Part shown: positions 1 through 64,000 of the stretch, one piece after another
Numbering within the stretch: the first letter of the stretch is position 1
How the letters are laid out: each line of letters begins with the position of its first letter
Assembly: GCF_010500615.1 (NCBI RefSeq)
Contig: NZ_JAAGNX010000001.1
Span: 945,531 to 1,009,530, forward strand
DNA from: Oceanipulchritudo coccoides
Lineage (GTDB): Bacteria > Verrucomicrobiota > Verrucomicrobiia > Opitutales > Oceanipulchritudinaceae
Length of the DNA stretch: 64,000 nt
Direction: 5' to 3'
The notes under the pieces: generated by a model
The model's database searches: none
What the model was told of the DNA's origin: nothing
The model's input: only the letters and a program-made list of their open reading frames with translations
Position numbers and translations under genes: made by a program

Positions 1-1275
1 AAGGAAATTCGGATTCGGAGCTCCATTGGGAAGCACTTCGTTGGGATCGATTCTGAGTTGGCCTCCCGGGAAGGCCTGCACCGTGCGGTGCTTTGTCCAG
101 TTCCGGTTGTAGGCCAGCTCAATGTTCAGGTTTGGAAGGATTTGATGCTGGAGGTTCACCATGAAATCCTGCCACTCAAGGTCACGCTTGAGCCCGTCGC
201 CCATCAACTGGAGACCTTCGACATCGTAGATGGCGTTGTCCTCCGTGTAGGACTTTATACGGGTCTCATTGATATCGGGATGTCCGGGGATTTCATTTGC
301 CTCCCCGCGGGCCATACCCCGCCAGGTGGTTGCCTCAATTTCCGGTTGGCCCTGGACGTGGACGGTCAGCTTCCCGTCACGATCGAGGCCGGTGCCCGGA
401 CTGGCGTCAAGGGGATCGCCCACGTTGGCATATGTCGGCCTTCCCGCCTCAATCCATGGAGTGACCCAGTCATAGCTTACCCAACCGTAGCGGAAAATGC
501 GTTTCTCGTTCCCCTTTTCAAGGAAAAGGGTCGCGCTGGTCTTTCGGCTCGGACGCCAGGTGAGGGTTCCGAATACACCTTTTCTCAGCAGGCCCGCCGG
601 CTCGAGAAATTCCTTTTTATCGAAATACAACGCCCCCGTACGGAAGGCCAACTTGTCCTCGATGACTTCACGGCTCACATCCAGTGTGCTTCGGAAACTT
701 TCCTCCGAATCCGTCTGTACCTGGAGTTCAACTGTGTCTTTCCCGAAGCGCGCCTTCTTTCTCTCGAGGCTCAGCACGCCGCCAGGAGAGCCAATACCAT
801 ACAGCACGGCATTGGGGCCCTTGGCAATGGTCAGGCGTGTGAAGCTGTAAAAGTCCAACGGCTGCACGCCCAGTTCAAAGAAATCCGCAAGGACGGAGGT
901 GCTCAGGAAGCCACGCGAATTATAGGGATTGGAAAACCAGATCTGGTTCTGCACGGCATCCTGGTCGCCGCTCTTGTCCCAAGTCGTCACATTGCCGGAT
1001 AAATCCAGCGCGTCGGTGGCGTCATTCGCACCAATGTCCTCGAGGAGCTCGCTCGTGAGGACATCCAGCGAAGCACCCACTTCGCCCAGGTTCGAGCGGA
1101 TGCGTGTGCCCGAAAGGGTCTCTGTCGCCACGTAGCCGACTTCTGAGTCCGCGCTGACAACAAAAGGGCTGAGTTCAACAACTTCCTCCTCCTTCTGTTC
1201 AGTTTCCTGGGCCAGGAGGCCGCTGGCAGGAAGGGAAAGGATCAATAATAATGGGGTGATTCTTTGGGGATTCAT
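1..1275 (-). CDS. TonB-dependent receptor, N-terminal part (runs off the window)
   Basis: Outer-membrane receptor that would import oligosaccharides using TonB energy; 425 residues are visible and the C-terminal barrel lies outside the window. The start ATG is at 1275 (an in-frame ATG at 1287 is an alternative). A signal peptide ending near LLAQE is followed by VVELSPFVVS, the motif typical of verrucomicrobial receptors, then a plug domain (GTRIRSNLGEVGASLDVL, the conserved RGF of SRGFLSTSV in the form NSRGF, and KGPNAVLYGIGSPGGV). The frame stays open to base 1. It lies about 100 bp downstream of a GH110 gene on the same strand, so it may end that transcription unit. No SusD-like gene is next to it on the visible side. 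Family assignment is firm; substrate is unknown. Confidence 0.9.
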   Translation of the reverse strand, partial: MNPQRITPLLLILSLPASGLLAQETEQKEEEVVELSPFVVSADSEVGYVATETLSGTRIRSNLGEVGASLDVLTSELLEDIGANDATDALDLSGNVTTWDKSGDQDAVQNQIWFSNPYNSRGFLSTSVLADFFELGVQPLDFYSFTRLTIAKGPNAVLYGIGSPGGVLSLERKKARFGKDTVELQVQTDSEESFRSTLDVSREVIEDKLAFRTGALYFDKKEFLEPAGLLRKGVFGTLTWRPSRKTSATLFLEKGNEKRIFRYGWVSYDWVTPWIEAGRPTYANVGDPLDASPGTGLDRDGKLTVHVQGQPEIEATTWRGMARGEANEIPGHPDINETRIKSYTEDNAIYDVEGLQLMGDGLKRDLEWQDFMVNLQHQILPNLNIELAYNRNWTKHRTVQAFPGGQLRIDPNEVLPNGAPNPNFL

Positions 1276-1379
1276 AATGGAATTCATTGGGTAGTTATGG
1301 AAACTATACGAGATCCTTCCCGCCTGCACAGGTCGGAGCAATCAGGATCAATGATACGTAACACCAGGCGACTGCGTGG

Positions 1380-3203
1380 TCAGGGGTGCTGAGGGAACCC
1401 GTCGTTATCGATCAAGGTGAGGGTAGCAGCCGAAGTCTCGTCAGTGGATAGGGTGTGCGTGTTTTCGCCCTCGTAGGTATTGCTCTCGATCCGCGCATTG
1501 CGGCAGAAGGTGAGCTCAATCATCGGGGAACCGGGATGAAGGACTGGCGCCTCATTGGTCTGCATGATGGTATTCTGAAGAATTTCCAAGCCCTCCACGC
1601 GCTCTGCCCAGACGATGCGGTTACCGAAGGTATGGACCTGGTTACCGACAAAGCGAATATTCCGGTCATAGGTGGAGGAGGCATCAAACTGCCGGCCCAA
1701 TCTCGGGGTGACCCTGAGGACGGCATGTTCCATGCCGCTGTATGCGCAGTATTCAAAGCGGTTGTTCTGAATGAGCACGTCCTCGACGCTTCCTGATTCA
1801 AACCAGAACCATGATTCTCCCCGGAGGAAGATCGTCGACATCATGGAAGAAAAGGTGTTGTCCTCGATAAGGACCGGTAGTGGTGTTTTCAGGACAACAC
1901 TTCGAGCACGGTGATCCTTGATGGTGCAACCCCGCATGGTGAAGGAAGGATTCCATGTCTTGTTCTCGAGCAGGTCCCCGTCCTTCAGGGATTTCCCAAG
2001 GGGTTCCTCAAAGGTGATTACCGAATACGTTTCATTAAGTTGTCTGAAGCGGTTAACGGTCTTAAGCTGGCCGCGGGATGGATCGGGCGCATGGATCAGC
2101 CAGACTTGGTCCCCGGGATCGGCAAAGTGGAAGCCTGCCTGCTGGAAGTGCATCAGCTTTACCCGCACCGAGTGGTCATCGAGGACTTCATCCACGACCA
2201 CGTATGCCCCGTGGACATTCGTGCCATCGTCCAGCATGTGCTGGAAGCGGCTGTTCTCGATAAGGACCTCTCCCTTGCAGTTGCAGAAGTGGGTCGCGTC
2301 GGCGAGGAGAGAAACCATTCGGTTGGAATCGGGCCGGACAAAGGCGCCACAGTCAGACAGGGTGACCGTGTCGCAGCGTTCAAAAAGGAATCCCATTCCC
2401 GGAGCATGGTGGAGGGTCACATCCTTGATCAGGATATTGCTTGAACGAACTCCGTAAATCGCGGGGGCATAGCGGTTCTCGCCCATCTTTCCCTTTGAAA
2501 CGATCACGTTTCCTTCGTCGGGGTAGTGCCTTGAACGCGCATGTATTCTCAGCTGCCCATCAGGGTGCTGCTCTACCCGGGGAGAGTCGAGGTGCATGTC
2601 CCATGCACCGTGAGCGACGCGCCGGTGAGCCGGGTCAAAGGCAAGGGTTTCGCCCATGTGCGAATAGGAGAAGCCTTCAATATCGGGAAAAAGCAGTCTC
2701 TCCCTGCGGACCGACCATGAAAAGCCTTCCTTGAAAGGCTCCACGTCGATCCATCCTGCATCGGAATTGACCTGCTTGACGGTGGCCTGGAAATAGAGGG
2801 GGACGTCCCAGTCGATGGTCAAACCGGACACTTCAACCCGCTTGCATCCTTTGAAAAGAAAGGGCAGGACGCGCCCTTGGAAGATAAACTCAGCCCCGTT
2901 GCCTTCAATCTTAACGGATTCAAAGCGATCCATTGGAAAGATGACACGCTTCAGTCCGTTATCATGGTTTGTGATGGCCAGGTATTGCTCGGAGGCCTTG
3001 TCCCTGCCGAATTCGTATCGACCCGGTTCAAAGATGAGAACGACGTGGCTTGCCTCAACCGCCTCAAGTGCTTCACGCACAACCTCGGTAGCATCTTCAT
3101 CACCCGGGCTGAATGAAAGGGTAGCCACCTCACCGGCAAAAGAGCCGGTGAGGCAGGTCATGGAAAAGCTCCAAAGACAAAGGAGTTTTTTTGGCGTTTT
3201 CAG
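1380..3203 (-). CDS. GH110-type alpha-1,3-galactosidase (right-handed beta-helix), probable CTG start
   Basis: Predicted exo-acting alpha-1,3-galactosidase, secreted. The fold is a pectin-lyase-like beta-helix with many short 'N..F' coils. It carries the GH110-like signature DATHF (D302) followed 23 residues later by a DD pair (D325/D326, in DDGTNVHG); from memory this spacing fits the proposed catalytic aspartates of characterised GH110 enzymes. The first ATG (3161) falls inside a hydrophobic leader. Reading upstream, CTG at 3203 gives MKTPKKLLCLWSFSMTCLTG, a normal signal peptide, so I place the start there, 14 bp after the EF-hand stop codon. About 600 aa, as usual for the family. It is a paralogue of the gene at 3661-5454 and shares its operon. 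Confidence 0.82.
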   Translation of the reverse strand: MKTPKKLLCLWSFSMTCLTGSFAGEVATLSFSPGDEDATEVVREALEAVEASHVVLIFEPGRYEFGRDKASEQYLAITNHDNGLKRVIFPMDRFESVKIEGNGAEFIFQGRVLPFLFKGCKRVEVSGLTIDWDVPLYFQATVKQVNSDAGWIDVEPFKEGFSWSVRRERLLFPDIEGFSYSHMGETLAFDPAHRRVAHGAWDMHLDSPRVEQHPDGQLRIHARSRHYPDEGNVIVSKGKMGENRYAPAIYGVRSSNILIKDVTLHHAPGMGFLFERCDTVTLSDCGAFVRPDSNRMVSLLADATHFCNCKGEVLIENSRFQHMLDDGTNVHGAYVVVDEVLDDHSVRVKLMHFQQAGFHFADPGDQVWLIHAPDPSRGQLKTVNRFRQLNETYSVITFEEPLGKSLKDGDLLENKTWNPSFTMRGCTIKDHRARSVVLKTPLPVLIEDNTFSSMMSTIFLRGESWFWFESGSVEDVLIQNNRFEYCAYSGMEHAVLRVTPRLGRQFDASSTYDRNIRFVGNQVHTFGNRIVWAERVEGLEILQNTIMQTNEAPVLHPGSPMIELTFCRNARIESNTYEGENTHTLSTDETSAATLTLIDNDGFPQHP

Positions 3204-3217
3204 AATATCCCGGTCCC

Positions 3218-3643
3218 TTACTTGATGGGTTTGGCCAGTTCCTTGTAGGACAGGGAACCGTCGCCATTCAGGTCCTTCTTTTCGAAGACACCCTTTATCC
3301 AGCCATCCTTGGCCGTGCGGCCATTGCGCTCTGCGCGTTTCTTGTGCATGGCGGCAAATTCCTCATAGGAAATGGACTTGTCCTGGTCGAGGTCTACCGG
3401 ATGGGCCCCGAATTCCTTGTAGCTGAGGACACCGTCCCCGTCGCTATCCTTGTCTTCAAAAAGCCATTTGATCTGCTGCTCTTTGTATTCCCTTCCGTTC
3501 TCGGCGGCCCGCGCCTTATGCAGAATTTCAAACTCGTCCCAGCTGATGCTCTTGTCCCGGTTGAGGTCATTCTTGTTTGCCGACAGGGATGCAGTGGCAA
3601 GGGTGAGTGTAAGGAGGGCAATGATGGTGCGTTTTGCTTTCAT
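3218..3643 (-). CDS. Secreted four-EF-hand protein
   Basis: Small (141 aa) protein with a signal peptide ending near ASLSA, then four EF-hand-type loops: DLNRDKSISWDEF, DSDGDGVLSYKEF, DLDQDKSISYEEF and DLNGDGSLSYKEL. Loops 2 and 4 are canonical calcium ligand sets (D-x-D/N-x-D-G); loops 1 and 3 have K at position 6 in place of G. Likely a periplasmic calcium-binding protein. It sits between two GH110 genes on the same strand with gaps of 17 and 14 bp, so it is almost certainly co-transcribed and may serve the galactosidases or calcium-bridged polysaccharide. The EF-hand assignment is firm; the role is inferred from position only. Confidence 0.85.
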   Translation of the reverse strand: MKAKRTIIALLTLTLATASLSANKNDLNRDKSISWDEFEILHKARAAENGREYKEQQIKWLFEDKDSDGDGVLSYKEFGAHPVDLDQDKSISYEEFAAMHKKRAERNGRTAKDGWIKGVFEKKDLNGDGSLSYKELAKPIK

Positions 3644-3660
3644 AATTTTTTTGTGATGGG

Positions 3661-5454
3661 TTAATATGGGTTTTTTGTATCAATAGAGACGTTGTCACTG
3701 TATGTCACGTTGAAGGCGTCGAATTTGCGCGGGGTCGGTGAATAAGCGTCCGTCTTTTCCACGGTGTTGTTTTTCCATGTCAGGCCGTCCACGCAGTAAA
3801 CATTGAGAAGGGGCGTATCATCAAAAACGCGGAAGGTATTGTCCTCGATGCGGATGTTCCGGTTGTACCGGCTCTCCTCCTTGCGCTCATGGATGCCGGC
3901 CTTGACGTCGATGATAGCCTTGCCCCAAACGCCGAAGAGGCAGTTCTCAAAAATGTTGTTGCGGATCACGCAATCCGTCACACCGCCCTGTTCAAACCAG
4001 AAGAAGGCATCTCCCTCGAAAAGGATGGCTGCGCCCGGGGTATGAAAGGTATTGTTTTCCACGACAGTTTTTCCCCGGCAGTTAAGCAGCATGCCGCGGG
4101 CCCGGTTGTTCCGGATGATATTGTTCGCAATGGTGACTTCAGGATAATCCCGGATAGTCGCGATGGCATCCCCCGGTACGAGCTCCGCCGGGGCCTCTTC
4201 TTCAAGGGTGACCTGCATGTACTCCTTGTTGATCCGGTTGAATTCCTTGACGATACCGCGCCCGTAGGAGATGAGGCTCTTCCCTGTCACGAACTCCACC
4301 TCAGTCCCCGGGCGAAGCAAGTCGAACCCGTGCTGCTGGCGGTGTTTCAATTGGATGAGGATTTGGTTCGGGGCGGTTTTCCTTGTGACTTGAGCGTAGA
4401 TGCCATGGATGTTTGTCGCGTCATCCTTCTGGTTCTCAAACAGGTTGTTGGTCAGCTTGATGTAGCCGGTGCAGTTCACAAAGTGGGTCGCATCGGCCGT
4501 CGTGCTGAGCATGCGCCCGTTCGACGGAGTGACTTTGCAGTTGTTGATCGAAATATTGTGGGTGAGCTGCCCCAGGATGCCCATTCCACCTGCATGGTGG
4601 ATTGTCACCGACTCGAATGTGATGTCCGAGCTGCGGGTCAGGACAAATCCCGGATGTTTCCGGTGGTTGGGTCCGAAAACGAGTGTGTTTCCCGGCGTTC
4701 CAACAAGATTGGGAATTCGCAGGAGGACCTTGCGGCCATCCAGTTTCTTCACCGGGTAGGATGCAGTCGTCTTGAAATAGTAATCCCGCGCCATATAGGC
4801 GGTCTCACGTTTTTCGGTGTCAAACTCCAGCATGTGGCCACTACCGTAAACCGTTCCCTTGCTCACCGTTGTGAGCGGTCCCGTTTCTTTCTCGCCGGAG
4901 GTAAAGGTCAGGAGCCCGTTGCGGACTTCATACGGGAACTGCTGGGGGATCTCAACTTCCATTCCATCCTCATCCCATCCAATGATGATGGCCTCGCTGT
5001 GGAAGGGGCGGTCAAAGTCCACCGAGAAGTTTGTGAGGGTGATGTTTGAGGAGTCCTCGACGAGGAAGGGGCTGATAAAGCCATGGAACACAAATTCAGA
5101 GCCCTGTCCGTCAATCTTCAGGTTCTCAAAGCCGACCAGCGGAAAGACGACCCGCTTCAGGCCCTCGTCGTTGTTACTGATGTACAGGTAAATCTCCTCG
5201 GCAAGATCCGGATGGAAATCGTATCGGCCTTCAGGGAAAAGCAATGTCGTGGCACCCGATTCCCGGCATTTTTCGAGAGCTTTCCTCAGGGCAGGGGTGC
5301 AATCCCCGCCGTCGGGAAGGACATCGTAGTCCGCCACGTTCAGGATATCCGCCTTGCTTTCGCTTTCGGCTTTCAGGGATGCCGGAATGGCCATCGCGGC
5401 ACAAATGGATCCAATAAGGACTTTGCTCAGGGTTTTCAGTGCCGGCCTGTTCAT
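3661..5454 (-). CDS. GH110-type alpha-1,3-galactosidase (right-handed beta-helix)
   Basis: Predicted secreted exo-alpha-1,3-galactosidase of 597 aa. A signal peptide (about residues 1-29, ending SLKA) is followed by the GH110 N-terminal pattern FPEGRYDF...YISNNDEGLKRV and then beta-helix coils. DATHF begins at D321 and the DDATNIHG pair is D344/D345, matching the aspartate spacing I recall for characterised GH110 enzymes. The DNA context is the first gene of an operon running to the EF-hand gene, a second GH110 and perhaps the TonB receptor. GH110 enzymes act on blood-group B-type and carrageenan-type terminal alpha-1,3-galactose; which substrate applies here cannot be read from sequence. Confidence 0.87.
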   Translation of the reverse strand: MNRPALKTLSKVLIGSICAAMAIPASLKAESESKADILNVADYDVLPDGGDCTPALRKALEKCRESGATTLLFPEGRYDFHPDLAEEIYLYISNNDEGLKRVVFPLVGFENLKIDGQGSEFVFHGFISPFLVEDSSNITLTNFSVDFDRPFHSEAIIIGWDEDGMEVEIPQQFPYEVRNGLLTFTSGEKETGPLTTVSKGTVYGSGHMLEFDTEKRETAYMARDYYFKTTASYPVKKLDGRKVLLRIPNLVGTPGNTLVFGPNHRKHPGFVLTRSSDITFESVTIHHAGGMGILGQLTHNISINNCKVTPSNGRMLSTTADATHFVNCTGYIKLTNNLFENQKDDATNIHGIYAQVTRKTAPNQILIQLKHRQQHGFDLLRPGTEVEFVTGKSLISYGRGIVKEFNRINKEYMQVTLEEEAPAELVPGDAIATIRDYPEVTIANNIIRNNRARGMLLNCRGKTVVENNTFHTPGAAILFEGDAFFWFEQGGVTDCVIRNNIFENCLFGVWGKAIIDVKAGIHERKEESRYNRNIRIEDNTFRVFDDTPLLNVYCVDGLTWKNNTVEKTDAYSPTPRKFDAFNVTYSDNVSIDTKNPY

Positions 5455-5659
5455 GCTTCGTCCGTCTTCGTTTTTATTCCAAGGTCACATAGAATGGCGC
5501 TGGGGTATATTGTCATATCTGGTAAAAGAACAAAATCCAACTGCTTTGACAGTCCCCCTCTGTGCAACTCTTCTGATACGTAACATGGGGCAAGTTGAGG
5601 GGGCGTGCTCACTGGACCCTGATTGCAAATCCGGTTGGACGGTGCTAACAGTTGTAGGT

Positions 5660-6442
5660 ATGTCCTCTGATTCCTCACATGCCTCAGTGCCCAAAGCACC
5701 GGACCTTGCCGGACGTGTTGCCCTGACGCGCAGGCCCGAGAACCGTTCACCGGTGATGTTCCAGCAATGGGCCAATCTTCTTTTCCTGCACTGGGCGGTA
5801 TCTCCGGAGACAATCCAGGCCACTCTCCCACCAGGACTGTATGTGGACACGTACGACAACAAGGCATGGCTCGGGGTAGTGCCTTTCTTCATGAAGGGGT
5901 TGAGGCCCCGTTTCTGTCCGGCGGTTCCCGGGCTATCCAACTTCCTTGAGCTCAACTTAAGAACCTACGTGCATGACCGGCACGGGCGGCCGGGGGTCTG
6001 GTTCTATTCGCTGGATGCCAACCAGGCCATAGCGGTCAAGATTGCCCAGACGGTGTTTTCGTTGCCCTATGTGTATGCGGAAATGTCGGCGCAGACGCGA
6101 CCCGGCAAACCGATCGAGCTCCACTCCACCCGGAGAGGTCAGCCCCAGCAAAGCTTTGCTTACGCTGCGGGGGATTCCATCGGCCACGCGGATCCGGGTT
6201 CACTGGAACACTTTCTCGTCGAGCGCTACCTGTTGTTTTCCTATCGGAAAAAAAGCCAGTCGCTTTTCATGGGTCGTGTGCATCATGCACCTTATCCACT
6301 TTTTAAGGCGGAAGTCTCCGCCTTCAGTCGCGACCTGTTCCGACTGAACGGCTTTGCCGACCCGGGACGCCCCTTCGATCATGCGCTCATGGCCCCATCC
6401 GTGAATGTCACTGTCTACGGACTGGAGCAGGTGCCCTGCTAA
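5660..6442 (+). CDS. DUF2071 (YqjF-like) family protein
   Basis: A 260-aa soluble protein of the DUF2071/YqjF family, which has an acetoacetate-decarboxylase-like barrel; no reaction is established for the family. Supporting features are the N-terminal block FQQWANLLFLHWAVSPETIQ, LPPGLYVDTYDNKAWLGVVPF, the NLRTYVHDRHGRPGVWFYSLDA segment region, and a C-terminal SVNVTVYGLE. No signal peptide, so probably cytoplasmic. The reading frame is open far upstream, but ATG 5660 is chosen because family similarity begins just after it and the upstream codons overlap the GH110 start region. It looks unrelated to polysaccharide degradation and may be a flanking housekeeping gene. Confidence 0.75.
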   Translation: MSSDSSHASVPKAPDLAGRVALTRRPENRSPVMFQQWANLLFLHWAVSPETIQATLPPGLYVDTYDNKAWLGVVPFFMKGLRPRFCPAVPGLSNFLELNLRTYVHDRHGRPGVWFYSLDANQAIAVKIAQTVFSLPYVYAEMSAQTRPGKPIELHSTRRGQPQQSFAYAAGDSIGHADPGSLEHFLVERYLLFSYRKKSQSLFMGRVHHAPYPLFKAEVSAFSRDLFRLNGFADPGRPFDHALMAPSVNVTVYGLEQVPC

Positions 6443-6558
6443 TGCGGTTGACAAGGTTTTCTAATATACTGAGCATTTTTGAGCGCCATCTGGCGGGCAG
6501 ACCCAATTCCTCCGCCGATCTGTGTGCTCATCAAATAACCTTCAATCCAGGAATATCC

Positions 6559-7050
6559 ATGAAGACATCGTCCCTGTTCTCAAAATCCATTGCCGCTATT
6601 TCACTGCTGGCCCTTTTCACTGCTCCGGCCGTTCTCTCCGCGAAGGCGTATGAGGCCGGTGGCAGCGCGACTTACATCGTCACGGACTCGGAGTCCACGA
6701 CCCATCCTGACGGCACCGTGACCGTTATCCAAACCAGCAAGTCGGTGGTCGTCTGTGATGACGAAACAGTTCCCTTCCACCTTGGCTCCCAGACAGCCGT
6801 TGGCACCCTTGTGATGGATGCAGACGGCAATTTGCTCACAACTGCAGGCTATCTGCATACCGTTGATCCAGACGGCGACGTCATGTACATCTGGTGGCGA
6901 GGCATTGAAGGTGGCTCCGAATGGGGGTTTATGAGCGGTTCCGGCAAGTACGAAGGCATGGAAGGCGGGGGCACCAGCAAACTCATTTCCATGCAACCCG
7001 ACGGCAGCCAGGTCATTCGCTGGCACGGCAAATGGACCATGAAGGACTAG
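6559..7050 (+). CDS. Small secreted protein of unknown function, possibly a barrel-type lipocalin/allene-oxide-cyclase-like fold
   Basis: A 163-aa protein with a clear signal peptide (MKTSSLFSKSIAAISLLALF to about LSAKA). The mature part is rich in beta-strand and glycine: DADGNLLTTAGYLHTVDPDG, YIWWRG and GSGKYEGMEGGGT. The glycine-rich 'G.G.YEG..G' pattern resembles small eight-stranded barrels such as allene-oxide-cyclase-like proteins, but I cannot assign it firmly. ATG 6559 is preferred over an in-frame ATG at 6442 because it directly precedes the signal peptide and has AGGAA eight bases upstream. A strong terminator follows at 7082-7114, so it is probably the end of a transcription unit. 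Confidence 0.65.
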   Translation: MKTSSLFSKSIAAISLLALFTAPAVLSAKAYEAGGSATYIVTDSESTTHPDGTVTVIQTSKSVVVCDDETVPFHLGSQTAVGTLVMDADGNLLTTAGYLHTVDPDGDVMYIWWRGIEGGSEWGFMSGSGKYEGMEGGGTSKLISMQPDGSQVIRWHGKWTMKD

Positions 7051-7081
7051 GTTGCGAATCGGAAATATATCCCATTTTAGG

Positions 7082-7114
7082 AGGGACCCTCCAACTGCTA
7101 AGGGGAGGGTCCCT
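7082..7114 (+). terminator. Hairpin terminator after the small secreted protein gene
   Basis: A perfect 11-bp inverted repeat AGGGACCCTCC / GGAGGGTCCCT with an 11-base loop, starting 32 bp after the stop codon at 7050. The tail is TTGAATTATAA and not a pure T run, so it is an imperfect intrinsic terminator. Confidence 0.65.
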
Positions 7115-7142
7115 TGAATTATAATCAGCAGAAAATCAGCAT

Positions 7143-7289
7143 ATGAGCACACTCACAGGAAAAGTCGCCTTGGTAACTGGCGGGACATCGGGCATTGGCC
7201 GGGCGACGGCGGAGCTGTTGGCGAAGAATGGGGCGACGGTGGTGATCACCGGGCGCCGCGAGGCCGTGGGCGGTTTCCTGAAAACTTGA
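7143..7289 (+). pseudogene. Truncated short-chain dehydrogenase (N-terminal remnant, 48 codons)
   Basis: ATG 7143 opens a 48-codon frame whose first 40 residues are the start of a classical short-chain dehydrogenase: [20 protein letters not shown], including the complete cofactor motif TGGTSGIG (TGxxxGIG), then [15 protein letters not shown]. After residue 40 the sequence becomes unrelated and stops at 7287-7289. A functional SDR is about 250 aa and needs the downstream YxxxK catalytic motif, which is not found in the following 190 bp before the next gene. I read this as a gene remnant left by a deletion. Confidence 0.75.
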
Positions 7290-7410
7290 ATCAGCTCCTG
7301 TTGCAGTTGTATTTTGTAGCGTTAAAATGGCTACAAAATTGAATTGTATTTCAAATTGCCTTTCTTGCTTGAGCCCGGTTGTTTAAAGGCGGATGGCTTT
7401 TCGTTTAGCC

Positions 7411-7446
7411 TTGTCGAAACGGCGCATTTATGCATAAACGTTTAAT
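7411..7446 (+). promoter_or_regulatory. Candidate promoter with LacI-type operator (TAAACGTTTA)
   Basis: The palindrome TAAACGTTTA occupies 7435-7444, 33 bp upstream of the PQQ-propeller start. A -35-like TTGTCG (7411-7416) followed by 17 bp and ATAAAC (7434-7439) would put the -10 box inside the palindrome, the same arrangement as at 49013-49045. It belongs to a set of eight AAACGTTT sites in this window. Confidence 0.6.
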
Positions 7447-7477
7447 CTATAACGAGTGAACCCCGTATGCCCTGCTC

Positions 7478-10183
7478 ATGAAAAGCCTATCTATCACTGC
7501 AATTCTTTTGGCAATGGCCACCCATTCCGGCCTCAGTGCGGTCTTTCATCCGAGTGGCAGTGAAGATATCGACACGATGAGGAAGGAGATTGTGGCAGAC
7601 CCGACGACCGCCGGGAATTACCGTGAGCGGTCGGTGTTGCTCTTTGTGTGGCTGGGCAGCCTGCAGCAACAGGGAGCGGACACGCACTCGTTTTTCGACA
7701 CGGACAAGGCCTATTACGCGCTGGAGACCCAGATCGTCCGGGGAGCGGGACTGGTCAGGGAACGGGCGCTGGGGAAAGTCGGCGGCGTTGTCGATGAGGG
7801 GTATGCGGTGCTGGAGGGCATCTCCAGAAAATTGAAGGAGGAGGGACCTATCCACGAACCATTCAAGGGCGATCCGGTCGGGTTTCCAGAGGGTGGGGAC
7901 ATGGACGCGGATTGGCCGATGTTCCAAGCGAACAAGCACAACACCGGCTACACGGAGGCTCCGGGACCGAGGACCGGTGAGCTGGCCTGGAAATTTCCAG
8001 TGGGCCTTGGCTGGTATGCCCGACCGGTGGTTGAAGGCGACCGCGTTTACGTGGCTTCACCCGGCATGCACACGACCAGCCTTTGCCTGGATTTGGAGAC
8101 AGGAGAGGAAATCTGGAAATCAACACAGAGCCATCCGCTCTTTGGCATTTATAAGTACCCCGCTCTCATGTCGACTCCGGTTGTTCTCGAGGACAAACTC
8201 ATTTACCGGGAGGTCAATAGCCACGGAGGCAACGAAGGACAGGCCCGCAATCTAGTCTACATCGACAAGGAAACAGGTGAGACGCTGGCCCGCAAGTATG
8301 CCGGTCACATCGACTACCGGACGCAAGTCGCCCCCGTCGCCAGCAACGGCAAATATACCGTCTATCCATTCGGGGTGCACGACATCTATGGCACGCCGGC
8401 GATCTGCCAGAACCTCAACCGCTTGATTTGTGCGGACGTCGATAATAATCGCACCCTGTGGGACTTGAATGTGGGGGATATCGACGTACTGGCGGAACCC
8501 GTCCTGACCGATTACCTGGTTTTTCAAGGAACGACTGATGGGTACTTGTATGCCGTCAATCTATCCGGTGAGCGGAGCCCCTTGATGGATCCAACATGGG
8601 ATCACAGTGCCGGCCAGCGGGTGGCATGGTCCTTCAAGGCAAACGGTGCTGTGAATACGTCGGTCACGCTGGTTGACAGAAAGGTCTACTTCGGGTCAAA
8701 CGGAGGGACCCTGTATTCACTGAGTGAACACACAGGCGAAGTTGTCTGGCAGACAGAAATTTCCGAACCGGAATCCGGTGCGCGCAAGCAATTCACCGTT
8801 CCCCTGTATTTCGAGGGCAAACTCTACTTCGGGAGCGCCAATAAACACATTTACTGCGTTGATGCGGAAACCGGGAAGGTTGAATGGCAAACCGCGCTCT
8901 CTGATTGGATACGCGCCAAACCTGGAATGACCTCAGAGGGGCTTGTAGTGGCAACGGTCGACGGCCAATTAACGTGTCTCAGCAAAGAGGGTATTCCCAA
9001 GTGGACACAACAGGTCTCCACACATCAAATTTATGCCGACTTGGTTGTGGCAGGGAATTCTGTTCTCGTCAGTGACAGCGACCTGTGGCTTCGCCGACTG
9101 GATGCGAAGGGGAATCTGCTCTGGAAGCGCAGCCTGCTCAATGCCTATGAGAATGAAGCGGGCGAGCGTATCTTCACGGATATCCTTTCAGGTGGGACTT
9201 ATTATCAGTCAAAGCCGACGGCCGCTACCGGGAAAGTTTATTTTGGCAACGCTGCGGGTTTCCTCTTCAGTGTTGACGCGGAGACCGGCAAGGAGATCTG
9301 GAAATTCGAAATGGGCGGAGCGATCTCTGTTGGGCCAGCGATTGGGGATGGCAAGGTATTCGCGGGTCAGCAGGGTGGGGAGCGCTTCTTTTACGCTGTC
9401 GATGCCGACACGGGTGAACTTGTCTGGAAGCAGACTATTCCCGGCGGTTGGGTCTGGGGCTCGGCCGCCTACGACGATGGAATTGTTTATGTGCCGACCG
9501 TGAGCGGCTACTGCGTCGCCCTTGATGCAAAGACAGGCAATATTATCTGGATGTATCCAACGGCAAAATCCGTCCCGGCAGAACCGGCGATTGACGGAGA
9601 CCTGGTCTACTTTGGCTCATGGAGTGGAACGCTCTATGCCTTTGATAAGAAGACCGGGGAAATCGTCTGGAAACGGAGCGGGATCGGTCTTGATTCCGGA
9701 ACTCTGATTGCCTTTGAGGGGAGCATCTATTTGCCGCACCACAGCAGTGTCTTTATGTATTTTAATGCGAAAGACGGGGAGATTATCAGCCGCGGCAATT
9801 CGAACCCCGCCCACACTGGAAACTTTTCCAATTTCAACGCCACACCGGCCTTCTTCAAGGACCGTGCTTACTACACGGCCCGGGTTGGGGCAGGACTGCG
9901 AGGCGTCCCGGCGGCATCCCGTATATATTGTGTCGATTCCAAGACGGCGGCGATCCATTGGACTTTTGAGGATGGCGGTGGTCTATCCGCCCCGGCGATT
10001 GCCAGTGACCGGGTCTACATCGGGTCGGGCAATACTCCGCTCTTTTATTGTCTGGATGCCTTTACCGGCGAGCCGCTTTGGATCTACAAGCTCGGCCAGC
10101 GGGTGGAGGAAGCGACCCTCTGCATTTACAGGGACAAGGTATACGTGCTGGCCGGGGATGGATACGTCCATGCCATCGAATAA
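7478..10183 (+). CDS. Secreted PQQ-like beta-propeller repeat protein
   Basis: A 901-aa exported protein. After a signal peptide (to about residue 20) there is an alpha-helical segment of about 110 residues (SEDIDTMRKEIVADP...), then many PQQ/YWTD-like blades recognisable by repeats such as 'YAVDADTGELVWK', 'YCVDAETGKVEWQ', 'FSVDAETGKEIWKF' and 'YALDAKTGNIIWMY'. This is the BamB/PQQ-enzyme type of eight-bladed or double propeller; I see no heme site and no quinoprotein-dehydrogenase signature, so a binding or scaffold role is as likely as catalysis. It is a paralogue of the gene at 17009-19615, which sits inside a glycosidase operon. Probably controlled by the palindrome at 7435. Confidence 0.8.
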   Translation: MKSLSITAILLAMATHSGLSAVFHPSGSEDIDTMRKEIVADPTTAGNYRERSVLLFVWLGSLQQQGADTHSFFDTDKAYYALETQIVRGAGLVRERALGKVGGVVDEGYAVLEGISRKLKEEGPIHEPFKGDPVGFPEGGDMDADWPMFQANKHNTGYTEAPGPRTGELAWKFPVGLGWYARPVVEGDRVYVASPGMHTTSLCLDLETGEEIWKSTQSHPLFGIYKYPALMSTPVVLEDKLIYREVNSHGGNEGQARNLVYIDKETGETLARKYAGHIDYRTQVAPVASNGKYTVYPFGVHDIYGTPAICQNLNRLICADVDNNRTLWDLNVGDIDVLAEPVLTDYLVFQGTTDGYLYAVNLSGERSPLMDPTWDHSAGQRVAWSFKANGAVNTSVTLVDRKVYFGSNGGTLYSLSEHTGEVVWQTEISEPESGARKQFTVPLYFEGKLYFGSANKHIYCVDAETGKVEWQTALSDWIRAKPGMTSEGLVVATVDGQLTCLSKEGIPKWTQQVSTHQIYADLVVAGNSVLVSDSDLWLRRLDAKGNLLWKRSLLNAYENEAGERIFTDILSGGTYYQSKPTAATGKVYFGNAAGFLFSVDAETGKEIWKFEMGGAISVGPAIGDGKVFAGQQGGERFFYAVDADTGELVWKQTIPGGWVWGSAAYDDGIVYVPTVSGYCVALDAKTGNIIWMYPTAKSVPAEPAIDGDLVYFGSWSGTLYAFDKKTGEIVWKRSGIGLDSGTLIAFEGSIYLPHHSSVFMYFNAKDGEIISRGNSNPAHTGNFSNFNATPAFFKDRAYYTARVGAGLRGVPAASRIYCVDSKTAAIHWTFEDGGGLSAPAIASDRVYIGSGNTPLFYCLDAFTGEPLWIYKLGQRVEEATLCIYRDKVYVLAGDGYVHAIE

Positions 10184-10412
10184 CTTCTTGAATAAAATAG
10201 GATCGCTCACAATCAGGACATCTTCCGGCTCGCTCGAATTAAAGCAGTCCATTACCCTTTAAAAAATTCGAGCCTCGGGCATATCACGGGGTAGTCTACT
10301 TCCGGCTACACAGGCGATAGGGAGGTATTTGCGGTCCTGAAAATTTCCGGTCAGTCTGGGTTTGGAGGCCAGATCTTCGTTTGAAGGTTATTTAATTTAC
10401 AGGGCGTCGGGT

Positions 10413-13208
10413 CTATTTGATCGGCACGATTTCGACTCGACTCAGTGCTGTGCCTGGATCCAGAATCGCTACTGTGAGTTGTACCGGCCCAGGGTGTAGC
10501 TGATCTACCACGACAATCTGCTCAGAGTATCCGCGGAAGACATTATCGAACCAGGTTGGCGAGCGATAGAGTGTGTTCATGTCAGCGATTTTGAAGCTGC
10601 CTTCCCCAAGGCGAACACCGATTTTAAGTGACCGTCCTTCATGGATGGGGAAGGTTGGAACACAGTGAATTTTCACCTCAAAGCGTCCGGCTGGCAGATC
10701 AACGATAGTGAATGCAGATGGGGCGTTTTCCGCTTGCGTCCACCCCTTGCCTGTAAACTTGACGGGTGAAAGTGATGCTCCCTCAACTCCCAAGCCTTGA
10801 ACAAGTTGAAGATTTTTGGCATCGGCGATGGTGAATGATCTTGCTGGCAGGGTGACGGAGGGATTTGGCTTTTTGACAAGAATCTGCTTTGGAAGGATTT
10901 GCTCGGGGAGTGTTCCAAACTGTATGGCTTTTATTTTGGCATTGGGTTCGCGCTGGATGATCTCAAGCGTGTTATCTCCTTTTTCCAAGTCGAACAAACC
11001 GATGTTTCTCCAGCGCCAATGCTCACCCGTGCTAATGTTGTTTGCGACCAGTAGTTTCCCGTTAATCCGGACGAAAAAGGAATCTTCGTCAGGTGTTGGG
11101 CACTTGAGATAGAAAGTCAGCATGCGAGTAGCCTTGATATCAGAGTGAAATCGATAGATAGCGTTTCCACCAGTCGATTCATCACAACGCTCCGGGGCCT
11201 CCCCATAGAGCATGTTGTCCTTGAGTGTCATGGGAGCTTGAATGCTCATGAGGTCAACGGCTAGGTCGATTCGAAGACCAGGAAGAAGGGAAGGCTTAAG
11301 GAAGACAGCCTGTTCGCGTGGGCTATCATCCATCATCCCGTTCCACTTTCCATCTGCAATACCTGTGTTGTAAATTTCAGTGATAGCGGCGATTTCATCA
11401 TATGCTTCAACGGCCGAAGGGGGATCGTTGAGAACGAGTGAAATGATTTTTTCATTCAACTTGGCTGCTCCTTTGACCGGGTATAGAATTAATTGAAAAT
11501 AGGCGTCCTGCAGGTGCTTGGGGATACGGGGTTGGAGCGCTTCGGTTTTTGAGAGAAGCGACTCGTAGGCCGTTAACCGATCCTCAAACTCCTCTTTTGT
11601 GCGCTGAACAAAATTCATATGCTCGGGCTTTCCAGAGGCTGCCAATCTATAGTATTCTGCTTTAATATCGGCAATTTCTTGAGCCACTACAGGTCCGAAA
11701 GTTTCTTTTGCCCAACTAAAAGCATAGTCTGGTGCACGTTCAGGACGCCACGCGTTAATGTCCCAGGCAAGGTCCATTGCAAATTGAATCTCCATTTCTG
11801 CGGGTTTCAGGTCTCCCACATTAAAGATCCACATACGGTCCGCACCATAATCAAAGGCCTTGCACATTTCATAGGAGATCAAGGAGGGGGAAATGCTGCT
11901 CAGCCAGAGCCAATCCTGTCCTGGAAACCAGTAGGATAAATGATAATAAACACCGCTCCCACCTGACCGTTTTTGTTCTTCGGGGTTGGAAAGTTTGCGG
12001 ATGTAACCGTGGTTATCATCGGCCCAGACGATGGTGACATCTTCGGGAGGGACCGCTCCTGCCTGATAAAGAGAGAGCACTTCTGCATACGGAATAAAAG
12101 CCTGCGGTATTTCGGTCAGAGCTTCGCTTTTGTGTTCTTCGAGCATCGCTCGTTGATCCGCAAAGACTTGATTCATGATTTTAATTTTATCCTGCACCGA
12201 TTTTCCCCCGCGAATCCCACTGTCATGAATCCCACGCATACCCAGAGTGAACGCACCTTGGACGTCATCCTCTTCGGTCTGAATAACCCGGTCTTCCCAG
12301 TAACGCCGAATATTCTCTCTGTTTGTGTCGTAACGCCACGGACCGGGTTCATTTCCGTACTCATCCTCGTAGGTCAGGTTCCATTCATCCACATTGTTGC
12401 GGAGCATTGGCTCGCAATGAGAGGATCCAATGACAATTTGGTATTGATAGGCCATCTCTCGGTTCCCTTCGTATCCAAAAAAAGCACGAGTTCCCAAGTG
12501 CATGGCTGGCCAAATAATGTTGGACTTCAAACGCAGCATCAGCTCAAAGACCTTTGCATAGGTATTGGGACCGATATCATTATGAGTTGGGTCAATGTTT
12601 TTCATTGCCCAGGGCCGGAGACCGAAGTCCTCATCGTTTAAGAAGATACCACGATACTTGACGGAAGGTGGCCCCATCAGTACGTCGTCCAAATAAATGC
12701 TTAGTTCCTCCTTTTGATCGGGTAAAACATCCGCCCAGTAAATCCAAGGGGATACGCCAAGACGCTTCGATAGTTCGAAAACGCCAAATGCTGTTCCGCG
12801 TGGGTCACTGCCGACGATGACGAGAGCTTGATCCAATCCTGAAAGTGGTTTTTCAATAACCTGAATGGCGAAGGTCTCCCATTTTCCGTCAAGGGCGACC
12901 GTGGAGATTTTCTCCGACGCTGCCAGTTGGTCGATCAACTCTGACTGTCCAAGTGTTCCAGCAATAATAGCACTCGATGACGAAAGCTCTTTGTTCCCTA
13001 TTGTTGGTGTGGTTCCAGTAATGGCCGAAATATCGCCTGCCAATGCCGTAACGGCTATTTCAACTACGGGAGAGTCATTTGTGCTGAATAAAATGGGAAC
13101 ACATACGTTCGACCGGAAGATTGAGAAGTTCGATTCTGCAAGCAGAACCTGCTCAATGCCCAACCCGGAACCAAATAGGATGCTGATAAACCACAATTTA
13201 ATTTTCAT
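10413..13208 (-). CDS. GH115 alpha-glucuronidase family protein
   Basis: A 931-aa predicted secreted enzyme that would remove (methyl)glucuronic acid side groups from a polysaccharide. The GH115 core is clear: GSDPRGTAFGVFELSKRLGV, then YRGIFLNDEDFGLRPWA, IGPNTYAKVFELMLRLKSN followed by IIWPAMH, and GSSHCEPMLRNNVDEWN. Further on, WADDNHGYIRKLS and VYYHLSYW are also typical of the family. The last 170 or so residues form the usual beta-sandwich tail. A short signal peptide (MKIKLWFISILFGSGLGIEQ) is present. It is the last gene of the minus-strand operon GH92 - PQQ - GH2 - GH115, 81 bp after GH2. This stretch looks more AT-rich than the neighbouring genes by eye. Confidence 0.88.
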   Translation of the reverse strand: MKIKLWFISILFGSGLGIEQVLLAESNFSIFRSNVCVPILFSTNDSPVVEIAVTALAGDISAITGTTPTIGNKELSSSSAIIAGTLGQSELIDQLAASEKISTVALDGKWETFAIQVIEKPLSGLDQALVIVGSDPRGTAFGVFELSKRLGVSPWIYWADVLPDQKEELSIYLDDVLMGPPSVKYRGIFLNDEDFGLRPWAMKNIDPTHNDIGPNTYAKVFELMLRLKSNIIWPAMHLGTRAFFGYEGNREMAYQYQIVIGSSHCEPMLRNNVDEWNLTYEDEYGNEPGPWRYDTNRENIRRYWEDRVIQTEEDDVQGAFTLGMRGIHDSGIRGGKSVQDKIKIMNQVFADQRAMLEEHKSEALTEIPQAFIPYAEVLSLYQAGAVPPEDVTIVWADDNHGYIRKLSNPEEQKRSGGSGVYYHLSYWFPGQDWLWLSSISPSLISYEMCKAFDYGADRMWIFNVGDLKPAEMEIQFAMDLAWDINAWRPERAPDYAFSWAKETFGPVVAQEIADIKAEYYRLAASGKPEHMNFVQRTKEEFEDRLTAYESLLSKTEALQPRIPKHLQDAYFQLILYPVKGAAKLNEKIISLVLNDPPSAVEAYDEIAAITEIYNTGIADGKWNGMMDDSPREQAVFLKPSLLPGLRIDLAVDLMSIQAPMTLKDNMLYGEAPERCDESTGGNAIYRFHSDIKATRMLTFYLKCPTPDEDSFFVRINGKLLVANNISTGEHWRWRNIGLFDLEKGDNTLEIIQREPNAKIKAIQFGTLPEQILPKQILVKKPNPSVTLPARSFTIADAKNLQLVQGLGVEGASLSPVKFTGKGWTQAENAPSAFTIVDLPAGRFEVKIHCVPTFPIHEGRSLKIGVRLGEGSFKIADMNTLYRSPTWFDNVFRGYSEQIVVVDQLHPGPVQLTVAILDPGTALSRVEIVPIK

Positions 13209-13289
13209 TTTTTAAAATTTCCAGAAACGAGTGACTGAAATCGGGACAACTTGGTTCACCCAAGATAGGGTCCCTCTTAAGACTGCATC

Positions 13290-16200
13290 TTATTCAAAGT
13301 TATATTTGAGGATGTTGGCTATGACGCGGGCATTGATCGGATCATGATCAATGGCATCCGTGCGGAGTTCGCTGACCAGCAGTTTTCCATCTCCACATTT
13401 AAGTTCAAAAAGCGGCACGCCACCAATTTCTCGATAATCAAGGGGTGTTTGAAGATAGCCGTGCCATTCCAGGGTTTCTGCCAAAGCAGTGACATTCGCG
13501 TGAAAGCGGTCCAGGGAGAAGCGTCCGGTGGCTGCAAAGGGGACATTGCGGTTGTCAGAAAACCAGGCGAGGTCCAAAGGTTGGAGTCCGGAAAAGACAG
13601 GACTTTCTTTACGGTTCATCGTGACGATCTCCTGTCGGAAGGGCGTATACGCTTGAACCAATTCCGGGGCTAACCCGATGACCTTTTCGCGATTATTCAG
13701 TAAAATTGCATATCCTCCCGCTTCCGCAAAGGTCTTGATTTTATCATAATCAAAAATCTTATCCGCTTGTGCAACGAGTAGGATTCCTTTTCTGCCAACC
13801 AAACTTTCAACGGTGGGTACGCGCTGTACAGAAAGACCCACATGCGTTCCGAGGCGTTGGGCGAGGGTGTCACCTTCAATACTGTAGTAAGGCCCCGTTG
13901 CTTTAAGCTCTGGCGACTGCGCCCATTGCCTGGTAGCTAAAGTGAGGTCATATTCATTTTTTGAAACTTGGTGACCATCTTCCAGTACTCGTAAGACTAA
14001 CATAGCATGAAGACGATCTGCACCCAATTCCTCGGGAATCAGAAGGGTAAGGGTCTTCTTCTCACTTTGGTAATACGGCAAATCTGAAAACGGGAGCTCT
14101 TTTTCCGTAAGAATTCGGCCATCACTTACCAACTGACACAGTAAGACGGGCTTATGAAGCTTACGGAAAGATTCATCCCCGTTTAGGAGCGTAATATCGC
14201 TGGTCAAGGTATCTCCGGCATAGAGGTGACGCCCCAAAAGTTCGGCACTCGCTAGAATCGGTTCGTAAGCCAGTTTCAGGCGCATTGCGGTTTGTGTGGG
14301 CGAAATCCTATTCACTTCATGGTTATTATAAAACCATGTATGGAAGGCAAAGACCATGAGCCCGTTGCTTCTTGTATGCTCTACCCGGCGAAACATCTCC
14401 ACCAACCCCTTTGTAAGCATACTGTGCCGTTCGATAAAGAACTCCGGATTGCTTTCCTCATAGGCATCTTTCCCCACTGTCGTCTGGGGCGTTTGATGAT
14501 CGAAGAGATAAAACCGACTGGGCAAGGCATCATCTGCGCGGGGATAACCGGTGGACACTTCCTGCCCCATTAAGGCGCGACCTGGCGTGTGAAATTCACG
14601 AGCAAACTCTCCTTTCTGGAAATGAAAGAAACTTCTATTATACCACCCAAAATAGGCATGTGGATCATCCAAATCCCCATCATCCAAATCATATTTTTGA
14701 ATGATCCGCTCATAGCGTCCACTTCGCATCACATGTTTACGGTAATATGAAGAATCCGCAATGACCGGGCGTGTCGGATCAAGCTTTCGAACCAATTTTA
14801 TTCCTTCTGATAACGCGATGCCCTTTTCCAAGACCTCATTATCCGGTCCTTTTTTCACATAGAATTTCATTTCATTGTTCATGGTCCACAGGAATACCGC
14901 AGGACGGTTACGATTCGCCTTCACCAATTCGCCCATTTCCCTTTTCCATATCTCGATGGCTTCATCGCTTGGCATGTCACGCAACATCAACCAGGGGAAT
15001 GGACCTTCAAAGGAAATCAATACTCCGATCTCATCCGCCGCATCCAACCAAATATCTGAATACGGACTGCAGTGGGTGCGGGTGGCAACGACATTGTGTT
15101 CCAGGGCAAGTTTCATAAACTTGCGGGCAAGAGGTTCATCATACGGTTTCATATGACCAGGGGTGTGATTCGCACCACGGATCCAGAACGGCTTTCCGTT
15201 CAATCGGACTTCCGCACCCTCCACCTCGATGGTTCGAAACCCGACCTGACCTGTCATTTCATCAATGACATCATTATTCCGGGTCAGCTGGAATGAAATC
15301 CTGTAGAGATTGGGAGCGCCCGGGGCCCAGAGTTCTGGTGCGACGGTCGGGGTTTGAAAGGTTGTTGTTCGCTTCTCCCCCGCATCCAAAACCGTTTTTT
15401 CGACGATACCTCCGCAAAGCCGTTCCCCGGAGGTTTTGTTGTTAATTTCATAGTGGAGGGTTACTACCTCTGCCTTTTCTCCATGGTTCGTGTAGGTAAG
15501 ATCAATCTCCGCACCCTCCAGCGACGGTTTAAAGTAAAAATCGTCTATCTTGATTTTTTCAGTGATGACCAACTTCACGTCGCGCCAGATTCCTGCCGGA
15601 CTGTTATTGTAGAACCCGTGCGGAATATGCTGATGGAGCAATTTTTTAGCTTTGTGACTCTTTCCCGGATCTAACTTTTCTACCTCGTCCTCACCATCAA
15701 TGATGTTCCATGCGTCGGTATAGTTTTGATCGATCATTGGGGATATATTGCCTGAGAGGTCATCCTCCCATTTTTTCCAGCACTGGACGACAATCACATT
15801 ACGGCCCGGTTTGACCAGGTCGGTAACATTGATTTTTTGGGGCGAGTACATGCCGATGTGGTCATGAATCTTCTCGCCGTTAAAATAAACCGTACTTACG
15901 AGGGCAATTCCCTGGAAGTCTATCACCACTTCCTTGGAATGAATATCTTCAGGGAAATCAATGTAGTGGCGATACCATGCCGACTGTGTCTTGAGGGAAT
16001 CAAAGGTGTATTTCTTGCAACGTGCTTCTTCGATGCGGTGAAGTTTGTCGTTCTGGCCCTTGTTCAATCCGCGGCTCATGGTTTCCCCTTCGAGCCAGGC
16101 CGCAAAGGGTACCCAGAAGTTGGGTACATCGATCACATGTGCCTTGCGATCATCGTAATCCTTGGCAAAGACATCCATTCCTTCCGACTCGTAATCGGGA

Positions 16201-16991
16201 ATGAAGAGCCAGTTCCCATTGAGCAGGAATTCATTTCTAGGATTATAGAGGAGCGGAACATAAAACGGCCGATATTCCGCTCTTTGCATTTTTCGTTTTG
16301 TTTCTCTTTGTTCTGCCACGAGTTCGACCGGAGTGTGCTTCTCTACTCCATCGAAAAAGGATTTATCTATTTTGGAAACCGTAACCTGATCAAATTCTGT
16401 TGGTAAGTAACTTCCTCCCAAGGAAATGCCACCCGCCGAAATAGGGGCTTCATTATCATGGACAAGAATTCGTGGCTGATCTTCCCCGTTGAGATACACG
16501 GCTATCCGATTCCTCATCACAGCGACCGTAATGTCGTACCATGTCCCGGGAGCGGGTGAGAAATCGAGCGGTGTTAGATCCAGAATCTTATCGTATCCCT
16601 CAGCACCGTAACGCGCGAGATAAAGGTGGTTGTTTGCCCCCCCACGGAGGGCCACGACATACCGGAAATCACGATTATGATGGCGGAAGCCAGCCCAGAT
16701 CTGAACTTGCCGAGCATCCTCGGGACTTCGAGCGCGAAATTTCATCATGTAGTCGCTCAAGTCGGATCCGCCGGCAACCGCCCATCCATCTGTCACGCGG
16801 AGAACCCCATCTTGAACGACAAATTCTCCGTTATTGAACGTAGACCACGTTCCACCCGAAAGCCGATCCACTTCAAAAGAATCTTCGAACAGAAGACTCG
16901 ATCCAGACGGATCTATCGTCTCAGTGGCAAATGAAAGTGTGCCAATGACGAGTAAGGTTACCAAGATGATCGGGTAGAAATATTTTTTCAT
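13290..16991 (-). CDS. Large multi-domain GH2-family glycosidase
   Basis: A 1233-aa secreted protein. Order: signal peptide; a lectin-like beta-sandwich of about residues 27-210 (concanavalin-A/DUF1080-like, with GGANNHLYLARYG); a GH2 sugar-binding domain (FNGEKIHDHIGMYSP); an immunoglobulin-like domain; a TIM barrel with RGANHTPGHMKPYDE and RTHCSPYSDIWLDAADEIG; and a C-terminal domain (about 1040-1233) resembling a class-I glutamine-amidotransferase-like flavodoxin fold. The acid/base is E707 in WTMNNEMKF and the nucleophile is probably E811 in ALMGQEVSTG. Members of GH2 include beta-galactosidases, beta-mannosidases and beta-glucuronidases; specificity is not resolved. It starts 17 bp after the PQQ gene stop. 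Confidence 0.82.
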   Translation of the reverse strand: MKKYFYPIILVTLLVIGTLSFATETIDPSGSSLLFEDSFEVDRLSGGTWSTFNNGEFVVQDGVLRVTDGWAVAGGSDLSDYMMKFRARSPEDARQVQIWAGFRHHNRDFRYVVALRGGANNHLYLARYGAEGYDKILDLTPLDFSPAPGTWYDITVAVMRNRIAVYLNGEDQPRILVHDNEAPISAGGISLGGSYLPTEFDQVTVSKIDKSFFDGVEKHTPVELVAEQRETKRKMQRAEYRPFYVPLLYNPRNEFLLNGNWLFIPDYESEGMDVFAKDYDDRKAHVIDVPNFWVPFAAWLEGETMSRGLNKGQNDKLHRIEEARCKKYTFDSLKTQSAWYRHYIDFPEDIHSKEVVIDFQGIALVSTVYFNGEKIHDHIGMYSPQKINVTDLVKPGRNVIVVQCWKKWEDDLSGNISPMIDQNYTDAWNIIDGEDEVEKLDPGKSHKAKKLLHQHIPHGFYNNSPAGIWRDVKLVITEKIKIDDFYFKPSLEGAEIDLTYTNHGEKAEVVTLHYEINNKTSGERLCGGIVEKTVLDAGEKRTTTFQTPTVAPELWAPGAPNLYRISFQLTRNNDVIDEMTGQVGFRTIEVEGAEVRLNGKPFWIRGANHTPGHMKPYDEPLARKFMKLALEHNVVATRTHCSPYSDIWLDAADEIGVLISFEGPFPWLMLRDMPSDEAIEIWKREMGELVKANRNRPAVFLWTMNNEMKFYVKKGPDNEVLEKGIALSEGIKLVRKLDPTRPVIADSSYYRKHVMRSGRYERIIQKYDLDDGDLDDPHAYFGWYNRSFFHFQKGEFAREFHTPGRALMGQEVSTGYPRADDALPSRFYLFDHQTPQTTVGKDAYEESNPEFFIERHSMLTKGLVEMFRRVEHTRSNGLMVFAFHTWFYNNHEVNRISPTQTAMRLKLAYEPILASAELLGRHLYAGDTLTSDITLLNGDESFRKLHKPVLLCQLVSDGRILTEKELPFSDLPYYQSEKKTLTLLIPEELGADRLHAMLVLRVLEDGHQVSKNEYDLTLATRQWAQSPELKATGPYYSIEGDTLAQRLGTHVGLSVQRVPTVESLVGRKGILLVAQADKIFDYDKIKTFAEAGGYAILLNNREKVIGLAPELVQAYTPFRQEIVTMNRKESPVFSGLQPLDLAWFSDNRNVPFAATGRFSLDRFHANVTALAETLEWHGYLQTPLDYREIGGVPLFELKCGDGKLLVSELRTDAIDHDPINARVIANILKYNFE

Positions 16992-17008
16992 AAATCTTTC
17001 ATCCCCTG

Positions 17009-19615
17009 TTACCGGAACGCGTAGAGGTATCCGTCCGTGCAGAGCAGGTAGGCCATATCTCCGGAAATTGCTGGAATCGTTTCCTCAAGAATACCACCAA
17101 TTCTGGTGCGCCAGATAATCCTTGGTGTTCCGTCAGGATTGCCGGCGACATCGAGACAGGTCACGAAACGCTCGGTCGAGGAGCCACAGATGACGGTATT
17201 TTCCGTGCAGGAAGACCCGGTCCATCCACCCGCACCCGTGTAGTGCCAAAGTTCCTCTCCAGTCGAATTATCGATACAATAGAGCGTCGCTCCTAAAGCA
17301 GCTCCGTCGTGGTCAATTGAAGTTGAGACAAAGGTTCGATTTCCCGAGTTGGAGGGAGTGGCATTCATGACCGTATTACCGAGGTGTTTCCGGGGATCCG
17401 AAAAGCCCCAAAGCTTCTTGGCTGTATTCTTGTCCAAACCACACAACTCACGATTGGTACGGCAAATGAACATGCCCTGCCAAAGGACTCCTGCCGCCGA
17501 GTCGGGCAACCCTCCAAACGAGGAATATGCCCAGTCGAGCAATCCTGTTTCCTTGTTGAGTGCATAGTAACTGCCATCCCACGAACCGGTGTAGACCCGC
17601 TTGTCATCGACTGCCGGGGCAGGGTAGATGCCGCCATTGGTCTGGTGAGTCCAGAGGCGTTTTCCGGTATCGGGTTCAAGGGCGATGATATCGCCTTCTA
17701 CGGTTCCCGTGAAGACCTTAGCCCCATCAGGCATACAGGAGGTCCACACCCAGCCAACCTTGCTTGACCAGACAGGATCCCCGGTCTTGGCATCTACACA
17801 GTACATTTCGCGGTTGCCGCCTTGCTGACCGAAGTAGACCCGACCGTTCTGTACCCCTGGCGCCCCGGACACTTGTCCTGAAGTTTCAAAACGCCAGATT
17901 TCCTCGCCGGTCAGCGAGTCCATTGCAAAGACAAAGCGTGATGGACTGCCAATATAAACAATGCCATCGGCGACTGTTGGCGGGCTTTGAAAATCGCCAC
18001 CACCCGCAACGATATCAGCGAGGATCCTTTCTCCGTTTTCGTATGAGCACTCGATCAGGCTCTGTTTCCATTGGATATCTCCGGTAAGGGGATTTAATGA
18101 GTAGAGATACAGCTCGGAACTGCTGGCCAGAATACCATTTTCGTTGCCCGCGAGGTCCGCAAATAGCTGGTGGTGTCCGGTCCCTTTGCTCCAAAGTTTT
18201 TCGAATCCATTTTTGTCAAAAGCCAGTGCCGTAACGTTCCCGCTGAGCGTTGCGAAATAAAGGCGGTTCTCCAAGACCAAGGGCTTTGACCGGATCCAGT
18301 CGTCTGAGGTTGCTTTCCAGAGAAGTTGACCGGTAGCGAGATCAACGCAATAGAGCTCATTTGTTGCGGAACCAATGAAAACCTTGCCGTTGTGGATAAC
18401 CGGACTGGAGAACAGTTGGAAAGCACGGGCATTACCCTCGTTGAGTTGGGTGCGCCAAATCTCCGTACCGCTTGACCGGTCCAATGCGACTAGAAATCCC
18501 GACTCTGTGGTGGTTACCACCGTGTTGGCGTCCACCGCGGGCGTTGTGCGGATCGGGGATCCGGCATTGAAAACCCAATGAATACGGTTCCCGCCCTCCA
18601 AATTGAGAGCGTACAGGAGTCCCTTATTCGTGCCCGCAAATATCAGCTCTTCATGCAGAACAAGTTCCCCGAACAATTGACCGACCCTGAACTCCCACCA
18701 GCGCTGTCCATTGTTTCTTTTGACGACTACGGTATCCTGGAGAATGGTTGTAGGTGGTTTCTTCTTGAGGTCCAAGCGACCGGAAGGGTAGACAATATAT
18801 TGTTCGTTTCCCGTTACAGAAGTAGTTCCCCTGCGATAATCGATCCGGCCAGCATCGACTTGATTCAATACCTTCCCGCTTTCCTTATCGATCTGGAAAA
18901 TGTGCCTTACTGGATCCGTGAACTCCCAGCTTCCGCTGGTTGCCCGCATGACTATCCGGTCATTGAGGACAAGAACATTCGAGGCCCCTCTCGGCGTTGA
19001 ATACATCTGCAGGCCATCCTGTGTGGTCTTCCAGGTCACGTCACCGGTGGCCTCATCCAGACAGTATAAAAGGGACCGCATCCCCGGAGAGGTGATATAA
19101 ACGCGCCCATTCTCCACTGAGGGGGAAGCATACCATGAATGCCCATTTGGAAATTTCCAGGCAATCTCACCCGTCATTGGGCCCGGGTCGGGGGAGAGAC
19201 CGGACTGCATTTGGCTGCCCCCGAACACCGGCCACCCGGTTGGGTTTGAAAAAGGCGCACTCTCCGGCCCCCGAATTTCCTGAATAAAAACCGGTTCATC
19301 CTGAAGGGCCTCCATTTTTCCGTAAGCCTTGTCCAGCACAGGGTAGTTTTCCGGGTGAACCGGACCCCACTTGGCGAGCACGTATCCCTCTTCGTGCAGG
19401 CTCTGCAAATCGACTCCACGGTTGATCATGTGCCGAATCCATGAAAAGAGGACTGATTGCCGATGGATGGCATTCCCTGCGTGGGTCGGCGTCTCCAAGA
19501 CACTTTGCCTTGTCGAATCGATCTCTTCAACACCGGTGTTCTGGAAGCCGTGCAAGCAAGGTGATGCGGCCAACGATCCGAGGACAAACAGGGACAGGTA
19601 ACGCTTTAACTTCAA
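17009..19615 (-). CDS. Secreted PQQ-like beta-propeller repeat protein (paralogue)
   Basis: An 868-aa exported protein that repeats the organisation of the gene at 7478-10183: signal peptide, a helical segment starting VEEIDSTRQSVLETP, then propeller blades such as 'YCVDLATGQLLWKATSDDW', 'FAMDSLTGEEIWRFETSG' and 'YCVDAKTGDPVWSSK'. The two proteins align along their length, including the linker 'GPMTGEIAWKFPNGHSWYASP'-type segment. Co-transcription with GH92 upstream (46 bp gap) and GH2 downstream (17 bp gap) ties it to glycan degradation. Whether it binds quinone, glycan or protein cannot be decided from sequence. Confidence 0.8.
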   Translation of the reverse strand: MKLKRYLSLFVLGSLAASPCLHGFQNTGVEEIDSTRQSVLETPTHAGNAIHRQSVLFSWIRHMINRGVDLQSLHEEGYVLAKWGPVHPENYPVLDKAYGKMEALQDEPVFIQEIRGPESAPFSNPTGWPVFGGSQMQSGLSPDPGPMTGEIAWKFPNGHSWYASPSVENGRVYITSPGMRSLLYCLDEATGDVTWKTTQDGLQMYSTPRGASNVLVLNDRIVMRATSGSWEFTDPVRHIFQIDKESGKVLNQVDAGRIDYRRGTTSVTGNEQYIVYPSGRLDLKKKPPTTILQDTVVVKRNNGQRWWEFRVGQLFGELVLHEELIFAGTNKGLLYALNLEGGNRIHWVFNAGSPIRTTPAVDANTVVTTTESGFLVALDRSSGTEIWRTQLNEGNARAFQLFSSPVIHNGKVFIGSATNELYCVDLATGQLLWKATSDDWIRSKPLVLENRLYFATLSGNVTALAFDKNGFEKLWSKGTGHHQLFADLAGNENGILASSSELYLYSLNPLTGDIQWKQSLIECSYENGERILADIVAGGGDFQSPPTVADGIVYIGSPSRFVFAMDSLTGEEIWRFETSGQVSGAPGVQNGRVYFGQQGGNREMYCVDAKTGDPVWSSKVGWVWTSCMPDGAKVFTGTVEGDIIALEPDTGKRLWTHQTNGGIYPAPAVDDKRVYTGSWDGSYYALNKETGLLDWAYSSFGGLPDSAAGVLWQGMFICRTNRELCGLDKNTAKKLWGFSDPRKHLGNTVMNATPSNSGNRTFVSTSIDHDGAALGATLYCIDNSTGEELWHYTGAGGWTGSSCTENTVICGSSTERFVTCLDVAGNPDGTPRIIWRTRIGGILEETIPAISGDMAYLLCTDGYLYAFR

Positions 19616-19661
19616 GAGGATTCAGTGGGGTAAGGAATTATAGACTAACTGTGTATTATAT

Positions 19662-21989
19662 TTAAATTTTCCCACTCGCGAACGGAACCAGATCTGATCC
19701 AGCACCCCAGTTGCTTGGCTCCGGCCCCATTTCAAATTCCAGCGAACCGCCGTTCATAATGGAATCGTGAGTGATCCATACATTCTTCAATGGATTCCCA
19801 TTCAAGCGCACTGACTGGATATAGATATTCTGTTCGGATAAACCATTTGCCGTTATTTCAAACTGCTTCCCATTCTCCAGGTTAATTGTGAAGCCCGGGA
19901 GGAGAGGGGATCCGATAACATAAATTCCACCACACGGATTGACGGGATAGAAGCCCATGGCACTCATGACATACCAGGCGGACATCTGCCCAGCGTCCTC
20001 GTTGCCAATCAGACCTTCCGGGGTCGGATGGTAGAACCGATTCGCAATGTCATGGATCCTTTCCTGGGCTTTCCATGGCTGGCCAACGTAGTTGTACAGA
20101 TAGGCCACGTGATGACACGGCTCGTTGCCGTGTGCGTAGTCGCCAATCAACCCGGACACATCGCCGACTGCAGTACCATCATCATTTGGGGGCAGCGTAA
20201 ACAAGGTATCCAGTTTCCGGCTGAATTCCTCGGGGCCGCCAATAAGATCAATCAAGCCATATACATCGTGGGGCACAAAGAAGAGATATTGCCAGGCATT
20301 TCCTTCCGTAAATTCGCGATCATTGTGATCCTCCCGGTGGTATGCTCGCGGGGAGAATGGCTCAAAGAAGTTGCCATTCTCCAGTTTTCCGCGGAAGAAA
20401 CCGGTTTTGGAATCCCAGACATTCCGGTAATTTTGTCCCCTCGACTGGTATTCCTTCGCGACTTTCACATTGCCCATGGTCTCCGCCATCAGGCTGACGG
20501 TCCAATCGTCATAAGCATGCTCAAGCGTAATTGAAGTCCCGGCCGGGGTCAGCTCGTCTGGAAAATATCCAAGCCTGAGGTAGTGCTGTTGTCCATACCA
20601 CTGGGGGTAGTTCCTGAATTTCAAGCGTGGCGCTCCCGGTTGTGTGGTTGTCTCCAGAACAGCTTTCAGGACCACTTCGTCCGGTGCATCGACAAGCCCC
20701 TTGTGCCATGCGTCGACAATCACTGGCACCGCGTGGTAACCAATCATGCAGAAATTCTCGTTATGGTGCATCGACCAGGACGGGAGCATGTTGAAGGCGC
20801 TCTGGGACTGGTGTGCGAGCATTGAGGCGATGAAATCCTTGGTTCGTTCCTGCTGTATGATTGTGAACAAGGGATGCACGGCCCGGAATGTATCCCAAAG
20901 CGAGAACACGGTATGGTTTGTGTAACCCTCCGCCTTGTGGATTTCCTTGTCGATCCCCCGGTATTCCCCATTCACATCCTCACTAATATCCGGATGGATC
21001 ATGGTATGGTATAAGGCCGAATAAAATATCTCCAATTCCCTATCAGGACCACTGGCTTCGATCTTGCCAAGTTCGGCTGCCCATTCTTCCCCCGCGGCCT
21101 GCCGGATCTTCTCAAAATCCCAGTGCGGTAATTCAGTTTCTAGATTTTCACGGGCATTCCGCATGGATACCGGCGAGACGGAAATTTTTGCCAGAAGAGG
21201 CTTGTCCGAATTTTCAGCAAATTGAAACACTGCGACCATTTTCGATGAGGCCTGTTCAGGAATGTTAGGATAATCCAATTTGCGTATCCTGTCATGTATA
21301 TTGTGGCCCGTCATTGGTTCGGAGAACTTCAAACAGAAATAAATGAACCGGCTCTTGGCCCACCAGGTATCGGTGATCCGGTAGCCCGTCACCGTGTAAG
21401 GATCGTGGACCCGCAGGTAGGCATGCTTGACTGAGTTTGGTACTCCAATGTGATGCTCCATATCCATCACCACCTGTCGCTGCTTCCCTTCAGGATAGGT
21501 GTACCTGTGCAGAGCTACGCGCGTGGTCGCCGTGAGCTCAACATTGATGTCATAATCGGTGAGTCGGACTTGATAATAACCGGGATTGGCGGTTTCATCA
21601 TCATGGGAGAAGCGCGAACGGTAACCGGTTTCCGGTTGTTCCTCTTTTCCCGGTTCGAGTTGTATTTGGCCCACCGTCGGCATGAGCATGAAGTCACCCA
21701 GTTCGATGAGTCCCGTTCCGCTCAGGTGAGTTTGGCTGAACCCCATGATCGTCGGCTTGTCGTAATGGTATCCGGAGGCCGCATGCCATCCCATGACCGA
21801 GCAGTCCGGTCCCGGGGCCACTGCCCCGTAGGGAAGCGTCGCCGCGGGGAAGGTGTGCCCATGATAGCCCGTACCAATAAACAAGTTGGCATGGTCCACA
21901 CCGTTTGAAGCCTGAGACAATTGGGCCCCGATTACTACCGGCAGGATTCCCAGACAGAAATTAATTCGTTTCAGACTTCGCAGTGGCAT
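19662..21989 (-). CDS. GH92 family alpha-mannosidase
   Basis: A 775-aa secreted, calcium-dependent exo-alpha-mannosidase by family. Signal peptide to about residue 28 (QLSQA), then the GH92 hallmarks: HANLFIGTGYHGHTFPAATL, PYGAVAPGPD, SGYHYDKPTIMGFSQTHLSG with TG following, a central LWDTFRAVHPLFTI, and near the C-terminus GNEPCHHVAYLYNYVGQPWK and GNEDAGQMSAWYVMSAMGFY. Length is normal. It is the first gene of a four-gene minus-strand operon. A near-match to the AAACGTTT operator (AAAGGTTT) lies 20 bp upstream of its start codon. Confidence 0.92.
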   Translation of the reverse strand: MPLRSLKRINFCLGILPVVIGAQLSQASNGVDHANLFIGTGYHGHTFPAATLPYGAVAPGPDCSVMGWHAASGYHYDKPTIMGFSQTHLSGTGLIELGDFMLMPTVGQIQLEPGKEEQPETGYRSRFSHDDETANPGYYQVRLTDYDINVELTATTRVALHRYTYPEGKQRQVVMDMEHHIGVPNSVKHAYLRVHDPYTVTGYRITDTWWAKSRFIYFCLKFSEPMTGHNIHDRIRKLDYPNIPEQASSKMVAVFQFAENSDKPLLAKISVSPVSMRNARENLETELPHWDFEKIRQAAGEEWAAELGKIEASGPDRELEIFYSALYHTMIHPDISEDVNGEYRGIDKEIHKAEGYTNHTVFSLWDTFRAVHPLFTIIQQERTKDFIASMLAHQSQSAFNMLPSWSMHHNENFCMIGYHAVPVIVDAWHKGLVDAPDEVVLKAVLETTTQPGAPRLKFRNYPQWYGQQHYLRLGYFPDELTPAGTSITLEHAYDDWTVSLMAETMGNVKVAKEYQSRGQNYRNVWDSKTGFFRGKLENGNFFEPFSPRAYHREDHNDREFTEGNAWQYLFFVPHDVYGLIDLIGGPEEFSRKLDTLFTLPPNDDGTAVGDVSGLIGDYAHGNEPCHHVAYLYNYVGQPWKAQERIHDIANRFYHPTPEGLIGNEDAGQMSAWYVMSAMGFYPVNPCGGIYVIGSPLLPGFTINLENGKQFEITANGLSEQNIYIQSVRLNGNPLKNVWITHDSIMNGGSLEFEMGPEPSNWGAGSDLVPFASGKI

Positions 21990-22006
21990 TTTGTGCTATT
22001 GTGGAA

Positions 22007-22020
22007 TGAAAGGTTTAACC
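22007..22020 (-). promoter_or_regulatory. Degenerate operator-like site upstream of GH92 operon
   Basis: TGAAAGGTTTAACC differs from the AAACGTTT core by one base (AAAGGTTT, 22009-22016) and keeps the TTTAAC flank seen at the exact sites. It lies 20 bp upstream of the GH92 start at 21989. Its link to the other sites is an inference. Confidence 0.35.
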
Positions 22021-22135
22021 CGTATGGCTAAACTTGGTCTGCCTGGTCGAGAGTTGCAAAAATATGTGGTTCTCTTGGGAAATCTTTCTGTCAATCGGAC
22101 ACTCCTGAAAGTATTGCAAAACTGTCGGGAGTCAT

Positions 22136-22167
22136 AAAAAAAGCCGCACAGGAATTGTGTGCGGCTT
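22136..22167 (-). terminator. Intrinsic terminator of the PEP-CTERM gene
   Basis: A perfect 10-bp stem AAGCCGCACA / TGTGCGGCTT with a 7-base loop. On the minus strand it is followed by seven T residues, a textbook rho-independent terminator 33 bp after the stop codon at 22200. Confidence 0.9.
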
Positions 22168-22199
22168 GGAAATAAACCTTGTTTGGCCGAAGAGACCTC

Positions 22200-22982
22200 T
22201 TAACGTTGCCTGCGCCGCCAGACGACAAAACCAAATGTGGCAATTGCCGCCATCAACGCATAAGTGGAGGGTTCGGGGACCGCTGACACGGAGAATTCAA
22301 AACCACTCAGGCCAGCACCTCCGGCGTTTCCGGTAATTGTGCGGAACGTCATGTCTTCACCGGCAGAAAGGGAGATGCCGATTCCAGAGATAGTGCCTGA
22401 TGTGGATGTGTTGGGTATCAACTGCTCGATAACCGTGCCACTTGTGTCCTCCACCCCGAAAGAGGATCCTCCATTCGCAAGGCGTCTACCATACGAGAAA
22501 TTGGCCAAATCCAGGGAGAATCCAGTGACCGCGGTTGCCGTTCCCGATACGGAGAATGTGACAAATTCACCACTTTCCAGTGCTGTGGCATTGCCTTCTC
22601 CTTGCGTTACTAAGACAGCGCCAGAACCGGCATTATCGTACGACGGAAAATTAAGGCTTGGGGCAGCGGATCCTGAAAAGGTCAGTGTGAAGGAGGTATT
22701 GTATAGAGCCGCGGCGGTCGTCGTTCCCGCGGTCGCATTATCTACTTGATTCCATCTCGCGGGAGAGGCTGCACCACCACCACTCCCAAGCGCAACCGCG
22801 TCGAGCGCTATATTGCCGGACCCATCAATCGTGAAGTTGAGGGCTAGTGAGGCCGCACCAGCGGCGGCAAAACTTTGTGCGTCGGGGCTCAGGTCCACGT
22901 CGAAATTGACGACAATTTGGGCGTAGGAGGATATGGTGGATAGCAAGCTACCAACCAGTAGGAGTTGTTTTATATTATTCAT
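22200..22982 (-). CDS. PEP-CTERM-anchored secreted beta-rich protein
   Basis: A 260-aa protein with an N-terminal signal peptide (to about SYA), a beta-rich body and a C-terminal sorting signal: VPEPSTYALMAAIATFGFVV then WRRRQR, that is PEP motif, hydrophobic stretch and basic tail, as processed by exosortase. The body shows the features of a domain shared with proteins at 49.1-59.3 kb: 'LNFTIDGSGNIALD' near the start and GGAGLSGFEFSVSAV at the end. Function is unknown; a surface or matrix-associated glycan-binding role is a guess. An AAACGTTT site lies 32 bp upstream of the start and a strong terminator follows, so it is a single-gene unit. Confidence 0.85.
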   Translation of the reverse strand: MNNIKQLLLVGSLLSTISSYAQIVVNFDVDLSPDAQSFAAAGAASLALNFTIDGSGNIALDAVALGSGGGAASPARWNQVDNATAGTTTAAALYNTSFTLTFSGSAAPSLNFPSYDNAGSGAVLVTQGEGNATALESGEFVTFSVSGTATAVTGFSLDLANFSYGRRLANGGSSFGVEDTSGTVIEQLIPNTSTSGTISGIGISLSAGEDMTFRTITGNAGGAGLSGFEFSVSAVPEPSTYALMAAIATFGFVVWRRRQR

Positions 22983-23011
22983 GGGTAGTGGCCAAAATAT
23001 CTAATGTGCGG

Positions 23012-23024
23012 TTAAACGTTTTTC
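23012..23024 (-). promoter_or_regulatory. LacI-type operator site upstream of the PEP-CTERM gene
   Basis: AAACGTTT core at 23014-23021; on the minus strand it reads GAAAAACGTTTAAC, close to the sites at 23482 and 42614. A -35-like TTGCCT lies at 23045-23040, 16-17 bp before an A-rich -10 region inside the site. Confidence 0.55.
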
Positions 23025-23182
23025 TGGCAGATGGGATGAAGGCAAGAAAAAAATGGAAAACCACCGAATATTTAGTTTATAAACGTGTGGATTCACGCCT
23101 GCAGCTTTGCCGAGCAAGAGTGCATTTGATTAAGCCCTTGCCGATGAAAAGAGGGGAAAAGTGGATGACTGCGGCTGATTTA

Positions 23183-23445
23183 CTAAAATGGGCTTAGTTT
23201 TTTTTGGGGGGGGGAGCTGCGGAGAATTATTGTAAAGTAGCGGGAATTGTTGTCCGAGTCGAGGCGATGATCCTGTCGTGCCATTAATTCATTCAAAGCA
23301 GGAGTCGCCTTCAGTTTGAGGTTGTCCGACTCTGCGTAATCTCCCTCAAACGACGACTCAATCCTCCGGGGAAAAAGCATCGACGATCCGACCTTCCTTA
23401 TCTCTCAAGGCAACTTCCCCATTATTCATGGAGATCCAGAGTAAC
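23183..23445 (-). pseudogene. Decayed 3' end of a lamin-tail-domain protein gene (paralogue of 29985-31772)
   Basis: The translated minus strand matches the C-terminus of the GH99-like/LTD protein at 29985-31772: MNNGEVALRDKEGRIVDAFS against MNNGQIALRDQEGRIVDAFS, then ESSFEGDYAESDNLK against ESSFDGDYVEKDNFK. The two parts are in different frames because the DNA between the shared blocks TCAAACGACGACTC and GCATCGACGAT carries one extra base here (around 23360-23375). Similarity stops abruptly near 23445, so the 5' nine-tenths of the gene is missing. The end of the fragment runs into T8 and G9 homopolymers (23198-23214). Clearly non-functional. Confidence 0.85.
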
Positions 23446-23480
23446 CCAGTCATGAAAGGTGGCATATTCCACCAACAAGT

Positions 23481-23492
23481 AAAACGTTTAAC
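23481..23492 (+). promoter_or_regulatory. LacI-type operator site upstream of the permease operon
   Basis: GTAAAACGTTTAAC with its core at 23482-23489, identical over 14 bases to the site at 42611-42624. It lies 112 bp before the permease ATG and just beyond the end of the lamin-tail pseudogene. No clear -35/-10 pair was identified. Confidence 0.55.
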
Positions 23493-23601
23493 TTGATTTT
23501 TCCGGAGTTCTGAGGTTCGCTCGTCCAGTATATCAATTAGAATATCCGCCTCTTCGGCGGAGCAAGAACCAACCCCTTTTCCCGGCAGATTGAACCGAAG
23601 C

Positions 23602-24936
23602 ATGAGAAAATCGAAGAATCCGTATCTGGCCGCCTTTATAATCGTCACGAGCCTGTTTTTCATCTGGGGCTTCATCACGGTTCTGGTGGACGCCTTGATC
23701 CCGAGGCTCCGGGATGTGTTCACGCTGACCTATTTCCAGGCGGGGCTGGTTCAGGTAGCGTTTTTCGGAGCGTATTTCACGGTTTCGCTTCCCGGTGGAT
23801 CGATCATTTCCAAGGTGGGCTACAAGCGAGGTATTGTTATCGGACTGTCCGTGATGGCCATTGGTTGCCTTGCTTTTCTTCCGGCGGCCTCCCTGCGCAT
23901 ATTTCCGCTTTTCCTTCTCGCCCTTTTTATTCTGGCTGGAGGAATGACGCTGCTGCAAGTGGCCGCGAATCCGTATGTTGTCGCGCTTGGCCCTGAGAAA
24001 ACGGCATCCAGTCGTTTGAATCTATCTCAGGCATTCAATTCCCTCGGTACAGCCATTGCCCCGTTGGTGGCGGCGAGCATGATCCTTGGAACGGAGGTGA
24101 TGGCAGAAACTGAGCAAGCGGCACTTACGCCAGATGCGCTGACGACCTATCGGATCATGGAAGCGGAGGCCGTCCGCGCCCCGTTTTTAGCCTTGGGCCT
24201 GATTCTGCTTGTTGTCGCTGTTGGGTTTTTGTTCATCCGTCTTCCGGAAGTCAGATCCAGTGTTGAAGCAAGCGAGCAGAGAGGGTATGGATTTGTTCTT
24301 CAGCATAGAGGGTTGATGCTGGGTGCACTTGGAATATTTGTTTATGTTGGGGCGGAAGTCACGATTGGCAGTTATATCGTAAATTACTTTCTTCACATGG
24401 ACATACCGGCACTGGTCCAGTCGTCAGGCGGGCGTGTCACAGGCTGGATCGAGACCCTCGCGAACCGGTCGATAGAGGAGCTGAATCCTTCGCGCATTGC
24501 CGGCACCTTTGTTGCCTTTTATTGGACCGGTGCGATGATCGGGCGGTTCATTGGGGCGGGACTTTCCCGCATCATCCCTCCCTCGATCCTGCTCGGGGTT
24601 TATGCGGTTATTGCGGCCCTGCTGTGTGTCGTCAGCGCCACTTCCGGGGGCTTCGTCGCCGTGTGGAGCCTGTTGGCAATCGGGTTGTTCAACTCGATCA
24701 TGTTCCCCACAATCTTCAGCTTGGCCACAAACAGTCTTCCCCACAGTCGCTCGCAGGGCTCGGGGGTTTTGTGTGCAGCAATTGTTGGCGGGGCGGTCTT
24801 TCCGCCTCTATTTGGTCTGTTTGCCGATAACATTGGCTTTGTCTTCGCCTTTATTGTTCCAGCATTGTGCTACGGCTACATCGCGTTTTATGGCTTCACG
24901 CGGAGCTCCGGTAACCAATTACAAACCCAATCATAA
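23602..24936 (+). CDS. FucP/GluP-type MFS sugar permease
   Basis: A 444-aa inner-membrane proton-coupled sugar transporter of the fucose/glucose/galactose permease group. Twelve hydrophobic segments are apparent. Signature stretches are FFIWGFITVLVDALIPRLRD near the N-terminus, LQVAANPYVVALGPEKTASS and RLNLSQAFNSLGTAIAPLVA. ATG 23602 is chosen; an in-frame TTG at 23590 would add four residues and neither has a good ribosome site. It heads the operon permease - GH2 (60 bp gap) - GH92 (77 bp gap) and is preceded by an AAACGTTT operator, so it probably imports the monosaccharide released by those enzymes. Fucose, galactose and glucose are all possible. Confidence 0.9.
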   Translation: MRKSKNPYLAAFIIVTSLFFIWGFITVLVDALIPRLRDVFTLTYFQAGLVQVAFFGAYFTVSLPGGSIISKVGYKRGIVIGLSVMAIGCLAFLPAASLRIFPLFLLALFILAGGMTLLQVAANPYVVALGPEKTASSRLNLSQAFNSLGTAIAPLVAASMILGTEVMAETEQAALTPDALTTYRIMEAEAVRAPFLALGLILLVVAVGFLFIRLPEVRSSVEASEQRGYGFVLQHRGLMLGALGIFVYVGAEVTIGSYIVNYFLHMDIPALVQSSGGRVTGWIETLANRSIEELNPSRIAGTFVAFYWTGAMIGRFIGAGLSRIIPPSILLGVYAVIAALLCVVSATSGGFVAVWSLLAIGLFNSIMFPTIFSLATNSLPHSRSQGSGVLCAAIVGGAVFPPLFGLFADNIGFVFAFIVPALCYGYIAFYGFTRSSGNQLQTQS

Positions 24937-24996
24937 TCGAAACCTGACCAGGAAGTCGGGTTATCCTGGATATAATTTTCAACCTACAATATAAGT

Positions 24997-27552
24997 ATGA
25001 ATCTATCATATAGCATCTTTCTATTAGCCATAGCTTTTTCAGTGTGTGCCTGTCATGGAGACACTGACCGGGAGCGGACATCCTTCAATGCAGACTGGCA
25101 GATGATGAAGGGGGACTTCACGGTTCAGACGATCGGCGAGGCTGGAGAGCAACTCTGGGAACCGGTGCGTCTGCCGCACGACTGGGCCATCAGTCAGAGA
25201 CCCGTAAAGGGGGCATCAATGAAGAACTACGGGCATTACCCTTTGCCGGGAACGTATTGGTACCGGAAGTCATTTGTTCTTCCTGAAGAGGATCAGGATA
25301 AATTGATCAGTCTGTACTTTGAAGGCATTATGCGGGATGCGACGATATATCTCAACGGGGAACAAGTCGGCCGATGGGTATATGGATACACTTCTTTTCC
25401 AGTGAATTTGCTGCCGTACCTGAAATTCGGCGAGGGAGAAGTGAATGAACTTCTAGTGCGATTGCATTTAACTAAAAAATTCACCCGTTGGTATACAGGT
25501 GCGGGCATTTATCGGGATGTGTGGATGATCAAAACAAATCCGACTCACTTTGTACATGACGGGGTATTCATCACAACGCCAACGGTTCAGAATGACTATG
25601 CCATTGTCAATGTGGAGACTGAGATAAGCAGTGCTGCCAGTTTTAGTGGGAAAGGATTGGTGGAGGCCTTTATCCTGAACTCGCAAGATGAAGTCGTCGC
25701 GCAAGGGAAGCGTGTTGCCGATTTTCGCGCCGGTGAGACAATATCGGTGGAACAGGAACTAAAAGTTCTAAAGCCGAATCTCTGGGATATTGAAAATCCA
25801 TATCTCTACAAGCTGGTGACCAAGCTAAAGATCGATGAAATGAGGGTGGATGAGCTTGAGACAAATTTTGGTATCCGGACCTTCAGATTTGACGCAAATG
25901 AGGGATTCTTTTTGAATGGGCGTCACGTCAAGATTTATGGGGTCAATAACCATCACGATTTGGGCCCATTGGGAACGGCTTTCAATCTTCGCGCGGCTGA
26001 GCGGCAACTTGAGATTTTGCGCGAGATGGGATGCAACGCGATCCGCACGAGCCACAATCCATCTGCTCCGGGATTGCTGGATCTCTGTGATCGTATGGGC
26101 TTTTTGGTGATGAATGAACTCTTTGATTCGTGGACGATTCCCAAGGGCGTACATGATGAAGGTTACACACCAAAGCACTGGGATGATTGGTGGGAAAAAG
26201 ATCTTAAAACGTTTGTCAGGCGGGACCGAAATCATCCGAGTATCATCATGTGGTCTTCGGGAAACGAGATTCCCGAGCAGAGACATGAGAAGCTGGCTCA
26301 ACTCAGTCGGGAAATCACGGATGAATTTCATAAGTACGATCCAACGCGCCCAGTGACGGCTGGCTTCAATTTGAATAAAGATGCGGTTGAAAATGGCTTT
26401 GTTGATACGGTCGATGTGGTTGGCTGGAATTACGCGACGAAGTTCGGGGACTGGTATAATGACTTCCGTGCACGGCCCGAGTTCAAGGACAAGCCCCAGA
26501 TCGCTACGGAAACGGTTTCCACCCAAAGCTCGCGGGGTTACTACCGGTTCCCTTATGGTGAACCGAATTTAAACGGTCCTGAAAACCAAGCCTGCTCATA
26601 CGTTATGCGAGCGCCCCACTATGGATTGCCGCCCGATATGGAGTTGATGCGTCAGGCCACAAGCCCTTCTTTGGCCGGTGAATTCATATGGACTGGTTTT
26701 GATTATATTGGAGAACCCTGGCCGTACGAAGAAGATTCAACACTGTCCTACTACGGATTGATTGATCTATGCGGATTTCCAAAAGATATTTTTTATAACT
26801 ACCAGTCAGCTTGGCGACCAAATTATGATATGGTTCACATTTTGCCGCATTGGACATGGCCGGGGCGGGAAGGCAAACTCACTCCTATCCATGTCTTCAC
26901 GAACGGGGATGAAGCTGAACTCTTCGTGAACGGAAAGTCCCACGGCAAGCGGCGCAAAGGTGAGGGGAATACAATGGTAAAAAGTTTCAGTCGACACGAT
27001 GCAGGATCTTTAGCGAAGTTTACGAATCGTATGATCTGGGAGGATGTGATTTACGAGCCAGGGGAGGTCAAAGTTGTCGCCTGGAAGAATGGTGAAAAGA
27101 TAGCGGAGAATGCAATTCATACAGCGGGCGAGGTAGCCCGTTTGCAGCTGACGGCTGACCGGAAAAAAATTCGGGCCGACTATGAGGATCTTTCCTTTAT
27201 CACCGTTGATGCGGTAGACGATGCCGGGCGTTTTGTTCCCACATTCAACGGCACGCTTGAGTTTTCCGTTGAAGGGGAAGGCGAACTTGTGGCCCTGGGT
27301 AGCGGTAATCCAACCGACTTTACGCCCATGCAAGGCGGGTCGACATACAGGGCTTTCAATGGGAAGTGCCTCGCCATTGTTCGCGGAATAGACGGCAAGC
27401 CCGGCTCAATCACTGTGCGGGTGAAAGGAGTGCCTGCACGGATAACAGCAGAGGATGTTTATTCCAGTGTGGAGGTCACCGGGAGAAAGAAGACGGCTCC
27501 TCATTCCACCCAATTCGAAAGTGGAGAAATCATTGTAACGACCGAACTGTAA
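24997..27552 (+). CDS. GH2 beta-galactosidase-type enzyme, probable lipoprotein
   Basis: An 851-aa exported enzyme. The N-terminus (MNLSYSIFLLAIAFSVCACH) is a signal sequence with a possible lipobox cysteine at position 19, suggesting membrane anchoring. GH2 domains follow in order: sugar-binding (RLPHDWAI, LYFEGIMRDATIYLNGEQVG), immunoglobulin-like, then the TIM barrel with GVNNHHDLGPLGTAFN and RTSHNPSAPGLLDLCDRMGF. Acid/base is E424 in WSSGNEIPE and nucleophile E505 in ATETVSTQ. The C-terminus contains DUF4982-type and Ig-like domains. Layout fits exo-beta-galactosidases of polysaccharide loci. It lies between the permease and a GH92 gene in one operon. Confidence 0.88.
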   Translation: MNLSYSIFLLAIAFSVCACHGDTDRERTSFNADWQMMKGDFTVQTIGEAGEQLWEPVRLPHDWAISQRPVKGASMKNYGHYPLPGTYWYRKSFVLPEEDQDKLISLYFEGIMRDATIYLNGEQVGRWVYGYTSFPVNLLPYLKFGEGEVNELLVRLHLTKKFTRWYTGAGIYRDVWMIKTNPTHFVHDGVFITTPTVQNDYAIVNVETEISSAASFSGKGLVEAFILNSQDEVVAQGKRVADFRAGETISVEQELKVLKPNLWDIENPYLYKLVTKLKIDEMRVDELETNFGIRTFRFDANEGFFLNGRHVKIYGVNNHHDLGPLGTAFNLRAAERQLEILREMGCNAIRTSHNPSAPGLLDLCDRMGFLVMNELFDSWTIPKGVHDEGYTPKHWDDWWEKDLKTFVRRDRNHPSIIMWSSGNEIPEQRHEKLAQLSREITDEFHKYDPTRPVTAGFNLNKDAVENGFVDTVDVVGWNYATKFGDWYNDFRARPEFKDKPQIATETVSTQSSRGYYRFPYGEPNLNGPENQACSYVMRAPHYGLPPDMELMRQATSPSLAGEFIWTGFDYIGEPWPYEEDSTLSYYGLIDLCGFPKDIFYNYQSAWRPNYDMVHILPHWTWPGREGKLTPIHVFTNGDEAELFVNGKSHGKRRKGEGNTMVKSFSRHDAGSLAKFTNRMIWEDVIYEPGEVKVVAWKNGEKIAENAIHTAGEVARLQLTADRKKIRADYEDLSFITVDAVDDAGRFVPTFNGTLEFSVEGEGELVALGSGNPTDFTPMQGGSTYRAFNGKCLAIVRGIDGKPGSITVRVKGVPARITAEDVYSSVEVTGRKKTAPHSTQFESGEIIVTTEL

Positions 27553-27629
27553 GGGGATCGCACTTTGATAAGCTATCGTTCCAAATTTGTTCTGGTAGTT
27601 CTCTTTGGGCCTTCAGGGAGAACGAAAGC

Positions 27630-29924
27630 ATGAAGAAGAACTCATTGACCATTGGATGGAATCTGGCGGCGTTGCTACTGACCTTTACCAGTCAAGCTTT
27701 TGCGGCGAGTTACACTTCAATGGTCATGCCCCTGATGGGGACAGACAGTTCGCGGGAATTCTCAGCAGGCAACGTGTACCCGGCGATCAGCCGCCCTTGG
27801 GGGATGAATACCTGGACACCGCAGACAGGGGAAATGGGTAGCGGCTGGATCTATACATACGACGAAATGAAGATTGTCGGGATCAAGCAGACGCATCAAC
27901 CGAGTCCATGGCTTCGGGACTATGGTCAGTTCTCAGTCATGCCGGTGACAGGGCAAAAGACCTTTCACGAGAAGGAACGTTCCAGCTACTTTTCGCACAA
28001 GGCAGAAACGGCTTTGCCCCATTACTACCGTGTCTTTTTAGCAGACCATAACACCACGGTGGAGATGACCCCCACCGACCGGGCGGCCTTCTTTCGAGTG
28101 ACCTATCCCGAAGCGAATCAGTCCTATCTGGTTATTGATGCCTTCGATGAGGGATCTTACATTAAGGTGCTTCCTGAGGAGGCAAAGGTTATTGGATGGT
28201 CAACCAAGAATGCTGGCGGTGTGGCTAAAAACTTCAAAAACTACTTTGTCTTTGCTTTCGACACCCCTTTCATCGGGTCTGAAACTTGGGGAGGAGAAGT
28301 GGGTAAACTGGAAGTGGAAGGTGAACATGTTGGAGCCATTCTCCAATTTGAATCGTCTAAACCAGAAACAGAGGTTCACTTTCGTGTCGCGTCCTCTTTT
28401 ATTGGTTTCGAACAAGCCGAGAGAAATCTCAAGGAAATTCATACCAGCGATTTCGAGGAGCTACGCGACGAGGGCAGGCAGAGCTGGGATGACCTCCTTG
28501 GGCGGTTTAAAGTGGAAGGAACGGACGACCAGAAGCGGCTGTTCTACACCTGCCTTTATCGTTCCACCCTTTTTCCGAGGAAGTTCTACGAAATCGACGA
28601 AGCCGGCGAAGTAATGCACTATAGTCCAAACGCGGGTTTGGTGGAACCCGGATACTATTTCACCGATACCGGCTTCTGGGATACTTTCCGGTCCCTCTTT
28701 CCTCTCCTGAACACCTTTTTCCCCTCCATGAACGCCATCATGACTGAGGGGCTTGAGAATTGTTATAATGAGAGTGGTTGGTTACCTGAATGGGCAACTC
28801 CCGGTCACCGCAATTGCATGGTTGGAAACAACTCAACCTCTATTGTGGCAGATGCATGGCTGAGCGGTATCCGTGGCAATTTTTCAATTGAAAGGCTTTA
28901 CGAGGCTATGCTCAAGGGTGCCAATGATCAGGGGCCGGTTGAATCGGTGGGAAGAAAGGGATGGGAGGATTACAACGCACTTGGATACGTCTCCCGGCAA
29001 AGTGCGAAGGAGAGTGCGGCCAGAACACTTGAGTATGCGTTTAACGACTGGAGTATATGGCAACTCGCAAAGAGCTTGAATCGCCCGAAAGAGGAGATCG
29101 ACCTATATGCTGCACGTTCCCAGAATTATCGGAACTTGTTCAGTTCCGAGCACGGTCTGATGGTTGGGCGAAATAGGGACGGTTCTTTCAATGAGGATTT
29201 CAGTCCCATATCTTGGGGCGGTGACTTCACTGAAGGTAACAGCCTGCATTATACATGGTCGGTTTTTCACGATATTGAAGGCCTGATCGGTTTAATGGGG
29301 GGGGACGCTAAATTCATCGAGAAACTTGATAGTATATTCAGTATGGGCCCAGCGTTTGATAAAGGAGGCTATCGCACCGTTATCCACGAAATCCGCGAAA
29401 TGCAGGTAGCAGGATTCGGAAATTATGCGCACGGTAACCAACCCATCCAGCATATGATTTACCTCTACAACTATGCGGGCGAACCTTGGAAAACCCAGTA
29501 CTGGGTTCGGGAAGTGATGAATCGCTTGTATACCCCAACGCCAGACGGTTATTGTGGGGACGAGGACAATGGTCAAACATCCGCCTGGTTTGTCTGGTCT
29601 GCCTTGGGTTTTTATCCGGTCTGTCCGGGGTCCGGAGAACTGGTTCTGGGGGCTCCTCTGTTTCGACAGGTCAGCATCGAATTGGAGAATGGGAAAACGC
29701 TAGTTATCGATGCGCCGAATAACAGCGATACCAACCGCTACGTCCAGAGCGTCAAAGTCAACGGCAAGGTCACAACCAGGAATTACATTACGTTGGAACA
29801 ATTGCGTCAGGGTGGGGTGATCGAATTTGAAATGGGCGATAAACCTAATAAAAAACGCGGTATTGCTAAGGCAGACGCACCATATTCATTTTCGAGGACG
29901 ATTGATTTTCAAAAGCTTAACTAG
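27630..29924 (+). CDS. GH92 family alpha-mannosidase (second copy)
   Basis: A 764-aa secreted protein, signal peptide ending near SQAFA. GH92 family features: GNVYPAISRPWGMNTWTPQT, SGWIYTYDEMKIVGIKQTHQ, FTDTGFWDTFRSLFPLLNTF, GNQPIQHMIYLYNYAGEPWK and GDEDNGQTSAWFVWSALGFY. It is more divergent from the classic alpha-1,2-mannosidases than the copy at 19662 (KQTHQPSP in place of the SQTHLSGTG type motif), so it probably belongs to a different subfamily with another linkage preference. ATG 27630 is chosen over a longer in-frame opening because the signal peptide starts there and GGGAG lies 11-15 bp upstream. Last gene of the permease operon. Confidence 0.88.
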   Translation: MKKNSLTIGWNLAALLLTFTSQAFAASYTSMVMPLMGTDSSREFSAGNVYPAISRPWGMNTWTPQTGEMGSGWIYTYDEMKIVGIKQTHQPSPWLRDYGQFSVMPVTGQKTFHEKERSSYFSHKAETALPHYYRVFLADHNTTVEMTPTDRAAFFRVTYPEANQSYLVIDAFDEGSYIKVLPEEAKVIGWSTKNAGGVAKNFKNYFVFAFDTPFIGSETWGGEVGKLEVEGEHVGAILQFESSKPETEVHFRVASSFIGFEQAERNLKEIHTSDFEELRDEGRQSWDDLLGRFKVEGTDDQKRLFYTCLYRSTLFPRKFYEIDEAGEVMHYSPNAGLVEPGYYFTDTGFWDTFRSLFPLLNTFFPSMNAIMTEGLENCYNESGWLPEWATPGHRNCMVGNNSTSIVADAWLSGIRGNFSIERLYEAMLKGANDQGPVESVGRKGWEDYNALGYVSRQSAKESAARTLEYAFNDWSIWQLAKSLNRPKEEIDLYAARSQNYRNLFSSEHGLMVGRNRDGSFNEDFSPISWGGDFTEGNSLHYTWSVFHDIEGLIGLMGGDAKFIEKLDSIFSMGPAFDKGGYRTVIHEIREMQVAGFGNYAHGNQPIQHMIYLYNYAGEPWKTQYWVREVMNRLYTPTPDGYCGDEDNGQTSAWFVWSALGFYPVCPGSGELVLGAPLFRQVSIELENGKTLVIDAPNNSDTNRYVQSVKVNGKVTTRNYITLEQLRQGGVIEFEMGDKPNKKRGIAKADAPYSFSRTIDFQKLN

Positions 29925-29984
29925 AACTAGTTCTCAGCCTGTTTGAATCTTGTTGTCAGCAAAAACCAGATTCAGGTAATTGCT

Positions 29985-31772
29985 TCACCGCTTTGGGCTG
30001 CTCAGGTCGATCGTGAAGTCCAGCGCGTTATTATTCCGGTCTTGTTTGTGGCTCCGCCGGATTATTGATTGATTGGGTGCTGGTACCGTATCGATTTTGA
30101 AGTTATCCTTTTCTACGTAATCCCCATCAAACGACGACTCAGCCGTCCAGGAAAAGGCATCGACGATTCGACCTTCCTGATCTCTCAAGGCAATTTGTCC
30201 ATTATTCATGGAAATCCTGGGCAAAACTGCTGCGGTCGTTGTCTGATCAACAGTCAGCTGCTCTTTTTCTTTAAGAAAATCACGTGCGGCAGGGGTAGCG
30301 ACAAGGTAGTTTTCGCCCGCCGGGATGGAGCCAGAAAGCTTAACATAGAAATTATCTCGCTCAAAGCTATCATGCCGGGACCGGAGGCAGAGCCGCATTC
30401 CCTGTAGATCAACAGACTCACTTCCCGGGTTATGGAGTTCGATGTAGCCAGCTTGTTTGTTCCCGTTAACGGCCAGGCAAAGCTCTGTGATATTGATCTT
30501 CTTTACTGAAGGCAGTGATTTCGGACCCGAATAAGTGTTTTTGAATTCTTTCAGGATGTTCAACAGGTCAAAGCCGTACGGTTCAACATTCAAACCGACA
30601 GTGTGCGTCGCAGGCTCCCTTGTCGGTACCCCTGAGTCAGGTTCCAGTTGAGTGTCCTCGTGCCATTCATTCCAAGAGGTGACCATCATTAATTTGAAAT
30701 CCGGATTCATAAACTCTCCGGCCATGTCCAGATAATCTTCAAAAAGGCCATATTTGCGAGGATCATGGGCATTTCGCCGGTGGGGCAGGTAGTAATGGTT
30801 AACGTCCAAACGAACTCCCCGATCATTGAACCCCGGTAAGGCGTTGGGGACAAATTCAATTCCCAAACGATCAGAAATGGCTTTGAAGCGGGTGTTTTTC
30901 ATCCGGGCGTTCTGGAGTATCCAGACATCATCTGCATATCCTAAGGCGGTATCGGGAAGTGTCTGGATAGGGCTGGCATATTGAATATAAGGTGTAATGG
31001 CGTCAAAGCAGGCGATGCGGTCTTCCACAGGGGGCTTGATAGGATCCACTTCATCTCCAATAAGAAACAATTCCATACCGTGCTTTTCGCGGATGGTTGC
31101 GCGAAGTCGTTGGATAGCTCCCTTATAATCCCCCGCAAATTGATGCGTGACATAGATTATCAGCACGGGTTTATCATCAATCCGCAGATAGGATGGATGG
31201 CTGAAGTAGGTTTCTGCCAAATAATCAATGGAGTCGATAAACCTTTGTTCCAGTTCATTCCCCAACTCAAAGGTCAGGTCTCCTTTGACTCTATAAGGTA
31301 CGAGAAGCTTGTCCGCGACGGTTTCGTACAAAATTGTAAATTTGAAATCCTTTAAAGCGCTGGCTTTGGTGAAGCAATTTTTTGCTGTCTGATTGACCCA
31401 TGTATCCTCTCCCCAAAACGAAAGGGCAAAGAAATCAATGCCGGCATCTTTCGCCCATTCGATGTGCTGGTTGATTGTCGCTTCATCCCGTGAATCATAC
31501 TCGCCTAAAAGCGGGAGTTGTTGCGGTCGTAAATCACCGCGAAAATAGCCCTCATTCCAATGCCGCCCATCCGAGCCATACCATGGGTAATAGTAGGCCC
31601 CGATTTGGAGCTCATGCAAGCTGGCCGGTGTTGCGTTGTTAGAACAGAGAACCCCGGTCTTCTCCGCAATTGCCGGAGTGTTTCCCCATACGAGAAACAA
31701 GGCAAAAATTATAGTCGCCCAGCTATAAATCCGGTCTGTGCTTCCTGTTTTTTCAATATTTTTTGTATTCAA
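29985..31772 (-). CDS. GH99-like hydrolase with C-terminal lamin-tail domain
   Basis: A 595-aa exported protein. Residues about 45-420 form a GH99/WbsX-like TIM barrel: IGAYYYPWYGSDGRHWNEGY, HIEWAKDAGIDFFALSFWG, DKPVLIIYVTHQFAGD, and the late motif MMVTSWNEWHEDTQLEP carrying the usual glutamates. Residues about 430-595 are a lamin-tail domain (ITELCLAVNGNKQAGYIELH, NPGSESVDLQGM), a small beta-sandwich often used for surface attachment or binding. GH99-like enzymes are endo-acting on mannose-containing glycans, which would fit the nearby GH92 and GH38 genes. It is the last gene of a three-gene operon with the symporter and a beta-helix protein. A decayed copy of its 3' end lies at 23183-23445. 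Confidence 0.8.
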   Translation of the reverse strand: MNTKNIEKTGSTDRIYSWATIIFALFLVWGNTPAIAEKTGVLCSNNATPASLHELQIGAYYYPWYGSDGRHWNEGYFRGDLRPQQLPLLGEYDSRDEATINQHIEWAKDAGIDFFALSFWGEDTWVNQTAKNCFTKASALKDFKFTILYETVADKLLVPYRVKGDLTFELGNELEQRFIDSIDYLAETYFSHPSYLRIDDKPVLIIYVTHQFAGDYKGAIQRLRATIREKHGMELFLIGDEVDPIKPPVEDRIACFDAITPYIQYASPIQTLPDTALGYADDVWILQNARMKNTRFKAISDRLGIEFVPNALPGFNDRGVRLDVNHYYLPHRRNAHDPRKYGLFEDYLDMAGEFMNPDFKLMMVTSWNEWHEDTQLEPDSGVPTREPATHTVGLNVEPYGFDLLNILKEFKNTYSGPKSLPSVKKINITELCLAVNGNKQAGYIELHNPGSESVDLQGMRLCLRSRHDSFERDNFYVKLSGSIPAGENYLVATPAARDFLKEKEQLTVDQTTTAAVLPRISMNNGQIALRDQEGRIVDAFSWTAESSFDGDYVEKDNFKIDTVPAPNQSIIRRSHKQDRNNNALDFTIDLSSPKR

Positions 31773-31855
31773 TTTCGATATCCCGGTTACGGTTATCCAG
31801 AGGAAGGTAACCCCCTGCCTTCACATGCTTTTCAAACCAAATGGCGTGCCTGATA

Positions 31856-33394
31856 TTAATTATTTACCGGCGTGTCTGCATGCAGGGCGGCCAAGGCGTC
31901 CTGATAGAGTTTGGAGACCTTGTACATGCCACCGTTTTCGCGCATCAATTGGTCGCAGATATCGAACCAGAGTTTGACGCGGAAGGGGTGCAGGTCTGCA
32001 GGAAACATGTCTCCATGCTGATCCCGGAATTCTTTACTGTTCATCAGCTGCCGTCGCAGGCCATCGGCATTTCTTTGCCGACTCCTCAACAGTTCGACTG
32101 AGTTGTTGAACTCAAACTCGGTGGGAGCTCTCCTGAGCATTTCCAGGTAGGCCGCATTTACAACTGCGGCAACTTCCTCATGCCCGTAATCATGCATCTG
32201 GTAACCATTGGCATCTTCGGGAGCAAACTGGGTGCGAAGCAGATGTTCGATATGGCGCTTGCTCTTAACGAATTCCGGCTGTAGCTCACAATCCACTACA
32301 CTATCGGCATCATAAATGAATGCGCCTGGTTCATCGGGCGGGTTAGGATGCTTCCCATATTCCGCCAGCCCGGAATAGGATGCGGTGCTGTGGTTGCCCA
32401 CGATTTTCCAGTCACGAATACCATGCGCGACAATGCCATATGCTCCGGCGCCTCCAGTGATGGTATTTCCGGTGATTTCCCCGCCTGTCGTTATCCTGCC
32501 ACGCCAGTGGGGGACCCAGACAACACAACCCACCGGTATGCCCATGTGGATACGTGCGCCAAAGGCATCGATAAAATTGTCCCTTACCTTGACTCCCCGG
32601 TAATCAAAAAGATTCTCTGAATTTTCGATTTTATAATAATCGAGGGCATCCACCAGATTGATCCCACCGAGTGACTCACGGGAAACCGAGGCAACCACAT
32701 TATTTTCCACGATGGTTCCCGGAGCGCAGTATAGCACGACCCCAACATCGGTTGGATCAATCATCAAGTTGTTGCGGATTATGGAGTCGGAGGCCGCGCA
32801 GGAAATGAGGTCAGCCCAGCCAAATGGAACTTCATTCAGGTCACGGCCATTACCCCTGGGATCCACACCAGCACCAAAAAACAAATTGTTTTCGGTCAGC
32901 ATATTCGAAGCCCCTTCATGCATTTTAAGCGTGGCCCAAGTACGCGTGTTAATGAAGACACAATGACGAACGATTTGTCCATCTCCTCCCTTTCCACCAA
33001 AGTGTACAAGCGCAGGTTGCCCGCCTCCGCCAATTCGTGGTTTTGGAACGACTGAGAGGTTGTATCGGTCACCATCGCAGATGACACGCTCAAGGATTGC
33101 GTTTTCAGCGCCTCCCGCACTGATCAGCATCATGAGGTCCTTGCTTGCCAACCTGAGGGTCGCGTACTCCGATGGATACATCGCCTCAGCTGTATAAATT
33201 TTCTGCCCTTTTGTGGTGTAGCGGAGCGTTTTTGTGATCTCGTACACAGCCCCTTTCTGAAGCACAAGGTCTTTTCCCTTGTTTAATACAGCCTGCAGAT
33301 CGTCGCCGGGTAGCGCGGTTCGGGCTGCCGCTAGAACGGACACCCCGAGTGTCAGGAAGGCCAGGAAAAGGGAAAGTCTGGATACAGAATTCAT
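31856..33394 (-). CDS. Secreted right-handed beta-helix protein with DUF4214-like tail
   Basis: A 512-aa exported protein (signal peptide to about VLAAA). Residues 30-350 are a parallel beta-helix of the pectin-lyase type, seen as regularly spaced coils such as 'ILERVICDGDRYN', 'IIRNNLMIDPTDVGV' and 'IVENNVVASVSRESL'. Residues about 405-455 (AAYLEMLRRAPTEFEFNNSV, then LRRQLMNSKEFRDQ) resemble the DUF4214 helical repeat found in secreted proteins. It could be a polysaccharide lyase or hydrolase, but I see no family-specific catalytic pattern. It follows the symporter gene by 20 bp and precedes the GH99-like gene by 83 bp. Confidence 0.7.
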   Translation of the reverse strand: MNSVSRLSLFLAFLTLGVSVLAAARTALPGDDLQAVLNKGKDLVLQKGAVYEITKTLRYTTKGQKIYTAEAMYPSEYATLRLASKDLMMLISAGGAENAILERVICDGDRYNLSVVPKPRIGGGGQPALVHFGGKGGDGQIVRHCVFINTRTWATLKMHEGASNMLTENNLFFGAGVDPRGNGRDLNEVPFGWADLISCAASDSIIRNNLMIDPTDVGVVLYCAPGTIVENNVVASVSRESLGGINLVDALDYYKIENSENLFDYRGVKVRDNFIDAFGARIHMGIPVGCVVWVPHWRGRITTGGEITGNTITGGAGAYGIVAHGIRDWKIVGNHSTASYSGLAEYGKHPNPPDEPGAFIYDADSVVDCELQPEFVKSKRHIEHLLRTQFAPEDANGYQMHDYGHEEVAAVVNAAYLEMLRRAPTEFEFNNSVELLRSRQRNADGLRRQLMNSKEFRDQHGDMFPADLHPFRVKLWFDICDQLMRENGGMYKVSKLYQDALAALHADTPVNN

Positions 33395-33414
33395 TGTTAC
33401 AGGTGTTTTAAATT

Positions 33415-35412
33415 TTAACGGTTATGAGAGGCGCGTAGATCTGGCTCGTTTTCCATGTCCCGGTCGGGTCTTTGATTTTTGTACCAGATGAAGTACATGC
33501 CCAGGCAGGCCACAACGAAGATGGGCAAGCTCCAGTACAATGAGGTGAAGCTGTGGATGATGATTTGCATGGGTATCAGGAAGAGCATGACCTGATAGAA
33601 AAAGGCAAACGGTACCGAAATAACATCCCGGGTATTTTCGGAGTCGATGTAACTGAGCTGTTCCTCAAGAAGATACTTCCGGACGGGCCCCCAGAATCCA
33701 AATGGTCGGGTCTTTTTGTAGAAGTGAACGAGGGTATCCATTTCAGTTGGCTTGGTGATGAGGCATCCGCCAATAGTCCCCGTGAAGGCGATGATCGCGA
33801 CGTAGAGAAACTTGCCCCAGTAGGGAAAATCCGGAAAGAAGATAGTTTGAGAAATGGCTGCAACAGCCCCAAAGGCCATTCCAAAGGCGACGCCCCAGCC
33901 GTTCATCCTCCACCAGTAAAGTCGAAGGAAATTCGGGACAAACAGGCCCGTCATCAAACTCATGAGGACCCAGTCCCAAACGTGGTTAATGCTGGAAAAA
34001 TTCAGCCCGGCTATAAAGCCGACAATTGCCACAGCAACGGTTGTAATCCAAGCAACTCTGATCAGTTCCTTGTCCCCCGCTTTCGGCCTCATCCAGCGTT
34101 GATAAATATCCTTCACGACAAATGAGGAAGCCGCATTCAGGGTTGAGTCGAAGGTGGACATGGTGGCCGCAAGGGCTGTCACAAGAATGACTCCAAGCAG
34201 TCCCGCTGGGACATAGCTCAGGATGACAGCTGGCAAAATGCGCTCTGGATCAGTGATTCCTTCATAGCCTACGAGGGGAAGCTTGGCCCGCCATTCCTCC
34301 CCGAGAACAGTTTCCAAGTTGCTGATGAGCGTGGGGTCGGCCTCATCCGGATGGGCGATCAACTGAGTCGTGGTCGAGTGCCAGCTTGTCTTGTCCATGT
34401 CCGGATAGTAAGCGCGGACTGTCTGAGCGGCCTCAGCAATGACGGTGCGGTCTTCAAAGGTATCATTGACCAGGAATAGCCCGAGCACAGCGAGCCCGAT
34501 CATCATGGGCCAGCGAATGGCAATCATCCCGCTAATGAGAAGGTTCAATTTGCCGACGTCCTTGTCAGAGCGCGAAGCGAAGTATTTGGGATCTGCTCCA
34601 CTAGCGAGGCCAAACACGGTTTGTTGTAGGAGAAAGAATCCCATAGCCAGCCCAAGAAAGCGGTAAACATCATATTCCGAGCCGTTGGCAGTCTGGGGAA
34701 AGGTGATTTCCATCTGTGGCAGTGATCCGGCCCAGTCGGACACCCCGTTCACCGAGTTTGCAAGCGCCGAAACCGATTCGATTCCATCAATCAGGGTAAA
34801 GGCAACAACACCAAGGACCAATGCTGAAACAAAAATGAGCAGGGATTGGATTACATCACTGATAACGACCCCGTAAAAGCCGGACATCATCGTGTAAACT
34901 ACGGCTATGGCTATCAGAACCCCCGCGCAGACCTCGGGTGGAAAGGGAAAGAACATCGAAAGAAACAAACCCGTTCCTTTCATCAAGTAAGCAATCAAAC
35001 CGATTACCGGAAGGATGGCCACGACAGCTGTCAAAAGGCGTGCGGCATCGGCATCGCGCCCTTGCCCAAAACGGAACTGCATCCATTCCGCACCTGTCAG
35101 TACTCCTGAGCGACGGTGCCATTTGCCAGTGAAGCAAAGCAGGAAAATCAGGATCAACACCGCATCCCCGCGGAATCCAATGAACAGCGCCTTCGGCCCG
35201 ATCATGAAAAGAAAGGATGTGATCACCATCGTGCCGGTCACATCGAACCAACTGGCCATCCCGGAACAGCCAAGAAAATACCAGGGAAGTTTGCGACCGC
35301 CGAGAAAGTATTCCTCCAGTCCGCCTGCTGCCTTCTTTGCCAGAAGGGCCCCCATCACAACGAGTATTAGTGAGTAGACAACGATGATGGTGTAATCAAG
35401 AGGTGTGAGCAT
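33415..35412 (-). CDS. Sodium:solute symporter (SSS family)
   Basis: A 665-aa inner-membrane Na+-coupled transporter. The N-terminal segment MLTPLDYTIIVVYSLILVVM is helix 1, followed by the SSS hallmark EEYFLGGRKLPWYFLGCSGM, and later DVIQSLLIFVSALVLGV and SYVPAGLLGVILVTALAATM with STFDSTLNAASSFVVKDIYQ, both strongly conserved around the sodium sites. Members take up sugars, myo-inositol or sialic acid. It heads an operon with a beta-helix protein and a GH99-like enzyme. An AAACGTTT site lies 77 bp upstream, shared with the divergent sulfatase pair. Confidence 0.9.
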   Translation of the reverse strand: MLTPLDYTIIVVYSLILVVMGALLAKKAAGGLEEYFLGGRKLPWYFLGCSGMASWFDVTGTMVITSFLFMIGPKALFIGFRGDAVLILIFLLCFTGKWHRRSGVLTGAEWMQFRFGQGRDADAARLLTAVVAILPVIGLIAYLMKGTGLFLSMFFPFPPEVCAGVLIAIAVVYTMMSGFYGVVISDVIQSLLIFVSALVLGVVAFTLIDGIESVSALANSVNGVSDWAGSLPQMEITFPQTANGSEYDVYRFLGLAMGFFLLQQTVFGLASGADPKYFASRSDKDVGKLNLLISGMIAIRWPMMIGLAVLGLFLVNDTFEDRTVIAEAAQTVRAYYPDMDKTSWHSTTTQLIAHPDEADPTLISNLETVLGEEWRAKLPLVGYEGITDPERILPAVILSYVPAGLLGVILVTALAATMSTFDSTLNAASSFVVKDIYQRWMRPKAGDKELIRVAWITTVAVAIVGFIAGLNFSSINHVWDWVLMSLMTGLFVPNFLRLYWWRMNGWGVAFGMAFGAVAAISQTIFFPDFPYWGKFLYVAIIAFTGTIGGCLITKPTEMDTLVHFYKKTRPFGFWGPVRKYLLEEQLSYIDSENTRDVISVPFAFFYQVMLFLIPMQIIIHSFTSLYWSLPIFVVACLGMYFIWYKNQRPDRDMENEPDLRASHNR

Positions 35413-35486
35413 CAGTATTTGAAGGTAGTAGGGCTTTTCTTAATTGGGAATTTTTAATTCCACAGGAGGGAGTTTAGGCTTGTAGA

Positions 35487-35498
35487 AAAAACGTTTAT
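35487..35498. promoter_or_regulatory. LacI-type operator between symporter operon and sulfatase pair
   Basis: GAAAAAACGTTTATCC with core AAACGTTT at 35489-35496, in the 114-bp divergent region. It lies 77 bp from the symporter start on one side and 30 bp from the sulfatase start on the other, so it could control both. Confidence 0.55.
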
Positions 35499-35526
35499 CC
35501 ACTTCATGCAAGGAAAAAGGAATGAA

Positions 35527-36921
35527 ATGGGATTAAGGAAAAAGAGGGTATTCTGGATTATTCTGTGGATGGGGTTTGCCTGTTCCTTTTTATGGACACT
35601 GGGGGCGGATCCGGGTGATGGGCGAGCCGGGGTGGGGCCCAATATCATTTTCATTCTGGCGGATGACCTTGGGTATGGTGACCTCGGGGTAACGGGGCAT
35701 CCTTATGCCAGAACGCCACACATTGACCGGCTCGCTGAAGAGGGCCTGCGCTTCAATCAGGCGTACATGTCGGGGGCTTGGTGCGCGCCAAGCCGGGCGG
35801 CAATCATGGGCGGGGTTTATCCAGCCCGGGGCTTCAATATCAACCGGGAATTGTCCCCTGAAAAGCCCTCCCTCACTTCACTCCTGAAGGGGGCTGGCTA
35901 CTCGACAGCGCATTTTGGCAAGTGGCATTTGGGAGGGAAAAACGCGCCTGCCCCGACTCCCGGGCAATACGGAATTGATGAAGCGCTCATTACCAACGGC
36001 AATGGACCGACATGGTCGCCAATAGAGCGCAATGATCCTCATTTCCGGGAGAAGACGACGGCGCGTTATATTGACTTAGCCATCGCGTTTGCCGGGCAAA
36101 ACCGTGATCGCCCATTTTTCATCAATTTGTGGCTTTACCCAACCCACTCCTACATTGATCCGACTGAAGAAATGCTCGCGGTTTATGAGGATCTGGACGT
36201 GGACATCAACGATTTCGAGAATCCCCTGCAGCGGGAATTCCTCGAATTTGTTGCCCAGCACGGGGACATACAGAAAGCGGTACGCGCCTATTGTGCCGAT
36301 ATTACGGCGATGGACACGGAGCTTGGGCGGCTCATGAAGGCATTGAAGGATATGAATCTGGATGAGCGAACGGTCGTAATTTTCACAAGCGACAACGGGC
36401 CCGGGCCGATCGTCAACCAGGATCTGGCGGGCCGGTATGTTGAGCACCCCACCTTGCTCAACAATACCGGCTCTGCCGGCCCATACCGTGACCGCAAATT
36501 ATCCCTGCATGACGGGGGAATTCACGCCCCGCTCATCCTGCGATGGCCAGGAAAGATTCCCGCGGGCATGGTGAATGACAGCACAGTGCTCGGGGGAGTG
36601 GATTTCCTTCCGACCCTTACCAATATGGCAGGCGTGAGTATTGAAGGAATCATGACGGACGGTGTCGACCTGACTGCTGCTGTTATGGGAGAAGTGGTCC
36701 AACGTGGAAAACCCCTGTTCTGGAATGATCGACCCGGTTGGTCCGCCCTGCGTGACGAGCAGTGGAAGGCCCACCTTCGGCGGGGACAATTCAAGTTGTT
36801 CGACCTCGCTTCAGATCCATCCGAATCGAACAACCTCGCTGCTGAATTTCCTCAAATCTCCGCACAATACCGGGCACAACTGGAGGCATTCGAGAAAGCG
36901 CTTCCCAAACGCGGAAAATAG
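35527..36921 (+). CDS. Type I sulfatase (CAPSR)
   Basis: A 464-aa exported sulfatase removing sulfate esters from a glycan. After a signal peptide (to about LGADP) comes NIIFILADDLGYGDLG (metal-binding D46/D47) and the formylglycine site C86 in AWCAPSRAAI. Further motifs are FGKWHLGGK, VVIFTSDNGPGP and YRDRKLSLHDGG then HAPLILRWPG. C86 must be converted to formylglycine by a sulfatase-maturing enzyme; none is encoded here. Start ATG 35527 is preferred over an in-frame ATG at 35506 because AAGGAAAAAGGA lies directly upstream of it and it gives a standard signal peptide. A second sulfatase follows after 9 bp. Confidence 0.9.
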   Translation: MGLRKKRVFWIILWMGFACSFLWTLGADPGDGRAGVGPNIIFILADDLGYGDLGVTGHPYARTPHIDRLAEEGLRFNQAYMSGAWCAPSRAAIMGGVYPARGFNINRELSPEKPSLTSLLKGAGYSTAHFGKWHLGGKNAPAPTPGQYGIDEALITNGNGPTWSPIERNDPHFREKTTARYIDLAIAFAGQNRDRPFFINLWLYPTHSYIDPTEEMLAVYEDLDVDINDFENPLQREFLEFVAQHGDIQKAVRAYCADITAMDTELGRLMKALKDMNLDERTVVIFTSDNGPGPIVNQDLAGRYVEHPTLLNNTGSAGPYRDRKLSLHDGGIHAPLILRWPGKIPAGMVNDSTVLGGVDFLPTLTNMAGVSIEGIMTDGVDLTAAVMGEVVQRGKPLFWNDRPGWSALRDEQWKAHLRRGQFKLFDLASDPSESNNLAAEFPQISAQYRAQLEAFEKALPKRGK

Positions 36922-36930
36922 GAAATAATA

Positions 36931-38346
36931 ATGACCAGTCCAACCAGATTCCTTTCGCTCATTTTCCTGTCCGGGTTTGTTTTTCTAATACCGGTTTCTG
37001 CCGAGGAGAAGGCTCCCTTAAACGTACTCCTCATTATGGTGGATGATCTACGCCCGGAGCTATCCTGTTATGGCGTTGGTGAGGTGGTCTCGCCGAATAT
37101 CGACCGGTTGGCCAGCCGAGGCATGCGTTTCAATAATGCTTATGCCCAGTACCCTGTCTGTAATCCCAGCCGGGCATCGCTGCTGACCGGTTGGCGACCC
37201 AACGAAGTGGGAATAGTGACGAACAATATTCCACTTCGGAAAGTCTGGCCGGACGTTGTGACCCTTCCCCAGATATTCCGCGAGAATGGCTATTTCACGG
37301 CCGGCTTTGGAAAAATTTTTCACCTTGGATTGAACGCTGATCAAGAGGTCACATTTTTTGAAGACCCCCAGTCCTTTGATATCTTTTATGATGCAAGACC
37401 AGATGCGTCTAAACTGGGCAAGACTGGAGAAGGCAGGAACTTGACAGACGGGCGTCTCGGATGGTGCCAATGGCTGGCCGCCAATGGCGATGATGAGGAT
37501 CAGGCTGATGGGCTCCTTGCAAAGGCTGCTATTAAGATTCTGAACGAAAAGCGTGATCGACCTTTCTTTATCGGTCTTGGTTTTCACAAGCCTCATGATC
37601 CATTTATCGCTCCCAAAAAGTACTTTGATCTTTATCCGGTGGAAGATGTTAAACTGGCTATTGAACCGGATAACCGATCACCGAGAGTTCGGCATGCCAT
37701 CCCAAACGAAAGGGATTTCAGCAGCTTTACGGACAAGGAGCGCAAGGAATTCAAGCGGGCCTACCAGGCATGTGTCAGTTTCACGGATGCGCAGATCGGA
37801 AAGGTCTTCTCTGCTATGGACAAACTGAATCTTTGGGATACGACAATCGTTATTCTAATGGGAGACCACGGTTACCATTTAGGTGAACATGATTGGTGGA
37901 ATAAGGTGACTGTTTATGAACTTGGAGCAAGGGCACCAATGGCAATCTGGGTTCCCGGGACAAAAGGGATGGGCCGTTCAACGGATGCCATCGTTGAATT
38001 TGTCGACCTCTATCCGACCCTCCTTGACCTGACGGGACTGAACAGCCCGCATAAATTGTCCGGTGTATCCGTACGACCGGTTTTTGATGATCCGGATTTG
38101 CCCGGGAAGCAAGCCGCCTTTACCCAAGTGAACAGGGGAAAGGTATATGGTAGGAGCGTAAGGACACGTGACTGGCGGTATACCGAGTGGGGAGAGACGG
38201 GTGAATTAGGCATCGAATTGTATAACAAACGATCGGATGACGGCGAATACTACAATCTCGCTGAATCGGAAAAACACTCAAACGTCCGCAAACACATGAA
38301 GCAGCTACTGTATGAGGGGTTTATCAAAAACCAAGAAGCCCATTGA
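36931..38346 (+). CDS. Type I sulfatase, iduronate-2-sulfatase-like (CNPSR)
   Basis: A 471-aa exported sulfatase with a signal peptide ending near PVSAE. NVLLIMVDDLRPELSCYG supplies the metal aspartates D38/D39; the formylglycine site is C77 in YPVCNPSRASLLTG. FGKIFHLG, IGLGFHKPHDPFIAPKKYFD and ILMGDHGYHLGEHDWWNK are the typical pattern of the iduronate-2-sulfatase-like subgroup, common in marine polysaccharide degraders. It starts 9 bp after the previous sulfatase stop, so the two are co-translated or closely co-transcribed. Convergent with the beta-helix gene on the minus strand. Confidence 0.92.
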   Translation: MTSPTRFLSLIFLSGFVFLIPVSAEEKAPLNVLLIMVDDLRPELSCYGVGEVVSPNIDRLASRGMRFNNAYAQYPVCNPSRASLLTGWRPNEVGIVTNNIPLRKVWPDVVTLPQIFRENGYFTAGFGKIFHLGLNADQEVTFFEDPQSFDIFYDARPDASKLGKTGEGRNLTDGRLGWCQWLAANGDDEDQADGLLAKAAIKILNEKRDRPFFIGLGFHKPHDPFIAPKKYFDLYPVEDVKLAIEPDNRSPRVRHAIPNERDFSSFTDKERKEFKRAYQACVSFTDAQIGKVFSAMDKLNLWDTTIVILMGDHGYHLGEHDWWNKVTVYELGARAPMAIWVPGTKGMGRSTDAIVEFVDLYPTLLDLTGLNSPHKLSGVSVRPVFDDPDLPGKQAAFTQVNRGKVYGRSVRTRDWRYTEWGETGELGIELYNKRSDDGEYYNLAESEKHSNVRKHMKQLLYEGFIKNQEAH

Positions 38347-38371
38347 TATTGTCTAATTCCTGCTCTCTTGG

Positions 38372-39688
38372 CTACTCAAAGACGTTGGCAAACATTTCCA
38401 CTTCCGCGTTGGAAGTGTTGGAGATCTGATCATTCCTGAAGAGGCAACCGGTAATTGTCCCGGCTATGAAATCGCCTTCGAGGGAAATCAGTTTCTTGGA
38501 GGGTTGCATGAACTCGGAGCCTGTCAGGATCATCCGCCCGTTTGTCGCCCGAATGCAGGGAAGCCCTTCCTCAAGCATATCCCAGTTATAGAAGTGACAT
38601 CCATTCACGATGAGGGTTGATGCCCCTTCTTGGACAATCTGCTCGGGAGTATCCTTGATCACCCAGAATCCGCTGTTGGAGATTTTTACCGGACCCTTGT
38701 TCTCCGGACCAATCTTGACTGTTCCCATGAACTGGCAATTGACAAATTGCACCCCGGCGTGGGGTTGTACCTGGTTGATCTGCACGGCAACCGGCCCAAC
38801 ATCCCCGCCCGACTGTACAACAAGTGCGTTGCCAGGGCGATGGCCAAAGTCATCAAAGAGAAAGCCGATCTTGGCGAAAATAACAAAGCAGTTGCTGATA
38901 TATTCCCAGTCGGTCTTGCCGATCTTGAAACCGATCAGGTTTGCCTTGAGGTAGGGAATCAGCATTTCGTTCCAGTAGCTGTCTTCCGAACCTTCATAAT
39001 CCGCGGGCGGAGCAGGCAGTTTGGGATCCAGGCCAATCCGTTTCCAAAGGTTGGGATTCAGATGGATATTCTCCATCCGCCCGACGTCATAACATTGGTC
39101 GACGTAAACACCAATCTTCAACGGACAGGCGAAAATATTGCGCAAGTAGTGCAGCTCATTAACCTTGGTTCCAGCATCAATCATCTTGTAGGGATTGGTC
39201 ATGGCGACATCGACGACCTGGCACATTTCGCCGTCGATCTGGATGGTCCAGGGATACGGAATGACGTTGGGTGGTGCCTGCTGTTCCGGGTAGTGGATCA
39301 TCAGGCGTGTGATGGTCGCATTAAATTTCAAGGTAATGGCCGGCTTGGCGTTTTCGTCTCCCTTTCCGCCGTAAATATAGAGGACTGTCCCAACGGGGTG
39401 TTGTGGATGTGGAATGGATTCATAGGAGCCCCTGAGGGTCACCCCGTCCGGAACAGTCAATGAGCCATCCAGGCGATAACGGCCTTCCGGCAGGTAACAG
39501 ACTCCGTTACCTTTGGCGGCCGCATGAAGGGCGGCTTGAATCGCCTTGGTGTCGTCCTTTTCACCGTTCCCGGCGGCCCCGAAGTCTTTCGCATTGATCT
39601 GCGTTGGAGGGGTCGAGCCAATGGCGTAGCCGGGCAGGCCCGCCAAAACGAGGATCAATAAGTGTGCAATAAGTTTTCTTTTATTCAT
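38372..39688 (-). CDS. Secreted pectate-lyase-superfamily (Pectate_lyase_3-like) protein
   Basis: A 438-aa exported protein with a signal peptide (to about YAIGS). INAKDFGAAGNGEKDDTKAI begins the Pectate_lyase_3-type parallel beta-helix, followed by YLPEGRYRLDGSLTVPDGVT and LRGSY. This opening is shared by polygalacturonase-like hydrolases, lyases and phage tail spikes; no family-specific catalytic residues are obvious, so only the fold is assigned. It begins 64 bp after the GH38 gene stop and is likely in the same unit. Confidence 0.75.
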   Translation of the reverse strand: MNKRKLIAHLLILVLAGLPGYAIGSTPPTQINAKDFGAAGNGEKDDTKAIQAALHAAAKGNGVCYLPEGRYRLDGSLTVPDGVTLRGSYESIPHPQHPVGTVLYIYGGKGDENAKPAITLKFNATITRLMIHYPEQQAPPNVIPYPWTIQIDGEMCQVVDVAMTNPYKMIDAGTKVNELHYLRNIFACPLKIGVYVDQCYDVGRMENIHLNPNLWKRIGLDPKLPAPPADYEGSEDSYWNEMLIPYLKANLIGFKIGKTDWEYISNCFVIFAKIGFLFDDFGHRPGNALVVQSGGDVGPVAVQINQVQPHAGVQFVNCQFMGTVKIGPENKGPVKISNSGFWVIKDTPEQIVQEGASTLIVNGCHFYNWDMLEEGLPCIRATNGRMILTGSEFMQPSKKLISLEGDFIAGTITGCLFRNDQISNTSNAEVEMFANVFE

Positions 39689-39752
39689 GGGATGTTCTAC
39701 TCTGGTTTTGTCAGTCCAATCCTTTGGACGATTCTTGTGATGAGTTCTGATT

Positions 39753-42566
39753 TCACTTAAGCATGATCGTCACGATCTTGCCCTTTTCCAAGGTTACGGA
39801 GAGTTGATTGTTTTCAACCGGTAGCGTTGCCAAATCCACTTCGTTCAGGTTGGTCATCGTGGCCTGCTTGACTGGAAAGCCCAATCGAATGTTTGTGCTC
39901 TGACTGGTCGCCGTTGGATTGAAAATCCTGAGAATAATGGCTTCCTCGTCTTCCGCTTTCTTGAAGGTTGAGAGGATGATCGAGTCGTTATCAATCTCGT
40001 AAAGGGAAACAGAGTGGGGGAGGTCCCCGGCGGCATTTCTGGAAATCTGCATAACCGCGGGTCTGGCGTTGAGCCGGTCCGCCTCGGGATAGGCTTTCCC
40101 CTCAATCCATGACCCTTTGTGGGGACAGATGGAATATTCGAATTCAAGGGTTTGCAGGATCTGGCTTCCCAGTTGATCGGGGAATTCCGCGGAAACCCGG
40201 GATTCCGTACAGATCCGGTTTCTTACCGCGCGGAAAAGGGTCAGGGCAATGGTCCTTCGTTCATCGTCCAGAAGCTGGAATTCCGTCAGGCAGTTGTTGA
40301 CAATAGAGAGCCCCGACTGGTCGTCACTGACAGAGCAAAAGACCCCTTGTGGACGAAGCGCCATTTCCGGGTAGTGTTTGCCAGCCTGATCCACTTCGTG
40401 GACCATGTGGCGCCTGTCGACTGTGAAGTGACCCGCCGCATCGGAAAAGTCCGCTTTGATGTCTGAGGGAATCATGACACGCAAGCGATGATCTTTTGCC
40501 TTGTTTTCAACCTTGGTCTTGATGCGTAACTGCCGCGCTCCCTTGGTCAGTGAGAGCTTGGATACGATCTTCATATCGACAAGATCCTCACTCCGTTTGC
40601 CGTAACCCTGGATATTTATCTTCCCGTATTCTGCCCTGGAAGGAATGCGCATGATTTTTTCGATACAAATTGTTCCCGAAAGCGGCCCGTTGTCCTCCAT
40701 CCAGATCCTCGACTCAAACCCGCGACTGCTGATGGCCTGGTTTTGACAGGGGGGGTAGTATGCCCAATAGTCCCCTGTGTCACCCTCGTCCTCAAAGGCA
40801 TGCATCCCGGTGATGCTTCGCTCGTTTGACTTGTCGGTCAGGTCAAATGTGCCGTCCGGATTGACCTCAACTTTAAGATTCTCGTTCTCGAGGATGTGGG
40901 TCCCGGTCCCGATAAGTCCTCCTTTGGATTTCCGCATTGCCGGCCACCATTCTTCCTCCCGCCAGAAAGTTTTTTCGTGGACTACCCGGACAACCTTGTA
41001 ACCACCTGCAGGAATGTTTCCTGAATCAAGGTATACTTCATGGCGGTCCACAAGGAATGGCCATGGTCTTGCCTCAATATCGTGCACCGGCTGCTTGTGT
41101 TCGTCCCTGGAGATCATCTGGACTTCCAATGGTGTGCCATCGGCTTCTTCCGCGCCGATCGCCCAGACGTTTTCTTCCTGTGGGGTATCGACTGCCAGGC
41201 GGATGACTTCCCGGACAGGCCTTGGCTGGGGGTTGTGTATCAGAAGCAATTGGTCTTTCTCCCCAAATTCCGAGAGGTCCAGGCGTTTTATAAGGGCTGC
41301 AACGGTATCGTCATAAATTGTTTCCCCGATTTCCAACGCTTGATTCAATCTGTAGATATTGTCCTCAACAGTCTTGTCCTGAGTGACACCGTTGATGGAG
41401 TCGTGGGCGTGGGCCTTGAGAAGATACTCCCACCCTTTTTCAAGGAATTTTTCCGGGTATGAATGGCCATTCATGAACAAGCAGGCCGCAAGCGGCTCTG
41501 TCCGGCGGATCATGACGTTCTCGGCCTTTTTGTTCAGCTGCTTGATATGAATACGCGTGGCCAAGGCATTTGCGGATGCCCCGCACGGCTCCCCATCGCG
41601 GAGCTCCCCGTCGACAACGGGAACCTTGCTCCTGTCAATGCGTTCCTCAAGGCCCTTGAAGTACTCCTCAAGGGACCCCATCCTGAACTCAATATCTGGG
41701 TGGGCTTCATTACAGTCCCGCACCATCCGGGGCAGATGGGGGTTGGGGGTTGAAAAATCGCAACCACACATCAGGAGACGCCAGTCCTGGGCCATGGTCT
41801 TGTCCATGTTATCCCAGGTGCGCTGCGCCGCGGCCTTCACGTTTTCCTTGAAGTAGCCTTGCTCGTGATCAATCCGGAAGTAATCCGTGCGTGCCTGGTC
41901 TGCATCTGCACGATGATAGGCAAGGCCTGTCTCGCCCCACTTCCACGCATACACATTGTCGTCGTATTGATTATTGAGACGGACCGGAAAATGTAGGTAA
42001 AAGTATCCGTTTTGTCGACCAAAGTGCCCCAGCCGTGAGGCCAGAACCGTTGATCCGTCCGGGGCAGTCCAGAGGAATTCGCAATGTGGTGCCCGCTCTT
42101 CCGATACCTTTTTGGCCGCCACCGCGTACTTGATTCCCAGACTTTCGTATATCTGGGGAAACTGAGCGGTCTGTCCCCATCCGAATGTATGATAAGCAAT
42201 CGGGTTATATCCACCAAACTCATCCGCGTAGCGGATACCTTTCAAAAGGCTCCTCAGGAGGCATTCCCCCGAAACTGGAAAGAGGTCCGGCAGCGTATAC
42301 CAGGGCCCGATCCAAAGCCTGCCTGCCTTCACCTGCGCTTCGATCCGGCCACGGTTTTCCGGCCGGATTTCCAGGTAGTCCTGCAGGCAAACAGTTTGCC
42401 CGTCCAATAAAAATCCAGCATACCCTTCATCGGTCTCAAGAATCTCCAACAGCCAGTCCATGAACTCCAGAAGCAATGAGCGGTTTTTATAGATCGGATA
42501 CCGCCATTCGCGGTCCCAGTGGGTATGCCCGACGACGATCGCTGTTTGCTTGCTTTCCTTCTGCAT
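39753..42566 (-). CDS. GH38-family alpha-mannosidase-like protein lacking the usual nucleophile Asp
   Basis: A 937-aa cytoplasmic protein without signal peptide. GH38 features: zinc ligands in GHTHWDREW (H16, D18), FLLDGQTVCLQDYLEIRPEN, RLWIGPWYTLPD and the fourth zinc ligand H388 in AHDSINGVTQDKTVEDN. The third ligand and catalytic nucleophile of the family is the Asp of a PDxFGH-type motif; here the aligned segment is AYHTFGWGQTAQFPQI (124-139), with no Asp. Activity as a normal alpha-mannosidase is therefore doubtful, or the subfamily works differently. Start ATG 42566 has AAGGAG seven bases upstream; a longer in-frame start at 42605 would overlap the operator region. Confidence 0.83.
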   Translation of the reverse strand: MQKESKQTAIVVGHTHWDREWRYPIYKNRSLLLEFMDWLLEILETDEGYAGFLLDGQTVCLQDYLEIRPENRGRIEAQVKAGRLWIGPWYTLPDLFPVSGECLLRSLLKGIRYADEFGGYNPIAYHTFGWGQTAQFPQIYESLGIKYAVAAKKVSEERAPHCEFLWTAPDGSTVLASRLGHFGRQNGYFYLHFPVRLNNQYDDNVYAWKWGETGLAYHRADADQARTDYFRIDHEQGYFKENVKAAAQRTWDNMDKTMAQDWRLLMCGCDFSTPNPHLPRMVRDCNEAHPDIEFRMGSLEEYFKGLEERIDRSKVPVVDGELRDGEPCGASANALATRIHIKQLNKKAENVMIRRTEPLAACLFMNGHSYPEKFLEKGWEYLLKAHAHDSINGVTQDKTVEDNIYRLNQALEIGETIYDDTVAALIKRLDLSEFGEKDQLLLIHNPQPRPVREVIRLAVDTPQEENVWAIGAEEADGTPLEVQMISRDEHKQPVHDIEARPWPFLVDRHEVYLDSGNIPAGGYKVVRVVHEKTFWREEEWWPAMRKSKGGLIGTGTHILENENLKVEVNPDGTFDLTDKSNERSITGMHAFEDEGDTGDYWAYYPPCQNQAISSRGFESRIWMEDNGPLSGTICIEKIMRIPSRAEYGKINIQGYGKRSEDLVDMKIVSKLSLTKGARQLRIKTKVENKAKDHRLRVMIPSDIKADFSDAAGHFTVDRRHMVHEVDQAGKHYPEMALRPQGVFCSVSDDQSGLSIVNNCLTEFQLLDDERRTIALTLFRAVRNRICTESRVSAEFPDQLGSQILQTLEFEYSICPHKGSWIEGKAYPEADRLNARPAVMQISRNAAGDLPHSVSLYEIDNDSIILSTFKKAEDEEAIILRIFNPTATSQSTNIRLGFPVKQATMTNLNEVDLATLPVENNQLSVTLEKGKIVTIMLK

Positions 42567-42610
42567 AGGGTTCTCCTTTTTAACTTGACCGGTTCTGTCA
42601 ACCACAAAGA

Positions 42611-42624
42611 GTAAAACGTTTAAC
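42611..42624. promoter_or_regulatory. LacI-type operator between GH38 unit and HAD/sulfatase unit
   Basis: GTAAAACGTTTAAC, core at 42614-42621, in the short divergent region. It is 10 bp from the HAD start (42632) and 45 bp from the GH38 start (42566). A TTGACA on the minus strand (42601-42596) and TTGACC on the plus strand (42585-42590) could be -35 boxes, but no convincing -10 boxes were found. Confidence 0.55.
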
Positions 42625-42631
42625 TAACTAC

Positions 42632-43630
42632 ATGAACAAAGTGCAATATCCGAATTTAGGCGAGACAAATCCAGCGCTTGGGCTGCAGAGCCTTGAACGA
42701 ACATCGGACAATCGATTCTTTGTGGGTGAAGGAGGCGTGGGCGCCATTGGGGCGACTGGGGATGGCAAAGTTGAATTTGTCGGGTTCGAGGAACATACCC
42801 TTGCCCTGGTCAAATCGGCAATGGGATATCCAGCCTATTATCCTGTTGATGCTCTGGGAGAAGAGAGACCTTTAAAGGCGGTATTGATGGATCTCGACGG
42901 GACGACCGTGCACAGTGAATCGTTCTGGATCTGGATCATTGAGAGGAGTATCGGGAGTTTGCTTGGCAAGAAAAGCTTTCAGTTGGAAGAAGAGGATATT
43001 CCGTACGTTTCAGGCCACTCGGTTTCCGAGCACTTGCAGTATTGCATTGAAAAGTACTGTCCGGATAAGCTGCTCGAAACGGCGCGAGCCCATTACTTCA
43101 AACACACGCATCGGGAAATGCAGTTGATCCTCGAAGGCAAGGGCAGGGAGGGAGCTTTTGAACCATCACCGGGGATCAAGCCGTTTCTTGAGGAATTGAA
43201 AGCCATGGGCTTGAAAATCGGGCTGGTTACTTCCGGGCTATACGAAAAGGCCTATCCGGAGATACTCGATGCTTTCCGGACCCTTGGAATGGGGGATCCC
43301 GCAGATTTTTATGATGCCATCATCACGGCGGGCCATGCCCTCCGCAAGGGGCAGTCAGGAACGCTTGGGGAATTGTCTCCAAAGCCACATCCATGGTTGT
43401 ATGCGGAAACCTTCCGTGTGGGCCTTGGAATGGATTACCATGAACGGAATGCAGTTATCGGTATTGAAGACAGCGGGGCTGGGGTGGTCTCCATACGCCT
43501 GGCCGGAATGCAGGCCTGGGGGATTGGTGGCGGCAATATCGAGCAATCAGGAACCAAGGGGCTTTGCAGTGAGTTCTCGAATGATTTTGAAGGGCTTCTC
43601 AAACGGATACGCCTGCGGGCAGAGGCCTGA
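42632..43630 (+). CDS. HAD-superfamily phosphatase with unusual N-terminal extension
   Basis: A 332-aa cytoplasmic protein. Residues about 82-325 form a HAD subclass I domain: motif I LMDLDGTTVHSE (nucleophile first Asp), motif II LVTSG, the lysine in SPKPHPW and motif IV IGIEDSGAGV. This set is typical of beta-phosphoglucomutase-like sugar-phosphate phosphatases. The first 80 residues have no counterpart in standard HAD proteins and read as glycine-rich sequence followed by VEFVGFEEHTLALVKSAMGY. No good ribosome site precedes ATG 42632. The operator is 10 bp upstream. A role in processing sugar phosphates from the released monosaccharides is inferred. Confidence 0.75.
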   Translation: MNKVQYPNLGETNPALGLQSLERTSDNRFFVGEGGVGAIGATGDGKVEFVGFEEHTLALVKSAMGYPAYYPVDALGEERPLKAVLMDLDGTTVHSESFWIWIIERSIGSLLGKKSFQLEEEDIPYVSGHSVSEHLQYCIEKYCPDKLLETARAHYFKHTHREMQLILEGKGREGAFEPSPGIKPFLEELKAMGLKIGLVTSGLYEKAYPEILDAFRTLGMGDPADFYDAIITAGHALRKGQSGTLGELSPKPHPWLYAETFRVGLGMDYHERNAVIGIEDSGAGVVSIRLAGMQAWGIGGGNIEQSGTKGLCSEFSNDFEGLLKRIRLRAEA

Positions 43631-43668
43631 TTGGATAAGCACTGGAACAAGGGAAAGGGAAAATTTAA

Positions 43669-45165
43669 ATGAAGTTGAAATTTAACTACAGCTTCATGCT
43701 GATTGTTCTTCTTCTCCAGACAGGTATTCTTTCGGCAGACGACCAGCAGCCGAACATTGTCATGTTTGTTGTGGACGACATGTGTGACTGGATCGGGCCG
43801 ATGGGTCATGCGCAGGCCATTACGCCGAATATGGATCGGCTGGCAGATCAGGGAATCACTTTTCAGGACGCTCATACACCGGGGATTTTCTGTGCTCCAG
43901 CGAGGTCTGCGATATTTACGGGACGCCTGGCATCCAGGACAGGCTGCTACCGTACTCAGGTTTATTTTCAAACCCGGCCCGAGCTCAGGCCCCTTCAAGT
44001 ACAGTTGCAGGCGTGTGGGTACGCGACCTTCGGTGCCGGGAAGCTCTTCCATCATCCGGCCGGATATGTTGATTTGCGGGGCTGGGACAGCTTTTTTCTA
44101 CGGGATGAAAAGCTGAAGGAGAAAGGCTGGGACTTGCAAACCTGGACTGTGGATAGTCCCATCCTTCCAGACCCTTACCCAAGCAGCATTTTCAACCATG
44201 ATCGAAAGCCGGCGAACAAGTTTTTCATGGAATGGGGGAAGATCCTTGATGAAAATGAGGAGCTGATGGCCGACACCCTCCGGACCAACTGGGCCTGTGA
44301 TCTCGTCTCAAAAGAACACGGGAAGCCGTTCTTTGTCGCGGTGGGATTATACACGCCGCATTTCCCGAATTATGTGCCGGAAAAATATTTCGACCTATAT
44401 GATCCCGAGACGATCGAACACCCCCCTTACTTCGAATGGGATCTGGAGGATCTACCGCCTGCCATAAAGCGGGCCAAGACTGCGCGAAGCGCCATTCACA
44501 AGCGCTTGGAACAACTGGACGCCGTTGAAGACGCGATTCACGGCTATCTTGCCAGTATTTCCTATGCGGACGCCATGCTTGGACGCTTGCTTGATGCGAT
44601 TGCATCCGGGCCCAATGCAGACAACACCATCGTTGTTCTATGGAGTGATCATGGCTACCACCACGGGGAAAAATTTGACTGGGGAAAACACACTTTATGG
44701 GAGCGCACGACAAATGTACCTTTCATGTGGATGGGGCCCGGAATTGCCCGCGGAGAAAGCATAGAAACCACAGTGAGCTTGATCGATATCATGCCGACTC
44801 TTCTCGACTATTCCGGCGCTACTGCTGATGCCGGAGCTGACGGAATCTCCTTGCGTGAAGTTCTGGATGATCCAGGCAAGGCGGTTGAGCGCAATGTCGT
44901 CGTGCCTGGCATGCAACCCGGTGAATATGCCATTGTAAGCAACGACTGGCGCTATATCCACTATGCCGATGGCACAGAGGAACTCTACAACCTTGATCGT
45001 GACCCCAATGAGTGGTTCAACATGGCTGGCCTTGAGGGCTTGTCGGTGGTCATGGAAGAGCTGCGGAAATCCGCGCCAGTAACGTGGGCTGAACCCGGCC
45101 CGGAGAGAAACCGGTTAAGGTTGATTACCGAAGGCCGGGAATTTCACTGGATCACTAAAAAGTAG
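43669..45165 (+). CDS. Type I sulfatase, iduronate-2-sulfatase-like (CAPAR)
   Basis: A 498-aa exported sulfatase, signal peptide to about ILSAD. VMFVVDDMCDWIGPMG holds the metal aspartates D36/D37, and the modification site is C75 in GIFCAPARSAIFTG. The fourth position of the C-x-P-S-R motif is Ala here (CAPAR), a less common but tolerated variant. IVVLWSDHGYHHGEKFDWGK and HTLWERTTNVPFMW are the usual later motifs. It starts 38 bp after the HAD gene and is probably in the same unit. Confidence 0.88.
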   Translation: MKLKFNYSFMLIVLLLQTGILSADDQQPNIVMFVVDDMCDWIGPMGHAQAITPNMDRLADQGITFQDAHTPGIFCAPARSAIFTGRLASRTGCYRTQVYFQTRPELRPLQVQLQACGYATFGAGKLFHHPAGYVDLRGWDSFFLRDEKLKEKGWDLQTWTVDSPILPDPYPSSIFNHDRKPANKFFMEWGKILDENEELMADTLRTNWACDLVSKEHGKPFFVAVGLYTPHFPNYVPEKYFDLYDPETIEHPPYFEWDLEDLPPAIKRAKTARSAIHKRLEQLDAVEDAIHGYLASISYADAMLGRLLDAIASGPNADNTIVVLWSDHGYHHGEKFDWGKHTLWERTTNVPFMWMGPGIARGESIETTVSLIDIMPTLLDYSGATADAGADGISLREVLDDPGKAVERNVVVPGMQPGEYAIVSNDWRYIHYADGTEELYNLDRDPNEWFNMAGLEGLSVVMEELRKSAPVTWAEPGPERNRLRLITEGREFHWITKK

Positions 45166-45196
45166 TTCCTTAAAGGATACATCGATCTGCCTGCGG

Positions 45197-46495
45197 TCAG
45201 AAATTTTCGGGCAGCCCGTCCGTTGCCGGGATGGTTCCACGGAGCATTCTACGGATTGCCCCGGTCAGCCTTAAATAGTAGTCGGGAGCATGCGGGCTGT
45301 AATCCAGAAATCGGGATTCCCCGACCGGTACGTCGTTTGATACCTTGAATATCTGGGTCCCTTCATCCATTTCATCAAACATGGCGATGTATAGGGTGTC
45401 CGCTCCACTGCGTTTGGCGGCAACGGCCTGGGCCCACAAGAACTTGCCCCCTTCGCGCGGGATACTGTCAAAAGCCGCATTCTTATGAACGTAGCGATTA
45501 GCCCAACTGAATCCAGGAAAGGCCAGAGGCATATATTTCACTCCTTGGGCCTCGCACCAATCCATGTCGGGTCGGACAATTTCATCCGTCCGCTTAAGGG
45601 CGGTTTCTGACCCGCCAAAACGACCGACCGACCAGGGAAGGATAACATCAGCACTGGCGATGACCTCATGCAATTTGGAATCGGTGGTGGCATCTTTTTC
45701 CAATGTCCTCCAAAAGGTCGGGATACCCAGAAGAATACTGCACCCGCCAAATTCCGGATCATTCTTGAGGAAATCAATCAGGTCTGCAACTTCCTCGAGG
45801 GTGTAATCCCTGCCCACGAATCCGACGCCCCAGATGGCCACCAGCGGCTTGCCTTCCATGTGCAAGTATGCGCGATCTTCACTCAGGCGAAATTGTTTCT
45901 GCAGGTCCTTCCAGTCCTGCTTGACGCGGTCCATCTCCCCATGCGGCATGCCGGAGAGGTCATACATAATAGAGTAAGCCCTACTGTGATGATTAGCACT
46001 TTGCTGAATAAATTCGAGTTTTCTGTTGTTTGAGGGGAGTAATAACTCCGCCTGATGATGAAATCCAACCACGTCCAAGGCAAATCGCTGCAGGAAAATT
46101 CCGTCGATGTTATATTGCCGCATCCACTTGAAATGGCGGTCGATGGTTGCCGGATGCTGCGTTGAAAACACGTGGGCCACACGGCCGTCAGCATGGCGAA
46201 AATCCGTGGCATATTTTTCCGAGGGCGTCAGCTCGCTTTCGTCGGGCCAGTAATCGATACCGACATGTCCCGGCTTGAACTGTTCATCATAGGTTTCGTA
46301 ATGTTCCCATCCCAGTCCGGATCCGTCAGTCGGTGTCCGGTACCATCCCTGATAACCGGCAAAGACCTTGCCCTCGAGTCCATCCGCCGCCGGGAGGAGG
46401 TCGACTTGGCTCTTGCAGGCGGCTCCGGAGGAAAGCGTCAAAAAGGTGACCGCTAGTACTATCAGGCGGAATTTGTAACTATTCATCGTCATCAT
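45197..46495 (-). CDS. GH71/99-like hydrolase
   Basis: A 432-aa exported protein of the group annotated as glycoside hydrolase family 71/99-like. The N-terminus is a signal peptide ending near SGAAC, with a possible but weak lipobox. The domain starts with GKVFAGYQGWYRTP and has HFKWMRQYNIDGIFLQRF, GKPLVAIWGVGFVGRDY, LPWSVGRFGG, MPLAFPGFSWANR and YIAMFDEMDEGTQIFK, the last carrying the likely catalytic acid. Start ATG 46495 is chosen because it follows the upstream stop (46497-46499) by one base, suggesting coupled translation; a second ATG at 46486 is possible. Paralogues lie at 50916-53369 and, broken, at 63562-64000. Confidence 0.8.
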   Translation of the reverse strand: MMTMNSYKFRLIVLAVTFLTLSSGAACKSQVDLLPAADGLEGKVFAGYQGWYRTPTDGSGLGWEHYETYDEQFKPGHVGIDYWPDESELTPSEKYATDFRHADGRVAHVFSTQHPATIDRHFKWMRQYNIDGIFLQRFALDVVGFHHQAELLLPSNNRKLEFIQQSANHHSRAYSIMYDLSGMPHGEMDRVKQDWKDLQKQFRLSEDRAYLHMEGKPLVAIWGVGFVGRDYTLEEVADLIDFLKNDPEFGGCSILLGIPTFWRTLEKDATTDSKLHEVIASADVILPWSVGRFGGSETALKRTDEIVRPDMDWCEAQGVKYMPLAFPGFSWANRYVHKNAAFDSIPREGGKFLWAQAVAAKRSGADTLYIAMFDEMDEGTQIFKVSNDVPVGESRFLDYSPHAPDYYLRLTGAIRRMLRGTIPATDGLPENF

Positions 46496-46496
46496 C

Positions 46497-47762
46497 TCAA
46501 GCTCTGACAGATTGCGCTTCAAGAGCGAGGGCGACCCAATCGCTCCAATTATTGTCGACAATCGACATCACTGGCTTGGCCTGCCAGTCACTATCATACA
46601 AGGAGAAATGCTGTGGCTTGAAATCTCCGGGAAGGACATCATTTGGCTTCGTTGATGGATCATCGAAATCGGGGGCAATATCCACAAACTCCCATCCAAA
46701 CCGGGTTCCGTTTTTCAAAGTATTGCTCAAGAGACCATCGACATCCTCTGGAAAATAGTCGGCCCCATTCAGTGTCATGTGCTCAGTAATTGCCCAGTCT
46801 TTCTTATGTTCGCGCATCACTTGGTGGACCCGGTCATAGGCTTTCTGGTTAGGCTTTCTGCGGATATTACACCAACTCCAATTCACCTGTATGATGTTGA
46901 TTTCAGTCAGGTTGCGGAGCAATTCGACCGGGTCGCCAAGACGCCGGTTCATAGTCCCATTTTCTGCGTCCAAATAGTCAGTGGCGATCCAGAGCGGGGC
47001 TCCGTTGGCGGCCTCCTTGTAGGCACGCGCATCCCCGTTGATCCAGCTGGCAAGGTTTTGCGCACGAAAGATGTTCCAGGCTTTTGAATCAATGAAGGCC
47101 TGGCTGGCCGGCAATTTATCCGGAAAGGGCAGGGGATTCAGCTCGGGATTGCGGGCCAACCACTTCTCATAGCTTTCCCTGGCTGCTCTGCTGTAGTCCA
47201 GATTTTGCGAGCCCATATATTGCGGCTCAACAGTTGTCTCAAAATAAAGGAAATTTTCCGCCCCCAGTTTCTCGACCAGATTCTTCATGTAAGCCCGGGA
47301 TGCGTGCAAGTACTCCGGTGAAAACAGGGAAGGAACAGCCGTGTTGTAGCCATACTCAGTATCCCGGACAGGGTTGCCTTCATGAGTGATCGCTTCTGTT
47401 TCGGGGTTGTTATCCCAGAATCCTTGAGGGATCTGCCCGCCGCCAACACCATAGGTTTCCACTGACAGCGATGCATACATGCCGTGAGCATCCACTGCTT
47501 TCAGCAAATCGTACAAAGGCTCAAGGGAGACTTCAATCCGTCCGTCACCCGAAGGGTTGAAATGGTGCCAGTAGCAATTGATCGCCAGATTCTTGTACCC
47601 TTTCGAGGCAATTACCGGTAGGTCCGCCATCAGCTTGCGGACTTCCGTCGGATCCCCGTAGTTTCTCAATGGCTTTCCTGTTTTCAGGAACTGATGCTCA
47701 TCATTTACATAGAGCCTTCCGTCACGGAGGCAATGGCCAGTTTTATACGGGTGAATGTGCAT
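46497..47762 (-). CDS. Cytoplasmic TIM-barrel glycosidase-like protein (clan GH-A type)
   Basis: A 421-aa protein without signal peptide, so probably cytoplasmic. It starts MHIHPYKTGHCLRDGRLYVN, then LPVIASKGYKNLAINCYWHH, a candidate acid/base in FETTVEPQYMGS and a candidate nucleophile in WAITEHMTLNGADY; the placement resembles clan GH-A barrels such as GH42 or GH5. Family membership is not settled. It lies between the LacI gene and the GH71/99-like gene on the same strand. A perfect 14-bp palindrome containing AAACGTTT sits 14 bp upstream of its start. Confidence 0.6.
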   Translation of the reverse strand: MHIHPYKTGHCLRDGRLYVNDEHQFLKTGKPLRNYGDPTEVRKLMADLPVIASKGYKNLAINCYWHHFNPSGDGRIEVSLEPLYDLLKAVDAHGMYASLSVETYGVGGGQIPQGFWDNNPETEAITHEGNPVRDTEYGYNTAVPSLFSPEYLHASRAYMKNLVEKLGAENFLYFETTVEPQYMGSQNLDYSRAARESYEKWLARNPELNPLPFPDKLPASQAFIDSKAWNIFRAQNLASWINGDARAYKEAANGAPLWIATDYLDAENGTMNRRLGDPVELLRNLTEINIIQVNWSWCNIRRKPNQKAYDRVHQVMREHKKDWAITEHMTLNGADYFPEDVDGLLSNTLKNGTRFGWEFVDIAPDFDDPSTKPNDVLPGDFKPQHFSLYDSDWQAKPVMSIVDNNWSDWVALALEAQSVRA

Positions 47763-47776
47763 GGTGAAATTTCAAA

Positions 47777-47790
47777 GTGAAACGTTTCAC
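47777..47790. promoter_or_regulatory. Perfect palindromic LacI-type operator GTGAAACGTTTCAC
   Basis: A 14-bp perfect palindrome with core AAACGTTT at 47780-47787, in the 80-bp gap between the LacI gene (ends 47843) and the cytoplasmic glycosidase gene (starts 47762). It is the most symmetrical member of the set and differs from the others by its GTG/CAC flanks. Confidence 0.65.
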
Positions 47791-47842
47791 CACTTTAGCA
47801 AGAAAAAATTCCCTGCCTTGCGTGGGCCTGTGCCGGCGCCGT

Positions 47843-48880
47843 TCAGGCTTTTGGCGGAGCTTCAGAACCGCGGTGAACCAGCTCGACCGGGAGCAGCACC
47901 GATGAGACGGACGTTTCCGGATTTTGAATACGGTTGATAATCGTTTCTGCACCAATCCGACCGAGGCCTGCCTTGTCTACTTTCACGGTGGAAATAGGCG
48001 GGCTGGAGCTTCGACTGTGCCGGTCGTCATTGTAGCCAAAAATGGTCAGGTCTCGGGGAATGCTGAATCCGTCGTCCTTCAATTTTTCAAGCAATTCGAC
48101 AGCAAGAGTATCATTAACGCAAATGACTGCTGTCGGAGGACGCTTTCCAAGGAGCAACGGTTTCAACCGCTCGTACCCATCATCCGTCCGATAGAAATCC
48201 CGCATACTGGGATTGAGTGTCTTGGGAAGATCATGCCGATTGACGGCTGCCAGAAAGCCGGCCTCACGCTGATCGGCGTTGGTATCCTCATGGGCGTGCG
48301 CCATGAAGACAATTCGGCGGTGCCCCAGATTGACGAGGTGGTCCACGATCTGCCCGCAGGCGGCGTATCCATCAGTCGTGATGTAATCAATTTTGATGCG
48401 TTCCCGATAGCTGTCCAAGTGTAAAAGGGGAAGTGAAAAACCAAGTAATTTCCTCACTTCAGACCGGGGGAAGCCGCCAAGGAGGATGATCCCGTCGACT
48501 TTTCCCTGTCGGATGAACCGGGGCGTATGCTGATCTGCCACCGATGAATCAAACCCGGAGAGCAACAGGTCATATCCGCGGCTTTCCATCGTCGCTTCCA
48601 GCGCTTCCATGATTTCCGCGTAGAAAATATTTCGGAAAATCGCCGAGGTGGACGGATAGAAGAGGAGTCCCACGGTCTCCATCGTCTGGCGCCGCAGGTT
48701 CCGGCCAGCTGAGTTTGGCACGTATCCGTGCTTCTCGCAGATTTCCAGCACTTTCTCACGGACTTCCTGGCTGATACGGCCCTTGTTATTGAGGGTGTTT
48801 GATACTGTCGCAATTGAACATCCCGCTAATTGCGCTATTTCTTTTATCGAGGTGATCCGTTTTATGGGCTGTTTACTCAT
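47843..48880 (-). CDS. LacI-family transcriptional regulator
   Basis: A 345-aa DNA-binding sugar-responsive repressor. Helix-turn-helix at about residues 10-32 (TSIKEIAQLAGCSIATVSNT), hinge to about residue 63 (GYVPNSAGRNLRR), then a periplasmic-binding-protein-like effector domain (ETVGLLFYPSTSAIFRNIFY, GIILLGG, VICVNDTLAVELLEK, GYNDD). The effector is not predictable. It is the only regulator of this type seen in the window, and eight exact AAACGTTT palindromes lie near it, so it is the best candidate to bind them. Divergent from the 49086 gene; the site at 49038 is 158 bp upstream and may also control it. Confidence 0.93.
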   Translation of the reverse strand: MSKQPIKRITSIKEIAQLAGCSIATVSNTLNNKGRISQEVREKVLEICEKHGYVPNSAGRNLRRQTMETVGLLFYPSTSAIFRNIFYAEIMEALEATMESRGYDLLLSGFDSSVADQHTPRFIRQGKVDGIILLGGFPRSEVRKLLGFSLPLLHLDSYRERIKIDYITTDGYAACGQIVDHLVNLGHRRIVFMAHAHEDTNADQREAGFLAAVNRHDLPKTLNPSMRDFYRTDDGYERLKPLLLGKRPPTAVICVNDTLAVELLEKLKDDGFSIPRDLTIFGYNDDRHSRSSSPPISTVKVDKAGLGRIGAETIINRIQNPETSVSSVLLPVELVHRGSEAPPKA

Positions 48881-49012
48881 CTTATCATTCGCTTATCTTC
48901 ACAGGTCTCTCGCCTTCATCAGTGGATATGCGGAAAATTGATTGAACTTCAATCCTCTTTATTTGTCCGAGTCAGTATCTGCAGGTTTGAAAATTACCCT
49001 TTGGAAATTATA

Positions 49013-49047
49013 TTGACATACGCCCCGGCTCCTGAATAAACGTTTAA
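49013..49047 (+). promoter_or_regulatory. Promoter with overlapping LacI-type operator
   Basis: TTGACA at 49013-49018, a 17-bp gap, and ATAAAC at 49036-49041 form a plausible sigma-70-type promoter. The palindrome AAACGTTT (49038-49045) overlaps the -10 box, so a bound repressor would block RNA polymerase. The next gene starts at 49086. Confidence 0.65.
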
Positions 49048-49085
49048 CTCTATTTATCCGATTAACACCCAACACCCTTAAACAT

Positions 49086-50189
49086 ATGAAATATTCCTTA
49101 ATTCTGGCTTTGAGTCTTCTGTCTTGTGCAGCAAGTTTATCCGCGGCCGTGTCGGCCAACCTTGTCATATCTGTTCCGGAGGGAACGGACGATCCACAAG
49201 CCCCGACGGCGGTTGATGGTGTCGAGGGCGGGTTGGCCCTGGCCTACGGAGGAAAGTCCTTTCTGCGTTTTATTGTGAAGGCGGGAAATGGCAACGTGAA
49301 ATTGAATAATGAGGCTGGCAACAGTGGTGCACCGGAAATCAAGGCCTGGGGTGACCTTCTTGATGTGCTCGGAGATGGAAACAGTCTTCCCGGGTCCCCG
49401 CTAAGTTATGTTCCAGAAGCGGATGAAGTAATCATTATCACCCTCAATGGTGAAAATTCAAATGGCGGTTCTGCCGGATTCAGAGCGAACAACGGGACGG
49501 GATTCGGCGTTATTGGCGGAAACCCCAACCGGCTTGACTGGAGGTTTGACCAGGCCGCCAGCGAGGGGATACGGCTTGATGTGGATGCGACAGCCCTGCC
49601 TGAGACCCATCGGGTGGTCATATCTTCAATAACAGTTGGCAACGGAACTCCAAATGGAGTTGTCATTCCCACTGTGACAAATTTCGCCGGTGGGGCAGTC
49701 ACGGGAACGGAAATTGTGACCTTGGAAGACCAGAGTGTGCTTGAGCTGAGCAGTGCCCATGAGCTGTTGGGCGGTCGCTTTGGCCAGATTTGGGTGCGGC
49801 AGGCGGTACAGCCCGAGGCAGGGGATTTAGGCTTTTGTCTTCAGGGCATCTCGCTGGATGTACTTCCCTATTACGGGGAATGGGCCAACTACTTTCTCTC
49901 AAACGAGGCGGGTGACACGGAAACGAAAACAGTGCTGGGATCCATCAATACAAGCCTTGGAGAGTGGGTCTGGAGCAATGATCTTTCCCTCTGGATCTAC
50001 ATCAATGAAAGCTCGGTCACGAACAATGGTTCCTGGGCTTATTTGCCCGCGGAGTCAGAGGCGGCCCTTGGTGAGACATCGGTTGTTGAAAACGACTGGC
50101 TTTACCTGCAGGAACTGTCCCAGTGGCTCTATCAGCCGGCATCACTTGTCGGTGAGACTGGCAGTTGGGTCTACGTTCTGGGCCTGTAG
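49086..50189 (+). CDS. Secreted beta-rich protein with shared unnamed domain and W/Y repeat tail
   Basis: A 367-aa protein with a signal peptide (to about SLSAAV). Residues 24-260 are one copy of a domain also found twice in the protein at 53520-55268: shared features are NLVIS...DDPQAP, 'NGNVKLNN', 'RANNGTGFGV', 'IRLDVDATALPETHRVVIS' and the closing GDLGFCLQGISLDVLP. Residues about 265-367 contain aromatic repeats of the type WVWSNDLSLWIY and WLYLQELSQWLYQP, reminiscent of cell-wall or choline-type repeats but not identified. Function unknown. First gene of the unit with 50239 and 50916, under the promoter at 49013. Confidence 0.75.
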   Translation: MKYSLILALSLLSCAASLSAAVSANLVISVPEGTDDPQAPTAVDGVEGGLALAYGGKSFLRFIVKAGNGNVKLNNEAGNSGAPEIKAWGDLLDVLGDGNSLPGSPLSYVPEADEVIIITLNGENSNGGSAGFRANNGTGFGVIGGNPNRLDWRFDQAASEGIRLDVDATALPETHRVVISSITVGNGTPNGVVIPTVTNFAGGAVTGTEIVTLEDQSVLELSSAHELLGGRFGQIWVRQAVQPEAGDLGFCLQGISLDVLPYYGEWANYFLSNEAGDTETKTVLGSINTSLGEWVWSNDLSLWIYINESSVTNNGSWAYLPAESEAALGETSVVENDWLYLQELSQWLYQPASLVGETGSWVYVLGL

Positions 50190-50238
50190 GTCAAGCAACC
50201 TGCTTTCCCTGTTTTGCCCCATTTAACCTCTAACGCTT

Positions 50239-50919
50239 ATGAAATCCCTGGTCGTATTTTTGTCTTTGAGCGTGTTTTTGAGTTCGAGTCAGGCTGCGAT
50301 CCCAGTCCTTTTTTCGTATGATGGAACAGAGGCTGTAAGGAACCGCTCAATCAAGCTCGATTTCTCGATCAACGATGAAGGTGTTGTTTCGCTTGACGCC
50401 TCCACACAGAGCCCGGACACGCATGCCAATGTAGCGGTGGACAAGTGGGATAATGAGAACATTGGCACGGTTGAGGACAAATCTTTGTTCGGTAAATCGT
50501 TCTCCTTGCAATCTTTTGGTGAAAATGAAAAAGGCGGCTCTCCTCCCTTGATACTGCGCCCGGAGGAAGGTGGTGTGCTTGGTGTCGGTGGTCACAATCC
50601 TGGACGCATTGACGGGACAGGCATCAAGACTGGCCCGAACAAGGAAAAGATGTCATGGGTTTTTTCTGGGGACGTGGAACTGGTCCTTATGGGCTTTTCC
50701 TGCGGCTTGGTCACAAACAACAGCGGTATCATTGTTGAAGATGCCGATAGTGACATGCGAACCGGACCTTTGAAAATAGGCACACCGGCCAAACAGGACA
50801 TTCTGCAAGGAACGCTTTCCCTTGTCGATGGTGAGAAATTGGTGTTTAAAGCTGATCCTGACCTGATGCAGGGGGCTGGTTTGGTTGGATTTGACTTCGA
50901 AATCAAAAGCCCCGAGTGA
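50239..50919 (+). CDS. Secreted protein with divergent copy of the unnamed domain
   Basis: A 226-aa exported protein, signal peptide ending near SSQAA. The body shows the domain pattern in a reduced form: IKLDFSINDEGVVSLDA, PGRIDGTGIKTGPNK, VELVLMGFSCGLVTNNSG and the closing QGAGLVGFDFEIKSP, matching the end motif of the neighbours. It starts 49 bp after the 49086 gene and its stop codon overlaps the GTG start of the GH71/99-like gene by four bases, so expression is coupled. No enzymatic motif seen; a carbohydrate-binding accessory is possible. Confidence 0.68.
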   Translation: MKSLVVFLSLSVFLSSSQAAIPVLFSYDGTEAVRNRSIKLDFSINDEGVVSLDASTQSPDTHANVAVDKWDNENIGTVEDKSLFGKSFSLQSFGENEKGGSPPLILRPEEGGVLGVGGHNPGRIDGTGIKTGPNKEKMSWVFSGDVELVLMGFSCGLVTNNSGIIVEDADSDMRTGPLKIGTPAKQDILQGTLSLVDGEKLVFKADPDLMQGAGLVGFDFEIKSPE

Positions 50920-53369
50920 GCAAATATCAACCCCCCCGTTTTGTGAATAAATTCAAGCTTCCCCTTTTTCTCCTTCCGGCGCTTCTTCCAGTTGCCTCAT
51001 ACGGAGCGACAGTTTCCCTCGTTCCTGATGATTACTCATTTGGGTCCTTCACTGTTGAAACTGTTAACGGTCAGGATGTTTGGGTGGCTACCAACGCCAA
51101 TTCCTACCTTTATTTTGATGTTCCCTCAAGTTTCTCCTTCGTTCCCGGCGAGCCGGTTTACGTCGAGATTGAGTACATCGATGATGCTACCGGCAGGTTG
51201 TTTGTGGAATATGATTCGGGATACGGCTCAGATCCCAGCGACAAAAATTACGATGCGGAGATCCACACCCGTTCAAGCCGGCTGGGGACCCTTGAATTTG
51301 TGAAGTCCTATCAAGTCTTTGAAAATCCGTTGTTCGCGAACCGGCAAGGCGGGGGGAATGACTTCCGTATGCGGCTGCTGAACTGGAGCGGGACGCCTCT
51401 CCGGATCGCTTCGGTCAAAATCAGCACCGAGATTTTCCCTGATGAGCAACTTCTGTATGCTAACTCAAAGCCTTGGTTACAGCCTTACAACAGCCCAGTT
51501 GTTGATCACGTGGATAACCTCAGCCTTAAAGGGAAGGTGCTCGCCGGTTACCAGGGCTGGTTCAATGCGCCAAATGACCTGAGAGACAAAGGCTGGAATC
51601 ATTGGGGTCGCACACGTGACGTGGATCCGTCTCCAACTGAGATTACAATCGACATGTGGCCATGGATGAATGACTACGACCCGGATTCGATCTATCCCGT
51701 TGGGCAGATGGACCTTGGGGACGGGCGGCCTGCCTATCTGTTTTCTTCGGCGGACCTCGATACGGTCCAGACACACTTCCGCTGGATGCGAGAGTATAAT
51801 ATAGACGGGGTTTATTTGCAGCGTTTTGTCTCACGGACAAATAGCGGATTTTATGGGGCGGAGGAATTCGTTCTTCATAACGTGCGGGAGGCCGCCAGGC
51901 TGGAAGGCCGGGTATGGGCTCTTGAATACGATATCAGCTCACTGGACACGGATCCGGACCCGCTTCTGGTCATGCAGAATGACTGGAACTGGCTGGTCAA
52001 CGAAGCGGGAATTCTTGATGATCCCCGCTATCTTCATGAAGATGGAAAACCGGTGTTGTTTATCTGGGGCTTTTCAACCAACGGGCGTGACTTTACGGTC
52101 GCGCAGGCTAACGAGATTGTTGATTGGTTTGCAGCCCAGAATCTTTATTTGATCGGTGGTGTTCCCAATAGCTGGGAGAGCAAAACGGACTGGTTTGGCC
52201 ACTATCAAAAGTATGACCAATTGCTTGCATGGCAGGAGTCCTCAGGTTCCGAATTGATTTCGGAAAAGGCGCAACTTGACAGTTGGGGAATGAAGATTCT
52301 CCCGCATGCCTGGCCCGGCTTCTCATGGACAAACCTCAAGAAGCTTTTGCCGGGGCAACAGTTTACTCCGCGCAACGGCGGGCAGTTCTATTGGGACCGG
52401 ATCAAGAACGCCATTAACACCGGAGCGGACCAGATATTCCTCGGTATGTTCGACGAGTATGACGAGGGCACGGCCATCATGCCTATGTCGGATAATCACC
52501 CTGATCCACATACCGCGTGGGGTAGCTACATTGACAACGAGGGTAGGGATCCCTTTTGGTATCTCCGCCTGAGCGGCGCTGCCAAGGAGATGCTGACGGG
52601 GGTCAGGCCCTTGAGCAATTCCCTCCCTCTCGAATCCGCGATTTCTCCAGCTGGTTATATGGGCGCTGATGCCACCGCTTTTCTTGGCGCGGTTAATGAC
52701 GAGACGAACCTCTTTCTCGCGGAGCCTTTCGATGGCCTGACTTTCAGCGCCACCTACGGCGGACAGGAATGCCGGCACAATGAGCTCGACCCCAATGCAA
52801 CGACCTATATCTATTTTGATGTCGATGATGCTTTCGTCCCGGGAATCCCTGGCGAACAGACGGTCATGATCGAGGTTGAGGTCTACGTAACCGAGGCCAA
52901 TACCTCTGTCCGGTTACAATATGACAGCAACGACCCGGATTATGCCCTCAACCCCAATTACAAGTTGGCTCCCGACCCGATAGCCTTTCCCAAACCAAAT
53001 GTCTGGACCACCGTTCGGTGGTTCATCGACGATGCGGCTTTTGAGAACAGCCAAAATGGACCAGCTGATTTTCGCCTCAATATTACAAAGGGCAAACTCG
53101 CTGCGGTCAGGAGGGCCAGCGTCTTCCTTCCCAATAACTCAACAGGGTCTATCGATCCCTCCATTCGCTTGAACATCCAGAATGGTCAGGTAGTTTGGTC
53201 TGATCGGATTGATGCGGTCGGTTGGCGCCTTTCCAAGTCCCCTGATTTAAGCCCCGGGAGCTGGCTTTCAGTTCCTGACATCGATATCTCTTTTCTCGAT
53301 GGGGATATTTTCTATGATTTCGATCTGCCCAGCGGGTCAGAATTCTTCAGGCTGGAATCGACAGACTGA
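50916..53369 (+). CDS. GH71/99-like hydrolase flanked by two related beta domains (GTG start)
   Basis: An 817-aa exported protein. Start GTG 50916 overlaps the previous stop (GTGA); another GTG at 50943 would also give a signal peptide. Residues about 35-190 and 600-760 are two related beta-domains (each has YLYFDV or YIYFDV, a SYQ- or F-anchored 'VFENPLFANRQGGGNDFRMRL' / 'FENSQNGPADFRLNI' element and SVFLP-type end), probably carbohydrate-binding. Between them lies the GH71/99-like barrel: GKVLAGYQGWFNAP, HFRWMREYNIDGVYLQRF, GKPVLFIWGFSTNGRD, HAWPGFSWTNL and FLGMFDEYDEGTAI. The last 45 residues look like a secretion or anchoring tail. Confidence 0.78.
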   Translation: MSKYQPPRFVNKFKLPLFLLPALLPVASYGATVSLVPDDYSFGSFTVETVNGQDVWVATNANSYLYFDVPSSFSFVPGEPVYVEIEYIDDATGRLFVEYDSGYGSDPSDKNYDAEIHTRSSRLGTLEFVKSYQVFENPLFANRQGGGNDFRMRLLNWSGTPLRIASVKISTEIFPDEQLLYANSKPWLQPYNSPVVDHVDNLSLKGKVLAGYQGWFNAPNDLRDKGWNHWGRTRDVDPSPTEITIDMWPWMNDYDPDSIYPVGQMDLGDGRPAYLFSSADLDTVQTHFRWMREYNIDGVYLQRFVSRTNSGFYGAEEFVLHNVREAARLEGRVWALEYDISSLDTDPDPLLVMQNDWNWLVNEAGILDDPRYLHEDGKPVLFIWGFSTNGRDFTVAQANEIVDWFAAQNLYLIGGVPNSWESKTDWFGHYQKYDQLLAWQESSGSELISEKAQLDSWGMKILPHAWPGFSWTNLKKLLPGQQFTPRNGGQFYWDRIKNAINTGADQIFLGMFDEYDEGTAIMPMSDNHPDPHTAWGSYIDNEGRDPFWYLRLSGAAKEMLTGVRPLSNSLPLESAISPAGYMGADATAFLGAVNDETNLFLAEPFDGLTFSATYGGQECRHNELDPNATTYIYFDVDDAFVPGIPGEQTVMIEVEVYVTEANTSVRLQYDSNDPDYALNPNYKLAPDPIAFPKPNVWTTVRWFIDDAAFENSQNGPADFRLNITKGKLAAVRRASVFLPNNSTGSIDPSIRLNIQNGQVVWSDRIDAVGWRLSKSPDLSPGSWLSVPDIDISFLDGDIFYDFDLPSGSEFFRLESTD

Positions 53370-53445
53370 TTTCCCATAGCCGCTTTCAGCCCATAACTGT
53401 CAAGGGGAGGCCCTTGTCCTCGTTCTTGCCTTTTTCACTATTTTC

Positions 53446-53478
53446 TTGACAGGTTTTAGAAACTGATGAAACGTTTAC
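53446..53478 (+). promoter_or_regulatory. Promoter with overlapping LacI-type operator
   Basis: TTGACA at 53446-53451 followed 17 bp later by the AAACGTTT palindrome (53469-53476), so a -10 box would be inside the operator. It is 43 bp upstream of the 53520 gene. Flanks are GATG...ACTC. Confidence 0.55.
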
Positions 53479-53519
53479 TCACCTAACCCTTAAATAATAA
53501 TTACCCTTATCTCAGAATC

Positions 53520-55268
53520 ATGAAAAAGTATGTTGTACTCCTCATTTCGGGCCTCCTGACAATTGCTGCTCTAGAAGCACAAGTAACATCCGATCTTATC
53601 ATCACAAAAGCGGAAGTCGGCGTCACAGATGATCCGCAATCGCCTGCGGATGGGGGCGTTAGCGAGGAATATGGAAACAAGTCCTTTCTGAATTTTTCGA
53701 TTAACGATGGAAATGGTAATCTTGCTTTGAACAATGTGGTTGGGAACAATGGTGGGACGAGTCCGACTCCTGAACAACTGCTTGTCCGTGATTGGGGCGA
53801 TGCACTCGACTACACGGGAGCAACTGACCTAACCAGCCCACCAACGGGTACAGGCAGCAATACCCCGTTCAAGATCACGCTGGTCGGGTTAGACCCGGAT
53901 GGAGTTATTACCCGTCTTCGTGCGGACGACGGAATAGGGTTTGGCGTTTCCGGATCGAACAACGTCCGACTTGATTGGAATTCAGCAAATACGAACAGCG
54001 AGGCCATCCGGATCGAACTGGATGCCACGAGTATTCCTTCTACACATAAGCTGGTGATCACCGCGCTGGAATTGGGCAATGGTAATGGCATTGATGCGGT
54101 CCAGCCCGAAGGACTTATTTCTGATCTCACTGGCGATGCAACTGGCTTTACCGGTGCTTTGGGTTCCATTACCCCACTCACGGACAAAAACGTATTGCCT
54201 CTTGGGGATGGGATCGTGCTGCTTGGCGGAGGGACGGGATCATTTACTCTTTCACAGGCAACTATTCCGCTGACCGGCAACGTCGGCTTCAGCCTGCAAG
54301 GGATCATCCTTGATGTAGTACCGGTCGGTGTTTTCACAAATCTCGTCATCAACAAGGCAGATGTTGGCGAAAGTGGGGTCACAGATGACCCGCAGTCTCC
54401 TGCTGATGGGGGAGTGAATTTAACCCTCGGAAACAGATCATTTTTAAACTATACGATCAACGATACTTCGGGCAATCTTGCGCTCGACCATCTCATCGGA
54501 AACAATGGTGGAGCCAATCCGAACACCAACCAGCAGTTGGTAAGGGACTGGGGGGATGCGCTTGACTTTACGGGTGACACAGGTTTGACAAACCCGCCAA
54601 CAGGAACGGGTAGCAACTCCCTTTTCAAGGTCACCATTAATGGAGTTTCCTCCACGGGGGCAGCTGCCCGGCTGAGAGCCGATGACGGATTTGGGTTTGG
54701 TGTCACAAGTATTGGGGACGCCCGCCGTATTGAATATGTCACCGGAGCAGGCACGCAAAGCGAGGGTATCCTCTTCGAAGTTGACGCCACATCCGTGCCT
54801 TTGACTCACAAACTGATTATATCCGGCTTGGATCTAGGAAAAGGCAGGGGAATTGCCGAAGGGAAAATCTCTGGCTTTACGGGTATAACGCACGCCGACG
54901 AGACATCGGGTGTCTTTGGGAACGGGGCTAGTATTGGAACCGTCTCCTGGGTATTTACAAATCCCATTGAAATCGTCGGGGGCAATACCGCTTCGTTTTT
55001 TCTTTCACAGGCTGTTGCTGGCGCGGTTGCCGGTGAAGTGGGCTTTACACTGACTGGCATGACAGTCGATGTTGTATCCAGCGGACTGGCGGAGCCAACA
55101 ATCTCAATTGCCAATACGGGTGGAAGCCTTGAGGTTACTTACACAGGGACCATCCAGGAGAGCACCAGCCTCTCTGGTTGGACGACCATTGATCCACAGC
55201 CTGCATCCCCCTTCACAGTGCCGGCCCCAGCCTCAGGCGATAAGATCTTCTATCAGGTGATCCCTTAA
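53520..55268 (+). CDS. Secreted protein with two tandem copies of the unnamed beta-rich domain
   Basis: A 582-aa exported protein, signal peptide to about LEAQV. Two tandem copies, about residues 22-267 and 268-520, align closely: both begin 'DLIITKAEVGVTDDPQSPAD' or 'NLVINKADVGESGVTDDPQS', share 'NGNLALNN' or 'SGNLALDH', 'LVRDWGDALD', TGTGSN, RLRADDG, a long 'IRIELDATSIPSTHKLVI' segment and end GNVGFSLQGIILDVVP or GEVGFTLTGMTVDVVS. A 60-residue C-terminal tail (ISIANTGGSLEVTYTGT) follows. No catalytic motif; the repeat structure suggests binding or a structural role. Its own operator and a terminator make it a single-gene unit. Confidence 0.75.
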   Translation: MKKYVVLLISGLLTIAALEAQVTSDLIITKAEVGVTDDPQSPADGGVSEEYGNKSFLNFSINDGNGNLALNNVVGNNGGTSPTPEQLLVRDWGDALDYTGATDLTSPPTGTGSNTPFKITLVGLDPDGVITRLRADDGIGFGVSGSNNVRLDWNSANTNSEAIRIELDATSIPSTHKLVITALELGNGNGIDAVQPEGLISDLTGDATGFTGALGSITPLTDKNVLPLGDGIVLLGGGTGSFTLSQATIPLTGNVGFSLQGIILDVVPVGVFTNLVINKADVGESGVTDDPQSPADGGVNLTLGNRSFLNYTINDTSGNLALDHLIGNNGGANPNTNQQLVRDWGDALDFTGDTGLTNPPTGTGSNSLFKVTINGVSSTGAAARLRADDGFGFGVTSIGDARRIEYVTGAGTQSEGILFEVDATSVPLTHKLIISGLDLGKGRGIAEGKISGFTGITHADETSGVFGNGASIGTVSWVFTNPIEIVGGNTASFFLSQAVAGAVAGEVGFTLTGMTVDVVSSGLAEPTISIANTGGSLEVTYTGTIQESTSLSGWTTIDPQPASPFTVPAPASGDKIFYQVIP

Positions 55269-55403
55269 AAAATGGATCCGAACCTATCGAGAATCAAGTA
55301 AGGGCGTGCCGAATTCCTTTTGTTTTCCCATGACATCTCAATTTAGGTTAGTAGGTCTTGTAAAGTGTCTTTGGGCACTTTAACCAGACTTGCACAGGGG
55401 TTT

Positions 55404-55437
55404 GGGCTGCGTCTCACCATTGAGGCGCGGCCCTTTT
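55404..55437 (+). terminator. Intrinsic terminator after the tandem-domain gene
   Basis: A 12-bp stem GGGCTGCGTCTC / GAGGCGCGGCCC with two G-T pairs and a 6-base loop, followed by TTTT. It lies 136 bp after the stop at 55268 and 78 bp before the TonB receptor start. A short TAAAGTG/CACTTTA hairpin precedes it at 55361-55382. Confidence 0.75.
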
Positions 55438-55514
55438 AAAATAAACCCCGTTTTGCATCAGATTTTAATTTCCCTTTTGTTTGCCACTTAAACTACTCAA
55501 TAAAACCAGATATC

Positions 55515-58500
55515 ATGAACAACTGTAAGACATATCCCGTGAATACAAAGGATCGTAAAATTCTACGAAACTTAATCGCCTTTGGGACAAGCTATTTATG
55601 TGTACTTTCCCCGGTTTTTTCGCAGGACGCGGAAGGAGAGGGAAAAGAGGTTTTTGAATTAAGTCCCTTCGTTGTTTCTGGTGCTGACAGCGGTTATTAT
55701 GCCAGTGAGACTTTATCAGGGACAAGCCTGCGCACGAATATTCGCACTTTGGCGAATCCGATAACTGTGTTTACTGGAGAAGTAATGGAAGATATCGGGG
55801 CAACTTCCTATAAGGATGTGGTTCAATTCATGCCCAGTTCCAGCACCTACGATGGCGATATTGCCGATCCGCTTGGCGAGCAGGTTCGGGCGGGGACTCC
55901 TTTTGTCTCGAGGGGTTTTCGGGTGACCCAGCTGACACAAAACTTTCTAGCGACGAATGTCCGGCAGGATAACTACAACACGGAACGACTGACACAATCA
56001 CGTGGCCCCAATTCCCTTCTCTTCGGACTGGGATCTGTGGGCGGTGCCATTGAGATTCAGCCCAAGCGGGCAATGTTCGGCAAGGATTTCGCACAAGTAA
56101 ACCTATTGCTTGATGATAATGAAAGGGTCCGAGGTAAATTCGATTTCAATAAAACCCTGGTTGATGATAAAATCGCCGTCCGTCTTGCGGCTCTCTATGA
56201 TGACAACCGAACATTTCGGGATATAGAGTATTCCGAACGTAAATCAGTTTACGGTGATATTACCTTCAAGCCTTTCAACAAAACAACCATCCGTGTGAAT
56301 GCTGAGTTTGGCTCCATTGACGAAAACCTTCCGCGGTTGTTTGTCACCAAGGATCGAATTACTCCTTGGACGTCCTCTCCGCTTTCTCTCCTCGATAAAG
56401 CGAACACGACGGATCTCGATTTAATCGTTAATGGACCAGGAAATCTTCGCACGGAGGCAACGAATATTATCCGGGGCGTTACGCAAAGATTTCGAACCAA
56501 CAACTACCTGGTGTGGATAGCCAATGATCCTTCCTTGGGAGTGCTGAATTGGCGTTTCAAAGGACGTGGGAGCGATTTTGATATCAACGGCACGCTGAGA
56601 GGCAACGTGAGTCTTAAGGAGTCCCAGCTTACGGATGATGTTAATTTTCCTCTCACTACCGTCATTGCAGGTCCTTCGGATTTGGTTTCGTGGGATTATG
56701 AGAAATATTCTATCACTTTGGAGCAGCAGATTGGAAGTGACACCTTTCTGCAGGTTGTTGCCGGAAAGGAGAATCAAGACCGCTACGATTATCGTCCCGT
56801 TCGTCGTCAGAACTGGTCCATACAAATCGACAACAATTATTATCTTCCGACCCAGCGCGCTAGCGACAACCCGGATCCCACCCAACCTTTAAATCCGTAC
56901 TTTGGGGTTCCCTACATTGAATCCAATCCCTACCTGATAACGGCAGAAACAGAGCTGGAACAGCTTCGTGCCAGCCTGACTCACAGGATTGATCTCACGG
57001 GTATAGAGATTGCCGACGGATGGGATTTAGGTGAAATCCAACTGGTTGGTTCCTGGTACCATCTGAAATCGGGGGATAATCTCACGCAAAAGGAAGAGAT
57101 GACTCTTCAGTCGGTTCTTCCTAATGGCGTGGTGAGCAATCTACAAAACCAGATTTATCGTCGATTCTATATTTCCAGTAGCACACCCAATTATCCCAAT
57201 ATTCCGTGGAGTCCTTTAAGCCAGCCGGGAGATTCTTCTATAGGTGGGAGAATTGTTCCAGCGATTGAGTCTGCTTTTGTGAATCGACTTCCGCCGATTC
57301 TGAATGAATCAACAACAGAATCCATCTACGGTGTGATTCAATGGAAGCCGTTTAATGAGCGGCTATCTCTCACAGCCGGTTACCGGGAAGACGAGTACCA
57401 GGGATCTGCCATTACGATTCCCATAGACCCCGTCACCCGTTTGTACGGTGATCTTGATACTGGGGAATTGGATCGGTCCTCAAAGAGCAAAGTTTCCAAT
57501 TATAATTTGGGGGCTGTTTTCCGGCCCTTTCGGGATTTTGACTTTTTCATCAACAAGGCGACGAATAATGTCAACGCTTCAACGTCCCGTTTCGACATTT
57601 TCGGAAATTTCCTGCCTCCTGAGGAAGGAGAGGGTATGGATTATGGTATCCGGGCTTTTCTCCTTGAGGACCGGGTGATCGTTAAAGTGAATTATTATGA
57701 GAACACCCAATTCAATGTTCTCAGTAATCCGTTGCGCGATGGTGCTGGAATAGGAATCGGTCTGGCAAGGGAGTTAGGTCGCGTTGAACGCTTGTTAAAT
57801 TCGGTTTCCGCGGCTGGGAGATCCGATCTTGTTGAGGGCGCAATCCGTTATGGTGACTTTCCCGGAAACCAGCTCTGGACAGATATTCAAAACATCCGTT
57901 CCGAGGGATATGAGCTCGAGGTCACCGCTAACATAACGGATAGATGGAATATTCTTTTCAACATATCTATACAGGATTCGTTCCTGGACGATACCTACCT
58001 GATTTTCGATGAATGGTACGATCGTTACTTTGTGCCCATCAAAAATACGGCTGATATCCAGTCTGCCCCAGATCCAAGCGGGGGCGGGTTCGATGTGGCC
58101 CGGCTGGTCAATGATATTGATGTAAAGTATGCGTTTCATGAATCACAGGTTGGTGGTCAATTGGAACGGAGCAGCAGATTGGCATGGAACTTAATCTCCA
58201 CATACAAGTTTGATCAGGACTTTTTCGCGAAGAATCTCCGCGTTGGCACAGCCGTGCGCTGGAGGGAAGGCCCGGCCCTCGGGTATCCGGAACCGGAACC
58301 GGGTGTTTTTGATACATCCAATCCTTTCAAGGGAGATGATGATTTGACCGTGGACGTATGGTTTGCGAAACCATTCCGCTTGAGTAAGGGACCCAATTCC
58401 AAGGTCCTCAATGTAACCCTGCGGGTGAAAAACGTATTCGATGATGGTCCTCTTTTCAGCAGAAGCGGGACAGATGATGGGGCAGGCAACGTGGTTATTC

Positions 58501-58559
58501 TTGCAGAAACCTTCAAAAGGCCACGCAGTTTCCAACTGGAAATTGGGATGCGCTTCTAA
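55515..58559 (+). CDS. TonB-dependent receptor
   Basis: A complete 1014-aa outer-membrane receptor. Signal peptide to about residue 36 (SPVFSQ), then FELSPFVVSG at 47-56, the verrucomicrobial N-terminal motif. The plug domain includes GTSLRTNIRTLANPITVFTG, SRGFRVTQLTQNF and QSRGPNSLLFGLGSVGGAIE. The barrel ends with a terminal phenylalanine (LEIGMRF), as required for outer-membrane insertion. No signalling (STN) extension and no neighbouring SusD-like gene. It precedes two sulfatase genes, so it probably imports the sulfated oligosaccharides or their products. No AAACGTTT site was seen upstream. Confidence 0.93.
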   Translation: MNNCKTYPVNTKDRKILRNLIAFGTSYLCVLSPVFSQDAEGEGKEVFELSPFVVSGADSGYYASETLSGTSLRTNIRTLANPITVFTGEVMEDIGATSYKDVVQFMPSSSTYDGDIADPLGEQVRAGTPFVSRGFRVTQLTQNFLATNVRQDNYNTERLTQSRGPNSLLFGLGSVGGAIEIQPKRAMFGKDFAQVNLLLDDNERVRGKFDFNKTLVDDKIAVRLAALYDDNRTFRDIEYSERKSVYGDITFKPFNKTTIRVNAEFGSIDENLPRLFVTKDRITPWTSSPLSLLDKANTTDLDLIVNGPGNLRTEATNIIRGVTQRFRTNNYLVWIANDPSLGVLNWRFKGRGSDFDINGTLRGNVSLKESQLTDDVNFPLTTVIAGPSDLVSWDYEKYSITLEQQIGSDTFLQVVAGKENQDRYDYRPVRRQNWSIQIDNNYYLPTQRASDNPDPTQPLNPYFGVPYIESNPYLITAETELEQLRASLTHRIDLTGIEIADGWDLGEIQLVGSWYHLKSGDNLTQKEEMTLQSVLPNGVVSNLQNQIYRRFYISSSTPNYPNIPWSPLSQPGDSSIGGRIVPAIESAFVNRLPPILNESTTESIYGVIQWKPFNERLSLTAGYREDEYQGSAITIPIDPVTRLYGDLDTGELDRSSKSKVSNYNLGAVFRPFRDFDFFINKATNNVNASTSRFDIFGNFLPPEEGEGMDYGIRAFLLEDRVIVKVNYYENTQFNVLSNPLRDGAGIGIGLARELGRVERLLNSVSAAGRSDLVEGAIRYGDFPGNQLWTDIQNIRSEGYELEVTANITDRWNILFNISIQDSFLDDTYLIFDEWYDRYFVPIKNTADIQSAPDPSGGGFDVARLVNDIDVKYAFHESQVGGQLERSSRLAWNLISTYKFDQDFFAKNLRVGTAVRWREGPALGYPEPEPGVFDTSNPFKGDDDLTVDVWFAKPFRLSKGPNSKVLNVTLRVKNVFDDGPLFSRSGTDDGAGNVVILAETFKRPRSFQLEIGMRF

Positions 58560-58625
58560 ACGGGCCGGCCAAGTTGCATCGATCCATTAACTGGGCAAGG
58601 TTATGTTGCCTTTCAGATTAACATA

Positions 58626-61600
58626 ATGAATTTCAGACTTTCCACCTTGGGTTTTGTCCTTGTCACCATGGGTTCGTTAGCGGACGCCATGGTGACAGTG
58701 GACTTTTCCCATTCCTACACGGGGGTTGCTGCGGTCACGCAAAACACTGGGCAGATCACTCTGGATTTTGTGGTCGATAGCGTGGGAAACGTGACTCTGG
58801 ACGCCAGTTGTGCCGATCCCGATCCTGCGGCATATGTGAACGAATTTGATGGGCCAGTCGGTTCCCTGCCTGATCCGGCATATTGGAGCACTAGTTTCCA
58901 GGTCATTGTTTCAGGAACAGGCAATCTGCGGATTGATAATAGTGGCTTGGGTCTGGGTATACAGGGGCAAAATGCACAGAGGCTCGATAAAGCCGATGAA
59001 GCAATTACATTTTCCCTGCAATCCAGCAATCTACTCCTTTCGGTGAGTTCCTTGAATTACGGGAATAGCAATGGCTCCATTCTCGATTTTAACGGGGTTT
59101 CGTTCCCTATTTCAGGCAGCTCTGGCCAAGTTGATACGAGTTCTGCCAATGCTGCCGTTTCGGTTGTCATCGATTCCACTTCGGATACCGATGGAGAGGG
59201 CTTTGTGCTAACCGGCATCAGCTTTAATCTGGTTCCCCAGAGTACGGATTCAATGGAAATTGGAACGGATATTTTGTTGCCGGAGGAAGTCTTCATGGAC
59301 GGGAGCAGCGACACCTTTGCTTTTACAGGGTCTGATACGGGATCGCTCACTTTGGGCAAGGCCGGGAAAGTTGTGACCACTCCCTCTGCCAGCGGCGCCA
59401 GTCCCATTGCGATTGGACAGGCGCAGCTGATTATTGAAGAGGGTGCGAGATGGATTCTGGACGGATCACAATACACGGGAACCTTTAACTTGGGTCAGCA
59501 GTTTATCCTATCCACCTTTGGCTCATTTTCAGGCCCACTTACCGGTTTCCGTCACCGTAACTTTTCGCTTCCCGCCAATCGGAACTTAAAACTTTTCCAG
59601 ACCGGATCCTCCATTTACTATGAGGTCGTATCGCAGACGCCGGTGACCGGCCCGAATATCATTGTTGTCTACATGGACGACATGTCCGGAGGGAATCATT
59701 TCGGATTCGAGGGCCGGGATGCCCTGACCCCGACGATTGATTCACTTGCCTCCAACGGGGTGAATTTCACCAATGCCATTACAGCCTCAACAGTTTGTTC
59801 CCCTTCTCGTTATTCTTTGCTCACCAGCCGTTGGCCAACCCGCAACACTGGTGCGGAGTTCCTCCAAAGATATCCTATTGGAACGCTTGCCCGCTTCGCC
59901 AATCTGGGTGTGGAGCTTCCGGAGAACACGGATAATATTGGTGGCTGGTTGCAGGAGCTTGGATACCGCACAGGCTTTGTTGGCAAGTCCCACGTTGTGG
60001 AGCATGATATGCTGGCCACAAGCGGTTGGGTTGCCGGTGGGCTGATGACATATTCCCAGACAATCGATCCGGCGCAGAACGCCCTGCCAAATGCCAAGAT
60101 GGCCTTCAACCACCGGGTCATTGCGGAGCGCCACGTTCGAAGGGGCTTTGATTTCGCAGGTGGGGTCTACCTTGGCAATCTGAAGGAGCAATTCAATGAT
60201 TTCTTGAATTTTCACAATCAGGAGTGGCTCACCTACTACGCACGCCAGTTTATTGAGGAGAACCACTCCCAACCCTTTTTCCTCTACATGGCCCCGACAA
60301 TCAATCACGGGCCCATCCGCAGCAACCTGAGCAAGTCCCTTGGTGCGAATCCGGACTATACAGGTGAGGGGTACGTACCTAACCTCGACTACTCTTTCAT
60401 GCCGTCCAGAAACTCCATCATTCAGGAAGTGACCTCGGCCGGCAAGGCTCTTGTATCAGCTCGCGAAACATGGATCGACTATTCAATGGAAGCGATCATC
60501 AACAAACTCATTGAGCATGGATTGCTCAATAATACGCTTATCATTTTCACTTCGGATCATGGCTATTTGACCTTGGAGGATTCGCCTGTTTTGGATGGGA
60601 AGTCCTCCCTTTTTGAATCCGGCCTCAAAGTCCCACTGGTCATGCATTGGCCTGATGGCATCTCCTCCCCGGGAAGACTATATAATGATCTTGTGCAGAA
60701 TGTGGATATTGCCGCAACGCTTCTTGATCTGGCTGGTGGCTCCAATTTGCCCGCTGAATCAATTAATGGGGTCAGCATTGCATCTGTCCTCGCTGGCAGC
60801 AGTGCTCCCATCCGCTCCGAAGCTTACTCAGAAATAGGCTATGCCAGATCCATCCGGACGTTGGATTGGAAACTTGTTTCCTTGCGTTATCCGGTTTCAG
60901 TTCAACAGCAGGTAGACGCAGGATTCCTTTGGAATGATTATAGCACCGGTCTGCCCACTCATCCACGCCCGTATTATATCCAGAATACGGGCCTCTCGAA
61001 CGGTCCGGCCACTGATTATCCGGGGTACTTCGATGATGACCAGTTATATGATTTGAATGCCGATCCAACTGAACGGATCAATTTATTCGGAGATGAACCG
61101 GCCATTCAGGTGGATTTGAAAAAGCGCCTCTCCTTGTATACTGGAGTCATTACGGGAAGACCCTTTGGCGAATTTGCCCCGATTGCCTCCGCGGCACCAT
61201 CTGCTCCGGCAAGCTTCGATTGGACGATTCCGTCAACCCAGACGCTCAGCCTCTCATGGGCGGATACGGCAAGCAATGAGCTGGGTTTTTACGTGTCAAA
61301 ATCCGTCGAAGGCTCACCTGACGAGATTATTGCGGAGTTGCCTGTCGGTTCATTCAGTTTGTCCCTAACGCTCACGGACTATGGAGAAGATGAAAGTTTT
61401 CAGATTTTCGCCTACAATGCCATCGGAGATACATCGAGTCCTGCCCCGGTGGATCTGATCGAGCCGGATATCTGGCGGTATCGAAATTTCTATGACATTG
61501 ATCCAACACTGACAGATCCGGTCAGTGACTGGGAAGGAGATCCTGATGAGGATGGATCATCCACTCTGTTGGAGTATGCATTTTCCATGGATCCCAGGAA

Positions 61601-61859
61601 TCCCGATTTTGCCCAACCAATTCAGCCCAAACTTGTGAGTGATCCTGGCGGAACTTATCTGCGGACCGACATTCCATGGGATGGTCGGTCCAAGGTAGTT
61701 ATTATCGGAAGGCTTTCCACTGACCTGTCCTCCTGGGATGAAGGTGAGCCTTTTGTCTCTCTCGAGATCGACGAGTTTGATCAGTACTTCCTGAGAAGCA
61801 ACACACCTTTGGAAACAGAGAATAAACAATTCATCATGTACAGGGTGGCTTTGCCTTAG
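58626..61859 (+). CDS. Large multi-domain secreted sulfatase (CSPSR)
   Basis: A 1077-aa exported protein. Order: signal peptide (to about SLADA); residues 22-205, a copy of the unnamed beta-rich domain (TLDFVVDSVGNVTLDA, closing GEGFVLTGISFNLVP); residues 215-340, a second beta-rich domain; residues about 345-860, a type I sulfatase with NIIVVYMDDMSGG (metal aspartates), the formylglycine site C391 in TVCSPSRYSLLTS, GFVGKSHVVEHD and IIFTSDHGYLT; a fibronectin-III-like segment about 870-950; and a C-terminal DPDEDGSSTLLEYAFSMDP region typical of verrucomicrobial secreted enzymes. Normal sulfatases are 450-600 aa, so accessory domains double the length. Confidence 0.88.
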   Translation: MNFRLSTLGFVLVTMGSLADAMVTVDFSHSYTGVAAVTQNTGQITLDFVVDSVGNVTLDASCADPDPAAYVNEFDGPVGSLPDPAYWSTSFQVIVSGTGNLRIDNSGLGLGIQGQNAQRLDKADEAITFSLQSSNLLLSVSSLNYGNSNGSILDFNGVSFPISGSSGQVDTSSANAAVSVVIDSTSDTDGEGFVLTGISFNLVPQSTDSMEIGTDILLPEEVFMDGSSDTFAFTGSDTGSLTLGKAGKVVTTPSASGASPIAIGQAQLIIEEGARWILDGSQYTGTFNLGQQFILSTFGSFSGPLTGFRHRNFSLPANRNLKLFQTGSSIYYEVVSQTPVTGPNIIVVYMDDMSGGNHFGFEGRDALTPTIDSLASNGVNFTNAITASTVCSPSRYSLLTSRWPTRNTGAEFLQRYPIGTLARFANLGVELPENTDNIGGWLQELGYRTGFVGKSHVVEHDMLATSGWVAGGLMTYSQTIDPAQNALPNAKMAFNHRVIAERHVRRGFDFAGGVYLGNLKEQFNDFLNFHNQEWLTYYARQFIEENHSQPFFLYMAPTINHGPIRSNLSKSLGANPDYTGEGYVPNLDYSFMPSRNSIIQEVTSAGKALVSARETWIDYSMEAIINKLIEHGLLNNTLIIFTSDHGYLTLEDSPVLDGKSSLFESGLKVPLVMHWPDGISSPGRLYNDLVQNVDIAATLLDLAGGSNLPAESINGVSIASVLAGSSAPIRSEAYSEIGYARSIRTLDWKLVSLRYPVSVQQQVDAGFLWNDYSTGLPTHPRPYYIQNTGLSNGPATDYPGYFDDDQLYDLNADPTERINLFGDEPAIQVDLKKRLSLYTGVITGRPFGEFAPIASAAPSAPASFDWTIPSTQTLSLSWADTASNELGFYVSKSVEGSPDEIIAELPVGSFSLSLTLTDYGEDESFQIFAYNAIGDTSSPAPVDLIEPDIWRYRNFYDIDPTLTDPVSDWEGDPDEDGSSTLLEYAFSMDPRNPDFAQPIQPKLVSDPGGTYLRTDIPWDGRSKVVIIGRLSTDLSSWDEGEPFVSLEIDEFDQYFLRSNTPLETENKQFIMYRVALP

Positions 61860-61885
61860 TTCTGTTAAATCAAAATTCCATTAGT

Positions 61886-63565
61886 ATGAAAACGACTATC
61901 CCCACAATTCTGGCCCTTGCCTGTCTTATCAGTCCTGCTACAGGAACTTTTGCCGCTGACTCCCCGCCGAACATCATCATTTTTATGACGGACGATCAAA
62001 GTCCAATGGATTGGGAGTACAGCAAGTTTGACCTGACTTCCCCCGCCGCATGGGGTTACACAGGAGCGAATGTTTACAGCCCGACTGTTGATCGACTGGC
62101 AGCCGGCGGAATGGTTTTTGACAGGGCCTACGCCTCAACAAGTGTCTGCACGCCTTCCCGTTACACAACCCTGACCGGTCGCTACGCTAGCCGGACAAAG
62201 GGTAAGAGGTTCCAACAACTTCATCCGTCTGGATCGCTCACTCGGGTGGAAAACATTGTTGAGCTGGATCCTCCGGATGAACTCAACATGCCGAAGATTC
62301 TGCAACAGAACGGCTATAAGACTGGATTTGTTGGCAAGTCGCACATTGTCGACCACGAGATTCTCAATCATCCGGAGCGCTGGTCAAATTACGGCTTGGA
62401 GGAATATGACAAGGATGCGGATCCATTGGATCCTGAAACAAACGCAAAAATGCAACACAACCACAAGTGGTGGCGTGAACGCATTGCCCCTTATGGATTT
62501 GATTATGTAAATAGTGTCTACTCAGGAAACCTGCGGGAGCTTTTCAACCAAAAGCTCAATGTCCACAACATCGAGTGGACCACCAAGGCCGCTCTGGACT
62601 TTATCGAGCAAAGTGAAGACGGGCCATTCTTCCTCTATTACGCACCGACTTTACCTCATGGGCCGGATCCATGGGTTCGGGATGGACAGGGCCGTTTTAA
62701 ATTCTCTCTCCACGCCGACGAGAACATGACCGGAGAGGGTTATCTTCCGGCTGATTATCCATTCATGCCCACTCGTGAAGAAATCTTGAAGATTGTCCAT
62801 GAGAAGGGATTTCCGGAAAAAACAGCCTATGTGACTTTGATTGATGCTGCTGTGGGCGCTCTTGTCGAGAAACTGGAGGCCTTGGACATGCTCGATAACA
62901 CGGTTATTATCCTTACCTCTGACCACGGTGCCTGGCGCTATGGAAAGACCACTTTGTACGAGGGTGGAATACGTGTTCCCCTCGTGGTTCATTGGCCCGA
63001 GAAGGTGAAAGCGGGCTCTAAGTATAGTCATCTGGTGTCTAATATCGACCATGCTCCTACAATTCTTGGTTTTGCTGGTGCAGAGATTCCCACGGATTAT
63101 CAAATGGACGGAGTCGATTTGACCCCGGTTGCCGAGGGCAAGGAAGAAGGCCCAGTGCATGATTCTGTTTTTGGTGAAATCGGTTACAGCCGCGGTGTCC
63201 TGACAGAAGACGGATGGAAGTACATTGCGATCCGCTACCCAAAAGATGTGCAGCGCAAGATCGACAATGGAAAAACATTCCCGACTTTCAGGGGTATGCC
63301 GATGCCCGGGGAACAATGGAAGCAGGTCAAGACTGGGCAGATGCCTCAGCCGTATCTCGTCCGTAACGGTCACCTTGGTTTTAATTCCTCGAAGCATAAT
63401 CCGAATTACTTCCAAATGGATCAACTGTACAATATCAATGAGGATCCGCGGGAAAAGAACAATTTGGCGGAACAGAATCCAGAGAAGCTCGCGGAAATGA
63501 AGAAGTTATTGTCGCGTTACCTGAAGACATTCCCGGACCATCCATTTGGTGAGTTTACTGAATGA
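61886..63565 (+). CDS. Type I sulfatase (CTPSR)
   Basis: A 559-aa exported sulfatase, signal peptide to about TFAAD. NIIIFMTDDQSPMDWEYSK carries the metal aspartates D36/D37; the modification site is C88 in TSVCTPSRYTTLTG. GFVGKSHIVDHE, YYAPTLPHGPDPW, ILTSDHGAWRYGKTTLYEGG and RVPLVVHWP complete the family pattern. It is a close relative of the catalytic part of the preceding 1077-aa sulfatase (shared FVGKSH..DHE, NLRELFN or NLKEQFN and SRGVLTEDGWKYIAIRYPKD-type segment), suggesting tandem duplication. It starts 26 bp after that gene. Confidence 0.92.
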   Translation: MKTTIPTILALACLISPATGTFAADSPPNIIIFMTDDQSPMDWEYSKFDLTSPAAWGYTGANVYSPTVDRLAAGGMVFDRAYASTSVCTPSRYTTLTGRYASRTKGKRFQQLHPSGSLTRVENIVELDPPDELNMPKILQQNGYKTGFVGKSHIVDHEILNHPERWSNYGLEEYDKDADPLDPETNAKMQHNHKWWRERIAPYGFDYVNSVYSGNLRELFNQKLNVHNIEWTTKAALDFIEQSEDGPFFLYYAPTLPHGPDPWVRDGQGRFKFSLHADENMTGEGYLPADYPFMPTREEILKIVHEKGFPEKTAYVTLIDAAVGALVEKLEALDMLDNTVIILTSDHGAWRYGKTTLYEGGIRVPLVVHWPEKVKAGSKYSHLVSNIDHAPTILGFAGAEIPTDYQMDGVDLTPVAEGKEEGPVHDSVFGEIGYSRGVLTEDGWKYIAIRYPKDVQRKIDNGKTFPTFRGMPMPGEQWKQVKTGQMPQPYLVRNGHLGFNSSKHNPNYFQMDQLYNINEDPREKNNLAEQNPEKLAEMKKLLSRYLKTFPDHPFGEFTE

Positions 63566-64000
63566 GCCGCGCATTCGCGTACATTCTGGCATTTGTAGCC
63601 CTCGCGCATTTATCCATTGCTGATTCGCCTGATTGAGGCGGCTGATGTCGCCAGTCCATGGGCTGCTGGTCGCTATGAGATGGAGACGGTCGACAGATAT
63701 ACCGAGGAGAAGTGGAAACCTGACTTGGCTTGGTGTAGAGAGCGGGGAATCGACTACCTTCCCTGTGTATTTCCAGGCTTCAGTTGGGCGAATATGAAAA
63801 GGGATTCGGGCCTGTCAGATCAGATTTCCCGCCATGGGGGCCGCTTTCTTTGGAAACAGTTCACCAATCTGGTTGGGATTGGGGTCCAGCAGGTTTATGT
63901 CGGGATGTTTGACGAAATTGATGAAGGGACACAGATCCTGAAGGTGGATAACGAACCTCCAGTCAGTGGAAAGGATACATTCTTGAGTTATTATCCACAT
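63562..64000 (+). pseudogene. Broken GH71/99-like gene (internal deletion and frameshift, runs off the window)
   Basis: ATG 63562 overlaps the sulfatase stop by four bases and encodes a 24-residue signal-peptide-like leader (MSRAFAYILAFVALAHLSIA) that ends at a TGA (63634-63636). From about 63620, in another frame, the DNA encodes the second half of a GH71/99-like domain: LIEAADVASPWAAGRYEM, YLPCVFPGFSWANM, and VYVGMFDEIDEGTQILKVDN, matching MPLAFPGFSWANR and YIAMFDEMDEGTQIFKVSN of the 45197 gene. About 260 codons between the leader and this part are missing. The 3' end lies outside the window. Sequencing or assembly error is an alternative for the frameshift but not for the missing codons. 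Confidence 0.8.

Follow-up and report, generated by a model that had tools for sequence, protein, structure and literature searches.

A phylum-spanning clade of GH38-family proteins that lack the catalytic nucleophile is linked to a β-phosphoglucomutase-like HAD enzyme and may comprise inverting α-mannoside phosphorylases

A GH38-family protein of 937 aa, encoded at 39753..42566 (−) in a 64,000-nucleotide stretch of the Oceanipulchritudo coccoides genome (hereafter the window), was found to belong to a clade from which the nucleophile aspartate of GH38 has been lost. The gene is physically and phylogenetically linked to that of a HAD enzyme related to β-phosphoglucomutase. This clade represents neither decay nor an isolated oddity. 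Another mechanism, namely phosphorolysis, is suggested by the lost nucleophile, the gained arginine and the strict association with a phosphosugar HAD enzyme. We hence propose, with a probability of roughly two in three (0.68), that the window protein is an inverting α-mannoside phosphorylase feeding β-D-mannose 1-phosphate (β-Man-1-P) to the HAD enzyme, which would act as a mutase.

The open reading frame starts at GTG 42605 or ATG 42566 and ends with a stop at 39753; residue numbers are counted from ATG 42566, and all sites described for this protein lie on the (−) strand. The GH38N, middle, C and C2 domains all scored above the Pfam cut-off, and this protein gave the single GH38N match in the 3.52-Mb genome. 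No signal peptide was obvious by eye in either this protein or the HAD enzyme. The AlphaFold model (mean pLDDT of 93.2) matched bacterial GH38 structures over its full length, giving Z 42.9 with 3lvt (803 residues, rmsd 2.6) and Z 39.2 with 2wyh. The model, structure prediction being one of the checks that a sequence-only reading of this DNA had recommended, allows us to assign a full-length GH38 fold with confidence. That reading had also described the protein as full-length, intact and not simply decayed, which agrees with the open frame, the complete set of GH38 domains and a motif common to its relatives. The closest relative read (72% identity) carries the identical motif, which argues against sequencing error or fresh decay; both were rejected, as the same motif occurs in relatives of 69–73% identity.

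Excerpts of the SpGH38 report (PMC2815779) give His13, Asp15, Asp125 and His351 as the zinc ligands, Asp125 as the nucleophile and Asp232 as the acid/base; Tyr192 forms a hydrogen bond with Asp125, and Arg149 is thought to aid the ionisation of Asp125. In the window protein, the canonical motif GYxPDxFGHxxQxPQI is replaced by AYHTFGWGQTAQFPQI at residues 124–139 (42150..42197), as located from the open reading frame and alignments. F128 (42183..42185) occupies the column of the aspartate that serves as nucleophile and zinc ligand, that is, Asp125 of SpGH38. It was aligned by MAFFT with Asp in 18/18 Asp-bearing GH38s of the same phylum, and profile–profile alignments gave the same register at this motif. 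No alignment contained a replacement Asp within the motif, so a hidden Asp elsewhere in it was rejected; the sole Asp near by, D114, belongs to another element. The initial suggestion of Phe at the nucleophile position with no neighboring Asp was thus borne out. The other three zinc ligands that it had listed, H16 (42519..42521), D18 (42513..42515) and H388 (41403..41405), were correctly numbered from the ATG and aligned as retained in 105/105 clade members, and D270 (41757..41759), in the column of the GH38 acid/base, was present in 103/105.

Several positions distinguish the clade from Asp-bearing GH38s. Q132 (42171..42173) is Gln in 113 of 114 clade proteins and mostly His in the Asp-bearing GH38s; the patterns used to collect the named loci include the GQ motif, so that Q132 is biased by selection there, while the profile searches are free of this bias. 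K152 (42111..42113), in the column of SpGH38 Arg149, is basic in 114/114 (Lys 98, Arg 16). R184 (42015..42017) is Arg in 114/114, N186 (42009..42011) is present in 101/105, and the R184-x-N element is followed by a clade insertion at about residues 187–236 (41859..42008), which in the MAFFT alignment was mostly missing from an initial set of four canonical relatives. R184 was placed opposite Tyr by MAFFT, by spacing judged by eye, and by profile–profile alignment against seven Asp-bearing sequences. One Asp-bearing protein (L060) ties this Tyr column to Y192 of SpGH38, the Tyr bonded to the nucleophile, with residues counted from the alignment; when the profile was aligned with L060 alone, a gap appeared opposite R184 and the Tyr match was lost. 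Among 41 Asp-bearing GH38s of the phylum, consisting of 40 fetched and one that came along (L198), 29 carry Tyr at position 184, 10 show a gap and the other two have Asn and Ala; the Asp-bearing protein in L068 lies outside these 41, and the residue of G496 lies outside this reading. R184 hence likely occupies the Tyr column. The invariant R184 and the invariantly basic residue 152 were both aligned beside the nucleophile column, with one alignment disagreeing on R184.

The nucleophile column of the 114 clade proteins, a set in which some loci are counted twice (e.g. L065 and L188), contained Phe in 99, Ser in 6, Cys in 5, Thr in 3, Asn in 1 and Asp in none. Its members were read from Verrucomicrobiota, Bacillota, Planctomycetota, Spirochaetota and further phyla. 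When one genome per species was scanned, at least 594 stretches matched the pattern, of which at least 532 encode a relative, in many phyla; the named loci are the best 80 of these at least 532 relatives, and all 80 hold an Asp-less protein. Profile searches also detected Asp-less GH38 proteins throughout the window's phylum. Thirty loci from a Bacillota order contributed 26 clade proteins in which the nucleophile column could be read; each had Phe or Ser there together with Arg184, and the remainder comprised one fragment unreadable at this column and three Asp-bearing proteins. In an unrooted tree of 94 rows, constructed with the motif and insertion left out, a single change separated Asp from non-Asp proteins, on a weakly supported branch (SH-aLRT 25) that lies beside a long row. 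The idea that these proteins form a subfamily accordingly held up, on the basis of 114/114 proteins without Asp and with R184 and of their position on one side of that branch. Two nucleophile-less GH38 genes were observed adjacent to each other in L120 (440–3337 and 3333–6143).

A profile search found the GH38-like gene in none of the 16 other genomes of the window's genus and family (G001–G016), and members of the order carry copies about 71–72% identical to the window protein. This absence indicates a patchy distribution, and the gene may have come by transfer. The viral contig scan gave no relative of the protein, and the plasmid records contained 19 with a match, all below 60% identity (32% at best), under the names mngB and GH38.

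The HAD gene (42632..43630, +) encodes 332 aa and diverges from the GH38-like gene with 65 bp between them; its product is a predicted β-phosphomannomutase. Clustering of the neighbor genes gave one HAD family of about 330 aa in 41 of 78 named loci, drawn from the best 80 of at least 532 relatives. Its members are closely similar even between phyla: 35/38 are 54–76% identical to the window copy, and the other three are 24–27% identical. The DxD, Ser/Thr, Lys and Glu-Asp motifs of β-phosphoglucomutase are all present, and the catalytic residues D87, D89, T200, S201, K251, E279 and D280 are kept in 39 to 41 of 41 sequences. The curated β-phosphoglucomutase model TIGR01990 gave 28.3 bits, far under its cut-off of 189.4. 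The predicted structure adopted a C1-capped HAD fold (Z 20.0 to 8q1d), for which β-phosphoglucomutases and phosphatases tied as structural matches (Z 19–21); the modeled fold gives no choice between mutase and phosphatase. Another HAD subtype, distinguished by MDMDGTTTTTE and by large inserts, adjoins GH38 in L140, L141 and L142, and in G411 is located on a separate contig (G411:C10) from GH38.

With an HMM profile, 45 of the 80 named loci (the best 80 of at least 532) were seen to carry the HAD gene in the stretch fetched, within 200 bp in 42. Within the phylum, it accompanied 11 of 32 nucleophile-less loci, a set that omits the window itself and the fragments in G242, G207 and G578:C353, versus 0/41 Asp-bearing loci (Fisher p 3.6e-5). 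The clade was present in 21 and the HAD enzyme in 16 of 387 phylum genomes; 16/16 HAD genomes hold the clade, and none of the 36 genomes in which every GH38 match lies outside the clade has the HAD gene (p 2.3e-24), the nucleophile Asp having been read in 35 of these 36. Similarly, 95 genomes of the Bacillota order contained the HAD enzyme in 24, the clade in 22 and both in 21 (p 7e-17); in three of the four genomes that break the pairing, the gene sits at the edge of a contig, and G629 is a real exception. In 21 genomes without HAD at the locus, a match was present elsewhere in 15, of which 12 were strong (>450 bits) and three weak. Among the phylum genomes, the HAD enzyme was missing from the subgroup with Cys at the nucleophile column (G358, G503, G549) and from G420 and G458. 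The gene preceding GH38 in the Cys subgroup (2223–3215 in L207 and 3107–4090 in L208) starts like carbamate kinase by eye, and is possibly another partner.

The surroundings form a dense glycan-degradation region containing two GH92, GH2, GH115, a GH99-like gene and several sulfatases (19662–21989, 24997–29924, 29985–31772, 50916–53369). The GH99-like gene (45197..46561, −), assigned by domain match to the endo-α-mannosidase family, is a possible substrate source; a sulfatase (43669..45165, +) adjoins the HAD gene. The GH92 genes, the GH99-like gene and the sulfatases suggest that the outer substrate here may be a sulfated α-mannan. A sodium:solute symporter (33415..35412, −) is a possible importer, and a LacI-type regulator is encoded at 47843..48880 (−). 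Where importers were read beside GH38, they are of the ABC or SSF type. Mannose-6-phosphate isomerase of class I occurs in 8 of the 80 named loci (the best 80 of at least 532), the scanned representative giving 158.7 bits against a cut-off of 116.2, and it was found in 0/40 control loci and 0/32 nucleophile-less loci of the phylum. A PfkB sugar kinase was located near nucleophile-less GH38 in 13 of the same best 80 loci (e.g. L064, L072, L091), nearly always where HAD is not near. PfkB, UroD-like methyltransferase, AraC and GH141 neighbors were set aside; PfkB and UroD are each also near 3/40 Asp-bearing GH38s, and were hence unused as evidence.

These features can be assembled into a pathway, which is proposed from the lost nucleophile with retained acid/base, the second basic residue, the lack of an obvious signal peptide, the importers, the β-phosphoglucomutase-like partner and the isomerase in some loci. 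A retaining GH38 hydrolase would have become an inverting glycoside phosphorylase with its fold kept. An α-mannoside would be imported into the cell by the nearby sugar importers and its sugar held by the zinc on H16, D18 and H388, while Asp270 would protonate the leaving group, both as in GH38. R184 and K152 may bind inorganic phosphate, possibly together with the zinc position that the missing ligand leaves vacant; in place of the lost nucleophile, this phosphate would attack C1 from the β face, converting α-mannoside and phosphate into β-Man-1-P. The adjacent HAD enzyme would convert this product into mannose 6-phosphate, which mannose-6-phosphate isomerase would turn into fructose 6-phosphate. 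Azide gives chemical rescue of nucleophile mutants, and phosphate would do likewise naturally in the nucleophile-less GH38. According to excerpts of a 2022 review (PMC8950772), an inverting phosphorylase requires only a proton donor and no second catalytic carboxylate; as judged from the alignments, the clade has such a single carboxylate (D270) and no second. Several results weigh against the proposal: the low TIGR01990 score and phosphatase-like fold matches of the HAD enzyme, its absence from the Cys subgroup and from G420 and G458, the gaps opposite R184 in some alignments, and the finding of the isomerase in named loci but in none of the 32 phylum loci.

The alternative that survives best, an unlikely one, is that the clade still hydrolyses α-mannosides by a replaced mechanism, with neighboring-group help from O2 or a zinc-bound water, and that the HAD enzyme performs another step. 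The retained acid/base and three zinc ligands fit this, as does the GH99-like gene in the same region, GH99 being a family that uses a 1,2-anhydro mechanism; however, it explains neither the invariant Arg in place of Tyr nor why a phosphosugar HAD enzyme accompanies this clade and not the Asp-bearing GH38s. Next, and also improbable, is a phosphorylase whose sugar is not mannose, or one acting as a synthase in the cell. Variation among the subgroups, both at the motif (F, S, C, T) and in neighboring genes such as the PfkB kinase in 13 of the best 80 loci, would fit this; the isomerase in eight loci, the two GH92 and GH99-like genes of the window and the importers speak instead for breakdown of mannosides, at least in the subgroup to which the window protein belongs. 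It is more doubtful still that the substrate is phosphorylated or acidic, its phosphate or carboxylate being bound by R184 and K152, with the HAD enzyme acting as product phosphatase in a mannosylglycerate-like path. C1-capped HADs are often phosphatases, and the best NCBIfam match, the mannosylglycerate hydrolase MngB (NF007331), points the same way with 417 bits against a cut-off of 1138 over residues 257–949 of a 950-aa reading; ABC and SSF importers, though, leave their cargo unphosphorylated, and the missing nucleophile is left unexplained. A non-catalytic or regulatory pseudo-enzyme, e.g. a sugar sensor, would agree with the loss of Asp from 114/114 proteins but is very improbable in view of near-invariant zinc ligands and acid/base across several phyla, new invariant residues and the linkage to a sugar-phosphate enzyme.

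Beyond the window protein, we regard the odds as somewhat better than even that the clade is a new family of inverting α-mannoside phosphorylases, zinc-dependent, spread across phyla and derived from a retaining glycosidase through loss of its nucleophile, and that β-D-mannose 1-phosphate is a bacterial intermediate so far unrecognised, served by a HAD β-phosphomannomutase of its own. In excerpts of the 2022 review, GH38 is absent from the CAZy families with phosphorylases, and the mannoside phosphorylases convert β-mannosides into α-Man-1-P (PMC8950772). No GH38 phosphorylase, α-mannoside phosphorylase or β-phosphomannomutase was found in the open-licence papers searched, preprints excluded. 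If the proposal is true, α-mannoside phosphorolysis would be a new activity; it would spare energy when bacteria of the gut, the rumen, sediments and the sea degrade mannan, and would provide a reversible catalyst for α-mannoside synthesis. Hundreds of genes called α-mannosidase may then be misnamed (at least 532 relatives found, the best 80 read), and loss of one residue would be a route from retaining hydrolase to inverting phosphorylase.

The fold and domain order of the window protein are those of the GH38 α-mannosidases, represented by SpGH38 (2wyh), the Enterococcus faecalis enzyme (3lvt/5kbp) and Drosophila GMII, with which it also has in common the three zinc ligands, the acid/base Asp and an Asp after the last His ligand. 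In contrast to these enzymes, the clade has its nucleophile Asp replaced, the partner Tyr probably changed to Arg and FGH changed to (W/F)GQ, and adds an insertion of about 50 residues after the Arg and the HAD partner gene. MngB is an ordinary retaining GH38, and its model, though the best NCBIfam match, was far under its cut-off (417 vs 1138 bits). The GH130 β-mannoside phosphorylases follow the same logic as that proposed here, as they keep the proton donor, lack a second carboxylate, which is present in GH130 hydrolases, and use basic residues for phosphate, according to excerpts of two articles (PMC8950772, PMC4599007). They differ in having a five-bladed propeller that is not homologous to GH38 and in converting β-mannosides to α-Man-1-P. 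The GH65 phosphorylases have an (α/α)6 fold and pair with β-phosphoglucomutase, a HAD mutase giving the 6-phosphate. The same pathway logic, from α-glycoside to β-sugar 1-phosphate, is described for the GH65 maltose/trehalose phosphorylases in the review excerpts (PMC8950772). That system differs in acting on glucosides and in its short β-phosphoglucomutase of about 220 aa, as compared with about 330 aa for the HAD enzyme described here.

Follow-up and report, generated by a model that had tools for sequence, protein, structure and literature searches.

Verrucomicrobiota play an important part in breaking down sulfated algal polysaccharides. How they hold such polymers is a question, because SusCD has been reported missing from Verrucomicrobiota MAGs (PMC8857213). 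For Bacteroidota, a sulfated alpha-mannan pathway was described in 2026 (PMC13063451); according to that paper, the structure 9FVT is OpSulf1, an S1_51 endo-6-sulfo-alpha-1,3-mannan sulfatase, and GH195 resembles GH99. A literature search combining GH195 with Verrucomicrobiota returned nothing beyond this paper. Here we analyse 64,000 nucleotides of the genome of Oceanipulchritudo coccoides (contig NZ_JAAGNX010000001.1, positions 945,531 to 1,009,530; hereafter the window), in which an earlier note had described an unnamed, secreted, beta-rich domain in about six copies in five proteins. A search of the whole genome with a joint profile bore out this count, returning exactly six copies in five proteins, all inside the window and with no further matches:

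49149 to 49868, plus strand: copy A, A-type, residues 22-261 of the protein encoded at 49086-50189; profile match (joint profile E 1.0e-39, whole genome)
50290 to 50916, plus strand: copy B, residues 18-226 of a stand-alone secreted protein (50239-50919); profile matches
53583 to 54323, plus strand: copy C1, residues 22-268 of protein 53520-55268; profile matches
54330 to 55079, plus strand: copy C2, residues 271-520 of the same protein; profile matches
58683 to 59240, plus strand: copy D, residues 20-205, at the N-terminus of sulfatase 58626-61859; profile matches
22278 to 22919, minus strand: copy E, residues 22-235 of protein 22200-22982; profile matches

The six copies span at most 37 kb and form a single gene cluster, and all five proteins that bear them begin with a signal-peptide-like N-terminus. 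The domain is about 190-250 residues long, with a signature around G-[IFL]-G-[IV]-x-G-x-N-x-x-R-[LIV]-D; in the copy A protein it is followed by a C-terminal tail rich in Trp and Tyr. Copies A, C1 and C2 are 41-55% identical to one another and copies B, D and E about 30%. The two groups align with an hhalign probability of 96 (E 4e-9), and a profile-profile score of 61.9, against 19.0 or less in controls, indicates that the three subtypes of the domain are remote homologues. When a B/D/E-type profile built without A and C was run against 244 proteins, C (6e-9) and A (5e-4) were its sole additional matches at E <0.4. Profile evidence of this kind, rather than motifs, is the best proof that the copies are kin. 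The motifs given in the earlier note proved too strict: the start pattern L-x-F/Y-x-[IV]-[ND]-x-x-G-N-[VIL]-x-L-[DN] occurs literally in D and E but not in the other copies, and the end motif G-x-G-[FL]-x-[LV]-x-G-[FIM]-x-[FVL]-x-[VL] literally in D but not elsewhere. A start motif relaxed to admit one additional residue in A and C, and G-V replacing G-N in B, picks out exactly the six copies when run on every ORF of the window, and 200 shuffles yield no hit, counts that have descriptive value since the motif was relaxed after the copies had been seen.

The family name that the earlier note could not supply is not found in Pfam-A or NCBIfam either. In the window copies, no family scored above its curated cut-off over the domain, none was returned for copy B, no consistent family emerged among 37 members of the domain family, and PDB sequences gave no match. 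The sequence match to PF03422 (CBM_6) fails, with a best E of 0.22 in one of the 37 members.

Structure prediction is consistent with the beta-rich character claimed earlier: strands run almost throughout the models of copy B (pLDDT 83.2, pTM 0.84) and copy C1 (pLDDT 66.7, pTM 0.72, a modest confidence), both predicted beta-sandwiches, and the alignment behind the C1 model contains B-type sequences, so that it is not independent of B. Among the ranked structural matches of the B model, carbohydrate-binding modules are in the majority, including CBM6 2cdp (Z 8.4, rmsd 3.2, 118 aligned residues) and CBM35 3zm8 (Z 8.3, rmsd 3.5, 118 aligned), values near 8 that may reflect nothing beyond the common beta-sandwich. 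The C1 model is matched best by 9q5u, a putative Aeromonas carbohydrate-binding module (Z 10.6, rmsd 3.1, 152 aligned, 9% identity), which leads the next match by four Z units and is followed by CBM35, CBM6, CBM22 and CBM36 among others; its scores against CBM6- and CBM35-like structures (Z 6.5 and 6.1) straddle, together with those of B, the level expected from a common arrangement. 9q5u is absent from the listed structural matches of the B model, and a literature search found no paper describing it. Foldseek gave no significant match for either model (best E 0.02); its proposed relatives, influenza haemagglutinin heads for B and plant lectins for C1, were taken as chance at E 0.02 or worse. 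These models predict a beta-sandwich whose closest counterparts are carbohydrate-binding modules, in line with the binding module suggested by the earlier note. On the best reading it represents a new carbohydrate-binding-module-like family with a predicted beta-sandwich fold, set apart from known families by the Pfam, NCBIfam and PDB sequence searches.

The genes around the copies suggest what such a module might bind:

59652 to 60830, plus strand: S1 sulfatase domain of the copy D protein (PF00884, 3e-45; C-S-P-S-R active-site motif)
61886 to 63565, plus strand: second OpSulf1-like S1 sulfatase, lacking the domain (9FVT E 6.4e-154, next 1e-31)
50916 to 53369, plus strand: GH99-like enzyme gene (PF16317 E 4.4e-6, under its cut-off)
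55515 to 58559, plus strand: gene resembling TonB-dependent receptors, situated between C and D (E 2.7e-4 to PF07715 Plug, narrowly under cut-off)
22209 to 22283, minus strand: PEP-CTERM sorting signal in the copy E protein (above cut-off for both PF07589 and TIGR02595)

The sulfatase that carries copy D has the formylglycine motif C-x-P-S-R (as CSPSR), and its nearest solved structure in the PDB is 9FVT (E 7.9e-97; next 3.9e-34). Being closest to OpSulf1, it is an S1_51-like sulfatase by sequence, with predicted activity on 6-sulfated alpha-1,3-mannan. The domain is not essential to this enzyme type, because it is missing from the second OpSulf1-like sulfatase (61886). The copy B gene runs with its stop into the start of the GH99-like gene (50916), one of two such genes in the window (the other at 45197). 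Both have a weak GH99 resemblance, like that described for GH195 (PMC13063451), and further GH99, GH92 and GH38 genes are present. The glycan may be mixed, because GLAA-B-type (GH110-like), GH115 and GH2 genes also occur in the window.

Using four close copies in a contig scan, we obtained relatives of the domain in Akkermansiaceae-type and Planctomycetota genomes; the same kind of scan with a three-sequence B/D/E alignment recovered none. The fusion to a sulfatase seen in copy D is widespread among them, the commonest form being one copy, or two, at the N-terminus of enzymes from a single sulfatase lineage. An S1 sulfatase is present at 16 of 18 loci, and the remaining two end at contig edges. 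Two neighbours of the domain recur, the S1_51-like sulfatase and an enzyme of GH99-like type; genes of the latter kind flank six relatives, with relatives of 50916 in L035, L036, L046 and L049 and partial copies in L038 and L039. In another genome a domain fragment adjoins a GH38 gene 71% identical to that of the window. Across 384 genomes of the class, and across 17 of the family, the A-type profile matched no other genome, an absence that is weak evidence given the coarse first pass, and a viral sequence scan for the A-type returned nothing.

A carbohydrate-binding module is a discrete module within a carbohydrate-active enzyme, and the domain is found on sulfatases and on GH14/GH42-like enzymes, one of which also has a CBM6. 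Other hosts are a protein with laminin-G repeats and PEP-CTERM-anchored proteins. This repeated fusion to polysaccharide-acting or lectin-like parts would be unexpected of a structural spacer or a folding or export module with no binding role, and proteins consisting only of the domain, some with their own operator-like site, would be pointless as spacers; the invariant residues, mostly structural glycines and hydrophobics, suit such a role, which we nevertheless consider very improbable.

The surface display proposed earlier is supported by copy E, whose protein carries the PEP-CTERM motif above cut-off and, over its whole length, is 61-65% identical to PEP-CTERM proteins that bear the domain in two other genomes, where their genes immediately precede that of the domain-sulfatase. 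Three genes resembling exosortases occur in the O. coccoides genome; the best reaches E 1.4e-24, and none attains its curated cut-off. In L099 and L102, PEP-CTERM proteins that adjoin single-copy sulfatases were considered as divergent copies and rejected, as the profiles do not find them. Sharing of the domain between an anchored protein and the adjacent sulfatase, the tandem copies on many sulfatases and the five bearer proteins here would also fit a scaffold, in which copies bind one another and gather enzymes at the surface without contacting glycan. In most genomes, however, the sulfatase is the sole bearer and the sequence examined contains no anchored partner for it, and the predicted fold suggests a binding module more than a cohesin or dockerin; a docking role through a putative interface appears decidedly unlikely.

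We favour the reading that the domain is probably the substrate-holding part of a system for degrading sulfated polysaccharide, with sulfated alpha-mannan as its likeliest, putative ligand. Copy D would keep the sulfatase on the polymer so that internal sulfates could be removed, copy B, encoded with the GH99-like enzyme, would bring the chain to that enzyme, and surface-anchored E together with free A and C may keep substrate and enzymes close to the cell and its TonB receptor. The narrower proposal, that the domain is specific for diatom-type 6-sulfated alpha-1,3-mannan and that Verrucomicrobiota and Planctomycetota use it on the endo-sulfatase and as surface capture proteins replacing the Bacteroidota SusD lid, is tentative and rather unlikely.

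Three of the copy-bearing genes were said to have their own operator, and AAACGTTT, of which the window contains 9 occurrences where 1.2 would be expected, does lie directly upstream of A, C and E:

49038 to 49045, no strand assigned: AAACGTTT operator-like site upstream of A (sequence match)
53469 to 53476, no strand assigned: AAACGTTT operator-like site upstream of C (sequence match)
23014 to 23021, no strand assigned: AAACGTTT operator-like site upstream of E (sequence match)
47843 to 48880, minus strand: LacI-type regulator gene, 40% identical to a LacI-family protein of L104 that itself matches PF00356

The LacI-type regulator presumably reads these sites and would thereby control the gene cluster.

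The earlier note also proposed that the domain fills the binding role of SusD. On this view A, C and E, the copies that are free or anchored, would stand in for SusD at receptor 55515 and pass chains to it. The C gene lies directly upstream of that receptor, operator-like sites precede both A and C, and neither SusD_RagB nor SusD-like_3 (PF07980, PF14322) has a match in the whole genome or in the domain copies, a Bacteroides control being positive; the reported lack of SusCD in Verrucomicrobiota MAGs (PMC8857213) agrees with this. On the other hand, a search with 55515 revealed no similar receptor in the relatives' loci, A-type copies were seen in no other searched genome, and the modelled copies, almost wholly strands, lack the alpha-helical TPR-type fold of SusD; a lipid anchor and a complex with the receptor are purely putative. 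The proposal thus finds only partial support: the stand-in is unlikely here and, as a general rule, a role like that of SusD beside a TonB receptor is not supported. The substrate-holding module that we prefer is a concrete candidate for how Verrucomicrobiota hold these polymers, with a named putative ligand and, if it is correct, the sulfated alpha-mannan pathway outlined for Bacteroidota (PMC13063451) would reach another phylum.

Compared with described systems, the domain resembles SusD/RagB surface glycan-binding proteins by analogy of proposed role only, namely the capture of glycan at the outer surface, beside a TonB-type receptor whose locus is regulated; fold and family differ, and the linkage of domain to receptor is seen in this window only. 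With CBM6, CBM35 and CBM22, which are galactose-binding-like beta-sandwiches, it appears to share the overall beta-sandwich (Z 6 to 8.4), attachment to polysaccharide enzymes and secretion, but those modules have about 130 residues against 190-250 here and no usable sequence similarity, and the domain has its own signature; a similar binding role is putative. The Aeromonas salmonicida structure 9q5u, to which the A-type model is structurally closest, is described as part of a construct of a putative carbohydrate-binding module and a split domain, and is only 9% identical to that model. With the PbSulf1-GH195/OpSulf1 sulfated alpha-mannan system of Bacteroidota, as PMC13063451 presents it, the window has in common OpSulf1-like sulfatases, a GH99-related enzyme, GH92 and their clustering; the sections consulted do not ascribe a domain of this kind to the enzymes of Bacteroidota, whereas here it stands at the N-terminus of the sulfatase.

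A joint profile of the secreted beta-rich domain recovered exactly six places in the whole 3.52 Mb assembly, all within less than 37 kb, confirming the six copies claimed in the earlier note: A (gene at 49086), B (50239), C1 and C2 in tandem (53520), D (N-terminus of the 58626 sulfatase) and E (22200, with a PEP-CTERM signal). C1 and C2 share 41-55% identity with A, identity for B, D and E is ~30%, and the two sets are nearly separate groups in BLAST. The two sets were linked by hhalign across 179 collinear columns (probability 96, E 4e-9). A repeat profile-profile comparison scored 61.9, whereas the reversed alignment reached 18.2 and the highest of 60 column-shuffled controls 19.0. The B/D/E-type profile also picked up C (6e-9) and A (5e-4), its sole further matches below E 0.4 among 244 proteins. 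The motifs first proposed were approximate, the literal start motif being present in D and E only and the end motif in D only; the strongest common signature, G-[IFL]-G-[IV]-x-G-x-N-x-x-R-[LIV]-D, lies mid-domain, was absent from those motifs and is weakest in E.

No Pfam-A or NCBIfam family covers the window copies, 37 domain members gave only scattered chance matches to these collections, and no PDB sequence matched. The domain is a real family, undescribed as judged by Pfam-A, NCBIfam and PDB sequences. The models of B (pLDDT 83.2, pTM 0.84; good) and C1 (pLDDT 66.7, pTM 0.72; modest, from an alignment that included B-type rows) both fold as a beta-sandwich that has a single short helix in the same sequential position. 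Foldseek gave no significant match for either. VIA-align placed CBM6 (Z 8.4) and then CBM35 (Z 8.3) at the top for B, and for C1 a putative Aeromonas CBM (Z 10.6), followed ~four Z units lower by CBM35, CBM6 and CBM22. These structural comparisons moderately support a CBM-like fold, which does not itself prove function.

A scan of genome contigs yielded 18 loci with the domain, 16 from Verrucomicrobiota (mostly Akkermansiaceae-labelled MAGs) and two from Planctomycetota. Each of the pairs L047/L093, L045/L023, L049/L024 and L035/L025 is one contig under two labels. In 16 of the 18, an S1 sulfatase forms the downstream part of the domain's own gene; the other two are truncated by contig ends. 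Most of these genes carry two copies, the second B-type and the first usually D-type in the tree, where window D clusters with the D-type first copies. In sampled searches, the domain occurred in 23/244 genomes of the Akkermansiaceae-type family and only 4/223 from the order to which the window belongs; the window's genome shares its class with the Akkermansiaceae-type genomes, which places it in Verrucomicrobiota. In Akkermansiaceae MAGs, the domain-sulfatase adjoins long genes whose N-termini are prepilin-like, putatively of the Verru_Chthon cassette type (L023:10735-14082, L024:12686-16000).

Other architectures include two GH14/GH42-like enzymes in genome G194, one also with CBM6, and a 1147-residue protein with laminin-G repeats (G969). 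PEP-CTERM-type proteins bear the domain in G870, G857, G825 and G888; those of G870 and G857 immediately precede the domain-sulfatase and share 61-65% identity with window E. Because unrelated PEP-CTERM-type proteins also adjoin domain-bearing enzymes (L099:8068-8931, L102:2539-3378, L026:11736-12635), an anchored partner may prove to be common. In G450, a domain fragment adjoins a transposase (IS3-type by reading of its sequence), a sulfatase, a LacI regulator and a GH38 gene whose product is 71% identical to the window's GH38; this stretch (L104:3924-11140) is a related locus from a distant family, apparently broken by an insertion.

Three domain genes were said to have their own operator, and an operator-like site, AAACGTTT, indeed stands in front of A, C and E, ~30-45 bases from the start codon of each. 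It occurs nine times in the window versus 1.2 expected, and the LacI-type gene 47843 adjoins such sites; we infer that its product reads them. The 45197-47762 stretch, behind the site at 47780, includes the GH99-like gene 45197 and 46497, a 421-residue protein with no Pfam match. Each of the five domain proteins has a hydrophobic N-terminus resembling a signal peptide. Exosortase-like genes are present in the genome, every one under the curated cut-off. A ~55-residue C-terminal tail (like ESSxLxxW...SPW...FxR), which may be a sorting signal, is common to the otherwise unrelated secreted proteins 53520-55268, 50916-53369 and 58626-61859; it also ends proteins elsewhere in the genome and relatives' sulfatases, and occurs in L003 and L004. 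Protein A (49086-50189) has a Trp/Tyr-rich tail (residues 262-367) that contains repeated W-V/I/L-Y units and has no Pfam match.

The nearest PDB sequence by far to sulfatases 58626 and 61886 is 9FVT, OpSulf1 of Ochrovirga pacifica, an endo-6-sulfo-alpha-1,3-mannan sulfatase homologous to the S1_51 domain of PbSulf1-GH195 (Krull et al., PMC13063451). The window holds further sulfatases and the following genes:

19662, second GH92-like gene
27366, GH92 gene
29985, GH99/WbsX-type gene
39753, GH38 gene
45197, GH99-like gene
50916, GH99-like gene, overlapping the B gene

GH99-like genes also lie just upstream of the domain-sulfatase, on the opposite strand, in L035, L036, L046 and L049, with partial copies nearby in L038 and L039. 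Gene 45197 is closer than 50916 to the GH99-like genes flanking domain-sulfatases elsewhere (44-47%). The OpSulf1-like sulfatases together with the GH99-like, GH92 and GH38 genes point to a sulfated alpha-mannan as the target, and since GLAA-B-type, GH115 and GH2 genes share the window, the glycan may be more complex.

The earlier note had suggested that the domain could fill the binding role of SusD. Two models found no SusD in the genome (control positive), and the gene for C is immediately followed by a TonB-receptor-like gene (55515); in relatives, however, it is the sulfatase that consistently accompanies the domain, and no TonB receptor like 55515 was found in their loci, so that a direct SusD-like function is possible for A and C only, as a minority reading. 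Most likely, the domain is a CBM-like module that holds sulfated alpha-mannan as substrate, a function and ligand we infer from this evidence. In its absence of SusD, the genome agrees with Verrucomicrobiota MAGs, which are reported to lack SusCD (PMC8857213).
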